A program made the translations under genes and the position numbers. From the NCBI GenBank assembly GCA_902809985.1, contig CADDXC010000001.1, forward strand, positions 1,922,001 to 1,986,000: DNA of 64,000 nt. The letters run 5' to 3'. This document shows positions 1 to 64,000 of this stretch, one piece after another (position 1 is the first letter of the stretch; the number at the start of each line of letters is the position of its first letter). The notes beneath the pieces were generated by a model that was not told where the DNA came from, made no database searches, and was given only the letters and a program-made list of their open reading frames with translations. Origin of the DNA: Clostridiaceae bacterium BL-3 (GTDB lineage Bacteria > Bacillota > Clostridia > Clostridiales > Clostridiaceae).

Positions 1-515
1 GGACTCATAATAATCAAATACTTTTTATTATTATGGTACGATTTAAATTCCTTTTCAATCTTTAAATGCTTCGTATAACTTACCATCCACTGTACATCTT
101 TATTATTTTCAGGCCTTTCATTATCTCGAGGTTCTACAGTTTTTCTTTGATTTCCATTTTCTTTATATGTAGGAATAGCTTTATTCTTTCCGTTTTTAAC
201 TTCTTGACGCAAAGGTGGCATATTATTAGGAAGATTATTCAAATAGGTTATTTCATTTCTGTTATTTATATTAACTACAAAACTTTTAACCATTTTAAGA
301 TTTCTTAGTTTATCAAATCTAACGGGCTCCTTAAAATTATTACTTTTGAGTAACATTTCATGAACTACTTTCATATCTTTCATATGAATATTCTCATCAA
401 ATGTTTTAAAGTTAAATAGGTATAAAAGTGAAATGCACAATATTATGATAATACTGGTAGTTGTGAAAGTTATCCATATCCTCATCATCAATGATTTTAT
501 CTTAAATATCTTCAT
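1..515 (-). CDS. Sensor histidine kinase, N-terminal part (cut by window edge)
   Basis: An open frame without a stop runs from an ATG at 515 off the left edge (171 codons seen). Its ATG overlaps the TGA of the response regulator in an ATGA junction, the usual coupling of a regulator-kinase pair. The visible part has a basic start, one membrane helix at about residues 12-34 and then a hydrophilic, Asn/Lys-rich stretch that would be the outside sensor domain. The kinase core lies beyond the window, so the identity as kinase rests on the partner gene and the topology. The signal sensed cannot be read. Confidence 0.75.
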   Translation of the reverse strand, partial: MKIFKIKSLMMRIWITFTTTSIIIILCISLLYLFNFKTFDENIHMKDMKVVHEMLLKSNNFKEPVRFDKLRNLKMVKSFVVNINNRNEITYLNNLPNNMPPLRQEVKNGKNKAIPTYKENGNQRKTVEPRDNERPENNKDVQWMVSYTKHLKIEKEFKSYHNNKKYLIIMS

Positions 516-1192
516 ACATTATCAACTAGCTTATATCCATATCCATATACTGTTTCTATAGTTAATTCGCTAACTTTTTTTCTGAGCCTTCTTATAGTAT
601 CATCCACTACCCTATCAGATCCAAAATAATCAATACCCCATACACTTGTTAAAATTTGCTCTCTGGATATTAGATTATTCTTATTTTCAGCAAGGTAATT
701 TAACAATTCAAATTCTCTATTTGTAAGCTGAATATCTTGATTTTCAAATGAAACAGTTCTTTGATTTTTATTGATAAAGTAGCTCCCCACTTTTAAAATT
801 ATATCTTTTGGACTGTTATCTTTACTGATTACCACCCTATTTAGAAGCCTATTAGTTCTTATAACCAATTCTCTTGGTAAAAACGGTTTAGACAAATAAT
901 CATCACTTCCCAGCTCTAAGCCCACAACCCTGTCAAATTCTTCATTCCTTGCTGACATAAATATGACAGGAGTATTTTTATTGTTTGCCTTTATGCACTT
1001 AATAAGCTCATAACCACTTATATCTGGAAGCATTATATCCAATATCCAAAGATCCGGTGTATCAGGTACTTTTTCCTTTGCACAACTACCATTTGAAAAA
1101 GTAGTTACATCATATCCTTCATTTTTAAGATACTTTTGTAATAAAATTCTTAAGCTATTTTCATCCTCAACTAAATATATTCTTTTAGCCAA
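512..1192 (-). CDS. OmpR/PhoB-family response regulator
   Basis: Two-domain transcription factor. Receiver domain at about residues 4-120 with acidic pocket (VEDE near the start), phospho-acceptor Asp in WILDIMLPD (about residue 52 from this start) and the conserved Lys in LSKPF; winged-helix DNA-binding domain follows, ending in the DDTIRRLRKK and YGYGYKL motifs of OmpR/PhoB proteins. The frame opens at a GTG at 1201, but GAGGTGAT then sits on that codon; a TTG at 1192 is correctly spaced behind it and is preferred. It is the first gene of an operon with the kinase. It lies next to several Pho-box-like promoters, so it is a candidate regulator of them, but that is inference. Confidence 0.9.
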   Translation of the reverse strand: MAKRIYLVEDENSLRILLQKYLKNEGYDVTTFSNGSCAKEKVPDTPDLWILDIMLPDISGYELIKCIKANNKNTPVIFMSARNEEFDRVVGLELGSDDYLSKPFLPRELVIRTNRLLNRVVISKDNSPKDIILKVGSYFINKNQRTVSFENQDIQLTNREFELLNYLAENKNNLISREQILTSVWGIDYFGSDRVVDDTIRRLRKKVSELTIETVYGYGYKLVDNV

Positions 1193-1267
1193 TTTTATCA
1201 CCTCAATCCAAACTAAAGTATTTTTGATAATGATGATAAATAGAAATTTATTATCAAATTTTTATTT

Positions 1268-1289
1268 ACTTGATATTTTAATATCAAGT
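1268..1289. promoter_or_regulatory. 22-bp perfect palindrome upstream of the response regulator
   Basis: Both 11-base arms (ACTTGATATTT / AAATATCAAGT) match perfectly about 75 bp before the regulator start. It could be an operator for autoregulation or a hairpin in the leader. No T-run follows closely. Confidence 0.4.
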
Positions 1290-1375
1290 GGAAATCACAA
1301 TTTTAATTAATCTATAAAAAGTTAGAGAAAAGCTATACTCTCTCCTCTCACTTTTTATAAACTAATTACTGATAT

Positions 1376-1419
1376 AGATAAATCTATAAATAAAATACTT
1401 TCTATTTATAGATTTATCT
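1376..1419. repeat. Inverted repeat, 17-bp perfect arms
   Basis: Arms at 1376-1392 and 1403-1419 are exact reverse complements around a 10-base loop. It lies downstream of the small secreted protein gene (reading minus) and upstream of the response regulator, so it may stop transcription from the former, though it is AT-rich and lacks a clean T-run. A weaker AGAGA/TCTCT stem with a T-run on the minus strand lies just beyond, at about 1317-1345. Confidence 0.4.
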
Positions 1420-1489
1420 GAAATTTTAATTATATACTAACTACTTGTCCTCTATTTTTCTGTAAATATTATTTTGTATCTATATCAAC

Positions 1490-1861
1490 TTATTTGACAT
1501 GCGCTTGCTTTGCAGGAGTTGATTTCACATTAGCAGCTGAACCGTTAAAGATCCCTATCACTTTTGATTCCTGTGAACTGTTTATAATATGAGCTGCTAC
1601 CAACCTGTCTAATCCAGTTTTAAAATCTCCCTGAGATTTAAACACATTCAATATTTTCGACTCCTGGTAATTATTTATAATTCTTGCTTTTACCAGTTTA
1701 TCAAGTTGAGCTTTAAAATTTCCATAAGAGTATTTGGTTTTATAAACTATTCCTGATTTTGTATTAGCAGGCTTAGCCTGAACCGTCGTGGTAACTCCTG
1801 TACTTACCAATGGTGCTAAAACCATTATAGCTGAAATTAACCTATACTTCATTTTTAACAT
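1490..1861 (-). CDS. Small secreted protein with two QESK repeats
   Basis: A 123-residue protein with a signal peptide (MLKMKYRLIS start, hydrophobic core to about residue 22, cut likely after VQAKP-A region). The mature part holds two copies of a repeat of about 35 residues: aromatic-x-FK, LD-KLV, A-x-IIN, then QESKxxxxF (about residues 46-78 and 81-113). The product at 9875-10357 is a clear paralogue with the same signal peptide and repeats, and a decayed third copy lies at 2065-2196. I do not recognise the family and no catalytic motif is visible. The ribosome site is AGGAGGTAAGG. A Pho-box-like promoter precedes it. Likely a secreted, stress-induced protein of unknown role. Confidence 0.75.
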   Translation of the reverse strand: MLKMKYRLISAIMVLAPLVSTGVTTTVQAKPANTKSGIVYKTKYSYGNFKAQLDKLVKARIINNYQESKILNVFKSQGDFKTGLDRLVAAHIINSSQESKVIGIFNGSAANVKSTPAKQAHVK

Positions 1862-1909
1862 TTTCCTTACCTCCTAAATTTAATATTTATTTGTTTTGGA
1901 TTTATTTCA

Positions 1910-1965
1910 ATAATAACTATTAAATCTATGTCTAATATGTAGAAATTGTGTGATTTTTATGTGAT
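1910..1965 (-). promoter_or_regulatory. Pho-box-like promoter of the 1490-1861 gene
   Basis: On the minus strand four hexamers sit at exact 11-bp period: ATCACA (1960-1965), ATCACA (1949-1954), TCTACA (1938-1943), GACATA (1927-1932), then 11 bp, then TATTAT (1910-1915) as -10. B. subtilis and clostridial PhoP boxes are TT(A/C/T)ACA-like repeats with about 5-bp gaps just ahead of the -10. The same geometry recurs four more times in this region. Confidence 0.6.
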
Positions 1966-1972
1966 ATAGAAC

Positions 1973-2031
1973 CTAACATAAATTTAACACTACTTTTTTG
2001 ACATCTTACAGACATAATTTTTGCTTTAATT
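1973..2031 (+). promoter_or_regulatory. Pho-box-like promoter, disturbed copy
   Basis: CTAACA (1973) and TTAACA (1984) are 11 bp apart, TTGACA (1998) and CAGACA (2009) are again 11 bp apart, with 3 extra bases between the pairs; TTAATT follows 11 bp later. It points at the decayed gene at 2065 and is back to back with the promoter at 1910-1965. Confidence 0.4.
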
Positions 2032-2064
2032 TACTTAGAGCTAAATTTTAGGTGGAAAAGATAT

Positions 2065-2196
2065 ATGTTAGAAATAAAATACAAACTAAGATCTATATTA
2101 TCAGTATCTGTGCATATAACATTTTTTACCCATTATTATATAATTAATTTATTACGCCTTCATGTTATATCAATTAACAAACTATTTTTGTTGTAA
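2065..2196 (+). pseudogene. Decayed copy of the small secreted QESK-family gene
   Basis: A 43-codon frame behind a good ribosome site (AGGTGG). Its first residues, MLEIKYKLRSIL, match the signal peptide starts MLKMKYRLIS and MLKMKYKLIS of the two intact genes, but the sequence then drifts and stops with no repeat. It also has its own disturbed Pho-box-like promoter. Best read as a truncated paralogue; it might still be made as a short peptide. Confidence 0.55.
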
Positions 2197-2249
2197 ACAA
2201 TTACCACCAAATTATGAATAAAATTTAAACTAAATATAAGTTAAAAAGT

Positions 2250-2305
2250 CTCACATAAACTTAACAACATCTTGACATCTTATAAAGTTAATTACCCAAT
2301 ATAAT
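2250..2305 (+). promoter_or_regulatory. Pho-box-like promoter ahead of a transcript without clear gene
   Basis: CTCACA (2250), TTAACA (2261), TTGACA (2272) and a poor fourth copy (2283) at 11-bp period, then 11 bp and a perfect TATAAT (2300-2305). The strong terminator at 2450-2495 would end a transcript of about 180 bases. Only an 18-codon frame from a TTG at about 2350 is possible in it, so the product may be a small RNA or the leftovers of another family member. Confidence 0.55.
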
Positions 2306-2449
2306 TTCATTTAAAATAAGTTATTGAAGGAAAAAATCTAGGAGTATTTGTACATCAAAGTTTCTCAGGTGATGCTGAAGTCAGTAATTGAATTTTTATT
2401 ATAATTGTTTACTCTTCATAAATTTAAGTTTAAAATAAAAACAGTCTGA

Positions 2450-2495
2450 GTTCTCTTTTATAATCATATATAATTATAAAAGAGAACATTTTTTT
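2450..2495 (+). terminator. Rho-independent terminator
   Basis: Perfect 15-bp stem (2450-2464 with 2473-2487), 8-base loop, then A and seven T. It stands about 150 bp behind the promoter at 2250-2305 and before the SGNH hydrolase operon. The rest of the 1862-2604 gap shows nothing else I can name. Confidence 0.75.
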
Positions 2496-2604
2496 GTAAT
2501 TCTGAACCACGTTCCTAATTCTAATATTTGAAAATAACATAATTACTTGACATTCTTTAAATATAATAAAGTTCAAGTAATATTTTTAATTGGAGGATAA
2601 ATAC

Positions 2605-2706
2605 AATGACAAAAAAGAGCTATGGAGTCAACAATATTAATAATGGTCTAATGAATAATTTAGAGCTTAGCTCAAAATTAAAATTGATAAAATATGAAAA
2701 CAGATA
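2605..2706 (+). CDS. Short leader ORF overlapping the SGNH hydrolase
   Basis: A 33-codon frame with a strong ribosome site (TTGGAGGATAA, well spaced) begins at 2605 and stops at 2706, 13 bases inside the next frame. The hydrolase ATG at 2694 itself has no ribosome site and stops lie directly before it in frame. Either the two are translationally coupled, or this is the true N-terminus of the hydrolase separated by a one-base frameshift. The composition (Asn/Lys-rich, no hydrophobic core) fits an N-terminal extension. Confidence 0.5.
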
Positions 2707-4439
2707 AATATACTGTAAGTAAAATTTGCTGTGGAGAAAAAGTAAGCTTTCAGGATACGTGGACATCATGGGAAAATAATGAAAAATTTCCAGTAGCTTT
2801 TTTGGGAGACAGTACTGTGGATGGAAATGAGACTACATCCTGGGTGAAAAATGAGATAGGACAGGATCATCAGCCTCCACATGCCTTTACAACTTATTTA
2901 CAAAATCTTGTAAGGGTATATACAGGTTCAAATACAGCTAGAATTTATAATGCAGGGTTCTCCGGACAAACTGCTAGCTGGGCATATTCAAATATAAATA
3001 GTATATTTGCAGGAAATTACTCGGATGTAAAGATGATAGGTATAGGATTTGGAATAAATGACAGACTCGGGGTGACTTCCACTAAAGATTATGAGAGTGA
3101 TTTTAAAAGAAGCATTGAAAATATAATATTGTGGTGTTTTAAAAATAATATACAGCCTTTTTTATTGACTACACAGGCTACAGTTGAACCGGGAAGTACT
3201 GATAGTTCCAGTTATCCCTATCGTACCAGTGAAAGCATAAACTCTGTAGCAAATACAGTTAAAAAGAATCTGGCCAAAAAGTATAATATACAATTAATGG
3301 ATCTAAATTATTATACATCGAAACTGTTATCAAACAATGATACTTATAGCTTAAAGAACATCATAAGCCAAGATCATCTGCATTTTAAGGATAAAGGTCA
3401 TGAATTTGAAGCTGAAACCATATTTGCTTATTTTAATCCAAGGGTAGTTGTACTTGATGGAAAAAATAAGCTTAAGATTGATTTTACTTCACAAAATATC
3501 AAAAGCAATGTTGAAAGTGATAAAGTTTCTTTTGAAAACAGTCCTATAAATCTATGGTATGGAAATAATCTTTTTAATAATTTTATATATTACTGCAAAA
3601 AAGATGACATGGATACGCTTTTACAGGATTTTTTAGTTTTCAATTTATCAAATGGACTTGAACTTTACAGTATGCAGATTCAGGTACCTAAAAATCCAGG
3701 ATATACTCTTCCTTTATCTGAAGATGAAAAACCCTATGTTATTTTTAATGACAAAAAATATGTGCTAAAGGATACATTTATAGACAGCTATTTTTCAGCC
3801 ATGAATGTGAACAGGCCATTTTTAGTTGATAATTTGCGATTTGGCCTCAATAAGGTAAAGCTTTATTCAGGTAAATTTAACAGAGCAGCCTCAGGTGGAT
3901 TTTATATTTCACGGAATTTTAAAAACTACAGTTCAAGGATATCGATAGTCCAGGATACTAATGGAGATATATCAAAACAATTTTTGACTCCTTATAAATT
4001 TCAAAATTATTTTGAGCATAAAGCTCTATTCAAGCTTAATATTGACAGCAATATCTCCACCAGTAGAACCAAATTTTTAGTTCCTGTCGTGGATAGGGCA
4101 GATTCGGGGCTGGCACTTGAGTTTGAAAATGGTACTGTTGAATTGATTGAATACGTGAGAAAAAGCAGCTGTCTGGATGATGTCGGGAATTTGAAAAAGT
4201 TGGCATATATAAATACTCAATCAAATTCTCAGGAGTCTACAAAATCCATTAAAATATACGTTAGAATAAATGAAGCTTCAATTGAAGTATATAAGGAACT
4301 AAAATCTTCACCAATTATAACCTATAATACGCATAAGGAGATTATCGGTTCAGGTATTTTTGCCAATTTCATAAAGCTTGAATATCAATGTAATGGAGAC
4401 TATTTAATACTTGATACAGATATCTTGTACAGCATATGA
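2694..4439 (+). CDS. SGNH/GDSL-type esterase or lipase-like hydrolase
   Basis: A 581-residue protein. The first 250 residues are an SGNH hydrolase domain: block I FLGDST (catalytic Ser about 40), an Asn-Ala-Gly-Phe-Ser-Gly block II near 86-91, block III GFGIND (Asn about 122), and block V DHLH with Asp 227 and His 230. The remaining 330 residues match no domain I recognise and look like beta-rich binding modules. No signal peptide is seen from this start or from the upstream leader frame. SGNH enzymes cleave ester bonds, often acetyl groups on cell-wall or plant polysaccharides; the substrate here is not readable. It converges on the surface protein gene at 4503. Confidence 0.8.
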   Translation: MKTDKYTVSKICCGEKVSFQDTWTSWENNEKFPVAFLGDSTVDGNETTSWVKNEIGQDHQPPHAFTTYLQNLVRVYTGSNTARIYNAGFSGQTASWAYSNINSIFAGNYSDVKMIGIGFGINDRLGVTSTKDYESDFKRSIENIILWCFKNNIQPFLLTTQATVEPGSTDSSSYPYRTSESINSVANTVKKNLAKKYNIQLMDLNYYTSKLLSNNDTYSLKNIISQDHLHFKDKGHEFEAETIFAYFNPRVVVLDGKNKLKIDFTSQNIKSNVESDKVSFENSPINLWYGNNLFNNFIYYCKKDDMDTLLQDFLVFNLSNGLELYSMQIQVPKNPGYTLPLSEDEKPYVIFNDKKYVLKDTFIDSYFSAMNVNRPFLVDNLRFGLNKVKLYSGKFNRAASGGFYISRNFKNYSSRISIVQDTNGDISKQFLTPYKFQNYFEHKALFKLNIDSNISTSRTKFLVPVVDRADSGLALEFENGTVELIEYVRKSSCLDDVGNLKKLAYINTQSNSQESTKSIKIYVRINEASIEVYKELKSSPIITYNTHKEIIGSGIFANFIKLEYQCNGDYLILDTDILYSI

Positions 4440-4502
4440 ATAGATTTGATTCTCATACAAATCCATACCCATTCTCCTTTTAAACAAAGGTTAAACTCTT
4501 TA

Positions 4503-7500
4503 TTAGTTGGTCTTATGGATAAAAGTTACTTTATTATATACTACTCCATTGGTTAATTTTTTATCGCTTCCAGTTCCAATAGTATTATAATAAACCGTCA
4601 CCGGCTTATCAGCAGAAATATTATTTAAATCCGCAATTGTCAATTTTCCAACATAGCTGTCATTAGTAACCTTCCATTTAGAGTTCTTATCAAATGATGC
4701 TGTTATTCCCCAATTTGACGCTGCTCCATAATAGTTACCATTTAGCCTTGTAGTAATACCAGCATTATTTGTATACTTTGCAGATCCATCCCATAGCCCC
4801 AGACTACCATCGGCAAAATTTCCTTCAAAATTGGAATTTTTAAAATTTACTTTCAAAGAAGACTTTCTATTACCTGCCATTCCCTCAACAGCTCTGCTGA
4901 CATTACCTTCATTCCATATTATACCGTTAATTGTTCCACTGCTATCAACAAAATTAACTGTTGGTGAAGAACCTGCTTCAGAGGCAATAAGATAATTATA
5001 ATCATTCTTGTTTCTGTTTATATATTTATTATTTGTAAGATTCAAGGTCGTACTTGATGCCTCAAAATCCAACACAGAATTTATGTTCCCACCAAAACTG
5101 CTGCCAGCCGTCAGATACGGCACATAATAAAAGTCAGTAGAACCAGTATATGATCCAGCAGAATAGTTGTAGTAAGTATTGTCTAAAACACTGTTGCGCA
5201 GAAGTGTACTATCTGTATACATTTTATTAGCAATATTACTGAGTTTATTAAGTAATGTTTTTTTAGCAGCTCCTGTAATATTATAGTTTTTACATAATTT
5301 ACCTATAGTCATTGCAGGGTCGCTCATCATATATTGCATAAGTACATAGCTTCCACTTGCATTTTTCCACGTTTCCGCAGCTGCCTTTGCTTTATTTCCT
5401 GTAATATAGCCGTTATAATTTCTAAATGCCGTAATAGTTGAATTAGAAATATCTGAAGTACCTGTTCCTCCGCCTCTATTTTTAATTCCCATAACACCTT
5501 TTATCTGACTGTCTGTTATATGATAAGTCCCTCCACTCGCAATAACAGCACCAGCATCAGCATATGAAGTAAGAGATGATTTATCAGCAGAAATTACACC
5601 GCTGCCAATAACATATGCACCTGCAGAACGATTCCCATAAACTTTGGCTGTATAATTATTAACTTCAACAACACCATTGCCGAAATCATTTGCCAGCGAA
5701 GAAGCCTGCCCTACTGAATATGAACCTTTTTTCCCAGTTGAAGCAGTAACATTTTCAAGATGTGCATAGCCGCCATACACACAATCGGCTACATGATTGT
5801 TCCATCCTTCGAGATTAAAATCTGTATTATAAACATATACTTTAGATGTAGAAGATTTTGCTGCACTACTTCCTGTATTTTTTCCGCCACAAGCCGCAAT
5901 AACACCATTAGCACCATCACCTGTTGCCAAGAGTGTGCTGTGATGTGTGCTATTGCCTTTTTCTCCAAGTATTACAGTACCACCCTGTGTAGCATAAAGT
6001 AATGCATTCATCCCCCATTGCATAACAACTTCAGTATTATAATTTGTGAGGCCCGTCTCATATGACATTTTTGCCCAGTTCCCTGTGGAAGTACTTTTTG
6101 CATTAATCCTTTTTGCCTTTATAGCTCCATAATTAGTAGCCCAAAGAATGCTGCGTTCTTGGTTGGCACCCCCCAAAACACGATCTCCTTTATAAGTTTG
6201 ATCCTGACCATTTTTGTCAGTATATACAAACGAAGTATCTGCAGATTTAAGTTTAAGTGGATTATCATATTCCAAATTTTTTCCATCTGCTGTAATTACA
6301 GAATTTGCAAAAGAATAATAGGCCGGATCCATTTCCTTCCTTGCACTTAACCCGTTAAGGTATTTATCATCATCTAAAATTGATGCAGTATCTTCATCTG
6401 CGCTGAGATCAAAGGGTGAATAATAAATAACATCTACATCTCCATCATTGTCAGTGTCTTTATATGCAACATATTTATAAGAAAGATTGTCATAATTATT
6501 TGCATCAACCAATTTACCATGAGTTGCAGTTCCATTAACATATTTACAGATTATAGTGCCAGTCTTTACATCATATGCCATGACATTTGGATCAAGATTA
6601 ACTCTGTTACCATTTATATAATAGCCTTCTTTAAAATTAAATCTGCCCTTAATAGCTCCATAGCTTGAATCTGATGCTATTTTTTTATTGAGTTTATCTG
6701 CTTCAGATTGAGTAAGTGCTCTGAATGTCTTATTCAGTTCTCCTGCCTTAACCTTACCTTTAAGACTATCTGCTATAGTGACAGCAAGACTATAGTCAAC
6801 AATTCCAGTAAGAGTTCCTGAAATAGTATATATGTATGTGTTTGTTTTACTGTTAAATGTACTTGAATTAACTTTGCACCCAGTTCCTCTTAGTACAACA
6901 TCAATATTTGTCTTTGAAATAGGATAAGTTTTTACATTAAGATAAGTTCCATAATTAGCACATAGTGTTTTATCCGCTGCCGTATATGGATCATTATTGT
7001 TTAAATCTTTAATATCTACTGTTGTTTCAGTATAACCTGTTTTGGATACCTTATTTTTACTGCCAAGTGCATTCACAAGTTTATTTGTATTTTCAATATT
7101 ATATTTTGAATTTAAATATACTACAACATTGGGATTACTTTCAAAAGCATCTGTACTTAGAGCTACATTGGCATTTGCAATACTTATAACAGCTACACTG
7201 TTGCAATCATAGAATGCCCATGAATCAATTTTCGTAATTCCGTCCGGTACATAAAGTGAACGTATTTCAGAATGACGCGCAAAAGCCTGTGATCCTATCT
7301 CATTTACAATAGCTCCGTCAAGAATTCCAGGAACTACAACTGTAGTATCACTAGTTCCACTATACTGAGTTATCTTTGCTGTTTTAGTTGCTTTTGATGG
7401 TGATACTGAATTGTCTGTAGTTGTCGTAACTGTAAATTTCCAATTTCCATACTTTTCATTTTTTGTAGTTGTAGTCACATTTGATTTAAATTGGCCATTC

Positions 7501-7607
7501 GACTTATTGCCAGCCGCAAAAGCCAAAGAAATCATATTGAAATTGGAAAGTGAATAAATTAATAAAAAAGATAAAATTAAATATCTCCGTATTTTCCATA
7601 TTCTCAT
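4503..7607 (-). CDS. Secreted surface protein: BspA-type leucine-rich repeat plus beta-helix
   Basis: About 1034 residues from the ATG at 7607, chosen because AGGAGG lies 7 bases before it (an in-frame codon at 7637 has no site). A signal peptide (basic RIWKIRRY, hydrophobic core, cut near AFA-A) is followed by a short BspA/LRR_5-like stretch (about residues 60-160: IGSQAFA, GITKIDSWAFYDC). From about 500 on it is a long Gly/Asn/Ser/Thr-rich region with repeated turns such as SSTTLNLTNN, typical of right-handed beta-helix adhesins. No LPXTG, SLH or choline-binding anchor is visible. Second gene of an operon with 7675-9618. Likely an adhesin or surface-layer-associated protein; function unproven. 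Confidence 0.75.
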   Translation of the reverse strand: MRIWKIRRYLILSFLLIYSLSNFNMISLAFAAGNKSNGQFKSNVTTTTKNEKYGNWKFTVTTTTDNSVSPSKATKTAKITQYSGTSDTTVVVPGILDGAIVNEIGSQAFARHSEIRSLYVPDGITKIDSWAFYDCNSVAVISIANANVALSTDAFESNPNVVVYLNSKYNIENTNKLVNALGSKNKVSKTGYTETTVDIKDLNNNDPYTAADKTLCANYGTYLNVKTYPISKTNIDVVLRGTGCKVNSSTFNSKTNTYIYTISGTLTGIVDYSLAVTIADSLKGKVKAGELNKTFRALTQSEADKLNKKIASDSSYGAIKGRFNFKEGYYINGNRVNLDPNVMAYDVKTGTIICKYVNGTATHGKLVDANNYDNLSYKYVAYKDTDNDGDVDVIYYSPFDLSADEDTASILDDDKYLNGLSARKEMDPAYYSFANSVITADGKNLEYDNPLKLKSADTSFVYTDKNGQDQTYKGDRVLGGANQERSILWATNYGAIKAKRINAKSTSTGNWAKMSYETGLTNYNTEVVMQWGMNALLYATQGGTVILGEKGNSTHHSTLLATGDGANGVIAACGGKNTGSSAAKSSTSKVYVYNTDFNLEGWNNHVADCVYGGYAHLENVTASTGKKGSYSVGQASSLANDFGNGVVEVNNYTAKVYGNRSAGAYVIGSGVISADKSSLTSYADAGAVIASGGTYHITDSQIKGVMGIKNRGGGTGTSDISNSTITAFRNYNGYITGNKAKAAAETWKNASGSYVLMQYMMSDPAMTIGKLCKNYNITGAAKKTLLNKLSNIANKMYTDSTLLRNSVLDNTYYNYSAGSYTGSTDFYYVPYLTAGSSFGGNINSVLDFEASSTTLNLTNNKYINRNKNDYNYLIASEAGSSPTVNFVDSSGTINGIIWNEGNVSRAVEGMAGNRKSSLKVNFKNSNFEGNFADGSLGLWDGSAKYTNNAGITTRLNGNYYGAASNWGITASFDKNSKWKVTNDSYVGKLTIADLNNISADKPVTVYYNTIGTGSDKKLTNGVVYNKVTFIHKTN

Positions 7608-7674
7608 ATAGCATCCTCCTGTAAATATAATAATCAAATTAAATATACTAAGATTGTATCAAAACATTATGTGA

Positions 7675-9618
7675 TTAATGTCTTATCGGCGTAATTGCAA
7701 GCTTTATATTACCCTTGTAAGTACCAGTTTCAATATTTTTTTCAATTCCATTAACCTTCATTGTAACCTTATATCCACCAGGAGCAGTAATTTTAGAATT
7801 ATTATCAATAGTTAGACTTGTCAAATATGAATCACCGGCAACAATCCAATTTGAGCCATTAATCAAGGATAAAATCACCCCATTGTTAACAGCACTACTG
7901 ACTTTATTTGTGACTTCTCCCAGCTGTTTATAGTCTACAGATGTAATCGTATCTTTTTTATGCCTAGCAGTAGAAGACGAAATTACACCATTTATTTTAG
8001 CGTTGTCAAATTTTAAAGAAAGATTTTTATCTAAGTTTACCATCTTACCCATCATATCTTTCCCCATACCACCACGGGTAGAATTATAAAAGTTGCCCTT
8101 TAAACTTATATTAGAAAATTCAGCAACAGTATCTGTATCCTTTACGGCCGTGGAAGTATCATGATTTTTATCCAATACAGCAGCACCACTTGGCTCATGA
8201 TACACACCTGTAGTGTACATCACCCCATCATTACCCTGAACTGTACCTGGATCGTCACTGTCCATCAATTGTAAAATAACTCCTGTTTTAGATCGTATAT
8301 GAGCGCCTTTAGAACCATCTACACTAATATTTGCAGCAGCACTTTTAACTAAAAAAGTAGTTTCCCCAGTTTCAAAAACTGTACCATCTGCAATATCTAC
8401 AGATCCATTGCCATGCCACATAATACCAAAACGGCCAGATTTGACAGTAGTTTGTTTCTTTTGCAGAGATTTTAACTCCCTTGAAGTAAGACCAAGATTC
8501 AAGTTACTATTAAGTATGACTAATTTAGTAGGTGTACTAGCACCAAAAATACCACTGCCATTAGTAATAATCAAACCGTAGTCAGCAACCTTGAATTTAC
8601 AGCCATAGAAGCTGTCTACAGCTGAACCTGTTGCATAAGCCCCATATCCACTATTACCAGTATTAACAATTCCACTATTTATAGCAGTAAGTTTTGTATT
8701 CCTGCAGTCATCAACGGAAAGAACACCCCATCCCTCGGAGGATAGTGAAGAATTAATGTATGTGGCAGTAGTATTATTTCCTATTGCATTAGTTGCTCTG
8801 CAGTTGCCTGAAAGGCCAAGCATCCAGGGTACTGATTTCATATAGCCTGGTTTTGCATTTGGCTTATAGTCTGATGGAAGAATACCATTTTTAACATCAA
8901 CATTGGTATTTTTAACAATCAGATTACTGCCTCCACCAGCAACAATGGCAGGGCGGATTGCACCATGAGTTTGAATATTTGTATTATCTACTATAAGCCT
9001 TGTGTTCACGCCAGTTGACATAATACCTGCACCGTAACCAGCAAAATCATTGCCTCCATTACCTGTCAATCTAATTTTAGCGGCATTGACGTTGTAAATG
9101 CCACCAGAAACATAAATACCATTGAATTTTTCTTCTTCTGATGTAATATGTATATTATTTGCAGAAACATTTGACACATTTCCACCAATTATTTCGGCTA
9201 AAACAGACTTGTCAGCTGCAACTCCAGAAGAATCTACATATAATGCCTGTTTAAAATAATGTGTAAGAGCAGAAGAATACTTGACCACATTTTGCTTAGT
9301 TATGGAAAGTACAATGTTGCCACTATACATACCTTCTTTAATTGTTTTTCCAGTACCATTAACTGACAGTGTCACATCATAACCTTCTGGTGCGGTAATG
9401 GTGGCCTTTTTGCCAATGATCAACCTTCGTAACTTTGTAGTTGTATTGACAACCCAAGTAGAACCAGCTTCAACTGTTTTAGAATTCTGTGCAGATAACA
9501 CAGCATTTGCTGCAGCTGATGCTTTAAATGGCATTGTTTTAGCAGAAGCCAGGTAAACTATACTACTCATTACAGCAGCAATGACTGTACAAGTAATAAG
9601 AATTTTTGTCCTTTTCAT
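7675..9618 (-). CDS. Secreted beta-helix surface protein with matching end domains
   Basis: A 647-residue protein with a signal peptide (MKRTKILITC..., cut near ASAKT or KASA-A). A module of about 55 residues occurs at both ends: WVVNTTTKLRRLIIG...ITAPEGYDV...YSGNI near residues 55-110 and WIVAGDSYLTSLTI...ITAPGGYKV...YKGNI at the C-terminus. Between them are beta-helix style repeats rich in Asn, Gly and Ser (for example NTNIQTHGAI and NTNVDVKNGI). The last domain of the next gene (WKVTNDSYVGKLTI) is the same module, so the two products probably share an assembly or anchoring role. No sortase motif. First gene of the operon; 67 bp to the next start. Confidence 0.75.
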   Translation of the reverse strand: MKRTKILITCTVIAAVMSSIVYLASAKTMPFKASAAANAVLSAQNSKTVEAGSTWVVNTTTKLRRLIIGKKATITAPEGYDVTLSVNGTGKTIKEGMYSGNIVLSITKQNVVKYSSALTHYFKQALYVDSSGVAADKSVLAEIIGGNVSNVSANNIHITSEEEKFNGIYVSGGIYNVNAAKIRLTGNGGNDFAGYGAGIMSTGVNTRLIVDNTNIQTHGAIRPAIVAGGGSNLIVKNTNVDVKNGILPSDYKPNAKPGYMKSVPWMLGLSGNCRATNAIGNNTTATYINSSLSSEGWGVLSVDDCRNTKLTAINSGIVNTGNSGYGAYATGSAVDSFYGCKFKVADYGLIITNGSGIFGASTPTKLVILNSNLNLGLTSRELKSLQKKQTTVKSGRFGIMWHGNGSVDIADGTVFETGETTFLVKSAAANISVDGSKGAHIRSKTGVILQLMDSDDPGTVQGNDGVMYTTGVYHEPSGAAVLDKNHDTSTAVKDTDTVAEFSNISLKGNFYNSTRGGMGKDMMGKMVNLDKNLSLKFDNAKINGVISSSTARHKKDTITSVDYKQLGEVTNKVSSAVNNGVILSLINGSNWIVAGDSYLTSLTIDNNSKITAPGGYKVTMKVNGIEKNIETGTYKGNIKLAITPIRH

Positions 9619-9786
9619 TATTTTTCCTCCCTCTGTAATCTTTAAATTTCTTTAACACACTCACTTATTCTTAGATTTTCATAATTAACAGAGCAAATCT
9701 TCTTATAACCTGTAATTTAATACAATATATCCATTTTTAGTTATTTTATTTATATTTTAAGGAAAAATAAGAACATGTGAGATAAT

Positions 9787-9842
9787 TATAAAAAAGTACA
9801 CGTCAAATATTTAGCATGTATTTTTCAATTGGCGTGTACTTT
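9787..9842 (-). terminator. Rho-independent terminator of the 9875-10357 gene
   Basis: Fourteen-base arms (9829-9842 and 9793-9806, one mismatch) pair on the minus strand and are followed by a T-run. It closes the single-gene transcript of the secreted QESK protein. Confidence 0.7.
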
Positions 9843-9874
9843 ATTAAATTAACTTAAACTTTTATATGCTTGTC

Positions 9875-10357
9875 TTATTTATGCGCCACTGGTGCTGGAG
9901 TTGCAACATTAGGTGCTCCACCTTTATTAAATCCTCCAGCATTGTTCTTTGGAATATCTTTATGACCCGAATTATCTTTCTGTGCTGGAGCTGGTGTCGG
10001 TGCAACATAATCATATGCATAATCATATGCATCATAGTATGCAACGAATATCTTCGATTCCTGATCGCTATTTATTATTCCTGCTGTTACTAAATTATCC
10101 AGTGCATCCTTAAAAATCGATTTGTTAGTATTGAATATGTTCAACACCTTTGATTCCTGGTAAGAATTTATCACCCCAGATGCTACAAGCTTATCCATTG
10201 AAGCTTTAAAGCTTCCATAAGAGTACTTGTAAACTATTGGTTTTGGCTCAGGTCCATAATTCCTTGGAGCAGCACTTACTGTTGTAGCAACTCCTGTGCT
10301 TAATATTGGAGCTATAACCATAGCTGCTGATATTAATTTGTACTTCATTTTTAACAT
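9875..10357 (-). CDS. Small secreted protein with two QESK repeats and Pro/Ala-rich tail
   Basis: A 160-residue paralogue of the 1490-1861 product. Signal peptide MLKMKYKLIS... to about residue 28 (TTVSA-A), then two repeats of FK/FKxxxDxLVxxGxIN..QESK (about residues 48-82 and 84-118). After the second repeat there is a Tyr/Asp/Ala stretch (YDAYDYAYDY), then a Pro/Ala/Gly/Asn-rich tail to the end, which could cross the cell wall or be a flexible spacer. The ribosome site is AAGGAGG. Promoter with four 11-bp-spaced Pho-like hexamers, own terminator. Function unknown; likely induced by the same signal as its paralogue. Confidence 0.75.
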   Translation of the reverse strand: MLKMKYKLISAAMVIAPILSTGVATTVSAAPRNYGPEPKPIVYKYSYGSFKASMDKLVASGVINSYQESKVLNIFNTNKSIFKDALDNLVTAGIINSDQESKIFVAYYDAYDYAYDYVAPTPAPAQKDNSGHKDIPKNNAGGFNKGGAPNVATPAPVAHK

Positions 10358-10391
10358 TTATCTTTTCCTCCTTAAATTTGATTACAAATAC

Positions 10392-10447
10392 ATTATAATA
10401 AGGAATTATGTTAATAAAATGTCATCATAATGTTAAATTAATGTGAT
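10392..10447 (-). promoter_or_regulatory. Pho-box-like promoter of the 9875-10357 gene
   Basis: Minus strand: ATCACA (10442-10447), TTAACA (10431-10436), ATGACA (10420-10425), TTAACA (10409-10414), all at 11-bp period, then 11 bp and TATAAT (10392-10397), about 35 bp before the ATG. This is the cleanest of the five copies. Confidence 0.65.
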
Positions 10448-10541
10448 TCTCATCTAAACAAATATTTTAATAATCTACTTATAAAAATTTTATGCCCTTC
10501 ATTCTTACGATTTTATATGTAAGCAATAAATTATCTGGTAT

Positions 10542-10577
10542 ACAAAAATAAAGACCATTCATTTTTAGAGTGGTCTT
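10542..10577 (-). terminator. Terminator-like hairpin behind the IS66 remnant
   Basis: Arms 10568-10577 and 10551-10560 pair with one mismatch; on the minus strand TATTTTTG follows. It would end the transcript started at the promoter 10939-10994. Confidence 0.6.
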
Positions 10578-10706
10578 ATTTTTGCTGTTTGTTATTTTTA
10601 AAGGAACACTTAACCCATGAATCCCAGAGCAAGCATTCTTTTAAGAATTCAAAATAGCTGTATGGCTCCAATCCATTGGCTTTAGCCGTTTCAATATGCT
10701 TTTTCT
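10576..10706 (-). pseudogene. IS66-family transposase remnant (C-terminus)
   Basis: The minus strand encodes KKHIETAKANGLEPYSYFEF and a short tail to a stop at 10576. ETAKANGLxPYxYxxxL is the hallmark near the C-terminus of IS66 TnpC transposases. The rest of the roughly 500-residue transposase is missing, so this is a dead fragment left between the secreted-protein gene and the small ORF at 10716. Confidence 0.65.
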
Positions 10707-10715
10707 TACTTTTTA

Positions 10716-10844
10716 TTACTCTGCGAGTAGTTCAACAATTTCATCAAGTACAGGCTTAATATAAGTTATCAGTGTCATAATCAAAGTGTAATACATTATA
10801 TTTTTGTTGAATTTTCTATTTCTCTTTATATTAATTTCCCTCAT
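10716..10844 (-). CDS. 42-residue ORF under a Pho-box-like promoter
   Basis: Frame from ATG 10844 with an AGGGGATA ribosome site about 7 bases before it; the product has a basic N-terminus (REINIKRNRK) then a mildly hydrophobic, acidic C-terminal half (TLIMTLITYI...DEIVELLAE). It stops 10 bp before the IS66 fragment. It may be a real small protein or a chimera formed when the IS element decayed. Nothing like it is recognised. Confidence 0.35.
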   Translation of the reverse strand: MREINIKRNRKFNKNIMYYTLIMTLITYIKPVLDEIVELLAE

Positions 10845-10938
10845 AAATTATCCCCTGATTCATTATAAAATATTAGTATCCTCATATTTAGTAATTTTTA
10901 ATTAAATAATTGCTGCACAGCTTTAGTACAATAGGAGA

Positions 10939-10994
10939 ATTATAATTAAGAAAATTGTACATAAAATGTGAAAATTGTGTCTACATTATGTGAT
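10939..10994 (-). promoter_or_regulatory. Pho-box-like promoter ahead of the 42-residue ORF
   Basis: Minus strand: ATCACA (10989-10994), TAGACA (10978-10983), TTCACA (10967-10972), TGTACA (10956-10961), then 11 bp and TATAAT (10939-10944). Same geometry as the other four sites. Confidence 0.6.
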
Positions 10995-11154
10995 TCACAT
11001 CTTAGAAATATCTAATTTGAAAAATTTGCCTTTTCGATCAATGAATATACAAGATTAGATTTTTGGGGAGGCTTTATTTTGGATGAAAAAAACTTGGCAG
11101 GTTTATAAGAAAAACTTATTATATCAAATGCGTTCCCGCTAACTAATTCTTTAA

Positions 11155-11610
11155 TTATTCTTCACTCACTTGAATACATTGTGTACATAGACCGTAATAG
11201 ATAATATTTTGATTTTCAATTTTTACATGATACCTGTTTTCAATTTGTTGTTCTGTCATACTCATTTCCGGTAAATATATATCAGTAATACTGCCACATC
11301 TAGTGCATATAAAATGTCTGTGCTTATTTTTCTCCTCGTGATCAGTTAGTTGATACTTACAACAGTTTCCCTGTACCATTATTTTGTATAAAATACCAAT
11401 GCTTTCTAACTGATTTACAGTTCTATAAACCGTTGGAATACCTATTTGTGAAAATATATTTTTGGCTTGATGCCATATTTCTTCAACTGTTAAATGTCGT
11501 TTTCTATTTGTAAAGAGAACATCCAGAATAGCCCTACGTTGAGGAGTCATTATAATACCATTATCTATAATAATTTTCTCAAAGTATTCGAGATGCTTTA
11601 TTTTTTCCAT
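11155..11610 (-). CDS. Fur-family metalloregulator (Fur/Zur/PerR type)
   Basis: About 151 residues. N-terminal winged helix (MTPQRRAILDVL; PTVYRTVNQLESIGIL) and C-terminal dimer domain with the structural zinc site CTRC and LCTQC and the His-rich HEEKNKHRHF that belongs to the metal-binding pocket. The ATG at 11610 is chosen because GGAGGGGG precedes it; an ATG at 11628 lies upstream of that site. Such proteins repress iron, zinc or peroxide genes when metal-bound; which of the three cannot be told. It follows the MarR gene by about 65 bp and may be co-transcribed. The promoter side 10995-11154 shows only a 19-codon remnant frame on the plus strand. Confidence 0.88.
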   Translation of the reverse strand: MEKIKHLEYFEKIIIDNGIIMTPQRRAILDVLFTNRKRHLTVEEIWHQAKNIFSQIGIPTVYRTVNQLESIGILYKIMVQGNCCKYQLTDHEEKNKHRHFICTRCGSITDIYLPEMSMTEQQIENRYHVKIENQNIIYYGLCTQCIQVSEE

Positions 11611-11676
11611 ATACGAATCCCCCTCCATAGCCTAAATCACCTAGCTTTAGCTCAATATCATTATTTTTTATACTTG

Positions 11677-12204
11677 TTAAAAATATTCATGCCGTTTATT
11701 ACGATGATGTCCACAGCTATGCTGTCGTTTATAACCTCCAAAATCTGAGTCCCTCTGATTAGCTTTCGTTTTTTGTTCCAGCGAATCAATAATACGGTTA
11801 AGATATTCCTTAAAAGTATACTGCTCTTCTTGTGTCAAACAATCAAAAATTTCATTGAAATCTTCAGGCTGTTGATTCCCTTTGTTGACTACTTCAGCTC
11901 CGGACTCAGTAAGCTTGATATTTATTCTCCTGCGATCAGCCTCTGAGGCTGTACGTGTGATATAACCATTTTGTTCCAACTTAGCTAGTAACTCTCCAAC
12001 AGATTGAGGGCGCATATCTAAAAGATACGTTAACTTTTTCTGAGTAATCTCAGGCTGCATTTTAAGCAAAGATAAGATCCTTCCTTGACCTCTATGAGGG
12101 TTGCCCATTGGTCCATGAACTGTACGGTAATAATGGTAGTATCTGTGCAAAAGCCACTCAATACGTGTAAATAAGCACAATAGATCTTGTTTGTCTTCAT
12201 CCAT
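11677..12204 (-). CDS. MarR-family transcriptional regulator with His-rich tail
   Basis: A 175-residue protein with the MarR winged helix at about residues 40-140 (GRILSLLKMQPEITQKKLTYLLDMRPQSVG recognition region in pieces, wing ITRTASEADRRRINIKLTESG). The last 20 residues carry Cys and four His (HSCGHHRNKRH), unusual for the family and possibly a metal-sensing tail. Ribosome site AGGAGG. Its promoter carries two copies of a GGTACCTTACTAA element, one as a perfect palindrome, so autoregulation is very likely. Confidence 0.88.
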   Translation of the reverse strand: MDEDKQDLLCLFTRIEWLLHRYYHYYRTVHGPMGNPHRGQGRILSLLKMQPEITQKKLTYLLDMRPQSVGELLAKLEQNGYITRTASEADRRRINIKLTESGAEVVNKGNQQPEDFNEIFDCLTQEEQYTFKEYLNRIIDSLEQKTKANQRDSDFGGYKRQHSCGHHRNKRHEYF

Positions 12205-12233
12205 CTTATTTTCCTCCTGTTAAAGTATAAAAT

Positions 12234-12288
12234 TTTAGTAAGGTACCTTACTAAATATTATTGTACAGGTACCTTACTAAAATGTCAA
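12234..12288 (-). promoter_or_regulatory. MarR-gene promoter with two operator copies
   Basis: Minus strand: TTGACA (12283-12288), exact 17-bp spacer, TACAAT (12260-12265). A perfect 22-bp palindrome centred on GGTACC (12234-12255) covers the start site; a second AGGTACCTTACTAA copy (12267-12280) lies inside the spacer. Placement predicts strong autorepression. Confidence 0.8.
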
Positions 12289-12298
12289 GCATCTTTAC

Positions 12299-12331
12299 AA
12301 AAAAATTTTCCCGAGCCTCTTAGCTCGGGAA
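12299..12331 (-). terminator. Rho-independent terminator of the radical SAM gene
   Basis: GC-rich stem TTCCCGAGC / GCTCGGGAA (12308-12331) followed on the minus strand by a run of seven T. Confidence 0.85.
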
Positions 12332-12389
12332 TTGTGTATTTATTATTATGGAAATAGCCGTACACTCAATGCAGCTTTTCCTTTATATT

Positions 12390-13772
12390 TTATCCTTTAG
12401 CAAACTTATCATTGCCACTCCCCTTAAAAAATTCCTGCCAGGTTTTTTCAGCATATGGTGCAAATTCTTTCGACGACTTCGTTATCTTTTCGTGAAATTC
12501 AGGGTCATGAAGCATTTTCTCCGCTCCAGCATCGTCCGGCTTAGCCCCTACTTCCTTGCATACATTTATTATGACATTGGTATTATCTATCATACTGCAT
12601 GGTCTCAACATGTTTTTATTATAGGGCTGCATAGATCTTAATTTCTTAAAGAATGGATCCCTGAATGCATCTATCAAATGCCTGCCTTTTAAATTAACAG
12701 TTGAAAAATGTGAAAATATGCACGGTTCAACATCTTCTTTAGAATTAACATGGAAAAAGTATTTACCTGCAATGCATCCTCCAACATACGGGGCATCATT
12801 AAAGAAATCTATAGTAAAATACGGTTTATTAGCCCTTATTTCTCTGTTTCTCCTTCCAAGATAATCTCTCTGTTCTCCTGTAAGCATCATGTCAAAGTCT
12901 TCATCTTCCCCATTGACAGGCATGAATAAAAAGTACCAGCTCATTTTAGAGCCTTTTCTAATTAACATATCTGTAAATTCATCGCTGAGCACTGTATTTA
13001 TATTAGTCCTCGTAACAGCTGAAGACACCCCGAACAGTATCCCTCTTTCATGAAGCATATCCATAGCTTTCAATACCTTTTGGTATGTTCCCTTTCCTCT
13101 ACGTGCATCAGTATCCTCTTCAAAACCTTCAACTGAAAGCATAGGTATCACGTTGCCGCTTTTTTTGAGTCTATCTGCAATTTTTTCATTAAGAAAAAGT
13201 CCGCTGGTAAATGGTGTAAACATTACATCATCATATTTCTCATAAATGTCCAGAAGATAGTCATTAAAGAAAGGTTCTCCACCTAAAATAATAATATAAT
13301 AAATTCCAAGATCCCTTGCTTCTCCTATAATCCTGTCAACCTCCTCCGGTGGAATATCATCCTTTTTACTAAAACTTGAGGCATAGCATCCCTTGCAATG
13401 AAGCGGACATCTCATAGATGGGCTTAAAAGCATAACAAATGGTATTTTAGTATCCTCTTCATCCATATATTTCTGCCTTCTCGGTCCAGCAAACCAGTTC
13501 GCATTTGCAAAAAAACATGAGAAAAATTTTTTCAAGCATTTGGTATCCGTATTTTTTAAGATATCCTGAATATATTCATGCTTGTATTTGTCATTGTTAT
13601 AATAACTCTGAACAAATTCAATTTGAGCCAATGCAGATTCATCTTTAGTTAGCATTTTAATAGCCTCAAATATTTTATCTATATTTTTTTCCGGGTTTTT
13701 ATCAAGATAACCAACAATCTTATTTACAATGGTTTGTTTAGTAGCCTTTTCTAAATTATCTATTATCTTCAT
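12390..13772 (-). CDS. Radical SAM protein
   Basis: A 460-residue protein with the radical SAM cluster motif at Cys122, Cys126, Cys129 (RCPLHCKGCY), the GGEPF glycine motif near 175 and a C-terminal extension with further Cys (GGCIAG, EPCIFSHF, RPCSMID) suggesting an auxiliary cluster (SPASM/twitch-like). The first 110 residues are helical and family-specific. It would use S-adenosylmethionine and an iron-sulfur cluster to start a radical reaction; the substrate is unknown. It follows the TetR gene by 90 bp on the same strand, so that regulator probably controls it. Ribosome site AAGGAGG. Confidence 0.85.
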   Translation of the reverse strand: MKIIDNLEKATKQTIVNKIVGYLDKNPEKNIDKIFEAIKMLTKDESALAQIEFVQSYYNNDKYKHEYIQDILKNTDTKCLKKFFSCFFANANWFAGPRRQKYMDEEDTKIPFVMLLSPSMRCPLHCKGCYASSFSKKDDIPPEEVDRIIGEARDLGIYYIIILGGEPFFNDYLLDIYEKYDDVMFTPFTSGLFLNEKIADRLKKSGNVIPMLSVEGFEEDTDARRGKGTYQKVLKAMDMLHERGILFGVSSAVTRTNINTVLSDEFTDMLIRKGSKMSWYFLFMPVNGEDEDFDMMLTGEQRDYLGRRNREIRANKPYFTIDFFNDAPYVGGCIAGKYFFHVNSKEDVEPCIFSHFSTVNLKGRHLIDAFRDPFFKKLRSMQPYNKNMLRPCSMIDNTNVIINVCKEVGAKPDDAGAEKMLHDPEFHEKITKSSKEFAPYAEKTWQEFFKGSGNDKFAKG

Positions 13773-13861
13773 ACAAATTCCTCCTTATAAAATATTTATT
13801 CATGAAAATATAGCATCTAATATAAAGAATAATATTTTCAACTAACTTTATCTAAAATAGT

Positions 13862-14647
13862 TCATGAATTATTATCATATTTCAAAAACCCATGCTGAAA
13901 TATTTTTATAGCATTCCTAATAATAGCTTTATCATCATATTTTCTATCCTTCAAAGGCAACATTTCTTGTAAAAAAACTAATGACCAAATAGCCCCAATA
14001 AAAAGTCTAATTGATAGCACAGGATCTATATCGCTAGAAGCATAAGGCTTTAATATTTTACTTAAACTTTCTGTAACTTTTTCAACCACCTGGCGGAAAA
14101 AGAATTCTCCTATTTCTGGAAAATTAGGAGTTTCTGCAATAATAATACGCATTAGTTTTAATTTTCGCGGATTCTTAAATATAGAAAGAAATGTCATTCC
14201 GATTTCTGTTAAACTCTCTTCTATATTTATAGGTTCATTAATCTTAGACAGATTAAAAATGGTCTGCATTTGTGAAGATTCCCTAATTGTAGAAAGAAAT
14301 AGTTCATCTTTATTATTAAAGTATTGATAAATAAAGGCTTTTGACATACCCATTTTATTGGCTATATCCTCCATGTTTGTTCTAGTATATCCTTTTGTTC
14401 CAAAAACATCAAGTGCAACATTCATTATTTCTTTCCGCTTATTGTCCTGAGAATAAGATACATCCTTTAAATCCATTCTTCCTATATCATTGAGGATTTC
14501 TTCTTTATTTTTGTAATAGCGATAGATAGTGCCTACAGATATTTTTGCACTTTTTGAAATCTCCTTAATTGTAGTATCTCTGAATCCTTTCTGTAAGATC
14601 AATTTCTCTGCGGCCTTTTTTATTATTTTCTTAATGCTATGATTCAT
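13862..14647 (-). CDS. TetR-family regulator with two tandem HTH domains
   Basis: A 261-residue protein, longer than the usual 190-210. Residues 1-55 form one TetR HTH (IKEISKSAKISVGTIYRYYKNKEEIL) in pieces and residues 69-122 a second (MEDIANKMGMSKAFIYQYFNNKDELF); each has the typical YxYFxxK turn. The remaining 140 residues look like a single TetR ligand-binding/dimer domain. Two DNA-reading heads on one chain is unusual. It sits upstream of the radical SAM gene and downstream of a dead drug-type transporter, with an inverted repeat in the space before its start. No strong ribosome site is evident. Confidence 0.85.
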   Translation of the reverse strand: MNHSIKKIIKKAAEKLILQKGFRDTTIKEISKSAKISVGTIYRYYKNKEEILNDIGRMDLKDVSYSQDNKRKEIMNVALDVFGTKGYTRTNMEDIANKMGMSKAFIYQYFNNKDELFLSTIRESSQMQTIFNLSKINEPINIEESLTEIGMTFLSIFKNPRKLKLMRIIIAETPNFPEIGEFFFRQVVEKVTESLSKILKPYASSDIDPVLSIRLFIGAIWSLVFLQEMLPLKDRKYDDKAIIRNAIKIFQHGFLKYDNNS

Positions 14648-14914
14648 TTGTTTATATCCTCTCTAAATTTTATGAATGTCAAATGACTGTATATTCACTA
14701 TTTATTCTTATTACATCATTGTTACAAAGCAATATAATTAGTCTCCATTCATAAATTTAAAATATCATCTCCTTTTTGCGTCTGAAAAAGAAGTATCTAA
14801 ATACATCATTATTAGGTAATTTTATAGTTATATAAAGATTTAATCCTACTCCACTTTCATCGGTATTGCCTCAATTTTTACCTTGCCAGTCATGACATAG
14901 GTTTTAGTGATCAT

Positions 14915-14938
14915 GTAGAATAATGAATATTATTCTAC
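14915..14938. promoter_or_regulatory. Inverted repeat, candidate TetR operator
   Basis: Arms GTAGAATAAT and ATTATTCTAC (10 bp, perfect) around 4 bases, about 270 bp upstream of the TetR start and behind the dead MFS gene. A further CATTATTCAT echo lies at 14944-14957. The rest of 14648-15018 holds only a 22-codon frame at 14846-14914 without ribosome site. Confidence 0.4.
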
Positions 14939-15018
14939 TAGTCGTTCATTATTCATTGTAATTCTAACACTTTTACTTTATTAAATCAATATATTTGACG
15001 ACATAAATTATAATTATT

Positions 15019-15788
15019 TTAATTCACAATTTTACTCAGAAGTGGTCTCCTGATTGTAATTAACCAGGCTACTCCACACAAGACGCCAATCAAAATATTG
15101 ATTCTGCCAGCACTCCGCACGGGATTCCGTCGGTTAAGTGAAACAAGAATCATCCCGATACTTCCCATTACAGTTGTAATCGAGCTAATTAACGATGATG
15201 CTGAACCAGTATCATTCTTTTGCTGTCCCAACATTCCTATAGCATTAAATGCAAAAAAATAACTATATTCCTGGCTGCTTAATCCAAAGCCATCCTGATA
15301 AATATATGAAGATGAAGAAATAAAAGCCATAGAAGCATTGAACCAGCAACCACAACAACACCTAAAATAGCCTGTGCAAAAAAGATACCCCGCCATGAAG
15401 TAAATTTCAACAGAAGTGCACCAACAACCGGTGCCACAGCTAGAGATATTACCACCATCGACTGAACAATAGCCAAAATAGATTCCTGTTTTCTCCCTTG
15501 ATACACACATAGGATACTTGCAATCATATAGCCAGTTAGGCCTATAATTAAAATGGGTTTACGTTCATACTTATCGCTCAGTGGGCCCCATATCAATGTT
15601 GCAAAACTGTAAAATACGAAAAACAGAATCAGGGTTAAGTTCGTTTTAAACTCAGACACATAAAAAAAACTTGTCATGCTCGGTAAAGCTGGCAAATAAA
15701 GATCAGTGGATAACGGTACGAACGCACTTAAAAGCGCAAGAAATAAAATTAACCCTTTATTACCAAGATATCTTTGCGTTCTTTCCAA
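15019..15788 (-). pseudogene. Bcr/CflA-type MFS drug transporter, broken
   Basis: The first frame (15279-15788) gives a good N-terminal half: membrane helices, the motif STDLYLPALPSM typical of Bcr/CflA carriers and the loop GPLSDKYERKP. It then shifts; the second frame (15019 to about 15310) gives the matching C-terminal pieces (YQDGFGLSSQEYSYFFAFN, then a last helix). Together they span about 250 codons against about 400 in the family, so at least one internal deletion plus a frameshift killed the gene. Confidence 0.8.
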
Positions 15789-15892
15789 AGCATTTTACCC
15801 CCTAAGTTATTTTAATTTTGTTTTATTATAATTTAAAATCTCTTGTACACTGATCATTCAAGGTATTCATTTTAAATATCCCCCTTTTCCAA

Positions 15893-16591
15893 CTATTTAC
15901 TTACTCCATGCAATTTGATATAATCCCCACGAAAATAAGTTATTCCAAGTCCAATGGGTTTATCTTCAATATCGTATAATTTTTGCTCTACTACAAGCAA
16001 GGCAATTTTATTCTGTATGTGAAGCAATTTTTTCATCTTTTCTTCCGGAATTTTGGCATATATGATAAGTTCCTTGTTCAAATCATAGAGAGAAGTCCTA
16101 TCGGATATCATTTCCGGGAAAGTTGCATTTTTGATTTCATTCTCCACAATTGGAACTCCTCTTTTATACAAAAGATATTTTATATCATAGGCCATAGGTT
16201 CTCCTTCAGTATAAAATAGTCTCCGGATCATGACAACCTTCTTACTCTCGCTGATCTGGAGACTGCCGGCTAATTTTTCATCAGGAAGTATGATGTCCAC
16301 AGACAAAAGTTTTGTTCTATCCACATTGTTAATTAAATTGCTCATTTCGTCATAGGCAAAAATATATTTATTGTAATCCGGCTTTTTTACAAAATAGCCC
16401 TTCCCTGGAACGGAATATATATAGCCCTCATTCGATAAAATAGAAAGTCCCTTCCTCACTGTCATTCTGCTGGTGTCATATTCACTGCACAAAGACGTTT
16501 CAGAAGGCAGCACATCACCTGGTTTCAACTTGCCACTGCTAATTTCACTTCGTATATCCTCGACAATCTTAATATATATTGGATTCTTCAT
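15893..16591 (-). CDS. GntR-family regulator, HutC/UTRA subfamily
   Basis: A 232-residue repressor. GntR winged helix at about residues 1-70 (GDVLPSETSLCSEYDTSRMT, YSVPGKGYFV) and a UTRA ligand domain (about 85-230: RRLFYTEGEPMAYDIKYL, ending LGITYFRGDYI). UTRA domains bind small effectors. Its ATG overlaps the stop of the corrinoid protein by one base (TAATG), so it is the last gene of the methyltransferase cluster and its likely local regulator. Confidence 0.88.
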   Translation of the reverse strand: MKNPIYIKIVEDIRSEISSGKLKPGDVLPSETSLCSEYDTSRMTVRKGLSILSNEGYIYSVPGKGYFVKKPDYNKYIFAYDEMSNLINNVDRTKLLSVDIILPDEKLAGSLQISESKKVVMIRRLFYTEGEPMAYDIKYLLYKRGVPIVENEIKNATFPEMISDRTSLYDLNKELIIYAKIPEEKMKKLLHIQNKIALLVVEQKLYDIEDKPIGLGITYFRGDYIKLHGVSK

Positions 16592-17262
16592 TACTTGTTA
16601 CTCCTCATCTGTTTTTCCTTCATCCATTTCAAACATATTTTAGTCCCCAAAGAAGCTTTCCTGGAAAAACCATCCGCTCCAATATACTTACTTATATCCG
16701 CATTCATATGATTGGCACTTGCAATAACCTTAACTTTATCCCTTATCCCAGCTTTTAAAAAAGCCTTTACCACATCCCGCATTGTTTCTATTGTATTTGT
16801 AAGTGCCGCAATCATAGATACAATATCCGGTTTGTTTTCCTTAACTGCTTTCACAAATTCTTCTTTTGGAACATCTACACCTAAATCGATTACCTCAAAT
16901 CCATTAGCTTCCAGCATACCTTTAAAAATATCCTTTCCAATATCATGAATATCACCTTTTACCGTCCCTAAAACTACTTTTCCCAATCCCTTATCCTTAT
17001 TTTGAAGAAAATACTTCTTCATCTTATCCAGTTCTAAGATCTTTCTGAAAATAAGTCCTGAAAGTATTAAATCCGCTATATAGTAATCTTTATTTTCGTA
17101 TAATTTCCCAACTCTCTCCATGCCCATATTTACAGTTTCCACCAAGGTTATAGGATCCATTCCCTTATTCAAGGCTTTATTGGTCAAATTTACTGCTTTT
17201 TCCTCATCCAGCTGCTCTATATATTTTACAATCAGTTTTTTTAATTCCCCGAGATTATCCAT
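16591..17262 (-). CDS. Corrinoid (B12-binding) methyltransferase protein
   Basis: About 223 residues from the ATG at 17262 (GGAGGG four bases upstream). N-terminal helical cap (about 1-85) and B12-binding Rossmann domain with the cobalt-ligand motif DIHDIG (DxHxxG), then GFEVIDLGVDVP and SMIAALTNT. It carries a methyl group on cobalamin between a substrate methyltransferase and a folate methyltransferase. Partner by position is the URO-D-type enzyme at 17502. A conserved SxL-type segment is seen, but the C-terminus (GADGFSRKAS...) differs from the second corrinoid protein at 20482, so the two probably serve different substrates. Confidence 0.9.
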   Translation of the reverse strand: MDNLGELKKLIVKYIEQLDEEKAVNLTNKALNKGMDPITLVETVNMGMERVGKLYENKDYYIADLILSGLIFRKILELDKMKKYFLQNKDKGLGKVVLGTVKGDIHDIGKDIFKGMLEANGFEVIDLGVDVPKEEFVKAVKENKPDIVSMIAALTNTIETMRDVVKAFLKAGIRDKVKVIASANHMNADISKYIGADGFSRKASLGTKICLKWMKEKQMRSNK

Positions 17263-17367
17263 TTTACCCTCCATCAACACTTAATATCTCGTCTATATTC
17301 AATGATTCTCTTGTTAAAATACTAATGCATCCGTCTATTTCATTTATAATACTATCTATTACCCATA

Positions 17368-17427
17368 AGAGATCTCCCTTTAGTATATTTTTTTACTCAA
17401 TTAATATATTACCAAAAGGAAATCTCT
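17368..17427. repeat. Long imperfect inverted repeat between two methyltransferase genes
   Basis: AGAGAT...CCTTT at 17368 pairs with AAAGGAAATCTCT ending at 17427, with a T-run on the plus-strand side. Reading with the genes (minus) no T-run follows, so it is more likely a messenger hairpin between the 17502 and 16591 genes than a terminator. Confidence 0.35.
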
Positions 17428-17501
17428 TTTTCTATTTTTTGTTCTAAATTATACTACAGTAATTTTACACTAAGAAAAGTATCTAAAAATTGATACATTT
17501 C

Positions 17502-18863
17502 TTATACCAACAAATAAACGAGATACTGAAATATTGCCTCTTCAAATTTCTGAAGTTTGTCTTTCCCAAATTCAGAAACCTCCGGATAGTTTTCCTTATA
17601 CTGCTCCCAGGTACTGTAATATTTGCTTTCAATCTTTCTTGAAGGCAGTGCACTGTAATCATTCTTGTTAAATTGCATTCCAGCCGTTTCCCCTGCATTC
17701 TGATAATTTGCATTATCACGAATATATTCCGTCACTGCACAAAAGTTCTCCATATTTATGTCACTTAGCGATAACGGTTGTTTATCCATTCCAAACATGT
17801 ATTTTCCTCCTGGAGCAAGCACATCTATTATCTCCTTAGCCTTATCTATACATTTCTGCTTAGTATGAGTCAATAGCATAGTCATCGGATATAGCCCTGT
17901 TATTATATGCTTTTTGCCCAATTTATCCTTGATTTTTCTAATGTCACCGTATTCAAACATCATCACTGTATCTGTAGGCAATTCATAGAGATAATCAAGG
18001 TATCTAGTCCAATCATCTTCACAGAATATAGAACAATGAATTCCCATGGACGCATATTCATCAAGAAGTTTCTTGAAACTCGGCCACCACAACTTTGCAA
18101 AGTCTTTTTCTCGCATAAATGTAGGCATATGAAGAGGCATCCCAATTGATTTATAATTCGATGCTTTTGAAGGCATGCCCTTTTTCAGTACTATTGGATA
18201 AAGCGCTTCACAAGCTTCTGCTACTTTTTCCGGCCTTCTTCGTATATCCACGCTTATGCCTTTAAAACTTCTCAACTGATCCGCCAGAAAATCAAAGGGG
18301 GCTTCAGTAAAACCTCCTTCTCCAAAAGGCATACCTGGATAATACCCATATTTTTCAATCATCTTATTGAGAATTGCTCCTAATTCACCAAAATCATTAT
18401 TATACAATACAAAGCTCTTGGCAAAATTTATTGCTGTACTCATGGGATTCCCGCCAAGCGCTTTATATTGCCTTGGTATAACCCTTTCAATTATACAATC
18501 ATAGGGTTTTTCTATGAGATAATCATAATCATCAGGTAGCATGCCTACAACTTCAGGATGCTGTATAAATCCATTGGAACCCATCACAAAAGACTGTGAT
18601 TCAAGTACTTGATAAAAAGACGGATACCTCATACTTCCACCGCAGGGACATACATCGGAATACAGTGTCTGACAGAGCTTATCTATTGCCCCCTCGGTTA
18701 CAGGTGAGTTCCACTGTGCCTCCATCAAACCTATTCCTCCAAATTGCGCCGTCGGCTCAAATGGAATGGAAATATTCAAGGGCACTCTCTCAGGTATCTT
18801 ATTGTCATATACATCGTGAAACAACTTAATTCTCTCTTCTTGCAATCTTTTAACATCTGTCAT
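17502..18863 (-). CDS. URO-D-family methyltransferase (corrinoid-dependent)
   Basis: A 453-residue member of the uroporphyrinogen decarboxylase/methyltransferase fold. Visible conserved parts: RVPLNISIPFEP near the start, FDFLADQLRSFKGISVDIRR, MHMPTFMREKDFAKLWWP, HCSIFCEDDWTRYLDYL and MMFEYGD, ending with PGGKYMFGMDK. True heme-pathway URO-D lacks this context; here it lies with corrinoid proteins, so it most likely demethylates a substrate and methylates the corrinoid protein encoded downstream, as MtvB-type O-demethylases do. A paralogue is at 22297. Substrate (methoxyaromatic, methylamine or betaine) cannot be read from sequence. Confidence 0.85.
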   Translation of the reverse strand: MTDVKRLQEERIKLFHDVYDNKIPERVPLNISIPFEPTAQFGGIGLMEAQWNSPVTEGAIDKLCQTLYSDVCPCGGSMRYPSFYQVLESQSFVMGSNGFIQHPEVVGMLPDDYDYLIEKPYDCIIERVIPRQYKALGGNPMSTAINFAKSFVLYNNDFGELGAILNKMIEKYGYYPGMPFGEGGFTEAPFDFLADQLRSFKGISVDIRRRPEKVAEACEALYPIVLKKGMPSKASNYKSIGMPLHMPTFMREKDFAKLWWPSFKKLLDEYASMGIHCSIFCEDDWTRYLDYLYELPTDTVMMFEYGDIRKIKDKLGKKHIITGLYPMTMLLTHTKQKCIDKAKEIIDVLAPGGKYMFGMDKQPLSLSDINMENFCAVTEYIRDNANYQNAGETAGMQFNKNDYSALPSRKIESKYYSTWEQYKENYPEVSEFGKDKLQKFEEAIFQYLVYLLV

Positions 18864-18910
18864 ATATTACTCACCCATCCTTTACAATTTTATTCCTAAT
18901 TTATATTTTT

Positions 18911-20104
18911 TTATACACTAACATACTTTTTTTTCTTAGACTGGCTTATAACAAAAATTCCATATATCACTGCAAAGGCTATAAAGCATACTGCTCCAAA
19001 AGCAAAAGGAAAGTTGTCGGCTGTTATATGAAACAAAGACTCCACAAATGAAAAGAAAAATGCCGATAAAAAACCACCTAAATTCATAAACGCCATTACT
19101 AATCCCATAACCATTGCTCTCCCAGCAGGCCGAACTGCAAGACCTGCATAATACATAACCCCAGGAGCTATCAATCCAGCACCAACTCCAAATACAGTTG
19201 TACCTATATTAAAAAACATTAAGCCTCCGCCTATTCCTATTATTATAAATACGTATCCTATTGCACAAAAAACTAATGACAAAGTAATTACATACCTGCT
19301 GATGGTCTGAACTACTTTTCCAAAAATTGCACCTCCAATCATGCTTCCAACCGTCCACATTGTAAGCGTAACCCCAGCAGTTGCTGCAGTTCCATAGTTA
19401 TTTTCAAGTATCAGCCCAGATATTCCCGTTAACATTGGATAGGTTAGAAGTATGAATATAAGATAAAATACAGCCCACATATAAACTACGATATTCATTT
19501 TTACTTTTTCTGGAGCATTACCCGATTCTTTTCCCTGTGATATTGAAGGTTCTGGTAACATCAATACAACTATAATTAAAACCGCAACTCCTATGAGATA
19601 AATGAGAAATGTATCTCTCCAATTAATGGCACAAAGCAGCCCACCTACTATTTGAAATACTATTCCACCTACACTAGCAATAAGATTTGAAATTCCCATC
19701 AGATTTTCTCTCTCATGACCACTAAAAAGATTCATAACAAGAGCTCCGCTCAAAGGTGTAATAAATCCCAGTCCAACTCCCAATAAAGCTCTCATAAACA
19801 GAATAACTGTAAAATCACTTAGAAAATATGGCACTGTACCACCTATTACAAAAAAAATTACACCTATAACCGCAAGTGTCCTATATTTTACTTTATCTCC
19901 AGCTAATTTGCCAGTCAAAATTGAAAATGGAACTAAAACTAATGGCGGAAGTGTAGCAATTAACATAATCAATGTAGAAGTTATATCAGGAAAAGCACGT
20001 CCAATACTTGCAAGTGCTGGAGAAGTTGCCCCAACACCCATCATCAAGAATGCTACAGCCATTATGGAAATTATAGCCTTTGTCTTGTTAATACTAGCGC
20101 TCAT
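18911..20104 (-). CDS. MFS transporter
   Basis: A 397-residue carrier with about 12 membrane helices and the MFS loop GKLAGDKVKYR between helices 2 and 3. N-terminal motif SPALASIGRAFP is common in drug/organic-anion carriers. It lies inside the methyltransferase cluster on the same strand, 47 bp before the URO-D gene, so it probably imports the methylated substrate or exports the demethylated product. Confidence 0.85.
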   Translation of the reverse strand: MSASINKTKAIISIMAVAFLMMGVGATSPALASIGRAFPDITSTLIMLIATLPPLVLVPFSILTGKLAGDKVKYRTLAVIGVIFFVIGGTVPYFLSDFTVILFMRALLGVGLGFITPLSGALVMNLFSGHERENLMGISNLIASVGGIVFQIVGGLLCAINWRDTFLIYLIGVAVLIIVVLMLPEPSISQGKESGNAPEKVKMNIVVYMWAVFYLIFILLTYPMLTGISGLILENNYGTAATAGVTLTMWTVGSMIGGAIFGKVVQTISRYVITLSLVFCAIGYVFIIIGIGGGLMFFNIGTTVFGVGAGLIAPGVMYYAGLAVRPAGRAMVMGLVMAFMNLGGFLSAFFFSFVESLFHITADNFPFAFGAVCFIAFAVIYGIFVISQSKKKKYVSV

Positions 20105-20134
20105 TTATATTCACTACCTTTCATATGTGTTATA

Positions 20135-20280
20135 TCATTCCACCCATTCTTGACAAATTTTTACACCTTCTGCAGCATTTGTGGTGAAGGCATCAGCTCT
20201 AACATGTTCGCAAGCTTCTTTTCAAAAACTTTGTCTTCATCCAAATCCCCTACTGCTTGTGTTAACAATTTATAATCCAT
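20135..20280 (-). pseudogene. Corrinoid protein with large internal deletion
   Basis: Starts at an ATG (20280) behind a GGGGG-type ribosome site with MDYKLLTQAVGDLDEDKVFE, the standard N-terminus of a methyltransferase corrinoid protein. In a different frame the following bases encode EHVRADAFTTNAAEGVKIC and QEWVE with stop at 20137, the standard C-terminus. So N- and C-ends are joined and roughly 160 middle codons, including the B12 site, are gone. As it stands the first frame ends at 20161 after 39 codons. Dead third corrinoid gene of the cluster. Confidence 0.8.
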
Positions 20281-20481
20281 AATCTAATCCCCCTATATTT
20301 TAAAGTTCAAAGTACAAAGACCACTCAATAAAAATTTTTGAATAATGTCAAAAATTCACTAAATTTAATATATTCTGAACTTTAATGCTAACATATTTCC
20401 TCAATGAGTTTTTTCTTACGCAACAATTTTTTATAGCTTAAATCATCTTCTGTATCGATCTCTTCCTCTCATCAACTATAA

Positions 20482-21117
20482 TCACACTAAAGCCCATTCC
20501 TTACAGACATTTATCGTTTTCTGTGGACTATATGCCCATTCATCAGCACCTATTAATTTACAAGCATCTTCACTAACAGGGTTTCCACCTATTATTATCT
20601 TGATCTTATCGCGCATATCAGCTACTTTAAATGCTTCCACTGTATTCTTCATGGAGTCAAGAGCAAGAGTAAGAACTCCCGACAGTGCAATGATATTAAT
20701 GTTTTGCTTTTTTGCCGTCTGCACTATCTTTTCAGGTGGAACATCTACGCCCAGATCCAGCACTTCAAAACCTGCTGCTTCTAACATAGCCTTTACAATG
20801 TTTTTTCCAATATCGTGAATGTCGCCCTTTACGGTGCAAAAAATCATACGCCCTGCCGATTTCCCGGCACTTTTAACAGCTAGTGCAGGCTTAATAATAT
20901 CCATGGCTTCTGTCATTATTTCGCCAGCAAAAATAAGATCTCCAACAAAATAATCTCCCTTCTCGAAACGATCCCCTATAATTTCCATACCTTCCTGACA
21001 AGCTTTCAATGCTTCGCCAGCATCCTTACCGCCGTCTTTCATAAACTCGTTCATCATCTTCATGACAGATTCTTCTTCCAGATCAGCTATAGCATTTTTG
21101 AGTTCTTCAAAATTCAT
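20482..21117 (-). CDS. Corrinoid (B12-binding) methyltransferase protein
   Basis: A 211-residue protein of standard length: helical cap (about 1-88), then the B12 domain with DIHDIG cobalt-ligand motif at about 104-109, GFEVLDLGVDVPPE and LSGVLTLALDSM. It shuttles the methyl group between the substrate methyltransferase (22297) and the folate methyltransferase (21204), which flank it in the same operon. Ribosome site GAGGG well spaced. Confidence 0.92.
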   Translation of the reverse strand: MNFEELKNAIADLEEESVMKMMNEFMKDGGKDAGEALKACQEGMEIIGDRFEKGDYFVGDLIFAGEIMTEAMDIIKPALAVKSAGKSAGRMIFCTVKGDIHDIGKNIVKAMLEAAGFEVLDLGVDVPPEKIVQTAKKQNINIIALSGVLTLALDSMKNTVEAFKVADMRDKIKIIIGGNPVSEDACKLIGADEWAYSPQKTINVCKEWALV

Positions 21118-21203
21118 AATAATTTCCCTCTTTCCTTTTAATACATTTATTTTTATTTTACCTATTTAATTTTTAACTTCACAATCATTTAAAATGTGAT
21201 TTA

Positions 21204-22001
21204 TTAAAATACTCCCTTTCTATGGGCCCTATTATATTTGCGTCCGCCTTTATCAACTTCGCAAAGTGCTTCTGCCGCATATATAGCAGCTGCCATATCT
21301 TGATCACATGGATTCAGTATTGCAGAATTGAGTCCAGCATGTACAGCTAATGACATACAACTTACATTTATATATTTCCTTCTCGGCATCTGAAAACTGA
21401 TATTTGAAATTGCACCTGTTACTTTTACTTCTGTAGCATATTCATGAATTTTGATAATACACTTTTCAAAATCGGTCATGGAATCCGGGACTGCAGCAAG
21501 AGCCATTACACATGGATCTATGTGTAGATTTGAAAGTTTTACACCATATTTATGTGCTTTATTAATAATGCTTTTTGCAATGTCAATTTTTTTATCTGAA
21601 TTCATAGGAATACCATCTTTGTCACATGTCAGGCCTATAACTTGCCAATCAGTTCCAGCAATTAATGGAAATATGATTTCACACTTCATGCCTTCTTCAT
21701 TTACTGAATTAATCATTCCAGGACGCTTAACATGACCTTCTTCAAAAATACGTTTAAGAAGAAGTACATTGGGACTGTCTATACAAACAGGAACATCGGT
21801 AACCTCCTGAATAAGTCCAATAAGCCATACCATAGCATCATATTCTTTATCTACTTGAGTACTTGGTGCACAATCAATAAAATCAGCACCTGCTTCTGTT
21901 TGAGCCTTTGCTATACACTTTATAAAATCACCGTTACGTTCTTCAATCGCCTTCTTAACCGAAGGAATCGCACCATTAATTTTCTCACCAATAATTATCA
22001 T
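21204..22001 (-). CDS. Methyltetrahydrofolate:corrinoid methyltransferase (pterin-binding)
   Basis: A 265-residue TIM-barrel enzyme of the pterin-binding family (MetH/AcsE/MtgA/MtvA relatives). Marks: IIGEKINGAIPSV at the N-terminus, AGADFIDCAP with the catalytic-type Asp, VPVCIDSP, MINSVNEEG, and LSNLHIDPCVMA. It moves the methyl group from the corrinoid protein to tetrahydrofolate, feeding the Wood-Ljungdahl methyl branch. Position between corrinoid protein and URO-D methyltransferase fits a complete three-part demethylase. Confidence 0.9.
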   Translation of the reverse strand: MIIIGEKINGAIPSVKKAIEERNGDFIKCIAKAQTEAGADFIDCAPSTQVDKEYDAMVWLIGLIQEVTDVPVCIDSPNVLLLKRIFEEGHVKRPGMINSVNEEGMKCEIIFPLIAGTDWQVIGLTCDKDGIPMNSDKKIDIAKSIINKAHKYGVKLSNLHIDPCVMALAAVPDSMTDFEKCIIKIHEYATEVKVTGAISNISFQMPRRKYINVSCMSLAVHAGLNSAILNPCDQDMAAAIYAAEALCEVDKGGRKYNRAHRKGVF

Positions 22002-22097
22002 ACTTACACCTTCCTCTCTAAAAAATAATAATTATAATCACAACAGCTGAATTTTTTCTTCTTACAACTTTTTAGCATCCGTCATATTAGCTCACCA

Positions 22098-22286
22098 TTA
22101 ATTACTAAGCGTAGTCAATGTGAAATACAAAAGCATATCTTCAACCATTTCAAAAGATTCTCTTACATCTTCAATAGTTTCTGCATCAATATCATACTTT
22201 TCTATAACATCCTCTGGAGTTAAAAAATATTCACAGTTAATTCTATTTTTTTTCTTAATATCATCCATTGCATTTGACATATTCAA
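22098..22286 (-). CDS. Small protein of unknown function in the methyltransferase operon
   Basis: A 62-residue acidic protein, with a well-placed AGGAGG before either a TTG (22286) or an ATG (22280). It has LTPEDVIEKYDIDAETIED and a C-terminal hydrophobic stretch LLYFTLTTLSN. It starts 11 bp behind the URO-D gene stop and precedes the folate methyltransferase, so it is very likely co-expressed. No known domain is recognised; an accessory or assembly role for the demethylase is a guess from position. Confidence 0.6.
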   Translation of the reverse strand: MNMSNAMDDIKKKNRINCEYFLTPEDVIEKYDIDAETIEDVRESFEMVEDMLLYFTLTTLSN

Positions 22287-22296
22287 ATTTTACCTC

Positions 22297-23454
22297 CTAA
22301 TATTCACCATACTTTTTTACACAGTCAATCAAGCATTTAAAATTGTCCCAGTTGATCTGTTCAGCTCTCAAAACAGATTTATCAAAATCGAAAATATAAT
22401 GTCCCCCAGGCGCCATTATATCAAGCACTTCCTTTGCTTTGGAAGTAACTTCTTCTTTTGTACCATTTCTTAATAAACTAACAGGATACATTCCAGATAT
22501 AATATGTTTTTTACCTACTTTTTCTTTTATAATCTTCAAATCCCCATATTCAAACATAATATGACATAAGGGCGGCAATTTATCAAAATAATCCAATAAT
22601 CTCATCCAATTTTCTTCTGCAAAAATCACAATCCCAAATCCTGCGTTATAAATATCCCATATCGTCTCTTCAAAACTTGGCCACCAAAATTTTTCAAAAT
22701 CTTTGGGACGCATATATGTAGCCATATGCAGTGCAAAGAATATACGATTATCTTTCCTATTTGGATTTTTCCCTCTACAAGATGCCAAAGCCCCTCGAAC
22801 CATTAATGGTTTTATAGCTTTCACTGCTTGAATAACTTTATCAGGATATCTTCTAATATCAATCAGAGCTCCAGTAAAAGATCTAAAATAATCTGCCAGA
22901 TAATCAAAGGGTGCCCGAGAAATTCCCGTTATCATTGGTGTTGTTGATTTATTGTATTTCAATTCCATCTCATAGTTTGCCTTACCCATTATATCCGACA
23001 TCTCTCTTTCTAACAAAAACGATTTCAATAGGGCAAATGCATTATATGGCCAGGGTTTTGAAAACTCCCTAAAAGCTCTCGGTATTTGCTTATCCCATAT
23101 ATATTTCAAAGGATTTTCTATCAATTCATCATATTCATCGTCTTCCATTATACGTAGATTAGGGTGCTGCATAAATCCATCAGAACCCATGATATTCGTC
23201 CTACTGCCAATAGTTTTAGTTACGTATGGCATTGAAGGCCATGTCCCAATAAGAGTATCAGTATTATATTTTGCATTTATTCTATCTGTTGCATCTAAAA
23301 TTTTTGAATAGCCGTATTGAGCTTGCCGTAAATTATAACCTGCAAGTTCTAAAACCGCACACGTATTTACACCACAAGCTTCTGGAACTCTCTTAGGTGT
23401 CTTGCCATTAAGAACATCTTCAAATAATCGACTTTTAAATGCACTATCCTCCAT
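22297..23454 (-). CDS. URO-D-family methyltransferase (corrinoid-dependent)
   Basis: A 385-residue paralogue of the 17502 product: same blocks (APFDYLADYFRSFTGALIDIRR, LHMATYMRPKDFEKFWWP, FAEENWMRLLDYF, IMFEYGD, APGGHYIFDFDK). The Cys residues of the HCSIFC segment are replaced (GIVIFAEEN), so metal binding or substrate may differ. First gene of the operon 22297-20482, followed by the 62-residue protein, folate methyltransferase and corrinoid protein. Likely the substrate-demethylating component. Confidence 0.85.
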   Translation of the reverse strand: MEDSAFKSRLFEDVLNGKTPKRVPEACGVNTCAVLELAGYNLRQAQYGYSKILDATDRINAKYNTDTLIGTWPSMPYVTKTIGSRTNIMGSDGFMQHPNLRIMEDDEYDELIENPLKYIWDKQIPRAFREFSKPWPYNAFALLKSFLLEREMSDIMGKANYEMELKYNKSTTPMITGISRAPFDYLADYFRSFTGALIDIRRYPDKVIQAVKAIKPLMVRGALASCRGKNPNRKDNRIFFALHMATYMRPKDFEKFWWPSFEETIWDIYNAGFGIVIFAEENWMRLLDYFDKLPPLCHIMFEYGDLKIIKEKVGKKHIISGMYPVSLLRNGTKEEVTSKAKEVLDIMAPGGHYIFDFDKSVLRAEQINWDNFKCLIDCVKKYGEY

Positions 23455-23695
23455 AAATATTTATCCCCCCAAAAATTCGTTATATTTTAAATATAAAATC
23501 TTTATATAATCAATATAACTAAATACTTACTATTAATATTTATACTATTAAACTTTCAACATGTTTAGAACATGTATATATAAGTTATTTATATGTTATC
23601 TCAATCGCACATGCAGTCATTGTTTTTAACACTGTCCATATAAAAGTGTGTGTATATTACAAAAAAAGTGGAATACTAAATATGAGGTGATTCAA

Positions 23696-25141
23696 ATGGA
23701 AAGTGTATGGAATTCCGAGGTTAAATTTAAAAAGAGAGATGCTTTAAATAAAAATATAAACTGTGATATTCTTATAATAGGAGCTGGGATAGCTGGCCTT
23801 CTAACAGCATATATGCTTAATAAAAATGGAAAAGAAGTTGTTGTCATCGATGCAAAAAGCATTGCAGGTGGAGTTACGAAAAATACAACTGCAAAAATAA
23901 CATCTCAACATGATTTAATTTATGATAATTTAATAAAAGAATTTGGCGAAAAAGGGGCAAAGCAATATGCCAGAGCCAATGAACTTGCAATACGAAAATA
24001 TAAAGAAATAATTGATGATGAAAATATTGATTGCAATTTTGAATACAAAGATGCATATGTATATTGTTTAGACAATGCTCAAGCCCTTGAAGATGAATAT
24101 GATGCAGCTAAAAAATTAGGAATCGATGCAGAATTAGTGGATGAAGTAAATCTCCCCTTTAAAGTCAAAAAAGCATTGAAATTTAAGAATCAGGCACAAT
24201 TTAATCCACTTAAATTTTTAAAACCTATTTCAGAAAAGCTAACTATTTATGAAAATACAACAGCACTTGATATTACTGAGGAAAATTCTGTAATTACAGA
24301 GAATGGAACAAAAATTAAAGCAAATAAAATAGTAGTAGCAACACATTATCCATTTTTAAATACTCCAGGCTATTATTTTATGAAAATGCATCAGGAAAGA
24401 TCTTATGTTATAGCTTTAGAAAATGCTCAAGATGTAAATGGAATGTATATAGGCGCTGATAAAAATTCGTATTCATTTAGAAATTATAAAAATTTGCTAT
24501 TACTTGGAGGCATAGCTCAAAGAACTGGTGAAAATGAAGAAGGTGGAGCTTATAATAAATTAAGAAAAGCAGCCAAAGAGTTTTATCCAAATTCAATAGA
24601 AAAATATCATTGGTCAGCGCAGGATTGTATGACTTTAGATAATATACCTTATATAGGTCATTACTCCTCAAAAACTCCTGATATTTATGTCGAAACAGGA
24701 TTTAAAAAATGGGGTATGACAAGTTCAATGGCAGCTGCAATGATAGTAAGCGATATGATTCTTGAAAATGAAAATGACTTTTCAGAAATATTTTCCCCTG
24801 AAAGATTTGATATATCAACATCTATGAAAAATGCTGCTAATGATCTTATAATAACAGCAAAGAACTTTATCGCACAGAGAATAAATATTCCTAATGAAAA
24901 TTTAGAAAATATTCAAAGAGGCCATGGCGGAGTAGTAAAATATAAAGATCAGAAAGTTGGAGTTTATAAAGATAATGATGGAAATATATATACGGTATCA
25001 ACCAAATGTGCTCACTTAGGATGCGAACTTCAATGGAACGCTGATGAATTAACCTGGGACTGTCCCTGCCACGGCTCACGATACGATTATAAGGGAAATT
25101 GGATACAAAGCCCTACAAATAAATCCCTTACTTCAATATAA
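23696..25141 (+). CDS. FAD-dependent oxidoreductase with C-terminal Rieske domain
   Basis: About 481 residues from the ATG at 23696 (GAGGTGA six bases before; a codon at 23648 has no site). N-terminal FAD-binding fold (ILIIGAGIAGLLTAYML, about 25-42) of the DAO/glycine-oxidase type, C-terminal Rieske 2Fe-2S domain with CAHLGC (about 437-442) and CPCHGS (about 454-459), so both Cys and both His ligands are present. The protein ends soon after the second motif, somewhat shorter than usual. Cytosolic, no signal peptide. Stands alone between the methyltransferase operon (divergent) and the aldolase (convergent). Substrate unknown; the family is common in clostridia and bacilli. Confidence 0.88.
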   Translation: MESVWNSEVKFKKRDALNKNINCDILIIGAGIAGLLTAYMLNKNGKEVVVIDAKSIAGGVTKNTTAKITSQHDLIYDNLIKEFGEKGAKQYARANELAIRKYKEIIDDENIDCNFEYKDAYVYCLDNAQALEDEYDAAKKLGIDAELVDEVNLPFKVKKALKFKNQAQFNPLKFLKPISEKLTIYENTTALDITEENSVITENGTKIKANKIVVATHYPFLNTPGYYFMKMHQERSYVIALENAQDVNGMYIGADKNSYSFRNYKNLLLLGGIAQRTGENEEGGAYNKLRKAAKEFYPNSIEKYHWSAQDCMTLDNIPYIGHYSSKTPDIYVETGFKKWGMTSSMAAAMIVSDMILENENDFSEIFSPERFDISTSMKNAANDLIITAKNFIAQRINIPNENLENIQRGHGGVVKYKDQKVGVYKDNDGNIYTVSTKCAHLGCELQWNADELTWDCPCHGSRYDYKGNWIQSPTNKSLTSI

Positions 25142-25177
25142 TTTATAAAAAATTTTCTACTGTATAATGATAAAGAT

Positions 25178-25207
25178 AATAGATAGATCTTAGCAGGTCT
25201 ATCTATT
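25178..25207. terminator. Hairpin between convergent genes
   Basis: Arms AATAGATAGA.C and G.TCTATCTATT (12 bp, one mismatch) close a 6-base loop. It lies between the oxidoreductase and aldolase stops and may end both, although T-runs are poor on both sides. Confidence 0.5.
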
Positions 25208-25228
25208 ACTCTAAAGTCAAAAAGATAT

Positions 25229-26158
25229 TTATAATGTATTATTTGAACCGAGTATATCGGTTATTTTTTTCTCAACCAGTTTTCTTATCAATTCTCTTCC
25301 TGCACCCAAATATTTTCTTGGATCTATTTCAGATGGTTTTTCTACTAGAACTTTTCTTATTCCTGCAGTCATTGCAAGCCTTAAATCTGTATCCATATTA
25401 ATTTTGCATACAGCCATTGAAGACGCTTTTCTTAACATTTCTACTGGAATCCCCTTTGCACCAGCTATTTTTGCACCATACTTGTTACAAACTTCAATTG
25501 TATCTGGATCAACAGCTGAAGCCCCATGAAGGACTATTGGAAATCCCGGCAACTTTGATTGAATTTTCTCTAATATATCAAATTTTAGTTGTGGCTTAAA
25601 ATTCACCGGGAACTTAAAAGCTCCATGTGATGTTCCTATAGCTATGGCCAGTGAATCAACGTCTGTACTATTAACAAAATCAACAGCCTGATCCGGATCA
25701 GTGTATATATTCATATTACTTTGAACATTATCCTCTACTCCAGCAAGCACTCCCAGTTCAGCTTCTACAACTACACCACAAGCATGAGCATACTTAACAA
25801 CTTCTCTGGTCTTCCTTACATTTTCTTCATAATCATAGCGGGAACCATCAAACATTACAGATGTAAATCCGTTTTCTATACATATTTTTACTGTGTTTAA
25901 ATCTGGCCCATGATCTAGGTGCAAAGCGATATCTATCCCCGTATCCGCTACAGCAGCATCCACCATTGCTTTCAAATACCTAGGACCTATATATTTCAAT
26001 GCTCCCTTCGAGGCCTGGAGAATCACAGGTGATTTTTGAGCCCTGGCTCCCTCTACAATCCCCTGTATTATTTCCATATTGTTAACATTAAAAGCTCCTA
26101 TAGCATACTTGCCTTTGTAAGCTTTTTCAAACATTTTCTTTGTAGTAACTAATGCCAT
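25229..26158 (-). CDS. fba: Class II fructose-bisphosphate aldolase
   Basis: A 309-residue zinc aldolase: YAIGAFNVNN near the start, metal ligands in LHLDHG (about 82-87), EAELGVLAG, AIGTSHGAFKF and VLHGAS. Cleaves fructose-1,6-bisphosphate (or a related ketose bisphosphate) to two trioses. It follows phosphofructokinase by 30 bp and is the last gene of the transketolase operon, so it is probably the pathway's own copy; tagatose- or other bisphosphate specificity cannot be excluded. Confidence 0.9.
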   Translation of the reverse strand: MALVTTKKMFEKAYKGKYAIGAFNVNNMEIIQGIVEGARAQKSPVILQASKGALKYIGPRYLKAMVDAAVADTGIDIALHLDHGPDLNTVKICIENGFTSVMFDGSRYDYEENVRKTREVVKYAHACGVVVEAELGVLAGVEDNVQSNMNIYTDPDQAVDFVNSTDVDSLAIAIGTSHGAFKFPVNFKPQLKFDILEKIQSKLPGFPIVLHGASAVDPDTIEVCNKYGAKIAGAKGIPVEMLRKASSMAVCKINMDTDLRLAMTAGIRKVLVEKPSEIDPRKYLGAGRELIRKLVEKKITDILGSNNTL

Positions 26159-26187
26159 ATCAATACCACCTTCCTAATAATATAATT

Positions 26188-27141
26188 TTACAAGAGCTGA
26201 TTTAAAAGATCATATTCTTTATCTTTAGCTGAATCTATACAATTTACTCTTTTAAAATCCACATCTATTATTTTATTGTTTCTGATTCCTACGGCTCTGC
26301 ATGTTTCTCCCAGTCTCAGCAATTTTACAGCTCTAACACCCATTTTACTTGCTAAAATTCTATCAAAAACTGATGCTTTTCCGCCTCTCTGTACATATCC
26401 CAAAACTGTACTTCTTACAGCGATATTCAGCTTTTTCTGTATATATTTTTCAAGTTCTTCTATATTATACATTCTTTCGGTTATTATTATTATGTTATCA
26501 AGTTTACCTTTATTGATGTTATCTTCCAATTTTAAACATATAGTGTCAAAATTCAATTTTCTTTCAGGGGTAGATATTATCTCGCCGCCACCAGCTAAAG
26601 CAGAATACAACGCCAGATCCCCACAGTATCTTCCCATAACCTCTACAATAGTTGTTTTTTCATGAGAGGAATCCGTATCTTTTATTTTATCTATACAATC
26701 CATAACAGTATTTAAAGTCGTATCGAATCCTATGGAGTACTCAGTATAAGCTAAGTCATTGTCTATTGTCCCAGGAAGTCCTACAACATTGACTCCTAGC
26801 CTGCTGAGCTTTTCTGCTCCATTAAAGGAACCATCTCCCCCAATCACAACTAACCCTTCTATGCTAAGTCTCTTTATAGTTTCCAAAGCACTTCGCCTTC
26901 CCTGCTCCTCCATGAATTCAGAGCATCTGGCAGTTTTTAGTATTGTTCCCCCTTTTTCTGCGATTCTATCGACTTCATGACCTCCTAGAAGTATTACCTC
27001 ACCATTTATCAATCCTTTATACCCATGCTTTATTCCTAAAACTTCTATTCCATAATGATTTGCTGATTTAACTACCGCTCTTATTGCAGCATTCATTCCC
27101 GGAGCATCTCCTCCACTTGTCAAAACACCTAATCTTTTCAT
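26188..27141 (-). CDS. pfkA: ATP-dependent 6-phosphofructokinase
   Basis: A 317-residue PfkA: LTSGGDAPGMNAAIR at the N-terminus (ATP site), GGDGSFNGA, and the substrate/catalytic block GLPGTIDND with Asp 127-type base, followed by GFDTTLNTV and EVMGRYCGDLAL. Phosphorylates fructose-6-phosphate. Linked with an aldolase and split transketolase, it lets the operon turn transketolase products into trioses without relying on the central glycolytic copy. Confidence 0.9.
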   Translation of the reverse strand: MKRLGVLTSGGDAPGMNAAIRAVVKSANHYGIEVLGIKHGYKGLINGEVILLGGHEVDRIAEKGGTILKTARCSEFMEEQGRRSALETIKRLSIEGLVVIGGDGSFNGAEKLSRLGVNVVGLPGTIDNDLAYTEYSIGFDTTLNTVMDCIDKIKDTDSSHEKTTIVEVMGRYCGDLALYSALAGGGEIISTPERKLNFDTICLKLEDNINKGKLDNIIIITERMYNIEELEKYIQKKLNIAVRSTVLGYVQRGGKASVFDRILASKMGVRAVKLLRLGETCRAVGIRNNKIIDVDFKRVNCIDSAKDKEYDLLNQLL

Positions 27142-27249
27142 TATCTCTCATATCACTCTCTTTTATCTAAATTTGACTTATTCAAATTTTCAATAATTTC
27201 TTCAGCTATTTCGATCCAACTGTCAAAATTTTATTTCGCTACTTGATAT

Positions 27250-28578
27250 TTATATTAAAGTATTTCTTCTTTCCTTATCAAGGACCACAACTTTACCTGA
27301 GGCCTTAATTAGAAACCCAATAATAATGCCACCTAATGCTAACACAACTGCAAGGAATATCATACTTGCATTAAAGGAACCTGTCATATCTTTAATATAT
27401 CCAACAATGTATGGTCCAAAAAATCCTCCAAGGTTACCTATGCTGTTTATAAGAGCTATGCCACCTGCTGCTGCTGCACCAGTTAAGAATGAAGGTGGGA
27501 TTGCCCAGAATGGTGAATATGAGCCAAATGCTCCGCATACAGAAATAGTTAATAATAAAAATGCTCCTATTACACTGAATTTGGCAACATAAATGCTTAC
27601 TGCCATGGCTATTGCACTTATTACTAAACATCCCAAAACATGAAAACGTCTTTCATTTGTCTTGTCAGAATGATTGCCAACAAGATACATAACAATCATA
27701 GCACAAAGATACATGGCCCCTACAAGCCATCCTAAACCCATAGTACTGAGTTTAAATGATGCAGACATTCCTTTAGTAATAGTCGGAAGAAACATATTTA
27801 TTCCGTAATAACCTGTCATCCAGCAAAAATAGCCCAGGGACATTACCAGAACATCCCTATCCTTTAAAGCATCTATGAATGTATAACGTTTTGCTTTCTC
27901 TTTCTGAAGTTTTTCTTTTGTTGTAACATCTATAAGCCAAGCTAATTCTTCTTTCGTCAGCCACTTTACATTTTCAATTTTGTCATCAAGGTAGAATAAG
28001 CACACTATACCTAAGATCAGGCATGGTACACCTTCCAATATGAACAGACTCTGCCATCCTGCTAGTCCAAATATATTTATACCCAACAATACAGTTGCTA
28101 TTGGAGAACCTATCGCATTGGCCGCCGGTATTGCAAGCATGAATCCTGCTATAGCTTTTGCATGGTTCTTACTCTGATAGAAATTGCTTAAATACCATAC
28201 CATGCATGGATAAAAACTAGCTTCCATCGCTCCTAAAAGGAACCTAACTATATAAAATTGCATTGGGGTTTTTATAAGAGACATAATCGCTGCAATAAAT
28301 GCCCAGGAAATCATTATTCTTGCAATCCACTTTCTCGCTCCCCATTTAGTCATCATTGCGCTTCCTGGTACCTCAAATATAAAGTACCCTATAAAGAATA
28401 TTCCAGCCCCAAAGCCATAAACAGCACTTGAAAAACCAAGATCTGCATTCATTGTCAATGCAGCAAATCCAATATTTACTCTATCCATTATTGATATTGC
28501 AAAGCATATGAACAGAAATGGAATTAGCCTTAATGTAACTTTTCTAACCGTTGAAGCCTCAATTTGTTTTACGTCCAC
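27250..28578 (-). CDS. MFS transporter, anion:cation symporter (ACS) type
   Basis: A 442-residue carrier with 12 helices. N-terminal RLIPFLFICFAISIMDRVN is typical of ACS carriers for hexuronates, tartrate, galactonate or phthalate. GTG start with GGAGGTG five bases before. Between the SDR/transketolase genes and the kinase/aldolase genes, so likely the importer of the operon substrate. The 333-bp space before it holds a weak cre-like site (28740-28753, about 11 of 14 positions) and the hairpin at 28850-28883; the gene therefore may have its own promoter. Confidence 0.85.
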   Translation of the reverse strand: MDVKQIEASTVRKVTLRLIPFLFICFAISIMDRVNIGFAALTMNADLGFSSAVYGFGAGIFFIGYFIFEVPGSAMMTKWGARKWIARIMISWAFIAAIMSLIKTPMQFYIVRFLLGAMEASFYPCMVWYLSNFYQSKNHAKAIAGFMLAIPAANAIGSPIATVLLGINIFGLAGWQSLFILEGVPCLILGIVCLFYLDDKIENVKWLTKEELAWLIDVTTKEKLQKEKAKRYTFIDALKDRDVLVMSLGYFCWMTGYYGINMFLPTITKGMSASFKLSTMGLGWLVGAMYLCAMIVMYLVGNHSDKTNERRFHVLGCLVISAIAMAVSIYVAKFSVIGAFLLLTISVCGAFGSYSPFWAIPPSFLTGAAAAGGIALINSIGNLGGFFGPYIVGYIKDMTGSFNASMIFLAVVLALGGIIIGFLIKASGKVVVLDKERRNTLI

Positions 28579-28849
28579 AATAACACCTCCAAAAATTAAT
28601 AACTCTGTAACTTTTTCTAGTTTTTCATCAAATGTCTTTATTTTCTGTTAATCCAATTGAATATATATTTTCTTCACTTCTACCCTAATACAATTTTATT
28701 TACTTCAAAATATAAGTTTAATGCGATTCTAATGTACTTAGCAAACGATTACCATTACACTAAAATAATAATTTTGAAAATTCATTTTATCATTTTAATA
28801 TAAGAACATAAATTTGATAAAAAATTATTAAGAATATTACTTTTATAAT

Positions 28850-28883
28850 ATAGGATATCTTAGTATTCGACCAGATATCCTAT
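28850..28883 (-). terminator. Hairpin behind the SDR gene
   Basis: Perfect 10-bp arms (ATAGGATATC / GATATCCTAT) with a 14-base loop, 29 bp behind the SDR stop. T-run is weak, so it may only reduce read-through into the transporter gene. Confidence 0.5.
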
Positions 28884-28911
28884 GCTATAATTATCACAGA
28901 AACTTTATAGA

Positions 28912-29670
28912 TTAATCCATGTGCTGTCCACCGTTGATGTCTATATCCTCACCTGTTATATATGAAGCTTCTTCTGAAGCAAGGAAAGCAACTGTCGATG
29001 CAATTTCCTGTGTTTCCCCTGGTCTTCCCATAGGTATATTCCCAATAATTGCATCGGCCTGCTCTTTTGGAAGTGATTTCCATATTTCTGTGTTAATAAG
29101 TCCTGGAGCAACACTGTTTACTGTTATCCCATCAGGTGCTACCTCGCGGGCAAGGTTTTTTGAGAATCCTAATACTGCAGCTTTTGATGCTGAATAATGT
29201 GCACCGCCGAATATTCCACCGCCTCTCTTGCCTGATACTGAAGAAAGACTTATTATTCTGCCATGTTTTTGTTTCTTCATGACTTTCATTACAGCTTGAG
29301 TACATAAAAATAACCCGAACACGTTTACGTTGAATATTCTTTTCATATCATCCAATGTCATATCCTCAACAGTGACCTTCTGTGAGATACCTGCATTATT
29401 TACAAGGATATCTATTCTCCCATATTCTGCAAGCACCTTTTCTACCATGGCTTCGTTTGATTTCTTGCTTGTAACATCCAATGTTACACCTAGAGCTTTT
29501 CCTCCAGTCTTTTTAACAGCCCTTACAGTATCCCCTATACCTGCAGTATTCAAATCTGCTATAACAACTGCAGCTCCCTGCTTTGCAAGTGTCAATGCGA
29601 TAGTACGTCCTATCCCCTTTGGTGAACCAGCTCCTGTTACTATTGCTACCCTCTCGTTTAATTCAAACAT
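28912..29670 (-). CDS. SDR-family oxidoreductase (polyol/sugar dehydrogenase type)
   Basis: A 252-residue classical short-chain dehydrogenase: NAD(P) site TGAGSPKGIG (about 12-21), NNAG (about 90-93), catalytic Ser in SLSSVSG and Tyr-x-x-x-Lys in HYSASKAA, then PGLINT. Probably oxidises a polyol or reduces a keto sugar before or after the transketolase step. The C-terminus EDIDINGGQHMD is standard. Third gene of the operon, 57 bp from the transketolase gene. Confidence 0.88.
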   Translation of the reverse strand: MFELNERVAIVTGAGSPKGIGRTIALTLAKQGAAVVIADLNTAGIGDTVRAVKKTGGKALGVTLDVTSKKSNEAMVEKVLAEYGRIDILVNNAGISQKVTVEDMTLDDMKRIFNVNVFGLFLCTQAVMKVMKKQKHGRIISLSSVSGKRGGGIFGGAHYSASKAAVLGFSKNLAREVAPDGITVNSVAPGLINTEIWKSLPKEQADAIIGNIPMGRPGETQEIASTVAFLASEEASYITGEDIDINGGQHMD

Positions 29671-29726
29671 AATTTATCTCTCCTCACAATTTATTTAACA
29701 TATTGCTATATTTTTATAATCTTTTG

Positions 29727-30659
29727 TTACTTTAACATTTTTCTAGCTGTTTTTATTATATTAGCTACGGTAATTCCGTTAATCTCCATAAGCTTTTCAT
29801 AAGGTGCAGATTGTCCAAACTGATCTTGGACTCCTATTCTCGCTACTTTGCCTTTTCCTTCCTCCGCAACTACTTCACACACTGCACTTCCTAAGCCATT
29901 TATAACGTTATGGTCTTCAACAGTAATTATCTTTCCAATATTCAAGCATTCAACTACTGCCTCTCTATCTAAAGGCTTAATTGTATGCATATCTAATAGC
30001 TTTACAGAAATTTCTTCCTTTTCTAATTCTTTGGATGCTTCTAATGCTAGACACACAGTATCTCCATTAGCAATAATAGCTATATCTTTCCCCTCTTTTA
30101 TCTTCTTTGCTTTGCCTATTGTAAACTCTTCATCTTCACCATATATTACTGGAATAGCATCCCTTGTAAAACGAAGATATACAGGTCCATAAATTTCTGC
30201 TGCTTGTTGTATTAGCTTTCTAGCAGAATAATAGTCAGCACTCATAACTACTGTCATGTTTGGAAAAGTTCTAAGGACTCCCATATCTTCTATACACTGG
30301 TGGCTCGCACCATCATTAGCAGGAGTAAGTCCACCATGAGAACAAGCAATTTTCACATTTAGGTTTGGATAACAAACCTCTTGTCTTATCTGCTCACCCA
30401 TTCTTAAAGAACCAAATATGGCATATGTACTTATAAATGGTATCTTCCCTGTTGTAGCAAGGCCTGCAGCAACTCCACAAGCATTTTGTTCAGCTATGCC
30501 AACATTTATATGTTGATTAGCTAACTGCTTTGAGAATTCTCCAGTTTTACATGATTTACCAATATCTATATCAACAACATATATATTTTTATTCTTTTTT
30601 CCCAATGCTAATATTTCGTCTCCAAAAGCCTGTCTTGTTGCTTTTTTCATCATACTCAT
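29727..30659 (-). CDS. Transketolase, C-terminal subunit
   Basis: A 310-residue protein holding the pyrimidine-binding and C-terminal domains of transketolase: GIAEQNACGVAAGLA (with the catalytic Glu), FGSLRMGEQIRQEVCY, SHGGLTPANDGASHQ and the terminal GQSAPYEKLM. Its ATG overlaps the stop of the N-subunit by one base, so the two are made together as a split enzyme. Transfers two-carbon units between ketose and aldose phosphates using thiamine diphosphate. Confidence 0.92.
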   Translation of the reverse strand: MSMMKKATRQAFGDEILALGKKNKNIYVVDIDIGKSCKTGEFSKQLANQHINVGIAEQNACGVAAGLATTGKIPFISTYAIFGSLRMGEQIRQEVCYPNLNVKIACSHGGLTPANDGASHQCIEDMGVLRTFPNMTVVMSADYYSARKLIQQAAEIYGPVYLRFTRDAIPVIYGEDEEFTIGKAKKIKEGKDIAIIANGDTVCLALEASKELEKEEISVKLLDMHTIKPLDREAVVECLNIGKIITVEDHNVINGLGSAVCEVVAEEGKGKVARIGVQDQFGQSAPYEKLMEINGITVANIIKTARKMLK

Positions 30660-31492
30660 TACTTTAAACCTCCCTCTAATTCTTCCATAGCTTGTTTATA
30701 TTCTTCATCATTAGGAGCAACTCCATGCCATGAAGCTACATTTTCCATAAACGATACTCCTTTGCCCTTTACAGTATTCATTACAATACATTTAGGTTTA
30801 TCATTCTTTGCTTCCCTTATATAATCCAAAGTTTCAACTATCTCCTCCATAGAATGTCCATTAATTCTTTTTGTTTCAAAACCAAATGCATTAAATTTCT
30901 TTTCTATATCTTGATTTGGCATAATATCTTTACAGGCACCATCACATTGAAGTCCATTATCATCAACAAATACAACTAAATTATCTAATTGATATTTAAC
31001 TGCAGTTTCAACTGCTTCCCATATCTGTCCTTCTTGACTTTCTCCATCCCCCACTATAACAAAGACCCTGTAATCCTTTTTATCACGTTTGCCAGCAATG
31101 GCCATACCAACTCCTACTGAAAGGCCTTGTCCCAAGGATCCTGTAGATATGTCTATTCCTGGACACTTATTCATGTTTGGATGTCCCTGAAGGATTGATC
31201 CGTACTTTCTTAAGGTGTGTATAGTTTCATATGGGAAAAATCCTTGTAATGCTAATGCCGCATACTGAATTGGACAAACATGGCCTTTAGATAAAATAAA
31301 TCTGTCACGATCATCCCAATTAGGATTTTTAGGGTCAATATTCATTTCCTTAAAGTAAAGTGCCGCTACTATATCAGCTGAAGATAGGGAACCACCTGGG
31401 TGCCCAGATCCTGCTTCATAAATCATAGTAAGGGCTGTTTTTCTGAGCTCAATAGCTTTTTGTTTTAATTCCTCAACGCTTATATCCTTCAC
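30659..31492 (-). CDS. Transketolase, N-terminal subunit
   Basis: About 277 residues with the thiamine diphosphate binding domain: GSGHPGGSLSSADIVAAL, GHPNMNKCPGIDISTGSLGQGL and the GDGESQEGQIWEA...DNN metal/diphosphate motif. The frame opens at a GTG (31501), but GAGGTGAT covers it; the GTG at 31492 is correctly spaced and preferred. First gene of the operon. Split transketolases in such operons serve pentose, apiose or sulfosugar pathways; the dedicated substrate here is unknown. Confidence 0.92.
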   Translation of the reverse strand: MKDISVEELKQKAIELRKTALTMIYEAGSGHPGGSLSSADIVAALYFKEMNIDPKNPNWDDRDRFILSKGHVCPIQYAALALQGFFPYETIHTLRKYGSILQGHPNMNKCPGIDISTGSLGQGLSVGVGMAIAGKRDKKDYRVFVIVGDGESQEGQIWEAVETAVKYQLDNLVVFVDDNGLQCDGACKDIMPNQDIEKKFNAFGFETKRINGHSMEEIVETLDYIREAKNDKPKCIVMNTVKGKGVSFMENVASWHGVAPNDEEYKQAMEELEGGLK

Positions 31493-31527
31493 ATCAATCA
31501 CCTCGTTAAATATTTATCTGCTTGTGT

Positions 31528-31584
31528 ACTTGTCTACTAAGTTAACTTATAATTTTATTATACTCTGGATTCAATTTCTGTCAA
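31528..31584 (-). promoter_or_regulatory. Transketolase-operon promoter with candidate GntR operator
   Basis: Minus strand: TTGACA (31579-31584), 16 bp, TATAAT (31557-31562). Just downstream lies ACTTGTCTACT (31528-31538, plus strand), an 11-mer found again at 36564-36574 in the promoter of the FadR-type gene. Shared site and position suggest repression by that regulator. The gap up to 31870 otherwise shows only a 33-codon frame without ribosome site. Confidence 0.65.
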
Positions 31585-31961
31585 CACTAAATTTTTTAAA
31601 AATCAAAATGATACCGACTTTGTTGAAATATGTTTCTTCTTCTTCGAAATCAAAAAAATTTTTCTACCACGATAAGAACAAAACTTGGATAAATTATTAT
31701 TATGAATTTCTTAGCCAATAAGCTTTCCTTTGGAGTTAAAAGAGAGGTTTCCCTAAAGAAAAATACTAAAGAAATTACATGGTATTTCCAAGAACATTAT
31801 TAACAATTTTATGCCCGCGGATATGTAAAATACAATCAGAAAAATAATTTATCAACCAAAAACGTCATCAATCGAGTAGGAGGAAAATAATTATTTTATT
31901 TTCCGTCCTCTCACAGCACCGTATGTACCGTTCGGTATACGGCGCTTCCAGAGTTTACATC

Positions 31962-32788
31962 TTACTTTGCAGAATAACATTCCATGAAGCTGAAATACCC
32001 TACGTGTTTAAAGCGCTTATTGGATAGGACTTTTGTCAAAATAGGGCTATGGGCGGTTCGCCAATAACCCTTTCTTGTATTTGCCCACATCCATGCCATT
32101 TCTTCTTTCAAGCCTGCCCTTTTCAGATTTTCAAAGCGTGTCCGTACCCTTTTCCATCGTTTCCAAGTCACCATTCTAATACGGCTTCTCGTCCATTTAT
32201 CCATTTCTATTAAAAGACTTTTCATGTCTGCCAATTTGAAGTAGTTTACCCATCCCCTTGTGACCTGATTGAGCCTGGCTTTCCTTTCTTCAATTCCCAT
32301 TCCATTGCTTCGTCCTGTAACTTTTCGAATTTTCTCCTTTAGTTTTCCTATACTTTCCGGATGAACCTTGAGCCTTCCTTCTCTTCTGTACACATAGAAC
32401 CCATATCCCAGGTATTTAACCTTCCCTATATATGCTGTCTGTGTCTTTTCTTGGTTTACTTTCAGAAATAATTTCTTCTGTATATAGGGCAGCATATGTT
32501 CCAGCGTGCGCTGTGCCGCCTTCCTGCTTTTGCAAAATATCATCATATCATCTGCATAACGCACGAACCGGTGTCCACGCCTTTCTAGTTCACGGTCGCA
32601 TTCATTCAGCATTATATTCCCTAGCAAAGGACTAAGTGGTCCTCCCTGGGGTACACCTTTCCTGCTTTCCTCAAACATCCCTCCTGCCATAATCCCTGCC
32701 CGCAGGAATTTATGGATGAGTGATATTACCCGTCCATCTTTTATTGTTTCTGATAGAATTTGAACAAGTTTGCTCTGGTTTACATTAT
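31962..32788 (-). CDS. ltrA: Intron A reverse transcriptase/maturase, C-terminal part
   Basis: Carries RT blocks GVPQGGPLSPLL and the active-site RYADDMMIF, then the maturase (GIIM-type) region with VTRGWVNYFKLAD and a C-terminus typical of class C introns (KGYWRTAHSPILTKVLSNKR). It joins the N-terminal part at 34686-35268: removal of bases 32789-34685 gives an unbroken 470-codon frame reading KYFDNVNQSKL over the junction. Without that removal a spurious start inside intron B could be used. No endonuclease domain. Confidence 0.85.
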
Positions 32789-34685
32789 GGTTGGTAGAAG
32801 GAAGCCTTGGTTTTACCCTTGTACTCCCAGCCCCAATCAGAACCCGGCGTGTAGTTTTTCCGCACCGGGCTCCCCAAAACGATTCACAATTATCATCGCT
32901 AGACATCTGCATGTATTAATTCTGGATAGGGTAATTTAAACCATTCCTTAGTGCTTAGATAAGACCAATACATTCTATGTCTTTGGCTCCTTCTTCTAAG
33001 TGACCTAATCCATTGATTAACAACTTCCTGCCGTACATATACAAGCTTATTTCTACAGTGGTACAAGGAAAAGTATTGATAGAAACCTTTCAACATACTT
33101 ATCAATTGCTTCTGCTGGTCTCTTCTTTTCCAGTGACTATGTCCTTTAAGCCATTTATGAGTTTTATCCAAAAACTTCCTACAACTCTTTACCGTAGGTT
33201 TTCGGATTAACGCAAACTGTCCATTTGTACCAACCCCACTTATATGTTTAAATCCTAAGAAATCAAATGTTTCTGGCTTCTCATCATATTTAGCTTTTCT
33301 TTCTCTTGCATACCTCCCAAAAGAAAGAAGTCTCGTCTTTTCCTCTGCAAGTTCTAAACTAAACTTGTTCATTCGGTACTTTGAATATTTCTCAAACTTT
33401 TCTGCATCTCTTTTATATTGAAAGCAAGCCACATAGTCATCAGCAAACCTTATCAGGTATGCTTCGCCTTGTGCATATGTTTTATATTTCTTCGCAAACC
33501 ATAAATCTAAAACATAGTGAAGATAAATATTTGCAAGTAATGGGCTGATTGGTCCACCTTGAGGCGTTCCTTTTGTATTTATTGTAACTACCCCATTAAT
33601 CATTACTCCTGCTCTTAACCATTTCCCTATCATACTAATTATTACAGGGTCGGCTATTCTCAGCTTTATCATTTTCATCAACCATTGATGGTTTATATTA
33701 TTAAAGTATCCCCTAATATCGGCCTCATATATAAATCTTACTTTCTTCTTTACTATGCATTCTCTTAGTGTTTTGAGTGCTTGATGAGGATTTCTCCTTG
33801 GTCTAAATCCATATGAGAAATCCATAAATTCTTGTTCATATATGGATTCAAGAATTCTTGCTACCGCACGTTGTACAAGCCTATCTTCTACAGTAGGAAT
33901 GCCTAAAGGGCGTGTTTTACCATTACCTTTTGGTATATCTACACGCCTTACCGGCGGCGCTTTGTATTTCTTTTCTTTCATTCTCTTCCATATATCTTTT
34001 ACTCTTTCATCAATATTATATTCAAACTCTTTAGTTGTTTCTCCGTCTACGCCACTTGTCCCTTTCCTATTCATCATCTTCCATGTTTCTTTTAGAAATT
34101 CAGGAGTTATAATGTGGGCTAAAGACGTAAATACTGCTTTCTTGTCTTTGCGAGCTTTAATCGCTATCTCTTCCAATTTTGTTGACATATTCATCTACCT
34201 CTGTTTGTGTAGTTTATGTTTCCTTGACGAGAATTCATTTTGTCCTGTCGCTTCCCCATGTACGTGGCTTTCCCACGCTCCAAGTACTACCAACAAGTCC
34301 GACTCCCGTCACAGCTTCCGCTTGCTTGTGGATGGTCCTTTCGGCTTGCGTACTCTGCATTTGCAAAGACCGTGACGGGTCTCCCGGGTTCCTTGACAAT
34401 TCCTTTTCATCCATGCCATGCTCTCAGACCCCGCCGGAGTCTCCATTTCCCTCGCCTTTATCAGGAAACTACTATAGCCTTCCAAGTATTCGACCTTGTC
34501 GGCCTCCGGACGTACTAACGAGGCTCAATCGCTTCACTTACGTTATGGCCTAGATTCGCTCTATCTACGCTTAGTCTGTGTCGTTACCTTCACAGACCCA
34601 AGACTCGATTTCAGGTGAGGCGGCTGTACCTCTTTCCTGAGTTGGAATTTCACCAACTGAAATTGCCCGGCTTAGCCCGGCGCAC
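32789..34685 (-). mobile_element. Group II intron B, inserted in the RT gene of intron A
   Basis: Minus strand: begins GTGCGCCGGG at 34685; a domain V-like hairpin (GAGCCCGGTGCGGAAA...CGCCGGGTTC) lies near 32842-32880; ends at 32789 as judged by the host frame. Length 1897 bp. Its own 431-residue RT gene (32899-34194) is intact. The insertion sits inside codon Asp of KYFD in intron A's RT. The last bases (ACC) are not the usual AY, so the exact end should be checked. Confidence 0.8.
32899..34194 (-). CDS. ltrA: Intron B reverse transcriptase/maturase
   Basis: A 431-residue group II intron protein, complete: RT blocks with DIPKGNGKTRPLGIPTVEDR, YGFRPRRNPHQAL, GTPQGGPISPLLANIYLHY and the active site RFADDYVACF (FADD rather than YADD), then a maturase region with FLGFKH and a basic C-terminus (RSLRRRSQRHR). 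No endonuclease domain. It differs strongly from the RT of intron A, so the two introns belong to different classes and the nest did not arise by self-duplication. Confidence 0.88.
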   Translation of the reverse strand: MNMSTKLEEIAIKARKDKKAVFTSLAHIITPEFLKETWKMMNRKGTSGVDGETTKEFEYNIDERVKDIWKRMKEKKYKAPPVRRVDIPKGNGKTRPLGIPTVEDRLVQRAVARILESIYEQEFMDFSYGFRPRRNPHQALKTLRECIVKKKVRFIYEADIRGYFNNINHQWLMKMIKLRIADPVIISMIGKWLRAGVMINGVVTINTKGTPQGGPISPLLANIYLHYVLDLWFAKKYKTYAQGEAYLIRFADDYVACFQYKRDAEKFEKYSKYRMNKFSLELAEEKTRLLSFGRYARERKAKYDEKPETFDFLGFKHISGVGTNGQFALIRKPTVKSCRKFLDKTHKWLKGHSHWKRRDQQKQLISMLKGFYQYFSLYHCRNKLVYVRQEVVNQWIRSLRRRSQRHRMYWSYLSTKEWFKLPYPELIHADV

Positions 34686-35268
34686 CGAAGTATTTCTCCA
34701 AATCCATATCAACTACATATCTGTACCCTTCTGTTATATTTGTTTTGCATTTCTTAAGCGCATCATGGGCACTTTTCCCCGGTCGGAATCCAAAGCTGTT
34801 GTTCGAAAATTGTTTCTCAAAGATGGGAGTTAATATTTGGCTTATCGCTTGCTGGATTAATCTGTCTACAACTGTGGGAATTCCCAGTTTTCTACTCTTT
34901 CCACCTTCTTTGGGTATTTCTACTCTTCGTACCGGCTTGGGCCGGTATTTTCCGTCCCGGATGGATTGTATAAGTTCTTCCCGGTTTTCTCTCAAGTATG
35001 GCAGAAGTTCATCTACCTTCATTCTATCGATTCCACCTGCACCTTTTTTCCTTTTTACTCTCCTGTATGCTATATTCAAATTGTCTCTGGCTAGGATTAA
35101 CTCAAGCAATCCACCTGTCTGCTTGTTTGTGTTGGTGATATCGGTTTTAATCATCCTTGCTGGCTCACACACTTTCACATACTCTTTCTGTTCCGCAGAT
35201 ACTATTTGTAAATAGCCTTCGTTTTGAAGTTGTCTGTGTTTTGATTTGCCACTTTTGGTAACCTTCAT
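34686..35268 (-). CDS. ltrA: Intron A reverse transcriptase, N-terminal part (interrupted)
   Basis: First 194 codons of the RT of intron A: RRVEIPKEGGKSRKLGIPTV, FGFRPGKSAHDAL, then VVDMDLEKYF, where the inner intron begins. In the unspliced message translation runs 4 codons into intron B and stops. Bases 35269-35672 ahead of it are intron A domain I-type RNA with no gene. Confidence 0.85.
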
Positions 35269-35672
35269 TGACCCTCACCTCCTCTGATCAAGCCCTTCCT
35301 TTGGTGTCGCGACACCTCCGTACTATGGCCTCGGCTGACTTCTCACGATAAATCTTGTTTCAACCGGATTTCATACTCTGTTTCTATCCGTCCGCGAGAC
35401 CTCCCACGGTAAGACACGCAACCTTCATCCCATATACCCGCCGTATTTACATCTTCGTGTCTGTGCAGTTTATTGGATTTTATCTTGTTTTGCAGATTCA
35501 TCCCACTTCAGATGCCTGATACGATTCGTGTCCCTCGGGCCGGGACTTTGCTCATAACGCTTCCTTCAGATTCCATTTCACAATGGACACCCTTGCGCTT
35601 GGCTAATGGTTGGCAACTGCCTGCCCCCATAGCGGACTTCCACCTCCAAGTTACGCGCCATGCGTGGCGCAC

Positions 35673-35708
35673 AAAAGAAACTGCCAGATGAAATATTTCA
35701 TCTGGCAG
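35673..35708 (-). terminator. Terminator of the FadR-type gene, target of intron A
   Basis: A perfect 28-bp palindrome (35681-35708) followed on the minus strand by TTTCTTTT. Intron A begins at the very next base, splitting the terminator's downstream end. Confidence 0.85.
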
Positions 35709-35721
35709 TATATTATACCTT

Positions 35722-36423
35722 TTATTCTTTCCAATATCTGTCGTACAGTTTATACATGTGTTTGGTCATTTTTTCCATTGCCTCTTCACCATTGTGATTT
35801 TCAATGGATTTGACAATTGCCTTATGCTCATTTACATTGATATCTCTGTATTCCGGTTTAGTAAAAGTTCTATCACAAATGAAAGTCCACATCTCCTGCT
35901 CTTTCATAGCATTATTTATATCACTTATAAATTTCATAAACAAATCATTATGAGAAGCTTTTGCTATCTCATTGTGTAATTTTTGATCTGTTTCCGGGTT
36001 GTAAATACCCCTATTTGCCTCTTCTTCAAACTTTTTTTCAATCTTCCGCATGTTTTTAATTTCCTGATCTGTAGCTCTCTCAGCTGCAAATTTAGCAATT
36101 ATAGGCTCTATATTCATCCTTGCTTCAACAATCTCTTCCGGAGTCACTGATTCCAGTACCGCGTTTGACTTATTATCGCCGATAGTCGGTTGAGTACTCA
36201 TGACAAAAACACCCTCTCCCTGACGAGAATAAATATATCCATTCAGTTCCAAAGCACTCAGAGCCTGCCTAACAGGTGCACGGCTTACATTAAACTGCAT
36301 GCACAACTCCCTTTCCGGTGGTAATTTGTCACCTATCTTAAATACCCCCAATTGGATTTGTGAAAGAATCTGATTGTAAATCTGTAGATACAATTTTTTG
36401 CTCGATACTGGATTAAAACTCAT
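35722..36423 (-). CDS. GntR-family regulator, FadR/FCD subfamily
   Basis: About 233 residues from the ATG at 36423 (GAGGTGAT six bases before). GntR winged helix at about 1-70 (GDKLPPERELCMQFNVSRAPVRQAL, YSRQGEGVFV, in pieces) and an FCD ligand domain with the metal-type His in DQKLHNEIAKASHN and HKAIVKSI. FCD regulators sense sugar acids and other organic acids. It lies just upstream of the transketolase operon, apart from the introns, and shares the 11-mer ACTTGTCTACT with that operon's promoter. Confidence 0.88.
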   Translation of the reverse strand: MSFNPVSSKKLYLQIYNQILSQIQLGVFKIGDKLPPERELCMQFNVSRAPVRQALSALELNGYIYSRQGEGVFVMSTQPTIGDNKSNAVLESVTPEEIVEARMNIEPIIAKFAAERATDQEIKNMRKIEKKFEEEANRGIYNPETDQKLHNEIAKASHNDLFMKFISDINNAMKEQEMWTFICDRTFTKPEYRDINVNEHKAIVKSIENHNGEEAMEKMTKHMYKLYDRYWKE

Positions 36424-36548
36424 GTAAATCACCTCATAGAAAAATTATAATTCGTGTTTATATTACAAATATAACTTTGTGTATTTTTTAACTTTATATA
36501 GTAGATCATTTAATACTTTTTACTTTTTCTTAATATAATATAAAGTAT

Positions 36549-36574
36549 ATTATATTTTTTGTAACTTGTCTACT
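36549..36574 (-). promoter_or_regulatory. FadR-type gene promoter with shared 11-mer
   Basis: TATAAT (36549-36554, minus) and the 11-mer ACTTGTCTACT (36564-36574, plus) that overlaps the expected -35 place. Same 11-mer as at 31528. The rest of 36433-36755 is AT-rich with nothing else named. Confidence 0.5.
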
Positions 36575-36755
36575 CACATAACAAATTACTTATAATGACA
36601 CAAGTTGGACAATTTAAGTAAAAGATTTTAAATACGAAAAATCCCATCAAAATTCTTTATCATTGACAACATTTTGCAACTATGCCCATAATTTAATTTC
36701 CCTCACTGACAAAATATCTATATTATTTTTTCTTTTCCAGAAAAATGATATAATA

Positions 36756-36804
36756 TTGACATTGCTAAAAATAGATGATATTCTAATGTTAGAAATCGGT
36801 TTCG
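36756..36804 (+). promoter_or_regulatory. LacI-gene promoter and operator
   Basis: TTGACA (36756-36761), exact 17-bp spacer, TATTCT (36779-36784), then AGAAATCGGTTTCG (36791-36804), a LacI-type palindrome at the start site. A close match stands before the aldolase gene at 37938. Confidence 0.75.
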
Positions 36805-36820
36805 TAAGGTGAGATTAAAT

Positions 36821-37840
36821 ATGGACAATAATAAAAAAATTGTTATAGATGACGTGGCAAAAGCAGCGGGCGTTTCTAAATCAACTATATCCAGATACTT
36901 GAATGGTAAGTTTGAATATATGTCTGAAAAAACGAAGAAAAAAATTGAGAATGTAATTAAAAAACTGGATTTTAGACCAAATAATATTGCAAGAAGCTTA
37001 AAACTTAAAAAAAGCAAGTTAATCGGAGTTATAGTAGCAGATTTGATAAATCCCTTTTCATCTATATTAATCAAAGGAATTGGTGATGCATGTAAAAGCA
37101 AAGGCTACAATATCATTATTGTGAATTCCGATAGGAATCCTCGTATAGAAGAAGAGTATATTGAATCTTTATTAGATCAAAGAGTAGAGGGATTAATTAT
37201 AAATAGCACGGGTGAAAACGTAAAAAAATTAATCAGCATAAAAAAAACGGGAATTCCAATTGTGATGCTTGATAGAACGGTTTGTGAAGAAGAATTTAGT
37301 ACCGTAACTAGTAATAATTACGAACTTACAAGCCAAACAATTAATTATTTAATAGATTCAGGATTTACAAATCTTGTTTTCTTTACTGAAGATGCTAAAA
37401 GGATAACTCCAAGAAAAGAGAGAGAAGAGGCATTTGTAGATGTATGTAGTAAAAGACTAGATAAATCTAATTTCTATGTATGTGTTATTGATCACGAGGA
37501 AGAGGGAAATATTGAAGTTAATATACGTAAATTCCAAAACAGCCATAACGGTAAAAAAGTGATTTTTGCAGTAAACGGTGTGGTTCTGTTAAATACATTA
37601 CAGGCAATGAAAAAATTAAACATAAAAATTCCAGATGATATTGCAATATGTGGTTATGATAATTGGGGTTGGGCAGAGCTTATAACTCCAGGAATTACAA
37701 CTGTTTCACAACCAACCTGTGAAATGGGATTTCAAGCAGCAAAGATTTTAATTGATAAAATAGAAAATGGAAGCACCCACGATATAGTGCATAAACAATT
37801 AAAAGCAAAATTAGAAATAAGAGGATCAACTGTACTTTAA
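36821..37840 (+). CDS. LacI-family transcriptional repressor
   Basis: About 339 residues from the ATG at 36821 (AAGGTGAG in front). LacI HTH at about 5-50 (VIDDVAKAAGVSKSTISRYLNG, in pieces; hinge NNIARSLK), then a periplasmic-binding-like sugar domain (LIGVIVADLINPFSS, DQRVEGLIIN, GYDNWGWAELITPGITTVSQP). Operator-like palindromes at its own promoter and before the next gene indicate control of itself and of the 37977-42945 operon. Confidence 0.92.
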   Translation: MDNNKKIVIDDVAKAAGVSKSTISRYLNGKFEYMSEKTKKKIENVIKKLDFRPNNIARSLKLKKSKLIGVIVADLINPFSSILIKGIGDACKSKGYNIIIVNSDRNPRIEEEYIESLLDQRVEGLIINSTGENVKKLISIKKTGIPIVMLDRTVCEEEFSTVTSNNYELTSQTINYLIDSGFTNLVFFTEDAKRITPRKEREEAFVDVCSKRLDKSNFYVCVIDHEEEGNIEVNIRKFQNSHNGKKVIFAVNGVVLLNTLQAMKKLNIKIPDDIAICGYDNWGWAELITPGITTVSQPTCEMGFQAAKILIDKIENGSTHDIVHKQLKAKLEIRGSTVL

Positions 37841-37873
37841 AATATATCAATGTAATTCTGAATTGATATATTT
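37840..37873 (+). terminator. Hairpin behind the LacI gene
   Basis: AATATATCAAT pairs with ATTGATATATT around a 10-base loop directly after the stop; T-run weak. It overlaps the next promoter's -35. Confidence 0.45.
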
Positions 37874-37951
37874 ATAAGATATTGATATAAACCGTCTTCT
37901 AAAAAATGATTAAAAACAGATTTTTTACATAATTTTTAGAAACCGGTTTAT
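37863..37951 (+). promoter_or_regulatory. Promoter and LacI-type operator of the aldolase operon
   Basis: TTGATA (37863-37868), 17 bp, TATAAA (37886-37891); a half site AAACCG follows and AGAAACCGGTTTAT (37938-37951, core AAACCGGTTT a perfect palindrome) lies before the ribosome site. Confidence 0.7.
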
Positions 37952-37976
37952 AAAAAACAGTAAAGGAGATATAAAT

Positions 37977-38597
37977 ATGAGTAAATACAATGTTGCTGAA
38001 AAAATAAATAAAAAAATTATAGCAGTTGTCAGATGCAAAGATTTCACATTAGCGGAAAAAGTATCAGAAAAGTTGATTGTCAACGGTATAAAAGCAATAG
38101 AAGTAACATATACCGTTAAAAACGCGGGTAATTTAATACAAAAACTTAAAAAAAGATTTCCAGATATTTTAGTTGGAGCAGGTACAATCGTCAATCTAAC
38201 TGATGCCAAGGAAGCTATAGAAAACGGAGCTGACTTTATTGTTTCACCATGTATAGTAGAGGAAGTCTGCAAAATATGTAAAGAAAAAGATATATTTTGT
38301 TTTTTAGGAGCACTCACACCTACTGAAGTATTTAGAGCTTATAAACTGGGAGCAGATGTTATAAAGCTTTTTCCTGGAAGCTCACTTAAACCGTCATATA
38401 TAAAAGAATTAAAAGCACCCTTCCCATACATAGATTTTATGCCAACGGGTGGAGTTAATAAAAGTAATATTAGAGAATGGTTTGAAAATGGTGCAGTTGC
38501 TGTTGGATTAGGTGGATACTTTACAAACAATATCAATGAAAACAATTTAAATGAAATTGATAAAAGGGTTAGAGATATTTTTGATGCATTAAATTAA
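37977..38597 (+). CDS. KDPG/KHG-type aldolase
   Basis: A 206-residue class I aldolase: GIKAIEVTYT with catalytic Glu (about 40-49), GAGTIVNLTDAKEAI, FIVSPC, FLGALTPTE and the Schiff-base Lys in DVIKLFPG (about 127-134), MPTGGVN. Splits 2-keto-3-deoxy-6-phosphogluconate (or a relative) to pyruvate and a triose phosphate. First gene of the operon; ribosome site AAAGGAG. With the PfkB kinase at 39386 it forms the lower part of a keto-deoxy sugar acid pathway. Confidence 0.92.
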   Translation: MSKYNVAEKINKKIIAVVRCKDFTLAEKVSEKLIVNGIKAIEVTYTVKNAGNLIQKLKKRFPDILVGAGTIVNLTDAKEAIENGADFIVSPCIVEEVCKICKEKDIFCFLGALTPTEVFRAYKLGADVIKLFPGSSLKPSYIKELKAPFPYIDFMPTGGVNKSNIREWFENGAVAVGLGGYFTNNINENNLNEIDKRVRDIFDALN

Positions 38598-38612
38598 GTG
38601 GGAGTATTTATT

Positions 38613-39356
38613 ATGGATAAAAAATTAGTTGTTATTAATACTCTTGTTTTTAAAAATTATATGGAAAAAGGTTTTAAACAGGAGGAAATATTTGAATATT
38701 TAAATGAACTCAATCTTAGTAATATTGAAATAAGAAGAGAATTTATTAGAAATTTTAGTACAGAACTAGAAATGTTCTCTAAACTATCCAAGAAATTTGG
38801 AATCAATACTTATTATAGTGTACCTAAATATCTGTTTATAGATGGTGAAGTTAATAAGAAAAATATTTTAAAATATATTGAAGAAGCTAAAAAATTCAAT
38901 TGTAAAAGTTTAAAGCTGAACATTGGAGATTACAGAGGATATGCAGGTAATTTGAAAGAAGATCTAAGGGGTATCCTAGACACTAAAATAAGTATAAATA
39001 TAGAGAATGATCAAAGTGTTGAAAATGGAACATGCAAGAATATTATTAAATTTTTAGAGGATTGCAAAAAAGAAAACATCGATATTGGCTATGTTTATGA
39101 TATTGGAAACTGGTCCTGGATAAATGAAGATGAGATGGAAAATGCAAAATTGTTGAAAGATTTTACTAGACATATACATCTAAAAGATGTTAAAAGAACT
39201 TCCGATGGACTTAGGACAGTTTTATTAAATGAAGGAAATATACTGTGGAAAGAAGTGCTCGATATATTTCCTAAAGATATTCCAGTTAGTTTAGAGTACC
39301 CATGTGAAGACTTTTCAGTTATAAAAGAAGAGATTAAGAAGGTGCTGGAATACTAA
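38613..39356 (+). CDS. Xylose isomerase-like TIM-barrel protein
   Basis: About 247 residues from the ATG at 38613 (GGGAG eight bases before; the frame also opens at a GTG at 38598 right after the aldolase stop). Pattern of an AP-endonuclease-2/sugar isomerase barrel: SLKLNIGDYRGY, INIENDQS with the metal Glu, GYVYDIGNWSW with Asp, HIHLKDV with His and Asp, SLEYPCED with Glu. These are the metal ligands of the family, so it is probably an active sugar isomerase or epimerase acting on the operon's substrate. Confidence 0.8.
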   Translation: MDKKLVVINTLVFKNYMEKGFKQEEIFEYLNELNLSNIEIRREFIRNFSTELEMFSKLSKKFGINTYYSVPKYLFIDGEVNKKNILKYIEEAKKFNCKSLKLNIGDYRGYAGNLKEDLRGILDTKISINIENDQSVENGTCKNIIKFLEDCKKENIDIGYVYDIGNWSWINEDEMENAKLLKDFTRHIHLKDVKRTSDGLRTVLLNEGNILWKEVLDIFPKDIPVSLEYPCEDFSVIKEEIKKVLEY

Positions 39357-39385
39357 TATAAATAACTTTTAAGTGGAGGTAAAAA

Positions 39386-40333
39386 ATGAGTGAAGTAATA
39401 ACAATTGGAGAACCATTAGTTTTATTTGGAGCAGCTGGAGCTGATGAATTAGACAAAGAATTAAGTGAAGTAAAGCATTTTGAAAAATATTTGGCTGGTG
39501 CTGAAGTCAATGTATGTGTCGGCTTATCCAGACTGGGACATTCCGTGGAATACATCACAAAATTGGGGGAAGATCCTTTTGGAATATTTATTAAGAGAAA
39601 CTTAAAAAAAGAAAACATAGGGACAGATTATATATGTTCAACTAATGATTACCCTACTGGATTTCAATTAAAATCAAAAGTAAGCAAGGGAGACCCTAAA
39701 ATATTTTATTTCAGAAAGAATTCTGCCGCAGCTCACTTTGATATAAATGATTTAGACAATTTGGATTTAAAGGGAGTCAAGTGTGCCTATATATCTGGAA
39801 TTTTTCCGGCATTATCTGAAAGTACCAGGAAATCGGTTTATAAATTATTGAATTCTATTAAAGAAAATAATATACCGATCATTTTCGATCCCAATCTGAG
39901 GCCACAATTATGGGCAAGCAGAGAGGAAATGGTTAAAACAATAAACGATCTGGCGTTTAAATGTGATTATGTAATGCCCGGTATAGGTGAAGGATTGATA
40001 TTAACGGGAAGTAATAAAAAAGAAGAAATTGCCGATTTTTATCTAAAAAAAGGTGTTAAATTTGTAATTATAAAACTGGGGGAAAAAGGTGCATTTGTAA
40101 AATCAAAAGAAGGATCTTATTTGGTAGAAGGATTTAAGGTCGACAAAGTAGTTGATACTGTTGGTGCCGGTGATGGTTTTGCAGCTGGATTTATAAGTGG
40201 ATTACTGGAAGAATTGAGCATGAGGGATTCTATCAGGAGGGGAAATGCAATAGGAGCATTAGCAGTGATGTCACCAGGAGATAACGATGGTTACCCATCA
40301 AAAAAAGAATTGATTGAATTTATGAAATTATAA
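39386..40333 (+). CDS. PfkB-family sugar kinase (2-keto-3-deoxygluconate kinase-like)
   Basis: A 315-residue ribokinase-family protein: GGA-type start region GEPLVLFGAAG, LAGAEVNVCVGLSRLG, KLGEDPFG, FDPNLRPQLW and the catalytic signature DTVGAGDGFAAGFISG with its Asp base (about 250-265). Adjacent KDPG aldolase makes 2-keto-3-deoxygluconate the best substrate guess. Ribosome site GGAGG. Confidence 0.88.
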   Translation: MSEVITIGEPLVLFGAAGADELDKELSEVKHFEKYLAGAEVNVCVGLSRLGHSVEYITKLGEDPFGIFIKRNLKKENIGTDYICSTNDYPTGFQLKSKVSKGDPKIFYFRKNSAAAHFDINDLDNLDLKGVKCAYISGIFPALSESTRKSVYKLLNSIKENNIPIIFDPNLRPQLWASREEMVKTINDLAFKCDYVMPGIGEGLILTGSNKKEEIADFYLKKGVKFVIIKLGEKGAFVKSKEGSYLVEGFKVDKVVDTVGAGDGFAAGFISGLLEELSMRDSIRRGNAIGALAVMSPGDNDGYPSKKELIEFMKL

Positions 40334-40413
40334 AATTTAAAATGATATATTAATAATTTTAATAAAAAAGAGATAAATGCAAAAAACTAAAATAAAGTCT
40401 GGAGGAGAACATT

Positions 40414-41571
40414 ATGATTAAATTATCAAAAGCCACTGAAATTCCGCGTTCATCTATTAGAAAAATGTTTGATATTGCATCTACAATGGATAATGTAATA
40501 AGCTTTGCTGTCGGGGAGCCCGATTTCATAACTCCGCGGAATATAATTGACGCTGCAAAAAAGGCTCTTGATGCTGGAGAAACACATTATACTCCTAATG
40601 CTGGCATTTTACCATTGAGAAAAGCTGTGTCAAAAAAATTAAAAGAATATAATGGAATTGATTATGACCCAGAAACTGAAATCATTATAACTACTGGAGG
40701 GATGGAAGCATTAATGCTTTCAATGATCACCGCATTTAATCAAGGTGATGAAATAATACTTACTGATCCTTGCTGGACAAATTATCCCAATCAAGTATTA
40801 ATATGTGGTGCTGTACCAAAATTTGTACAAGTTTTTGAAGAAGACAGTTTTATTTATAATCCTGATAAGCTTGCTAAAGCAATTACACCTAAAACCAAAG
40901 CAATAATAATAAATTCACCAGCAAATCCAACAGGTGGCGTAGCGAGCCGTGAAGTATTAGAAGATATAGCCAAAATTGCTATAAAGTATGACTTGTTGGT
41001 ATTTTCAGATGAAGTATATAGACGTTTTGTTTATGATGATGTCAAATTCTCCAGTATAACTTCAATAAAGAGCATGAAGGAAAGGACAATTCTCATAGAT
41101 AGCTTCTCAAAAAGTTATGCTATGACTGGATGGAGAGTTGGTTTTACAGCAGGTCCCAAGGAAATAATTAGTAATATGACTAAATTGCAAGAAAATGTTT
41201 GTGCATGTGTTAACTCAGCTACGCAATTTGCTGCACTAGAAGCTCTGGAAGGTCCACAGGACTCATTAAATAATATGATTGAGAAGTATGCAGAAAGAAG
41301 AAAACTGATATATGACGGGATCAATTCAATAGAGAACCTGTCTTGCAAAAAGCCAAAAGGTGCATTCTATGCATTCATAAACATAACCAAAACAGGGTTA
41401 ACTTCAGAAGAATTTGCAATGAGGTTATTAAAAGAAGCCCGAGTTGTTGTGGTTCCAGGTACTGGTTTTGGGAAACACGGCGAGGGATTTGTTAGAATAT
41501 CTTATGCAACTTCAAATCAAAATATAGAAGAAGGAATTAAAAGGATAAACAACTTTGTTAAAAGTTTATAA
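40414..41571 (+). CDS. Class I/II PLP-dependent aminotransferase
   Basis: A 385-residue fold-type I aminotransferase: FAVGEPDFITP near 31-41, TGGMEALML, NSPANPTGG (about 168-176), FSDEVYR, and SFSKSYAMTGWRVG with the PLP Lys (about 230-243), C-terminal FVRISYA with the carboxylate-binding Arg. Aspartate/alanine aminotransferase-like. Its place between a sugar-acid kinase and an amino-acid permease is unusual and suggests removal of an amino group from an imported amino sugar acid or amino acid. Ribosome site CTGGAGGAG. Confidence 0.9.
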   Translation: MIKLSKATEIPRSSIRKMFDIASTMDNVISFAVGEPDFITPRNIIDAAKKALDAGETHYTPNAGILPLRKAVSKKLKEYNGIDYDPETEIIITTGGMEALMLSMITAFNQGDEIILTDPCWTNYPNQVLICGAVPKFVQVFEEDSFIYNPDKLAKAITPKTKAIIINSPANPTGGVASREVLEDIAKIAIKYDLLVFSDEVYRRFVYDDVKFSSITSIKSMKERTILIDSFSKSYAMTGWRVGFTAGPKEIISNMTKLQENVCACVNSATQFAALEALEGPQDSLNNMIEKYAERRKLIYDGINSIENLSCKKPKGAFYAFINITKTGLTSEEFAMRLLKEARVVVVPGTGFGKHGEGFVRISYATSNQNIEEGIKRINNFVKSL

Positions 41572-41610
41572 TCAGAAAACACCATTATAAAACTGGAGGA
41601 ATGAAAAATA

Positions 41611-42945
41611 ATGGACGAATCGAAAAAAGCAATTAGTAATGAAAGCAGTCTTAAAAAAGAAATTGGACTAATACCAGCGGTGTCACTTGTTATAGGAATG
41701 GTTATCGGTTCCGGAGTATTCTTTAAATCTCATGCAATTTTCAATGCAACAGGAGCACCAGGGTTGGGAATTATTGCATGGATATTGGGAGGAATTTTAT
41801 CAATAGCAGGTGGACTTACAGTTGCGGAACTGTCTGCGGCAATACCAAAAACAGGTGGCATGATAGTATATCTAGAGGAAGCATACGGTAAAATCTGGGG
41901 GTTTTTATTGGGATGGGTACAGACAGTTATTTTCTATCCGGCTACAATAGCTGCATTAGCTATTATATTTTCAACTCAAGTTATTAATTTAACGGGAATA
42001 TCAGGCGGAATGCTGAATATTATTGCCATTATTACGGCCGTTTTCTTATTTGCAATGAACTGTCTTGGTTCAAAAACAGGTGCTTACATTCAAACAGTAT
42101 CAACAATATGTAAATTAATACCTTTAGTAGCTATCATTATTGTAGGATTAGTAAAAGGTGGCGGCGGCACCGTTAACTTGCTTCCAATAGCAGCAGCAGA
42201 TCATCCGGTAGTTTCAGGATTGGGTTCAGCTTTAATAGCAACAATGTTTGCCTACGATGGCTGGATAAGCGTAGGCGTCATTGCAGGTGAAATGAAAAAC
42301 CCAGCAAAGGATCTTCCTAAAGCAATAATCGGAGGCCTTTCATTAGTTATGGCCGTATATTTATTGATAAATATAGCTTATTTATTCGTATTGCCTTCAT
42401 CAGCTTTAGCTGCAACAGAAACTCCAGCTGCAGATGTTGCAAAAATAATATTTGGAACAAACGGTGGAAAAATCATAACTATAGGTATCTTGATATCCGT
42501 ATTTGGAACATTGAATGGAAATATTTTAACTTGTATGAGGATTCCCTATAAACTAGCTACAGAAGGAACTCTACCAGGAAGTGCATGGCTATCTAGATTA
42601 CACCCGACATTTAAAACTCCAGTAAATGCTGGCATATTAGAGATCATTGTAAGTATAATATACATATTTTCAGGTAAATTTGATCAATTGACAGATCTCA
42701 CTATATTTGTAATATTTATATTTTATATTCTTACTTTCTATAGTGTGTTTATATTGAGAAAGAAACAGCCAGATTTATATAGGCCCTATAAAGTACCGAT
42801 GTATCCAATAATTCCTGCAGTGGCAATCATTGGTGGATTGTATATTCTTATTAATACTATAATCACACAGCCAATGAATGCTGGAATAGGTTTGGTATTA
42901 ACATTTATAGGACTACCTGTTTATAAGGCAATGAACAAGGATTAA
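41611..42945 (+). CDS. APC-family amino acid permease
   Basis: A 444-residue permease with 12 helices and the APC start GLIPAVSLVIGMVIGSGVF (helix 1), GGLTVAELSAAIPKTGG (helix 2) and FAYDGWISVGVIAGEMKNPAKDLP (helix 6 and loop). LAT/serine-threonine exchanger-like. Imports an amino acid or amino sugar acid for the operon. Last gene; a strong terminator follows. Confidence 0.9.
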   Translation: MDESKKAISNESSLKKEIGLIPAVSLVIGMVIGSGVFFKSHAIFNATGAPGLGIIAWILGGILSIAGGLTVAELSAAIPKTGGMIVYLEEAYGKIWGFLLGWVQTVIFYPATIAALAIIFSTQVINLTGISGGMLNIIAIITAVFLFAMNCLGSKTGAYIQTVSTICKLIPLVAIIIVGLVKGGGGTVNLLPIAAADHPVVSGLGSALIATMFAYDGWISVGVIAGEMKNPAKDLPKAIIGGLSLVMAVYLLINIAYLFVLPSSALAATETPAADVAKIIFGTNGGKIITIGILISVFGTLNGNILTCMRIPYKLATEGTLPGSAWLSRLHPTFKTPVNAGILEIIVSIIYIFSGKFDQLTDLTIFVIFIFYILTFYSVFILRKKQPDLYRPYKVPMYPIIPAVAIIGGLYILINTIITQPMNAGIGLVLTFIGLPVYKAMNKD

Positions 42946-42960
42946 TCAGACTTCTCTACA

Positions 42961-43007
42961 AAAAGTTTACTTTCATGATTTAGCAAGTTATGAAAGTAAA
43001 CTTTTTT
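42961..43007 (+). terminator. Rho-independent terminator of the LacI-controlled operon
   Basis: Stem of about 15 bp (AGTTTACTTTCAT / ATGAAAGTAAACT), 13-base loop, six T on the plus strand. Confidence 0.9.
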
Positions 43008-43027
43008 CATTAACTTATTTTAAATGA

Positions 43028-43285
43028 TCATAAATATACATCCTTATTTATCTCTTCCAGTGATTTGCCCATTGTTTCAACCCCTGCAACACCTATAACA
43101 ACTGCAAAAAATACAAGTAGCCCTAATACTGTAGCAAAAACTGCATTTGTTCCATAAGTTGTCAAAATTGCAGCAATTATAGGAGGTGTTACAATAGATG
43201 CAACTCTACCTGCCGCATTTGCAAATCCAACTCCCCTCAAGGTAATTGATCCGGAAGTTTTAAACTCAGGGGCGTCAAAATTTCT
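43028..43285 (-). pseudogene. MFS transporter, C-terminal fragment
   Basis: The frame 43028-43360 contains a transporter's last quarter: PEFKTSGSITLRGVGFANAAGRVASIVTPP, in pieces, two helices and a tail ETMGKSLEEI, as in MFS sugar/acid carriers. Residues before about 43285 belong to bases of the CoA-transferase gene and are not transporter-like, so the first three quarters are gone. The fragment was joined to the end of the CaiB gene by a deletion. Confidence 0.7.
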
Positions 43286-44549
43286 AAAGTCCAGGTCCCT
43301 TTTTAACTTTATTAAAATTGAGTTTTTTGCCCTTGTAAGCTTTAATAACACCATCAGCAATTAACTTATCAATTTGCTCTTCAGAATAACCATATTTTTT
43401 CATATATTCAATAGTATCATATCCAACTGGTTTATTCAGCCACAGCTCAGGATCACCTATACTCCCAAATCTAATTGGACTTGTTGGAATAACTCTATCC
43501 CCAAAAGCATCGTAATTAATATGCCTCAATATATCATTATCATAGGCCTCCTCATCCGAAATAATATCATCAATAGTAAAGCATTTCTGGTAAGGCATAT
43601 CCCATTTTTTAAATATTACTTCCCACTCATTCCAATTTTTTTTGGCAAATGCTTCTTCAAAGTATCTGATAACATCAACGTTTTTGCCATTCTTCCCCAG
43701 TGCTTCTAATGTATCCAGTTCCTTGTTGCCGATCAATTGTTCCAGGCCAAAGGCATGACACATGTCCTCAAAATATTTATTATAATTACCATAACAGATC
43801 ATAAACCAAACTCCATCTTTAGTTTGATAACAGTTATTGGACGGACATGGGACTTCTTTTCTAGACCTTGGATATTCTCTGCCAAATTGACGAGAAACTA
43901 CTGCAATCTGCATAGCCCATACGGCAGTATGATAAAGATTGACGACAACTTTATCTCCTTCTCCTGTTCTGTCTTTTCTCACCAAAGCAGCTAAAACACC
44001 GGCTGCCAGAGCAATAGCTGCATTAAAATCACCAAATGCAGATACCACATTAACAGGACTTTCGCCCTTCTGAGGAAACGCCGTAATAAGGCCTCCTCGA
44101 GCTGAATAAGATGTCGCATCAAATCCCTTTGAATCCTTTTCAGGTCCCCTTTCTCCGTAACCTCTCATTTGGCCCCAAACAACATGTGGAAATTTTTTGT
44201 GAATGGTTTCATAGTCCATGCCCAATCTTTCCAGAGCCTTATCCCTGAAACTTGTAATAAAAATATCAGCTGTCTCTATCAATTTATAAGCAAATTCTCT
44301 TCCCTCGTCAGTTTTTAAATTTACCGCCAGCCAGTTTTTATTTATACTGCTCATATCAAATGATGGATCTTCAACATCCGTTTTCAACATTCCATGGCTG
44401 GCACCCTGTGTACGCTGTTCATCTCCTGTAAACGGCTCAATTTTAATAATCTCTGCTCCCATCTCGCCAAGAATCCTTGGACATGCTGGTGCTGCCACAT
44501 AACCAGCTAACTCTATAACTTTAAGTCCTTCTAAGCCTTTCATACTCAT
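43284..44549 (-). CDS. CaiB/BaiF family (class III) CoA-transferase
   Basis: A 421-residue family III CoA-transferase: GLKVIELAGYVAAPACPRILGEMGAEIIKIEP, in pieces, GDEQR, SINKNWLAVNLKTDEGRE, and the catalytic Asp in SAFGDFNAAIA (about 172). Resembles the 2-hydroxyacid CoA-transferases (HadA/FldA type) by its AAPACPRILGE start. Moves CoA to an incoming acid from a product thioester. The last residues (KGKKLNFNKVKKGPGL) run to the deletion scar with the MFS fragment and may not be native. Confidence 0.88.
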   Translation of the reverse strand: MSMKGLEGLKVIELAGYVAAPACPRILGEMGAEIIKIEPFTGDEQRTQGASHGMLKTDVEDPSFDMSSINKNWLAVNLKTDEGREFAYKLIETADIFITSFRDKALERLGMDYETIHKKFPHVVWGQMRGYGERGPEKDSKGFDATSYSARGGLITAFPQKGESPVNVVSAFGDFNAAIALAAGVLAALVRKDRTGEGDKVVVNLYHTAVWAMQIAVVSRQFGREYPRSRKEVPCPSNNCYQTKDGVWFMICYGNYNKYFEDMCHAFGLEQLIGNKELDTLEALGKNGKNVDVIRYFEEAFAKKNWNEWEVIFKKWDMPYQKCFTIDDIISDEEAYDNDILRHINYDAFGDRVIPTSPIRFGSIGDPELWLNKPVGYDTIEYMKKYGYSEEQIDKLIADGVIKAYKGKKLNFNKVKKGPGL

Positions 44550-44577
44550 AAACCTCTCCTTTATTTAGTTTATTTTA

Positions 44578-45762
44578 TTAATCCAATTCTTTATATAGAG
44601 ATATAACTCCCTGTTCCGCCAGATCTTTTATATCTTCTTTACTAAATCCAATTTTCTCTAATATTTCTGCGGTATTTTCCCCTAATGCTGGTGGCGGAGT
44701 TGCTGATTGAAATGACACGGGAACCTCCGACATTTTTAATGGCAATGCCGTTTGCAGTATGCTCCCCACTACGGGAAAATTCACATAATCAACTATTCCA
44801 GTATCATCTTCCATCATATCTTTTACAGCTTCCGCTACATTCTTAACTGGAGCAATACAAATATCTTTACCTTTAAGCCACTCTAGCCATTCTTTTTGAG
44901 TTTTACTTGCTACCAAAGCAGATAGTTTTTCCCACTCTTCCGGAGCTTCATGGCGTCTCAAAAATTGCTTAGGTATGAGTTCCTCCATTCCTGTTTTTTC
45001 ACAAAACTCTTTCCAGAATTTAGGCTCAACCATGCCAAATGCCATCAACTTGTTATCTTTTGTTGCATAGGTATTATAGCAAAGCGCCGGATACTCAATT
45101 GTCTCCGGAGAAATTTTATTTCCCTGGAAATGAAATCTACTATACAACAAACTCAGCCACCATGAAAAAGAATCAAACATCCCTACATCTACATACTGAC
45201 CCTTCCCAGTTACTTCGCGATAAAACAAAGCTATTGAAATTCCTATGGCAGATACCATTGCAGTTGCCACATCCGCCAAATGTATGGGAGAAGGTTTACC
45301 TCCATTTAGCGATAAATATCCACTTAACGCCTGTAAATTTAAATCATGAGTGGCCTTTAAACTTGCAGGATTGCTCTGCCCGAAAGCTGATAAAGAACAA
45401 TAAATTATTTTAGGGTTAATTTTTTTTATTTCAGCATAATCAATTCCCAATCGTTTGGTAACTCCAGGCCTAAAATTTTCCACTATTATATCCGCTTTTT
45501 TCGCTAATAATTTAAAAATTCGTTTTCCACTGCTGTCTTTGAGATTAACTGTCAGACTTTTTTTATTACGACATAATGCAGAAAAATAATAACTTACACC
45601 ATTAATTTTCGGTTCATCTCCCCTGCAAAAGTCACCCTTTTTCATTTCCTCGATTTTTATTACTTCAGCTCCAAGATCTGCAAATACCTGTGTAGCATAA
45701 CCTCCCGGCAAATACCTTGTCAAATCAAGAATTTTTATTTTCGTAATTGGTTTTATACTCAT
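44578..45762 (-). CDS. CaiB/BaiF family CoA-transferase or acyl-CoA racemase-like
   Basis: About 394 residues from the ATG at 45762 (GGAGG before it). ILDLTRYLPGGYATQVFADLGAEVIKIEE, in pieces, NKKSLTVNLK, NFRPGVTKRLGIDY, THDLNLQALSGYL and the Asp in PIHLADVATAM. The DLNLQALSG and short form are closer to alpha-methylacyl-CoA racemases than to the 43284 product. Second CoA-transferase of the operon; racemase activity is possible. Confidence 0.85.
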   Translation of the reverse strand: MSIKPITKIKILDLTRYLPGGYATQVFADLGAEVIKIEEMKKGDFCRGDEPKINGVSYYFSALCRNKKSLTVNLKDSSGKRIFKLLAKKADIIVENFRPGVTKRLGIDYAEIKKINPKIIYCSLSAFGQSNPASLKATHDLNLQALSGYLSLNGGKPSPIHLADVATAMVSAIGISIALFYREVTGKGQYVDVGMFDSFSWWLSLLYSRFHFQGNKISPETIEYPALCYNTYATKDNKLMAFGMVEPKFWKEFCEKTGMEELIPKQFLRRHEAPEEWEKLSALVASKTQKEWLEWLKGKDICIAPVKNVAEAVKDMMEDDTGIVDYVNFPVVGSILQTALPLKMSEVPVSFQSATPPPALGENTAEILEKIGFSKEDIKDLAEQGVISLYKELD

Positions 45763-45850
45763 TCTACAATCCTCCAAATCTATAAAATAGTAAATTCAGT
45801 TCCAAATATCAGGAATACTGAATTTACTAATATCTTCTTTTTATAAAACG

Positions 45851-46900
45851 CTACGGTTGAAGTATAATTCTCAATCCTTTTTTCTGATCAATCAAATCAA
45901 TGCCTTTTTCAAAGTCTTTTAGAGGCATCGTATGGGTCCCAATTGCTTCTATGTTTAAACCCTGATCTATCATTTTACAAGCCTGGAGCCAATTCTTACG
46001 TTCATAAGCTCTATTTCCAATAATGCTAATTTCATTCATTGCTATTTGAGTCATCATGAGTTCACTTGGTCTTGGAGGCAATCCCGTCACACCTATTCTG
46101 CCACGCTTAGTTATCATTTGAACAGCCATTTGAATTGCAGAATTATGGCCGGTAGCATCAAATATAACATCTGCACCTTTGCTTCCAGTAAGATCTTTTA
46201 CCTTTTTCACAGCACCTTCGTCCTGTGTATTTAGGATATAATCGGCTCCTAATGTTTTGGCCATTTCCAGTCTTTCCTTGTCAGCTGAAGTTCCAGCTAC
46301 AATTACCTTTCCAACACCCATATTTTTTAAAACTAAAAGCATCAAAAGCCCAATAGCTCCTGGCCCCATGACTACAACAGAATCTCCAAATTCAGGTTTA
46401 ACTCTGTCCACAGCATGGATTGCTACACACAAGGGTTCCATCAACGCCCCTGATTTAAAGCTTACAGTATCCGGGAGCTTTATTATATTGACAGCTCTAA
46501 CAGCTACATACTGTGCAAATCCGCCATCATAGTCTGTTCCTAAAAACGGACGGTTGTCACATACTTCGATATTCCCCTCTGCACAATAACTACACTTTCC
46601 ACAATATATTATAGGATTTACAGTAACACGTTCTCCAACCTTAATTCCCTCTACTTGGCTTCCCACTTCGGCTATTACTCCAGAAAATTCATGCCCAAAA
46701 ATAGCAGGAAAACTGAGATCATAAGAACTTGCGATTGCCTCACTCCAATGATATAGAGAATGGTCTGTTCCACAGATTCCACTGGCTTTAATTCGAACTA
46801 ACACCTGATCAGGAGTGATTTGAGGAATCGGCACAGAAGCAAATTCCACACTTTTAGGTGCACCTTTAGTTTTTAAAATAGCATCCATATTACCCTTCAT
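45851..46900 (-). CDS. Zinc-dependent alcohol dehydrogenase (MDR family)
   Basis: A 349-residue medium-chain dehydrogenase: catalytic zinc site GICGTDH (Cys about 43) and GHEF (about 69-72), structural zinc Cys set CGKCSYCAEGNIEVC (about 99-113), NAD site GPGAIGLL. Like sorbitol/threonine dehydrogenases. Oxidises a secondary alcohol; in this operon likely a hydroxyl group on the carbon skeleton handled as CoA ester. Ribosome site GGAGG. Confidence 0.88.
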   Translation of the reverse strand: MKGNMDAILKTKGAPKSVEFASVPIPQITPDQVLVRIKASGICGTDHSLYHWSEAIASSYDLSFPAIFGHEFSGVIAEVGSQVEGIKVGERVTVNPIIYCGKCSYCAEGNIEVCDNRPFLGTDYDGGFAQYVAVRAVNIIKLPDTVSFKSGALMEPLCVAIHAVDRVKPEFGDSVVVMGPGAIGLLMLLVLKNMGVGKVIVAGTSADKERLEMAKTLGADYILNTQDEGAVKKVKDLTGSKGADVIFDATGHNSAIQMAVQMITKRGRIGVTGLPPRPSELMMTQIAMNEISIIGNRAYERKNWLQACKMIDQGLNIEAIGTHTMPLKDFEKGIDLIDQKKGLRIILQP

Positions 46901-46984
46901 AATAAACTTACCTCCATTTTTTATTTTATTAATTTTTATGTCTTTACTAATAACTTATCGCTTAATCAAAACAATTTTTTCGGA

Positions 46985-47794
46985 TTACTGACAACCCCAT
47001 CCACCATCCAATATCAATGTCTGCCCTGTAGTATATGATGATTGAGGAATGCAGAAATAAAGCACAGCAGCTGCCATTTCATCTACGGTTCCCATCTTGT
47101 TTAAAGGGGTTCTATCAAGAACGCTTTGTAATCTTGCTTTGTCAGCCAACAGGCCTGAAACCATATCTGTCATGACGTATCCAGGGGCTACAGCATTAAC
47201 ATTAATATTGTATGGAGCAAGATCTATAGCCAATGCAGTTGTCATGGACATTAAAGCTCCTTTTGAAGTACAATAGGGAACTATATTTGGTAAAGCCCTT
47301 ACACCTCTTTCTGATGTCATAGTGACGATTCTGCCTCCATCCTTCTTAGCCATAATCCTAGCAGCAGCCTGAGAAACAAAAAATGTTGCCCTCAGATTAG
47401 TATTAAGAACTTTGTCCCAATCTTCTGCTTTAATATCAAGGGTATTTATTCTTGGAATTGCTATACCTGAAATGTTCGCTAAGATATCAACTGTTCCAAA
47501 AGCATTACAGGCTTGTGCCATTAAATTATCTATATCTTTCTGAACCAAGATATCTGTGGCAACACTTAGGGCCTCGCCGCCAGCTTCCTCGATCTCTTCC
47601 TGAACTCCTGTCAGTTTTCCTACTCTTCGTCCTGCTAACACTACTTTTGCTCCTGCTGCAGACAATGTCAATGCAGTAGCACGTCCAATTCCTGTCCCGC
47701 CGCCAGTTATAACTGCTACCTTCCCTTTTAGAGGTTCACCATTTTTGAACCAATTTTCTGTCGTCTTATCATCCATTTTGATCAATCCTTTCAC
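46985..47794 (-). CDS. SDR-family oxidoreductase
   Basis: A 269-residue short-chain dehydrogenase: TGGGTGIG (about 29-36), catalytic Ser in MTSERG, Tyr/Lys in YCTSKGA, PGYVMTDM and the C-terminus SYTTGQTLILDGGWG. NAD(P)-dependent hydroxyl/keto conversion. The first ATG or one six codons later could be the start. Follows the MFS carrier in the operon; with the zinc dehydrogenase it gives two successive alcohol steps. Confidence 0.88.
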   Translation of the reverse strand: MKGLIKMDDKTTENWFKNGEPLKGKVAVITGGGTGIGRATALTLSAAGAKVVLAGRRVGKLTGVQEEIEEAGGEALSVATDILVQKDIDNLMAQACNAFGTVDILANISGIAIPRINTLDIKAEDWDKVLNTNLRATFFVSQAAARIMAKKDGGRIVTMTSERGVRALPNIVPYCTSKGALMSMTTALAIDLAPYNINVNAVAPGYVMTDMVSGLLADKARLQSVLDRTPLNKMGTVDEMAAAVLYFCIPQSSYTTGQTLILDGGWGCQ

Positions 47795-47849
47795 TTATAA
47801 TTTTTTATATAATTGTTACTTATTGAAATATCTAAATTTTCAAATTAAT

Positions 47850-49139
47850 TTAGATAGATACAGGGCCTTTAAACTTAGCTTTCTTTGCTTCAACCGGCTT
47901 AATTTTGGCAAATAACATTATAACTGCACCAACTACGGCAACTGCAGCACCTACAAAAAGGGCATTGTTATAACCAGCAGAATCAACTATGATACCAGTA
48001 ACAATCGGAGCTATAAGGCCTGCTGCTGTGCCAAAGAATCCATATAATCCAGAAATCATGCCAGCATTTTTCGGCGAATAAATGACAGCAGTTGAAAAGA
48101 AAGGTGCTTGAGTGATAGAAAGTAGCCCATTTGAAATAGAAAGATATATAACAGCTACAATAATATTAGTAGACAAACTTGATAATACTAATAAAATAGC
48201 AGCTCCAGCTAGCCCAATAACCTCGAACATTTTACGACCTACATTATCTCCCAGTTTTTTAGCAAATGAATCGGCTAATTTGCCGCCAAGGGGATAACAA
48301 AACATAGCCACAATATAAGGCGCTACTAAAAGCAGACCGGCTGTTTTCATTGAAAAACCACGCCCAATGGCAAAATAAGTAGGCAACCAAGTCATAAACA
48401 TAAAGAATAGATAGTTACTTGCGAAATAAGAAAGAGCAACAATCCATACAGATGGTGTTGAATAAATATCTTTGGCAACAACTTTGGCAGCATCCCCAGT
48501 AATTTCCTTGTTTACCTGGCCTGATTTAATATACTCTAATTCCGCCTTAGAAAGCCTGTGATCATCCTCAGGCCTGTCTTTACCAAACTTCAACCAAACA
48601 AATGTCCATATAGGGCCTATAAGAGCAAATATCCAAAAAACTGACTTCCAGCCAAAACTTGCCATGATAAATGGTGCAGTTAACATGGTAAGAGCAATAC
48701 CCAACGGTGTGCCAATCATAACGATGCCCTGTGCTAAACCAACTTCCTTCTGAGGCATCCATCTTGACATCAACGTACCATTAGAAGGTAGAACAGTACC
48801 TTGACCTACACCAGTTAAGGCACGAACGATGATAATCATTCCAAGTGATGCAACGAATGGCGTTAAGAAAACAAACACTGACCAGAAAAGAACACCGAAT
48901 ATTAAGACTCTGGTAGTACCAAATTTATCGGCTAACGGGCCAGATGGAAGCATTGTAAGACCATAACCTATAAAAAATGCTGTAGAAGCCAAACCAAACT
49001 GGGTAGCATTCCAACCAAATTGTTTCATAAGTACGGGTCCAACATATGAAAGACTCGATCTGCCAAGATACATAGCAGCATAAACAAAAACCATCATAAA
49101 TGCAATAAACCATCGCTTATTACCAATTTCTGAACTCAT
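47850..49139 (-). CDS. MFS transporter (organic anion type)
   Basis: About 429 residues from the ATG at 49139 (MSSEIGNKRWF); the frame opens at a GTG at 49175 but the paralogue at 57074 begins with the same GNKRW segment. Twelve helices; LGRSSLSYVGPVLMKQFGWN after helix 1, GPLADKFG loop. Two related carriers in one region suggest related substrates or uptake/export exchange. Divergent from the LysR gene at 49319. Confidence 0.85.
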   Translation of the reverse strand: MSSEIGNKRWFIAFMMVFVYAAMYLGRSSLSYVGPVLMKQFGWNATQFGLASTAFFIGYGLTMLPSGPLADKFGTTRVLIFGVLFWSVFVFLTPFVASLGMIIIVRALTGVGQGTVLPSNGTLMSRWMPQKEVGLAQGIVMIGTPLGIALTMLTAPFIMASFGWKSVFWIFALIGPIWTFVWLKFGKDRPEDDHRLSKAELEYIKSGQVNKEITGDAAKVVAKDIYSTPSVWIVALSYFASNYLFFMFMTWLPTYFAIGRGFSMKTAGLLLVAPYIVAMFCYPLGGKLADSFAKKLGDNVGRKMFEVIGLAGAAILLVLSSLSTNIIVAVIYLSISNGLLSITQAPFFSTAVIYSPKNAGMISGLYGFFGTAAGLIAPIVTGIIVDSAGYNNALFVGAAVAVVGAVIMLFAKIKPVEAKKAKFKGPVSI

Positions 49140-49318
49140 TGTCTTTTTTACTTCCTTCCTACTTAAAAATTTCACATTATTATAATAATTGAAAATATTA
49201 GCATAAATCTTGCTGAAAATTTATTAAAATGTAGAAATTATCATAATATTGTGATAAAATTTACATGAACATACTGTAAAATTTGTAAAACTAAGTATAT
49301 ACTTAAGGGGGAATATCC

Positions 49319-50203
49319 ATGAACTTAAACCAATTATATTATTTTAAAAAACTGGCTGAACTACAACATTTCACTAAAGCTGCTCAAGAGCTGTATATAA
49401 CACAACCCACTTTAAGTGGCTCCATTTCATCTTTGGAAGAAGAGCTTGGTATTAAACTTTTTGTTAAAAATGGTCGAAACGCTAAACTGACAAAGTATGG
49501 AAAACAATTCTATCATTATGTGTGTGCATCTCTAAATGAACTAGAAAAAGGAATTGATTATGTGAAAAAAGAAACTGGAAATATCGCTGGAAGTATTGAT
49601 ATAGGGTGTGTCCCAACATTATATAATTTTTTGCCCAAGGCAATTAACCGATTTTTAAAAACTCTAAATGCCAAAACAAAATTTAATATCTTCACTAATG
49701 TGACATCGGAAATTGTACAAGGTATTAAGTCCGAAAAATATGACATTGGATTTTGCTCTTTTTTGGAAAACGAACCTGATCTTGAGTTTATTCCGATTAT
49801 ATCTCAGGAATTTATTCTCATTGTAAACGTTAATCATACTTTGGCAAAAGAAAAATTCGTTAATCTCAAAGATATCCATAATTATTCTCTAATCACCTAC
49901 CGGGATAATCTATCCATTGGAAAATCCGTTAAAAAACTTTTAAAGCCCTTTGGTTTACGTGCAACATATGCTTTTGACGATGAAGTTGCCATTGGTGGGA
50001 TTATGTCTTCTACAGATAAAGTTGGCATAGTTGCACACACTCCGTATTTACTTCAATTTCATAATTTAAAGCTCATTAAGTTGGACATGCCATCCAAATT
50101 CAATGCACACATAGTATACATGTGTTATGGTAAAAAACATTATCACACCATACCTGTAAAGACATTTATAAGCTATATAATTAAAAAGGAGAAAAAGCTA
50201 TAG
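49319..50203 (+). CDS. LysR-family transcriptional regulator
   Basis: A 294-residue LTTR. HTH at about 1-60 (LYYFKKLAELQHFTKAAQELYITQPTLSGSI, in pieces) and effector domain to the end. GGGGGA ribosome site. Divergent from the MFS/SDR/CoA-transferase operon, the usual arrangement for an LTTR controlling its neighbour. Confidence 0.92.
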   Translation: MNLNQLYYFKKLAELQHFTKAAQELYITQPTLSGSISSLEEELGIKLFVKNGRNAKLTKYGKQFYHYVCASLNELEKGIDYVKKETGNIAGSIDIGCVPTLYNFLPKAINRFLKTLNAKTKFNIFTNVTSEIVQGIKSEKYDIGFCSFLENEPDLEFIPIISQEFILIVNVNHTLAKEKFVNLKDIHNYSLITYRDNLSIGKSVKKLLKPFGLRATYAFDDEVAIGGIMSSTDKVGIVAHTPYLLQFHNLKLIKLDMPSKFNAHIVYMCYGKKHYHTIPVKTFISYIIKKEKKL

Positions 50204-50205
50204 GA

Positions 50206-50733
50206 TCAGGACTGCCAATTGGCATGCATTTTTTCCAGAGGAACCTTTATCAACACACCTGCCCCCATATATGCATAGATTTCAAATCCCCTTTTACACT
50301 GAAATACACATTCCAAGCAGGGATCTTCATCACAATACGCATAGGCATCTTCATCCGCCAACGCAAATATAAAAGATGTTTTTTGGGGATTTGTCACATA
50401 CTTTATCTGTCCCCCTGTAAAAGTTTTAATATAAATCCATTTTATTGAAACATTCCTTTTTTTTATTTTCCAGAAAACTTCTACTGCATTTTCGTTGTAT
50501 CCCCCCGTTATTTTATAATCAATCAACACACACTCTGAAACTTCTGAAGGAGATTTAGCATCCAATAACTGCATTTTTTCGCCACAGCAAGTAAGGATTT
50601 TTCCTTCCCCAGCACCAAACAGCTGAAAAAGATTTTTACAATGTTTACAATAATAGAACACTATCTCTTGACACATAACTCCAGGTTTTACAGTCTCTTT
50701 AGATCTCCTTGGCCCAAATTCCTGTTCTCGCAA
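50206..50733 (-). CDS. Desulforedoxin-domain protein, divergent superoxide reductase-like
   Basis: A 175-residue protein starting at a TTG (50733) with AAGGAGG eight bases before it, inside the end of the ligase gene. Cys29, Cys32, Cys49, Cys50 form CKHC...CC as in the desulforedoxin iron site of desulfoferrodoxins. The rest roughly follows the superoxide reductase core (KWIYIKT, YAYCDEDPC), but the four catalytic His of that family are not seen. So it may be a rubredoxin-like electron carrier or scaffold and not an active reductase. Operon position after ligase and ETF suggests electron transfer. Confidence 0.65.
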   Translation of the reverse strand: MREQEFGPRRSKETVKPGVMCQEIVFYYCKHCKNLFQLFGAGEGKILTCCGEKMQLLDAKSPSEVSECVLIDYKITGGYNENAVEVFWKIKKRNVSIKWIYIKTFTGGQIKYVTNPQKTSFIFALADEDAYAYCDEDPCLECVFQCKRGFEIYAYMGAGVLIKVPLEKMHANWQS

Positions 50734-52370
50734 ACTAATTCCTCCTTATGCATACGTAATTTTAAATCTTCCCTCAATAAATTCTTTTTCACTTTTCCAC
50801 TATCAGTTCTAGGAATTTCACCTATAATTTCCAATCTTTCTGGCCAATACCTTTTGGGAATCCTTTTCTGTTTCAAGTACTTTAAAAGTTTTTTTAACGT
50901 TAAAGATCTCTGTTCTGACTTCAATACAACATAAGCACAAATCCGTTCGCCAAGCCGCTCATCAGGCATCCCTATCACTGCCTGATCCTGAATCATTGGA
51001 CACTCGACAATATAGCTGCCAATAATATTGGGATTAAGATTTTCTCCTCCCCTGATAATCATGTCTTTCTTTCTTCCTACTATTTTAATATTGCCATCTT
51101 CATCGCCGACACATAGATCGCCGCTGTAGAACCACCCTTCATCGTCCAATACTTTATCCGTAGCTTTTTTGTTATTAATATATCCTACAAATACATTGGG
51201 TCCACGAGATACTTCTTCCCCAACTGTTCCTGGAAAAACATCTTGCCTATTCTCATCTACAATACGAACTTCTACTCCCTCTACAGGTCTTCCTGAAGTA
51301 CTTCCCATCAATTCCAAAGTTTCATCTAATCTCACAAATGCATGAGGAACGCTTTCTGTAGAACCATAGACTTCACACAGTTTAACACCATATTCATAAG
51401 CTCTTCGAACCATATTCCCAGGCACTGGAGCCCCGCCACAAAGATAAAATTTTAACGAATTAAGACGCAGCCCCTCATTTTCCATATCATTTAAAATATC
51501 ATATATAAAAGGGGTTGAACCCATTGAATAAGTGCATTTTTCCGCATTCATAAGTTCAATTGCCTCTTTACTCTTAAACCTACTCTGCAAAATAACCTTT
51601 GCTCCAATAAACATAGGGGCAATAATTCCATGGTGAAATCCAGTAGCATGGTTTAACGGTGCAGGCATAAACATAACATCATCTTTAGTAAGACTTAATT
51701 CTCTGTTAAAATATCTTTCGCTAAATATTATGTTGTTATGTGTAAGCATGACCCCTTTTGTGTGCCCGGTAGTCCCTGAAGTAAAAAGAACAGCTGCAAC
51801 ATCATTACTATTGACTTTAACTTCATCTGCTAAAGTAGTATAAGTAGAAAGAATTTCTTTCAAAGTAACATTTTCACTTTTTTTCGTTTTAAGATTATCC
51901 AACAACACAACATTACTTAAACTTTTTATATATTTTTTAGCCGATATAATCGATTTTTCATAATCGGTCTTATGATACAATGTTGGACAAATAAAAATTT
52001 TACTCTCAGTAAGATTCAAAAGATAAACAACTTCTTTTTCGTCATAACACATACCAATAGGATTAATTACAGCACCTACTTTCATACATGCAACAACAAT
52101 CAGAACAAATTCACTCCATACAGGTATCTGAAAAGAAATTACATCTCCTGGCTCAATACCAACCTTAATAAAATAAGAAGCAATAACCCCCGCCTTTTCG
52201 TCTATCTCCTTATAGGTGTACCGGTATCCTCTATCATCTACAACAAATTCTCGATCCGCATAATCTTTCACAGATACATTCCAATAATCCAGAAGAGTTT
52301 TATCCCCCCAGTATCCCATTTTTTCATATATTTTTTTTCGACTGCTATTTATCTTAATTTCACCTATCAT
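50688..52370 (-). CDS. Acyl-CoA ligase (AMP-forming), CaiC-like
   Basis: A 560-residue adenylate-forming ligase: P-loop TSGTTGHTKGVMLTHNN (in about 200-216), YGSTE, YSGDLCVGDEDG, GRKKDMIIRGGENLNP, and catalytic Lys in PRTDSGKVKKN. Activates a carboxylic acid with ATP and CoA. With two CoA-transferases in the same region the ligase likely primes the first CoA ester while transferases recycle it. Downstream of EtfA by about 50 bp. Confidence 0.9.
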   Translation of the reverse strand: MIGEIKINSSRKKIYEKMGYWGDKTLLDYWNVSVKDYADREFVVDDRGYRYTYKEIDEKAGVIASYFIKVGIEPGDVISFQIPVWSEFVLIVVACMKVGAVINPIGMCYDEKEVVYLLNLTESKIFICPTLYHKTDYEKSIISAKKYIKSLSNVVLLDNLKTKKSENVTLKEILSTYTTLADEVKVNSNDVAAVLFTSGTTGHTKGVMLTHNNIIFSERYFNRELSLTKDDVMFMPAPLNHATGFHHGIIAPMFIGAKVILQSRFKSKEAIELMNAEKCTYSMGSTPFIYDILNDMENEGLRLNSLKFYLCGGAPVPGNMVRRAYEYGVKLCEVYGSTESVPHAFVRLDETLELMGSTSGRPVEGVEVRIVDENRQDVFPGTVGEEVSRGPNVFVGYINNKKATDKVLDDEGWFYSGDLCVGDEDGNIKIVGRKKDMIIRGGENLNPNIIGSYIVECPMIQDQAVIGMPDERLGERICAYVVLKSEQRSLTLKKLLKYLKQKRIPKRYWPERLEIIGEIPRTDSGKVKKNLLREDLKLRMHKEELVCENRNLGQGDLKRL

Positions 52371-52419
52371 AGCCCTTTATCTCCTTATAAGAAAGAACAC
52401 AGCTTGAAACATTCTTCAA

Positions 52420-53430
52420 TTATAGGTTTTTTATTGAACGAACTTCTTTAATTAATGCTGGAACCATTTCAAATACATCACCTACTACACCATAATCCGC
52501 TACTTCAAAAATCGGCGCAGATTCATCTTTATTAATTGCTATAATAGTATCTGAAGAACTCATTCCCGCAAGATGTTGCACTGCTCCAGAAATTCCACAT
52601 GCAATATAAACTCTTGGTGAAACAGTTTTACCAGTCTGTCCTACTTGCTTTGATTGGGGAACCCAGCCCGAATCCACAGCCGCTCTTGACGCTCCCACGG
52701 CTCCTCCCAGTAAATCGGCTAGTTCTTTAAGCATTGCAAAATTTTCCGGTCCTTTCATTCCCCTTCCACCAGACACAATATACTCCGCTTCCTCCAGTTT
52801 AACTCCAGCATCTTCCGTAGATTTAATGAAATCTATTACTTTTGTAAGAGCAGAAACTTTATCCATCCTGATATTTTCTGTAATTATTTTGCTAATATTG
52901 TTCTCCTCTTTTTCCGGTTTTTTAAAAGCACCTGGCCTTACAGTACCCATCTGAGGACGTGTGCCACTGCATAGAATCTGAGCATAGAGATTACCTCCAA
53001 AGGCAGGCCTTTCCCATACAACATTTGCATTATCCTCATCTACACTTAACGCTGTACAATCCGCAGTAAGACCTGTCCTCAGACTAACTGCAATTTTAGA
53101 TCCAAGTTCCCTTCCCCTTATAGTGGCACCTATTAAAATGGTATTTGGCCTATATTTATGACATAATTTTAAAAATGCATTTCCATAGGAATCAGAAGAA
53201 TAATTTTTATACTCTTCTCCCTGAACTACATAAATTTTATCTGCACCGTAACACTTTGCACCATCAATTGCCTTATCGACATTGCTTTCAATAACCACTG
53301 CACATAATTTCTGTTTGAGCCTATCTGCCAGTATCCTTCCCTGCCCCAAAAGTTCAAATCCAACATTTTTTGGCTGTCCTTGAAAGCATTCTATAAATAC
53401 CCATATATCTTTATATTCCTCAAAACTCAT
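52420..53430 (-). CDS. etfA: Electron transfer flavoprotein alpha subunit
   Basis: A 336-residue EtfA/FixB: N-terminal domain and the C-terminal FAD domain with [40 protein letters not shown] and [12 protein letters not shown] (in pieces). No extra ferredoxin domain at the N-terminus, unlike CarE of caffeate reduction. Pairs with EtfB and passes electrons to or from the acyl-CoA dehydrogenases in the operon. Confidence 0.93.
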
Positions 53431-53445
53431 AATTAAAAATCCCCT

Positions 53446-54234
53446 TTATAATAATTTTGATTCCACAAGCTTACCCACTAAAACTTTCGCCGTTTTTTCC
53501 GGATTTACAGCTTCCATTATTTCACCACTGGACTGACGCTTTGGTGTAAAAGTTGCTTTTACCCTTGTAGGCGAACCATTGAGTCCAATTTTAGTAGTAT
53601 CGATATCGGGCACATCCGTCAAGTGAATCTCCTCTATTTCTGCTTTTAACGAGTCTATTTTCCCCCTAATAGTTGCATACCTCGGTTTATTGCTTTCCTT
53701 AGTCAAAGTACAGAGAACCGGTAATTTTGTTTCCACCACTTCTATACCTTCCTCCACCTGACGCTTTACAATACATTTACTCTTACTTATTTCAATATCA
53801 AGGACATAACTCAGTCTAGAAATTCCCAGATGCTCTGCAATGCTTGAACCTGTCTGTCCTGTATCTCCATCAATTGCCTGTTTTCCCACAAGGACAAAAT
53901 CAAAGGACCCTAATTTTTCAATTACCTTAGATAAAATATAACTAGTAGCATAGGTATCTGAACCACCAAAGGCCCTATCCGTAACTAAATATGCTTTATC
54001 GGCACCCATAGAAAGAGCTTCCCTTAAAACTTCCTTTGCATGGTCAGGCCCCATAGAAATTACAGTGACCCTTCCACCATATCTGTCTTTCAATTTAAGA
54101 GCTTGTTCTAAAGCATTTTTGTCAAATGGGTTTAAAATACTTGGAACTCCTTTACGAATGAGAGTATTTTTTACTGGATCAATTTTAATTTCCGTCGTAT
54201 CAGGAACCTGCTTAACGCAAACAACAATATTCAT
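53446..54234 (-). CDS. etfB: Electron transfer flavoprotein beta subunit
   Basis: A 262-residue EtfB/FixA: CVKQVPDTTEIKIDP, NPFDKNALEQAL, and the nucleotide site GKQAIDGDTGQTGSSIAEHLG (in pieces, about 123-142). Bifurcating EtfB proteins have AIDGDTAQVGP here; the GQTGSS variant leaves open whether this one bifurcates. Thirteen bp behind the acyl-CoA dehydrogenase, 16 bp before EtfA. Confidence 0.93.
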   Translation of the reverse strand: MNIVVCVKQVPDTTEIKIDPVKNTLIRKGVPSILNPFDKNALEQALKLKDRYGGRVTVISMGPDHAKEVLREALSMGADKAYLVTDRAFGGSDTYATSYILSKVIEKLGSFDFVLVGKQAIDGDTGQTGSSIAEHLGISRLSYVLDIEISKSKCIVKRQVEEGIEVVETKLPVLCTLTKESNKPRYATIRGKIDSLKAEIEEIHLTDVPDIDTTKIGLNGSPTRVKATFTPKRQSSGEIMEAVNPEKTAKVLVGKLVESKLL

Positions 54235-54246
54235 CTTGCTTCCCCC

Positions 54247-55389
54247 TTATTTATATTCCCTTTCTAATACACCTGCTATAGTCATTCTTTGGATTTGATT
54301 AGTTCCTTCAAAAATCTGAAATACTTTACAATCTCTCATAAGCTTTTCTACAGGGTACTCTTTGCTATATCCGTATCCGCCAAAAATTTGGACTGCATTG
54401 GACGTAACTTCTTGAGCACAATCAGATACAAAAGTCTTAGTAATAGCACCTTCCTTACGAACAAGATTTCCATTGTCCATTAACCGCATAGTATTATTTA
54501 CCAATACTCTAGATGCCTCTATTTTAATTGCCATATCAGCCAGCATCTGCTGTACCATCTGAAATTTAATAATAGGCTTGCCAAATTGTTTTCTTTCTTT
54601 TGCATATTTTATAGATTCATCTAAAGCCCTCTGCATAATACCTACTGCTAAAGTGGCAACGAAAGCTCTGGATAGATTAAGTGCATTTAATGCCAGTTTA
54701 AATCCGCCCCCATCTTTTCCCAGCATATTGGATGCAGGGACTCTGACATCTTCAAAAATGACATCCGTAGTATTTGATAAGCGGAGTCCCATTTTATCTT
54801 CATGTTTTCCAATAGTAATTCCCGCTGTATCTGCATCAATAATAAATGTCGAAATTCCATTATGTCCTGCTTCCGGATCAGTTTTGAAAAATCCTACAAA
54901 CAATGAAGCCAAGGCTCCATTTGTGATAAACGTCTTAGAGGCATTTAAAATATATTCATCTCCGTCTTTTACAGCAGTTCCCCTAATAGCTGCAGGATCT
55001 GAACCTGCATTGGGTTCAGTAAGTGCAAAAGATGCAAAATTGCCTTTCCCAATAACATCAGCAAAATACTTGCCCTGTTCAGGAGTACCGGAAAGAATCA
55101 CATTTCTTAAAGCAACAAATGTAGTAACAAAAGTAATTGCATAACCTGCATCAACCTTTGCCAGCTCTTCAAAAATCATAGCCGTAGTCTCATAGCTTAA
55201 ACCAGTTCCACCATAACTCTTAGGGATTTCAAGCATATGAAGCCCCATATCAAAAGAACACTTAAACATTTCTCTGGGACATTCGCCTTTTTCATCTAAT
55301 TCCTGAATATATGGCTTAATTTCATTTTCTGCCATCTCTTTTACAAGAGCAATTAATTCTTTCTGCTCCTTGGTATACAATAAGCTCAT
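54247..55389 (-). CDS. Acyl-CoA dehydrogenase
   Basis: About 380 residues from the ATG at 55389 (GAGGTGG before it). Complete fold: LTEPNAGSDPAAIRGTA, TFITNGALA, KMGLRLSNTTDV, RKQFGKPIIKFQMVQ, and the C-terminal QIFGGYGYSKEYPVEKLMRD with catalytic Glu in FEGTNQIQR (in pieces). Oxidises acyl-CoA or, with ETF and low-potential donors, reduces enoyl-CoA. Most like short-chain butyryl-type enzymes. First gene of the Etf/ligase operon. The 228 bp before it hold no gene. Confidence 0.92.
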   Translation of the reverse strand: MSLLYTKEQKELIALVKEMAENEIKPYIQELDEKGECPREMFKCSFDMGLHMLEIPKSYGGTGLSYETTAMIFEELAKVDAGYAITFVTTFVALRNVILSGTPEQGKYFADVIGKGNFASFALTEPNAGSDPAAIRGTAVKDGDEYILNASKTFITNGALASLFVGFFKTDPEAGHNGISTFIIDADTAGITIGKHEDKMGLRLSNTTDVIFEDVRVPASNMLGKDGGGFKLALNALNLSRAFVATLAVGIMQRALDESIKYAKERKQFGKPIIKFQMVQQMLADMAIKIEASRVLVNNTMRLMDNGNLVRKEGAITKTFVSDCAQEVTSNAVQIFGGYGYSKEYPVEKLMRDCKVFQIFEGTNQIQRMTIAGVLEREYK

Positions 55390-55635
55390 TAATTTTCCAC
55401 CTCTCATTATTTTTCAAGCAGTTCTAATTCTCTTTTAGATCCCAAGTGTATATATTGAATGTATTTCATAATATCTTTTCCATGTAATAACTGCTATTTT
55501 AGATACAGCAAGGCTTCCGGATCAAATTCTTGCATATAGCCGAATAAGTCCGGATTAACTCAAAAATACTTTCACAAAGCATTTCTACTTTAGAACTAAA
55601 ATATTTTTTCCACCTTGCAAATTATAATAAGAAAA

Positions 55636-56802
55636 TTAATCAATAACACCGCCACTTGCAATTAATTTTCTCGCAGCCGTTAATCTTTGAACCGATCTAG
55701 GTCCCTCTTCTAACCACATTGCACGACAATCACGATACATTCTTTCTACCGGTCCATAAGGATTGTCTTCAAAATATCCAATACCACCAAATATCTCCAG
55801 ACAATAATCAGACACTAATTTTACGGTATTTATACTATGAAGCTTACACATAGCTGCTTTCATTTCAATATCTTTACCTTCTTCATAATCTTTAGCAAAA
55901 TTATAGTTCATCATTCTCAGTGCAAATATTTCAGTACCCATATCTGCAATCATCTGCTGTATTGCTTGTCTTTTAACCAACGGTTTACCAAATGTGACTC
56001 TGTCTTTTGCTCTCGCAATAGCCATTTCCAGCATCCTTTGTGCCATGCCGAGATTACTCACTGCTATATGAGCCCTTGACACAGATAATGAGTGTATTGC
56101 CACCTTAAGTCCGTCTCCTTCTTTACCAAGTAGATACTTCTTGTTAACTCTCATATTGGTAAATTTTAATCCTGCATGCCCGGCACCGCGACATCCCATC
56201 ATATGAGGCATAGGAACGACTTCATAACCAGGAGTATTAACTGGTACAAAGAAAGCAGATAATCTCTTATCATTAGGAGCATCTGGATCAGTAACAGTAA
56301 TTACATATGCAAATTCACAACAATCTGTATGAGAAATCAAAGTCTTTTCACCATTTATTATGTAGTCATCACCATCTCTTACAGCCCTTGTATGCAAATC
56401 TGCACCTGTACCACCCGTTTTTTCCGTTAAAGCAAAGCAGGTAAAAATTGTCTTGTCCTGAAATTTGTCCATATATTCATCTTTCAATTCTCTATTTCCA
56501 AAATCATCGAGAATTCTCCAGTTCATATCTACTGCATAATGAAGGTGCATACGCATTCCTCCTGGTCCCCTGCTGAACTCTTCCTGTACTTGTAATATCT
56601 GCAATGGGCTCAATCCCCATCCACCATATTTCTCCGGCAACGCACATCTATATAAATTGTTTTGAATTGCCAGGTCAAAGAATTTCTGAGGGAACTTATT
56701 TGTTACCTCAACTTCTTTCTGAATTTCCTCAAAAGGACCTTCAGCTAAAGCTCTCACCTGCTTTAAGTATGCTTTGAATTCGTTTTCGCTTAATTTTGAC
56801 AC
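55636..56802 (-). CDS. Acyl-CoA dehydrogenase, CaiA-like
   Basis: A 388-residue paralogue: LTEKTGGTGADLHTRAV, INGEKTLISHTDCCEFA, GCRGAGHAGLKFTNM, RVTFGKPLVKRQAIQQMI, IFGGIGYFEDNPYGPVERMYRD and the Glu in LEEGPRSVQR. The EEGPR in place of EGTNQ and the GADLH segment set it apart from the 54247 enzyme and point to crotonobetainyl-CoA reductase-like members. Own promoter with the paired 15-mers at 56874-56920. Confidence 0.88.
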   Translation of the reverse strand: MSKLSENEFKAYLKQVRALAEGPFEEIQKEVEVTNKFPQKFFDLAIQNNLYRCALPEKYGGWGLSPLQILQVQEEFSRGPGGMRMHLHYAVDMNWRILDDFGNRELKDEYMDKFQDKTIFTCFALTEKTGGTGADLHTRAVRDGDDYIINGEKTLISHTDCCEFAYVITVTDPDAPNDKRLSAFFVPVNTPGYEVVPMPHMMGCRGAGHAGLKFTNMRVNKKYLLGKEGDGLKVAIHSLSVSRAHIAVSNLGMAQRMLEMAIARAKDRVTFGKPLVKRQAIQQMIADMGTEIFALRMMNYNFAKDYEEGKDIEMKAAMCKLHSINTVKLVSDYCLEIFGGIGYFEDNPYGPVERMYRDCRAMWLEEGPRSVQRLTAARKLIASGGVID

Positions 56803-56873
56803 CTTACTACCTCCCTGATATTTTGTAAAAACTTCTATGCTTCCATTTTAGTTAAACGTTTATTATATTTCCA

Positions 56874-56920
56874 ATAGTTACTAATTATCATTTTTGTCAC
56901 TATCAATAGTTATTAACTAT
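56874..56920 (-). promoter_or_regulatory. Paired 15-mer operator before the CaiA-like gene
   Basis: ATAGTTACTAATTAT (56874-56888) and ATAGTTATTAACTAT (56906-56920), 32 bp apart. The same two sequences at the same spacing stand before the MFS gene (58447 and 58479). Both fit the T-N11-A form of LysR boxes. Confidence 0.75.
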
Positions 56921-57000
56921 AATTTTGAGGGAAAGACATACTTATCTAACATACACAAATAGCCAAAAATAGGAGACTGCCATACAAGACAAATCAAAAT

Positions 57001-57052
57001 TATAAAAATAGAGTACTGTAAAGTTATTTTAAAAAATAACTTTACAGTACTC
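57001..57052 (-). terminator. Rho-independent terminator of the MFS gene
   Basis: Perfect 20-bp arms (57011-57030 with 57033-57052) followed on the minus strand by TATTTTTA; the other side is T-rich as well, so it may work both ways. Confidence 0.8.
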
Positions 57053-57073
57053 CTTTTCTCAAATAATCAAAAA

Positions 57074-58372
57074 TTACACTTGTACTTTTTTATCTGATAA
57101 TTTTCTCTTAGATATAGGTACTATAGGTCTCACTTGACTTGTCAATAAAATAATTGCACCCAGTATAGATATGCCTGCACCCAGATACAAAGCACTTGAG
57201 TATCCATAACTATCAACTATTATCCCTGTAAGCAACGGAGCTGATATACCTCCTATTGTAGCGAAAGTCGCATAAAGTCCAGTAATTTTTCCTGCATCTT
57301 TGGAAGAGAAGATCATAGGCATAGAATAATACCCTCCCATTGTTAAACACAATATACCATTTGATATGGATATAAGTACAACTGCGGAAATAGGATCTGA
57401 TGCCCTGGAGCCCAATACAAGTAATATTCCTGCCCCCACCATTCCAATAAGTGGAAATAATTTTCTACCCATATTATGCCCAAATTTCTTAGCTGCTTTG
57501 TCTGCTAGCCATCCCCCAATAGGATATGTAAAAGTTGCAACAATATAGGGCATCATCGTATAAATAGCACTTGCTCCCATTTCAAATCCCCTTCCTTTTA
57601 CAAAATATGTAGGAAGCCACGTCATAAACAGATAAAATAAATAATTGGTACAGAAAAATGACAATGCACCTGTCCATACAGACAGCGTAGAAAATATGTC
57701 CTTATAAGTGAGATCATTATCTTCATTTGGACTGGAGCTGTCATCCGATGTCTTCTTCCTTATATACGTCAGTTCTTCCTTACTTATTTTAGCATAATCT
57801 TCTGGCCTGTCCTTTCCAAATTTCCACCAAATAACTACCCAAATTGGTGCTAGAAATGCAAATGAATGAAATACCATCTGCCAACTCCATATTTTAATAA
57901 TCCAAGCCGAAAGCGGCATTGCACATGCAATACCCATGGAAACACCCATTATACTTATACCCCATGCCAGTCCCGATTCTTTTTTAGGTACCCATTTTGC
58001 AATAATTGTAGACATGGCTGGAAGTGAAACACCTTCACCCATCCCCATCACTATACGTATTACAACCATAAGGCCTATTGTTGATCCAAATGGAGTAAGG
58101 AAAACAAATACGGACCACCATATGGCTCCAAACATAACAACTCTTCCGCCACCAAAACGATCTGCCAGCCATCCTCCTAAAATCTGAGTACAAGCATATC
58201 CAATAAAAAAAGCTGTGGAAACTAAACCAAATTCACTGGCATTCCATCCAAAATAATTTATCATTTCCGGACCTGCCATAGACATACAGGATCTATCCAT
58301 ATATAAGATTAAATAACATAACGTCAGTAATAGAACGATTCTCCATCTTTTATTTCCAATTTTTATATCCAT
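57074..58372 (-). CDS. MFS transporter (organic anion type)
   Basis: A 432-residue paralogue of the 47850 carrier: same GNKRW start, DRSCMSMAGPEMINYFGWN after helix 1, GGWLADRFGGGR loop, 12 helices. A single-gene unit with the paired 15-mer operator upstream and a terminator downstream. Substrate probably related to the CoA-linked pathway. Confidence 0.88.
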   Translation of the reverse strand: MDIKIGNKRWRIVLLLTLCYLILYMDRSCMSMAGPEMINYFGWNASEFGLVSTAFFIGYACTQILGGWLADRFGGGRVVMFGAIWWSVFVFLTPFGSTIGLMVVIRIVMGMGEGVSLPAMSTIIAKWVPKKESGLAWGISIMGVSMGIACAMPLSAWIIKIWSWQMVFHSFAFLAPIWVVIWWKFGKDRPEDYAKISKEELTYIRKKTSDDSSSPNEDNDLTYKDIFSTLSVWTGALSFFCTNYLFYLFMTWLPTYFVKGRGFEMGASAIYTMMPYIVATFTYPIGGWLADKAAKKFGHNMGRKLFPLIGMVGAGILLVLGSRASDPISAVVLISISNGILCLTMGGYYSMPMIFSSKDAGKITGLYATFATIGGISAPLLTGIIVDSYGYSSALYLGAGISILGAIILLTSQVRPIVPISKRKLSDKKVQV

Positions 58373-58446
58373 TTTACTCCTCCTAACATTCTTAAATTTA
58401 ATAATTCGTCATTTTAAATTTTACTTAAACATCTGTTTTATTTCCA

Positions 58447-58493
58447 ATAGTTACTAATTATTGCTTTTATTGTTATTAATAGTTATTAACTAT
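58447..58493 (-). promoter_or_regulatory. Paired 15-mer operator before the MFS gene
   Basis: ATAGTTACTAATTAT (58447-58461) and ATAGTTATTAACTAT (58479-58493), identical in sequence and spacing to 56874-56920, and 75 bp from the start codon (72 bp there). The rest of 58494-58677 has only the weak hairpin noted at 58621. Confidence 0.75.
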
Positions 58494-58620
58494 AATTTGA
58501 TAGAGAGATATACTTGTCCAATATAAACAGATAGCTAAAAATTAGTATTTTCCGAAAAAATAAAAAAACCTCAAGAAGAGTATTATTTTAAAATTTTACA
58601 AACTATGACTTGTCAAAATA

Positions 58621-58655
58621 TAAAAATAAGGCTCACCCTATTAGGCAAGCCTCAC
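58621..58655 (-). terminator. Possible terminator of the 47-residue ORF
   Basis: Short stem (AGGCT at 58629-58633 with AGCCT at 58648-58652) and then TTATTTTTA on the minus strand, 23 bp behind the stop. Confidence 0.4.
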
Positions 58656-58677
58656 TTACAATTTAATTCTATTTAGA

Positions 58678-58821
58678 TCACACTTCATCACTCATTAGTC
58701 GTCTGGCAAATAACTTGGAATGCTTAATTTTATCATCCGTTATAAAAACAGATCTATAACCAAGATCTCTTTCAGCAAGCATTCCAATATATTTTAATTG
58801 AGTAAGAATACAATATTTCAT
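58678..58821 (-). CDS. 47-residue protein of unknown function
   Basis: ATG at 58821 with GAGAGGT six bases before; 26 bp behind the phosphotransacylase stop, so co-transcribed with it. Sequence has KYCILTQLKYIGMLAERDLGY, in pieces, and a basic stretch KHSKLFARRL. Good ribosome site and a following terminator-like stem support a real gene. No family recognised. Confidence 0.55.
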   Translation of the reverse strand: MKYCILTQLKYIGMLAERDLGYRSVFITDDKIKHSKLFARRLMSDEV

Positions 58822-58847
58822 TTCATACCTCTCTTTCAAATAACTTA

Positions 58848-59750
58848 TCACGAAATGTAACTTGCTAAGGCTACTGAAAGTAATTTATTTTTTATCATAT
58901 CAGTCCTTGAAGTCATTATAATTGGTATTTTCGCTCCCATTACTGCTGCTGCTACATCTTTATGTGCATAGTATGTAAGTGCTTTTGTCAAAACATTACC
59001 TACCTGCAAATTAGGTGCTACAAGGATATCTGCTTTTCCTGCAACCTCACTTTTAATTCCTTTATGCTTTGCTGCCTCCAGTGATATTGCATTATCCAAT
59101 GCAAAAGGTCCATCAATTACTGCATTTTTTATTTGATCTCTGTCACCCATTTTGCTTAGTATTGCAGCCTCTACTGTATCTTGTATTGTTGGGTTTATTA
59201 TTTCAAGTGCGGATAGCAGAGCTACCCTTGGTTTTTTATATCCTATTTTTCTTGCTAGTGATACTGCATTTTCTATGATTTGCTTTTTTTCATCCAAATT
59301 AGGTTGTATTGCCATAGCACAATCAGTCAGTAATTGAAGCCCTTCTCCAAACTCCTTGTCAAAGACTGAGATCTGACTTATCAATCTACCCGCATTCAAT
59401 CCATTTTCTTTATTAAGCACTGATTTTAGAAATGTACTTGTATGCAGCAGTCCTTTCATTATTATATCTGCCTCACCTTTTACTATAAATTCCACTGCTT
59501 TTTCTACAGCCTTTCTATTGTCAGGCTCATCAATTGTTTCACATAATAGTCTCTTATTATTTTTAATTGCTATTTTTTCTATTTTTTCTTTATCTCCTAC
59601 AAGTATAAATTCTCCTAATTTAAGTTCTGTAGCCTTTTCAACTATTTCCAATATATCCAAATCCTCTGCTGCAGCTACAATGATCCTTTTCTTTTTTCCC
59701 CATCTTTTTGATTTAATTTGCTCTATTAAATCATTAAGATTTTTTATCAT
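58848..59750 (-). CDS. ptb: Phosphate acyltransferase (Ptb/Pta family)
   Basis: 300 residues from the ATG at 59750 (GGGGGAAG before it; an upstream in-frame start at 59822 would add 24 residues without site). Phosphate acetyl/butyryltransferase fold: IVAAAEDLDIL, ADIIMKGLLHTSTFLKSVL, DCAMAIQPNL, VALLSALE, DGPFALDNAIS, VGNVLTKAL. Converts acyl-CoA plus phosphate to acyl phosphate. No butyrate kinase is next to it, so its acyl phosphate must be used by a kinase elsewhere. Could recover ATP from the CoA ester made by this region's pathway. Confidence 0.85.
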   Translation of the reverse strand: MIKNLNDLIEQIKSKRWGKKKRIIVAAAEDLDILEIVEKATELKLGEFILVGDKEKIEKIAIKNNKRLLCETIDEPDNRKAVEKAVEFIVKGEADIIMKGLLHTSTFLKSVLNKENGLNAGRLISQISVFDKEFGEGLQLLTDCAMAIQPNLDEKKQIIENAVSLARKIGYKKPRVALLSALEIINPTIQDTVEAAILSKMGDRDQIKNAVIDGPFALDNAISLEAAKHKGIKSEVAGKADILVAPNLQVGNVLTKALTYYAHKDVAAAVMGAKIPIIMTSRTDMIKNKLLSVALASYIS

Positions 59751-59939
59751 TTTTCTTCCCCCTAAGTACCACTTTGCTTTTTCTTCACCCTTTAAACACC
59801 TTAGATAGAATACGTTCAGCAAGCAAATAATTTTTTCCTTTAAGCTTAGCTGCTGTCCCTATTATTTTATTTTACAAATTACAAGTAAAAAATGCTACCT
59901 CCTTTGAAAATTATTTTCATTAGAGATAGCCCTTTAATT

Positions 59940-60860
59940 TTAAAACGATTCAATTTTCTCATTGCAAAAGCAATCATATTTGACTTGTGACAATATATGA
60001 ATGAATTTCTTTATCGCTGGATTATTATTTGATTTTCTCCAGGCTGCAATAACATCAAAAGAATATTGTTCTCCCTTAAGTGGTATAAAACAAATTTTTT
60101 TGCTTGCATTAACCTTGAGCCTTTGTGGTACAATTGCAACACCATATCCCGCTTCGACCATCAATAATGAAGAATTTATACACTTATATCGAATCTTCCT
60201 ATCTTGGGATAATTTTTCCGAATTAAAAATCTCATTCACAAATGTAGCATATCCATTAAAATCATCATTTGAAGGCATTAAAATACGTTCTGAATTCAGT
60301 TCATGAATCGTAACATTTCGCTGCTTAGCTAAGGGATGATCATTACATACTACAGCGCAAAGGACATCTTCATATAGCTTGTACGTATTGCACCAAGATA
60401 GAATATCTTTATCAAAATTGACTGTCAGGATTAAATCGAAATCACTATTTTTAAGCTTTTGAGCTAATTTTCCATATTCACAAGCCATTAATTTTAATTC
60501 AATATGAGGGTAATGTTTTTTAAATAGCTGTATAGATGATACAAGAATATCTTTAGTATGTGCATATAAATAACCGATTTTCAATTCCGCTTTAATTCCA
60601 TATACTGCCATTTTTACTTTTTTCATACCTTCATCATATCGGTTTACAATAGCAATGGCCTCTACTAAAAATAATTTTCCTATTGCAGTCAATTCAACAC
60701 CATGGTGGTTTCTTACCAATAAAGTTAAGCCAATTTTTTTCTCCAATAAAGCGATATGCTTACTAAGTACAGATTGTGTAATATAGAGCTGCTGTGCTGT
60801 TATACTAAAATTCAAGTTTTTAGAAAGCACAATAAACTCACGTAATAAGCTAATTGGCAT
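59940..60860 (-). CDS. LysR-family transcriptional regulator
   Basis: A 306-residue LTTR: HTH at about 1-60 (NFSITAQQLYITQSVLSKHIALLEKKIG in pieces, LTAIGKLF), effector domain following. Divergent from the LysR gene at 61036; a candidate for binding the paired 15-mers. CbbR/CysL-type fold of typical length. Confidence 0.9.
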   Translation of the reverse strand: MPISLLREFIVLSKNLNFSITAQQLYITQSVLSKHIALLEKKIGLTLLVRNHHGVELTAIGKLFLVEAIAIVNRYDEGMKKVKMAVYGIKAELKIGYLYAHTKDILVSSIQLFKKHYPHIELKLMACEYGKLAQKLKNSDFDLILTVNFDKDILSWCNTYKLYEDVLCAVVCNDHPLAKQRNVTIHELNSERILMPSNDDFNGYATFVNEIFNSEKLSQDRKIRYKCINSSLLMVEAGYGVAIVPQRLKVNASKKICFIPLKGEQYSFDVIAAWRKSNNNPAIKKFIHILSQVKYDCFCNEKIESF

Positions 60861-60978
60861 CTCATATTTCCCCTCTTTATATTTTAAATATTGCCTTATA
60901 ACAATACATTTCTTTGAAATAGTTTACATTAAATTGTATCTTAAAAGGCTGCTTCATTATCAAGATACCAAAATCGAT

Positions 60979-61028
60979 ACTTGTAATCAATTTTAAATTA
61001 TTATATAATTGATTCAAAAATGGAATAG
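60979..61028 (+). repeat. 50-bp promoter repeat, copy 1 (before the LysR gene)
   Basis: About 50 bp from ACTTGTAATCAA to TGGAATAG, with TTATATAATTGATTC in the middle, match 63038-63087 in all but a handful of positions. It ends 7 bp before the LysR start codon. Confidence 0.75.
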
Positions 61029-61035
61029 GTGAGTT

Positions 61036-61926
61036 ATGATGACAGAAGAACAATTAAAATATTTTGTAACCATAATAGACACGGGCAGTTACATGGAAAC
61101 CGCCTTAGAGTTAAATATTGCCCAATCTTCTGTCAGCAAACAAATACAGGCACTGGAACGTGAATTAGGTGTCCAGCTTTTTAATCGCCGCCGCAGGCAT
61201 GTAAAATTAACAGAGGAAGGAAAACAATTATTACCCCAGGCCCGACATATATTAGGAGAAATCTATCATCTAAAATACATGGCAAAAAAACTACAACCTG
61301 GATACAAATACAGAATAACAGTATTAACTCTGCCTATAATGAGCTGTTTCGGCTTTCACATTCCAGTAAGCAGATTTGAATTGGAAAACCCTTCATTTAT
61401 AATTAACCTCAAGGAATTGGAAGAGCCTCAATTATTTCGTAAATTGCTAGGCAATAATTTTGACATAGCATTGACCTATTGGGATGAACAAAACTTAACC
61501 AACGGCAAAAACCCGTTTGTCCCTGTTTCAACGGATAAAATTGTCCTGGCAGTTCACAAAGACAATCCCCTGGCAAAACTAGACCACATTACTCAGGAAC
61601 AATTAAAAAATATCCCTCTTATGCTGATGGAAACCTATACATGCATATCCCATCTATGCATGGCTTTTTTCGAAGAACATCATATTGTCCCGAATATTAT
61701 ATTTAGAGGAAGACCTGAAACTATTTTAGGCGGTGTGGAAGCTAAACTTGGTTCTGCTTTAATAGCATGTAAACTGGCCAGCCAATTACTAGCTAACAAT
61801 GTTGTCTTAATACCTATCTCCCCCAGTATTCCAGCTACATTGGGAGCTGTTATCAACAAACACAGTCAAAAAAATCCCAAGGTCAGAGAATTAATTAAAA
61901 TGTTAATTGATAGAAACAATGAATGA
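61036..61926 (+). CDS. LysR-family transcriptional regulator
   Basis: A 296-residue LTTR: HTH EQLKYFVTIIDTGSYMETALELNIAQSSVSKQIQALE in pieces, RRHVKLTEEG, then the effector domain. Start at the first or second of two adjacent ATG. Convergent with MoaA (3 bp apart). The promoter repeat it shares with the oxidoreductase gene at 63264 suggests it controls that gene and itself. Confidence 0.9.
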   Translation: MMTEEQLKYFVTIIDTGSYMETALELNIAQSSVSKQIQALERELGVQLFNRRRRHVKLTEEGKQLLPQARHILGEIYHLKYMAKKLQPGYKYRITVLTLPIMSCFGFHIPVSRFELENPSFIINLKELEEPQLFRKLLGNNFDIALTYWDEQNLTNGKNPFVPVSTDKIVLAVHKDNPLAKLDHITQEQLKNIPLMLMETYTCISHLCMAFFEEHHIVPNIIFRGRPETILGGVEAKLGSALIACKLASQLLANNVVLIPISPSIPATLGAVINKHSQKNPKVRELIKMLIDRNNE

Positions 61927-61929
61927 TCA

Positions 61930-62886
61930 TTATCCTCCTATAGCCGTCATGTTCCTCTTTACATACTCTCCCTTCTCCAGATTATGTTCCTTAGGTTTGT
62001 TGTTAATTGAGTCAATTATTATTTTTTTCAAATTTCCTCCATTTCTCAGTGCCGATTTCAAATCTATTTCATAATCTGAAAGGAGGCAGTCTTTGAGCTT
62101 ACCATCTGCTGTCAATCTGACTCTGTTGCAATTTCTACAGAACTTATGGGAAACAGGACTTATAAGTCCCACCCTACCTTTCCCATCAGGTAATTTATAG
62201 TATTCAGCTGGCGATGACACATCTTTTCTTTCAATTTTTTTTAATTCTTTAACTTTCTCTAAAACCGTTTTATTGGATATAAATTTATTCAGTGACCAGT
62301 CCTTTGTCCGTCCAATGGGCATAAGTTCAATAAATCTGACATCTATTTTCTCATATTTTGTTAGATTGACAAAGCTTTCTATCTCACTGTCATTAAATCC
62401 GCTGATCAAAACCGTGTTTAATTTTATCGGCGCAAGTCCCACTTTCCTAGCTTCTTCAATTCCCTCAAAAACATCTTTCAGGCATCCTCCCCTAGTTACA
62501 TCATAGTATTTCTTCTGATCTAAAGTATCCAGACTAACATTTACCCTATTGAGGCCTGCATTTTTTAAATTTCCGGCATACTTTTTGAGAAGTATTCCAT
62601 TTGTAGTCATGGCAAAATCTTTAATTTTATTTAACTTGCCTATGTTTTCAATTAGATTTATGATGCCCTTTCTAATTAGAGGTTCTCCTCCTGTTATTCT
62701 TATTTTTTTTATTCCCAGTGACACAAAAATTTTTGCCAGTTTATATATTTCCTCCAGCCTCAATATCTGATCATGTTGTATCTTTGTTATACCTTTTTCA
62801 GGCATACAATATCTACATCTGAGATTGCATAAATCTGTAACGGATATTCTCAAATAATTTATGTTTCTTTCATATGAATCTATCAT
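61930..62886 (-). CDS. moaA: GTP 3',8-cyclase MoaA (molybdenum cofactor synthesis)
   Basis: A 318-residue radical SAM enzyme: CNLRCRYC cluster motif (about 17-24), TGGEPLIRKG, LDTLD, and the second cluster FCRNCNRVRLTADGKLKDCL in which three Cys bind the C-terminal 4Fe-4S. The C-terminus ends in Gly-Gly, needed for activity. First step of molybdopterin formation from GTP. Next to a molybdopterin oxidoreductase, so it probably supplies that enzyme. Ribosome site GGAGG. Confidence 0.93.
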   Translation of the reverse strand: MIDSYERNINYLRISVTDLCNLRCRYCMPEKGITKIQHDQILRLEEIYKLAKIFVSLGIKKIRITGGEPLIRKGIINLIENIGKLNKIKDFAMTTNGILLKKYAGNLKNAGLNRVNVSLDTLDQKKYYDVTRGGCLKDVFEGIEEARKVGLAPIKLNTVLISGFNDSEIESFVNLTKYEKIDVRFIELMPIGRTKDWSLNKFISNKTVLEKVKELKKIERKDVSSPAEYYKLPDGKGRVGLISPVSHKFCRNCNRVRLTADGKLKDCLLSDYEIDLKSALRNGGNLKKIIIDSINNKPKEHNLEKGEYVKRNMTAIGG

Positions 62887-63037
62887 ATTATTCCTCCATC
62901 ACGTGACTCCTATACTCACGCATCTTTAAACATCCACCAAAATTAATATATCTATCTAAATATTGTTTAATCGTTTTTAATAGATGATAAACGTCTCTTA
63001 AACAATTATCCATTTAATTTAGTAAATCATAATTTGT

Positions 63038-63087
63038 ACCTGCAATCAATTTAAAATTATTATATAATCGATTCAAAAACGGAATAG
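63038..63087 (+). repeat. 50-bp promoter repeat, copy 2 (before the oxidoreductase gene)
   Basis: Near-identical to 60979-61028. It stands about 177 bp before the oxidoreductase start. The rest of 62887-63263 holds no gene; an AT-rich GATAATTATC element lies near 63220. Confidence 0.75.
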
Positions 63088-63263
63088 TTAAAATATTTTA
63101 CTATCCTAATAGGCATCATAAATTATTCATTTTTGGAATAAGCAATCACTTTTTTTGAATTGGAAATTGAATTTATAAGATGTTATGCTAAATTTAGATA
63201 ATGACTTTACTCACAATATTTGATAATTATCTAAAATTATTTATCAGTAAAGGAGGCAACTAA

Positions 63264-64000
63264 ATGGAAGAACAAAAAACAAATAAAAAAGATTTTCTCA
63301 GCGCAACAAATATAACGGGAATTACATCAGCCCTAAATGGTTCAAGGGAATTAATTCAAAATGAGTCATCACAAGATGATGTATCATCCTCTACTAAAAC
63401 TGTAAAAACATGCTGCAGAGCATGTATCTCCAACTGTGGTGTTATTGCCCATGTCAAGAACGGCAGAGTAGTCAAGCTTGAAGGCGATCCTGAAAATCCT
63501 ATGAGCAAAGGATCCATGTGTGCCAAAGGACTTTCCGGCATACAAGCTCTTTATAATCCAAATCGTAATAAGTATCCAATGCTGAGAGTGGGCAAGCGAG
63601 GTGAAAATAAATGGAAGCGTATTTCCTGGGATGAAGCCATTGATATTCTCGCCAAGAAACTTATGGAAACACGTGAAAAGTATGGAGCAGAAGCTGTACT
63701 CTGTTCTACTGGAGGAGGTGGAAATCCTGAATTTTGGAGTATCGCCAGATTTTGTAATGTATTTGGTACTCCCAACTGGTTTGAACCCGGTTGTGCTCAA
63801 TGTTATCTGCCGCGTATTCTAGCCAATAATTTAATGTATGGTGGTTCTGACTACAGTATTGCCGACTCAAATTGCCTGGAAATTTACTATGCCGATGATA
63901 CACCAATGAAATGCTTGGTCTTGTGGGGAGCAGCTCCTTCCTACTCCAGTCCTGCAATGGGCGGAGGTGCCGTTGCAGACCTTCGTGCCAAGGGAGTAAA
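63264..64000 (+). CDS. Molybdopterin-dependent oxidoreductase, N-terminal part (cut by window edge)
   Basis: ATG at 63264 with AGGAGG eight bases before; 245 codons seen, open at the right edge. Residues 1-45 are a polar extension, then the 4Fe-4S domain CRACISNCGV...GSMCAKG (Cys-x2-Cys-x3-Cys...Cys) and the DMSO-reductase-family start GDPENPMSKG, WKRISWDEAIDILAKKL, in pieces. No twin-arginine signal is seen, so it is probably cytosolic. Substrate unknown; the family includes formate dehydrogenases, hydratases and transhydroxylases. Near MoaA. Confidence 0.88.
   Translation, partial: MEEQKTNKKDFLSATNITGITSALNGSRELIQNESSQDDVSSSTKTVKTCCRACISNCGVIAHVKNGRVVKLEGDPENPMSKGSMCAKGLSGIQALYNPNRNKYPMLRVGKRGENKWKRISWDEAIDILAKKLMETREKYGAEAVLCSTGGGGNPEFWSIARFCNVFGTPNWFEPGCAQCYLPRILANNLMYGGSDYSIADSNCLEIYYADDTPMKCLVLWGAAPSYSSPAMGGGAVADLRAKGV

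Follow-up and report, generated by a model that had tools for sequence, protein, structure and literature searches.

Upstream of several genes in a 64,000-nucleotide stretch of the Clostridiaceae bacterium BL-3 genome (here called the window), short hexamers recur at a fixed period in front of a -10 element. Which regulator do these arrays serve, and what does it control? An earlier note on this DNA read them as PhoP boxes and the genes behind them as a small local regulon switched on by phosphate shortage. We followed up this reading within the window, in the whole genome and across related clostridia.

Arrays of the window and the genes behind them

All five sites lie where the earlier note had placed them (Table 1). 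Four of them (s1, s3, s4, and s5) have the described layout of four hexamers at an 11-bp period followed by a -10, and the one site said to carry a 3-bp phase slip is s2, where the slip falls after box 2. The array is a 55-bp module: in the four regular sites the boxes start at module positions 1, 12, 23, and 34, the -10-like hexamer at 50, with single poor boxes in otherwise regular modules (box 4 of s1 and box 4 of s3). The phased boxes thus stood, while the hexamer itself, given as TNNACA-like, had to be corrected to TCACAY/TNACAY. Boxes 1 and 2 are strong (TCACAT N5 TCACAT); boxes 3 and 4 are weaker and in other species often read TTTGAT / TGCNAC.

Table 1. Features discussed in the text (window coordinates).
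Feature	Position	Strand	Description
Partner histidine kinase, 5' part	1..515	-	490 aa; runs on left of the window (L046:9044-10516); HAMP and HATPase_c
Response regulator (RR)	512..1201	-	receiver and Trans_reg_C (Pfam), OmpR/PhoB type; candidate activator at the arrays
QESK protein 2	1490..1861	-	123 aa
Array s1	1907..1968 (core 1910-1965)	-	promoter of QESK protein 2
Array s2	1974..2031 (also given as 1973-2031)	+	3-bp slip after box 2; precedes decayed family copy
43-codon remnant MLEIKYKLRSILSV...	2065..2196	+	downstream of s2; resembles the family signal peptide by eye
Array s3	2247..2308 (core 2250-2305)	+	weakest; fourth box degraded; followed by terminator-like hairpin, then GDSL gene
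Strong hairpin and T run	2448..2496	+	between s3 and the GDSL gene
GDSL hydrolase	2694..4439	+	65% identical to a GDSL protein of relative G003
QESK protein 1	9875..10357	-	160 aa; signal-peptide-like N-terminus (predicted secretion) and two QES(K)-type repeats
Array s4	10389..10450 (core 10392-10447)	-	boxes TCACAT/TAACAT/TGACAT/TAACAT phased at 11 bp, with TATAAT behind them; promoter of QESK protein 1
42-codon ORF	10716..10844	-	downstream of s5
Array s5	10936..10997 (core 10939-10994)	-	no clear target except the 42-codon ORF

Two of the targets are indeed paralogous QESK proteins, and a third array, s2, does precede a decayed copy. Relatives of QESK protein 1 were found in 11 of the 13 genomes of the genus (E <= 0.001), and none when the QESK alignment was scanned against named genomes. 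The hairpin behind s3 (-18.0 kcal/mol, z -5.6, equalled by 0 of 200 shuffles) is a probable terminator. The G003 relative of the GDSL hydrolase has a promoter with a weak array (E 0.0014 with model R2, described below), and its first 32 residues have no counterpart in the window protein. Positions 1-13000 gave no Rfam match at gathering thresholds, so s3 and s5 are unexplained by a known RNA family.

Outside the window the genome has three more arrays (L002, L004, and L005), which share identical 50-bp leaders. Part of their similarity is thus descent. The promoters do belong to a small set of genes for predicted secreted proteins, as proposed, but the regulon reaches beyond this stretch. Judged by their sequences, the clear targets in this genome are small proteins that share a signal peptide and are predicted to be secreted. 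Compared to this short list, each of three relatives has 12-16 arrays by R2 at E <= 1e-3.

Recovery of the arrays against chance

To score sites we used an ungapped matrix, A5, derived from three other species (G002, G003, and G011; 20 promoters) and containing no sequence of the BL-3 genome, and the home-made models R1, R2, and R3 (R3 gapped), built from alignments A3, A4, and A5, respectively, whose E-values are rough. Site s2 is in no alignment; s1, s3, s4, and s5 are in A4/R2 but absent from A3/R1 and A5/R3. Of the 127,878 positions scored in the window, the A5 matrix ranked s4, s1, s5, and s3 first to fourth (41.0, 34.1, 24.8, and 13.1 bits). Across 60 first-order Markov copies of the window the maximum reached 12.5 bits (mean maximum 2.9), and s3 is only just above chance. 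The slipped site s2 ranked 61st.

R1 (13 promoters of relatives) placed s4, L005, and s2 as its top three in the whole genome, and s1, s3, and s5 were missing from its 30 matches at E <= 10; the broader model R3 was built for this reason. In the window R3 ranked s4 (E 4.9e-9), s1 (3.4e-7), s2 (8.9e-4, with a 3-base insert), and s5 (0.013) first to fourth, with two further matches right behind s5 (E 0.028 and 0.029), while s3 was not listed at E <= 1. In the whole genome its top six were s4 (3.0e-7), s1 (2.1e-5), L005 (1.2e-4), L002 (0.013), s2 (0.074), and L004 (0.093), all of which precede members of a single protein family or the decayed copy, and the next match had E 0.37. At this scale s5 (E 2.1) was inseparable from noise and s3 was not listed at E <= 5.

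A simple IUPAC pattern allowing two mismatches was rejected as too blunt: it gave 9 matches in the BL-3 genome, several of them overlapping, against 3 for a backward control. Its extra matches included a phased TTACA array beside another two-component system with an ABC gene (L009, L010); others lay within or between genes with no sensible target.

In the genome searches, 134-150 of thousands of first-look candidates were scored, and weaker sites may be missed. The 30 loci retained outside the training set each scored at least 38.6 bits on the ungapped 62-column matrix. Their boxes and -10 are conserved and their spacer bases vary; their cores are the best A5-matrix matches, which biases the base frequencies towards that matrix.

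Association of the arrays with one response regulator

As the PhoP-box reading of the earlier note implied, the layout is a promoter design of OmpR/PhoB-family response regulators. The regulator encoded at the left edge of the window (RR) has the receiver and winged-helix Trans_reg_C domains of this family and an adjacent HAMP/HATPase kinase, and the target promoters carry the tandem direct repeats of about 11 bp expected of such a regulon. Kinase homologues lie near the regulator in G002, G003, and G011. Among the 25 NCBIfam models listed of 94 matched, RR was under the cut-off for all.

Array presence tracks RR, which the note had named (at 512-1192) as a candidate. Among 40 genomes outside the training set, R3 found arrays at E <= 1e-3 in 20 of 20 with an RR orthologue (9 genera) and in 0 of 20 without, with 134 candidates scored per genome in both groups. 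Orthologues were present in 39 of 206 genomes at E <= 1e-80 (14 candidates scored per genome), four of them in the genus of the window. The RR-positive group was 20 of the 35 outside the genus, and the RR-negative group, rather than a random draw, was the nine genus genomes plus the first 11 listed.

Similar results were obtained within the genus, where a search at E <= 1e-55 places RR in 4 of the 13 genomes. R2 matches at E <= 1e-3 were confined to these four (7 in the BL-3 genome, G000, 14 in G002, 16 in G003, and 12 in G011), although 17 of these 49 are R2 training sites, including all 7 of G000. In the nine genomes without RR the best R2 match had E 0.0026, and the QESK relatives in regulator-less genomes had no clear array. 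On a crude box scorer, three family promoters of RR-less genomes (L088, L094, and L100) reached 14.1 compared to 13.8 for L002 of BL-3; R2 and R3 gave nothing in those genomes at E <= 1e-3.

Arrays also lie close to the regulator itself. In other genera, 17 of 26 RR loci gave an R3 match at E <= 0.01 no more than 1.5 kb away, in most cases either directly before the regulator gene or roughly a kinase length behind it. The regulator-alignment scan of named genomes gave 40 loci, of which 21 were searched for arrays, the other 19 being at 25-39% identity. Among these genome_contigs loci, 11 of 12 with RR at 67% identity or more had a match at E <= 0.01, and 0 of 9 at 52-62% identity; L255 had RR at 72% yet no array match. 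A model-free count over 38 RR loci gave 43 TNACAY pairs at spacing 11 against 0-9 at any other spacing from 6 to 44, and none at spacing 11 in 13 pst loci; some species are counted twice among the 38, and the two RR-locus searches also overlap in species. In the BL-3 genome, no R3 match at E <= 1 lies between the gene of QESK protein 2 and RR.

The array-bearing genes of other genomes point to the cell envelope. Among their products are YkcB-type membrane sugar transferases with GT2 glycosyltransferases (which we label YkcC from this pairing), GtrA, GalU, subunits of HlyD-type exporters, hydrolases, and small proteins. One survey took the first downstream gene of 30 loci, chosen by a rough rule that clearly missed it at L297 and L303; 10 of these 30 were put through Pfam. 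On this sequence evidence, the arrays accompany RR across many clostridia and these promoters form an envelope-related set rather than a phosphate-starvation regulon.

Candidate regulators and comparison with known systems

Phosphate control, the reading of the note, did not survive. It held that PhoP binds the arrays under phosphate shortage, and the geometry is broadly like that of Pho boxes (for PhoB, 22 bp with two 11-bp direct repeats; PMC3978041); moreover, this genome encodes a PhoP-like regulator a few kb ahead of pstB (the name pstB rests on TIGR00972, those of pstS and phoP on sequence and position). However, no array was found at the examined pst and phoPR genes, which the note had proposed to check. 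A PstS-like homologue occurs in all 13 genus genomes, and 0 of the 13 pstS loci has the array (R3, 1.5 kb each side, best E 0.095), nor has the 11-kb phoP-pst region of BL-3, the upstream sequences of which were also read by eye (best E 0.2); what was sought was this array rather than another, clostridial PhoP motif. The nine genus genomes with pstS and without RR had no array at E <= 1e-3, and the first downstream genes examined, 20 of them with Pfam, included one phosphatase (phytase-like, G070) and none of the pst genes. RR scored 176 bits on TIGR02154 (cut-off 296) and 186 on NF053854 (cut-off 270), the PhoB/PhoP models; the PhoP-like protein of BL-3 is also under these cut-offs (257 and 221). 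We rejected the Pho regulon as extremely improbable.

Another possibility is that the likeness of the arrays reflects gene duplication with promoters, making a regulatory role unnecessary. The identical leaders of L002, L004, and L005 fit such an origin, but the same geometry precedes unrelated genes in relatives and in other genera (GalU, SpoIIID, ApbE, GtrA, subtilase, and HlyD-type), and it is the spacer bases that vary, not the boxes or the -10; this explanation is very unlikely. Rather less remote, though still unlikely, is binding by another regulator that co-occurs with RR, such as a different OmpR-family or a WalR-like protein. Any such regulator would give the same array-RR pattern, a search with RR gives 25 matches in the BL-3 genome at E <= 1e-20, RR itself among them, and the WalR motif of S. 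aureus, TGTHH N6 WGTNDD (PMC10746227), also has an 11-bp period. Against this, arrays lie close to RR at many loci of other genera and are missing where RR is missing, and RR is far under the YycF/WalR cut-off (182 of 340 bits).

Taken together, these data argue strongly that the arrays are putative binding sites of RR, the partner of the kinase starting at 515, and that its regulon is probably one of envelope stress or surface modification. In this model two phosphorylated RR dimers would sit in tandem on the same side of the helix and occupy the four 11-bp boxes, of which the upstream pair are the stronger sites. In the manner of PhoB, RR would then recruit sigma-A RNA polymerase to promoters with a good -10 and without a -35 at normal spacing, and in several species its own gene or operon may be a target as well. 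In clostridia at large, the products of the regulon would serve to build and export surface modifications: GT2, the YkcB-type transferase, GtrA, GalU, HlyD-type exporter subunits, secreted hydrolases, and small proteins. In BL-3 the detectable regulon appears to have shrunk to a small secreted-protein family, three members of which have an identical leader. Both kinases of this genome have the phospho-acceptor motif SHSLKTT, compared to SHDLKTP in 7 of 7 aligned orthologues, and signaling here may be altered.

It could be speculated, and we do so tentatively, that a conserved clostridial two-component system responds to envelope damage by turning on a pathway for a sugar coat (GalU, GT2, YkcB-type transferase, and GtrA), its exporters, and secreted coat proteins, and that in BL-3 this regulon has been captured by a cassette of promoter, leader, and signal-peptide start that spreads and has been joined to unrelated mature proteins. 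If true, this spread would be a bacterial form of exon-like shuffling that places new secreted proteins under one sensor; the promoter/leader cassette, if real, is a route for them into a regulon. The phosphate guess has in any case given way to a testable set of regulator, site, and targets, seen in no fewer than ten genera (that of BL-3 and nine others) within a single clostridial family. The rigid 55-bp module can serve as a regulon marker in genomes of the family, and the targets offer a way into the function of YkcB-type glycosylation.

A clostridial two-component system with such promoters is apparently undescribed so far: no title or abstract that we found describes RR or the array motif, many subscription papers being outside this scope. 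For C. autoethanogenum, PMC6873888 reports seven promoter motifs from start sites; of three common ones, two are of -10 or -35/-10 type and the third, Pcauto, is linked with a protein of the TetR family. The array could be among Pcauto or the other four motifs given there.

Several known systems resemble this one. Pho boxes of E. coli and Bacillus stand upstream of a -10 without a normally spaced -35, as here. They share with our arrays an OmpR/PhoB-family regulator (PhoB/PhoP) and 11-bp direct repeats (for PhoB, PMC3978041); here, in contrast, the regulator is another, the box is TCACAT, the examined pst loci lack it, and the targets concern envelope and secretion. WalR (YycF) sites are likewise 11-bp-phased repeats with cell-envelope targets, whereas RR is not YycF and its sites read TCACAY N5 TCACAY; by inspection, the reverse-strand boxes (ATGTGA) have G after TGT where the motif of PMC10746227 has H. 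The targets, which include GT2, a PMT_2/YkcB_C protein, and a GtrA protein, recall the multi-component transmembrane glycosylation systems CsbB-GtcA-YfhO and YkcC-YkcB; for YkcBC a review gives flippase, sugar, and polymer as unknown (PMC8035078). Unlike those systems, these components are known here as target genes only. A further analogy is PmrA with ArnC/ArnT lipid A modification, in which a two-component system with 11-bp-phased sites controls a GT2 and a PMT-type transferase. Its hosts are unlike the Gram-positive ones here, and the target transferases are far under the ArnC and ArnT cut-offs (164 of 529 and 39.5 of 567 bits).

Arrays and the genes behind them

Sequence inspection confirmed the earlier claim of five promoters (s1 to s5), each carrying on its own strand four hexamers at an 11-bp period and then a -10-like hexamer from module position 50. 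The cleanest, s4, reads TCACAT N5 TAACAT N5 TGACAT N5 TAACAT N10 TATAAT, and the 3-bp phase slip ascribed to one array was found in s2, after box 2. Two targets had been described as paralogous QESK-repeat proteins and another as a decayed copy; these proved to be the genes behind s1 and s4 and, behind s2, a 43-codon remnant similar to the QESK-family signal peptide. Downstream of s3 come a strong hairpin, a run of T and then a GDSL hydrolase gene; the sole ORF behind s5 has 42 codons.

Coordinates of arrays and genes (window positions unless a locus or contig is named; L046 is the own-genome locus left of the window)
Feature	Position	Strand	Description
s1	1910-1965	-	array
s2	1973-2031	+	array
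s3	2250-2305	+	array
s4	10392-10447	-	array
s5	10939-10994	-	array
QESK2	1490-1861	-	small protein downstream of s1; signal-peptide-like N-terminus, QESK repeats
QESK1	9875-10357	-	small protein downstream of s4; signal-peptide-like N-terminus, QESK repeats; paralogue of QESK2
Response regulator (RR)	512-1201	-	OmpR/PhoB type
Kinase gene	L046:9044-10516		left of window; proteins of the two kinase genes 73% identical
Second kinase gene	L046:4496-5872		left of window
Signal peptidase I homologue	L046:8444-8974		own genome, beside kinase gene
Half-array	7651-7685	-	weak; directly upstream of 1044-aa LRR protein gene; R3 E 0.028 (window search)
Half-array	2531-2586	+	weak; directly upstream of GDSL gene; R3 E 0.23 (window search)
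Putative transposase remnant	10570-10700	-	presumably resembles C-terminal end of IS66-type transposase remnant (s5 frame 2)
TTACA array	C1:27298-27346		separate 11-bp-phased TTACA units near ABC transporter gene and two-component pair; perhaps site of the adjoining two-component regulator

A chance test is fair only with models built without own-genome sequence, namely the A5 matrix (20 promoters from three related species) and R3, the gapped model derived from it. The ungapped A5 matrix ranked s4, s1, s5 and s3 first to fourth among 127,878 window positions, with s3 (13.1 bits) barely above the 12.5 bits that the highest-scoring of 60 Markov windows reached, and s2 at rank 61. With R3 the first four window matches were s4, s1, s2 and s5, of which s5 (E 0.013) lay near the next two (0.028, 0.029), and s3 was absent at E <= 1. 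When R3 was applied to the whole 3.86-Mb genome (150 of 10,215 candidates scored), the six best matches were s4, s1, C2:557097, C1:2784781, s2 and C1:1918229 (E 3.0e-7 to 0.093); the seventh had E 0.37, s5 was within noise (E 2.1) and s3 was not among the matches at E <= 5. The three sites outside the window each lie upstream of another member of the QESK signal-peptide family; no array precedes a sixth member, L006.

Three of these family loci hint at promoter exchange. The leader is identical among L002 (C1:2784781), L004 (C1:1918229) and L005 (C2:557097), at 50/50 for every pair. L002 and L004 also agree in promoter (57/65) and signal-peptide DNA (81/95), and their mature parts (94/188) are at the background level of upstream DNA (88/178). 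L002 and s4 show the opposite trend: promoter 43/74, leader 37/59, signal-peptide DNA 83/90 and mature part 116/174. L002 therefore looks like a composite in which promoter and leader come from one type and the protein from another, with the junction within the signal peptide or close to it.

The regulator and the phosphate interpretation

The RR falls under the cut-off of the best 25 of 94 matched NCBIfam models; its partner kinase gene begins at 515 and extends beyond the window. Orthologues occur in 4/13 genus genomes, close to QESK genes in the three relatives, and in 39/206 genomes of the wider family at E <= 1e-80. Among the 13 genus genomes, R2, whose training included s1, s3, s4 and s5, gave matches at E <= 1e-3 only in the four with the RR (7, 14, 16 and 12; 17 of these 49 are its own training sites), the best E in the nine others being 0.0026. 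The cleanest test was R3, trained on three species and run on 40 genomes outside that set: matches at E <= 1e-3 were found in 20/20 genomes with an RR orthologue (9 genera, 1-8 each) versus 0/20 without. In other genera, 17/26 RR loci had an array within 1.5 kb of the RR at E <= 0.01, usually directly upstream of the RR gene or directly after the kinase gene. At that same threshold R3 matched at 11/12 loci with an RR at least 67% identical (among them C. akagii, C. polyendosporum, C. rhizosphaerae, C. algoriphilum, C. frigoris and C. oryzae) and at 0/9 with 52-62% identity.

The association is imperfect. One RR locus with 72% identity (L255) has no R3 match, and family promoters in RR-less genomes (L088, L094, L100) have a crude box score like that of L002, although these genomes gave no model match at E <= 1e-3. 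The OmpR/PhoB-type design of the arrays and the local regulator that the earlier note had named as a candidate (at 512-1192) are both supported, and in their distribution across genomes the arrays follow this one RR.

The earlier note had read the arrays as PhoP boxes responding to phosphate shortage, which was not supported. All 13 of 13 genus genomes encode a protein homologous to the own PstS-like one, and R3 found no array at these pstS loci (best E 0.095) or in the own phoP-phoR-pst region (best E 0.2), with the reservation that the PhoP motif of clostridia could differ from this model. We regard the arrays as a new regulon of known kind, on which searches of one literature library listed no paper.

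In the own genome R3 found no match at E <= 1 between the QESK2 gene and the RR; transcription starting at s1 may read through into the RR gene. The two kinase genes share a 3' region of ~960 bp (93% DNA identity), and the second, which has no regulator alongside, abuts a Mutator-type transposase gene. Both encode SHSLKTT at the phospho-acceptor motif, compared with SHDLKTP in 7/7 aligned orthologues. In kinases of this type the acidic residue of this motif matters for autokinase activity; because it is lost in both, the output of the two-component system may be altered in this strain.

Targets and proposed mechanism

Array genes in one or more of the three relatives (G002, G003, G011) include a YkcB-like PMT_2 transferase that shares its operon with second copies of regulator and kinase, a GT2 (PgfS and ArnC score best, each below its cut-off), GalU, a GtrA protein, a subtilase, ApbE, and a GDSL hydrolase 65% identical to the window's homologue (weak arrays, E 0.0012-0.0017). 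Two more array genes encode small proteins, one of 122 aa that is uncharacterised and one of 46 aa that probably lies in the membrane. Two tandem arrays precede spoIIID in G003 (L168:1423-1589) and G002 (L186), a possible link of the two-component system to sporulation. A second family in the relatives consists of short KP-rich peptides whose signal peptide is of the QESK-family kind; they lie behind up to six ACAT-type boxes, exceeding the usual four, at 11 (once 10) bp and then TAGAAT in the same register (L091, L092, L095, L086). A signal peptidase I gene lies near regulated small secreted proteins (L095-L097).

Thirty of the best arrays in other genera were inspected, and ten first downstream genes were run through Pfam. 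These encode an HlyD-type membrane-fusion protein, a GT2, a PMT_2, two GT87-like proteins, a 4HB/HAMP chemoreceptor-like protein, a beta-lactamase-fold protein, a phytase-like phosphatase, a DUF2680 protein with the same spurious TFIIA match as the QESK protein, and one unmatched protein. PMC8035078 describes Gram-positive transmembrane glycosylation systems as GT2 + GT-C + GtrA and gives the role of YkcBC within them as unknown. The array target set shares this make-up, and on that ground we read the regulon as one of envelope modification or stress; envelope stress as the inducing signal is a guess. None of the clear own-genome R3 matches lies upstream of a glycosylation gene.

Boxes 1 and 2 (TCACAT N5 TCACAT) are nearly invariant, boxes 3 and 4 are weaker (often TTTGAT and TGCNAC), and most arrays have TATAAT as their -10, at position 50-55; these frequencies are biased since the arrays were chosen by matrix. 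Inspection showed no -35 at a distance of 17 bp from the -10. We propose that two tandem regulator dimers would bind one DNA face and touch RNA polymerase, with binding and activation both predicted. At PhoB promoters tandem dimers on one DNA face contact RNA polymerase, and the proposed arrangement is alike in both respects.
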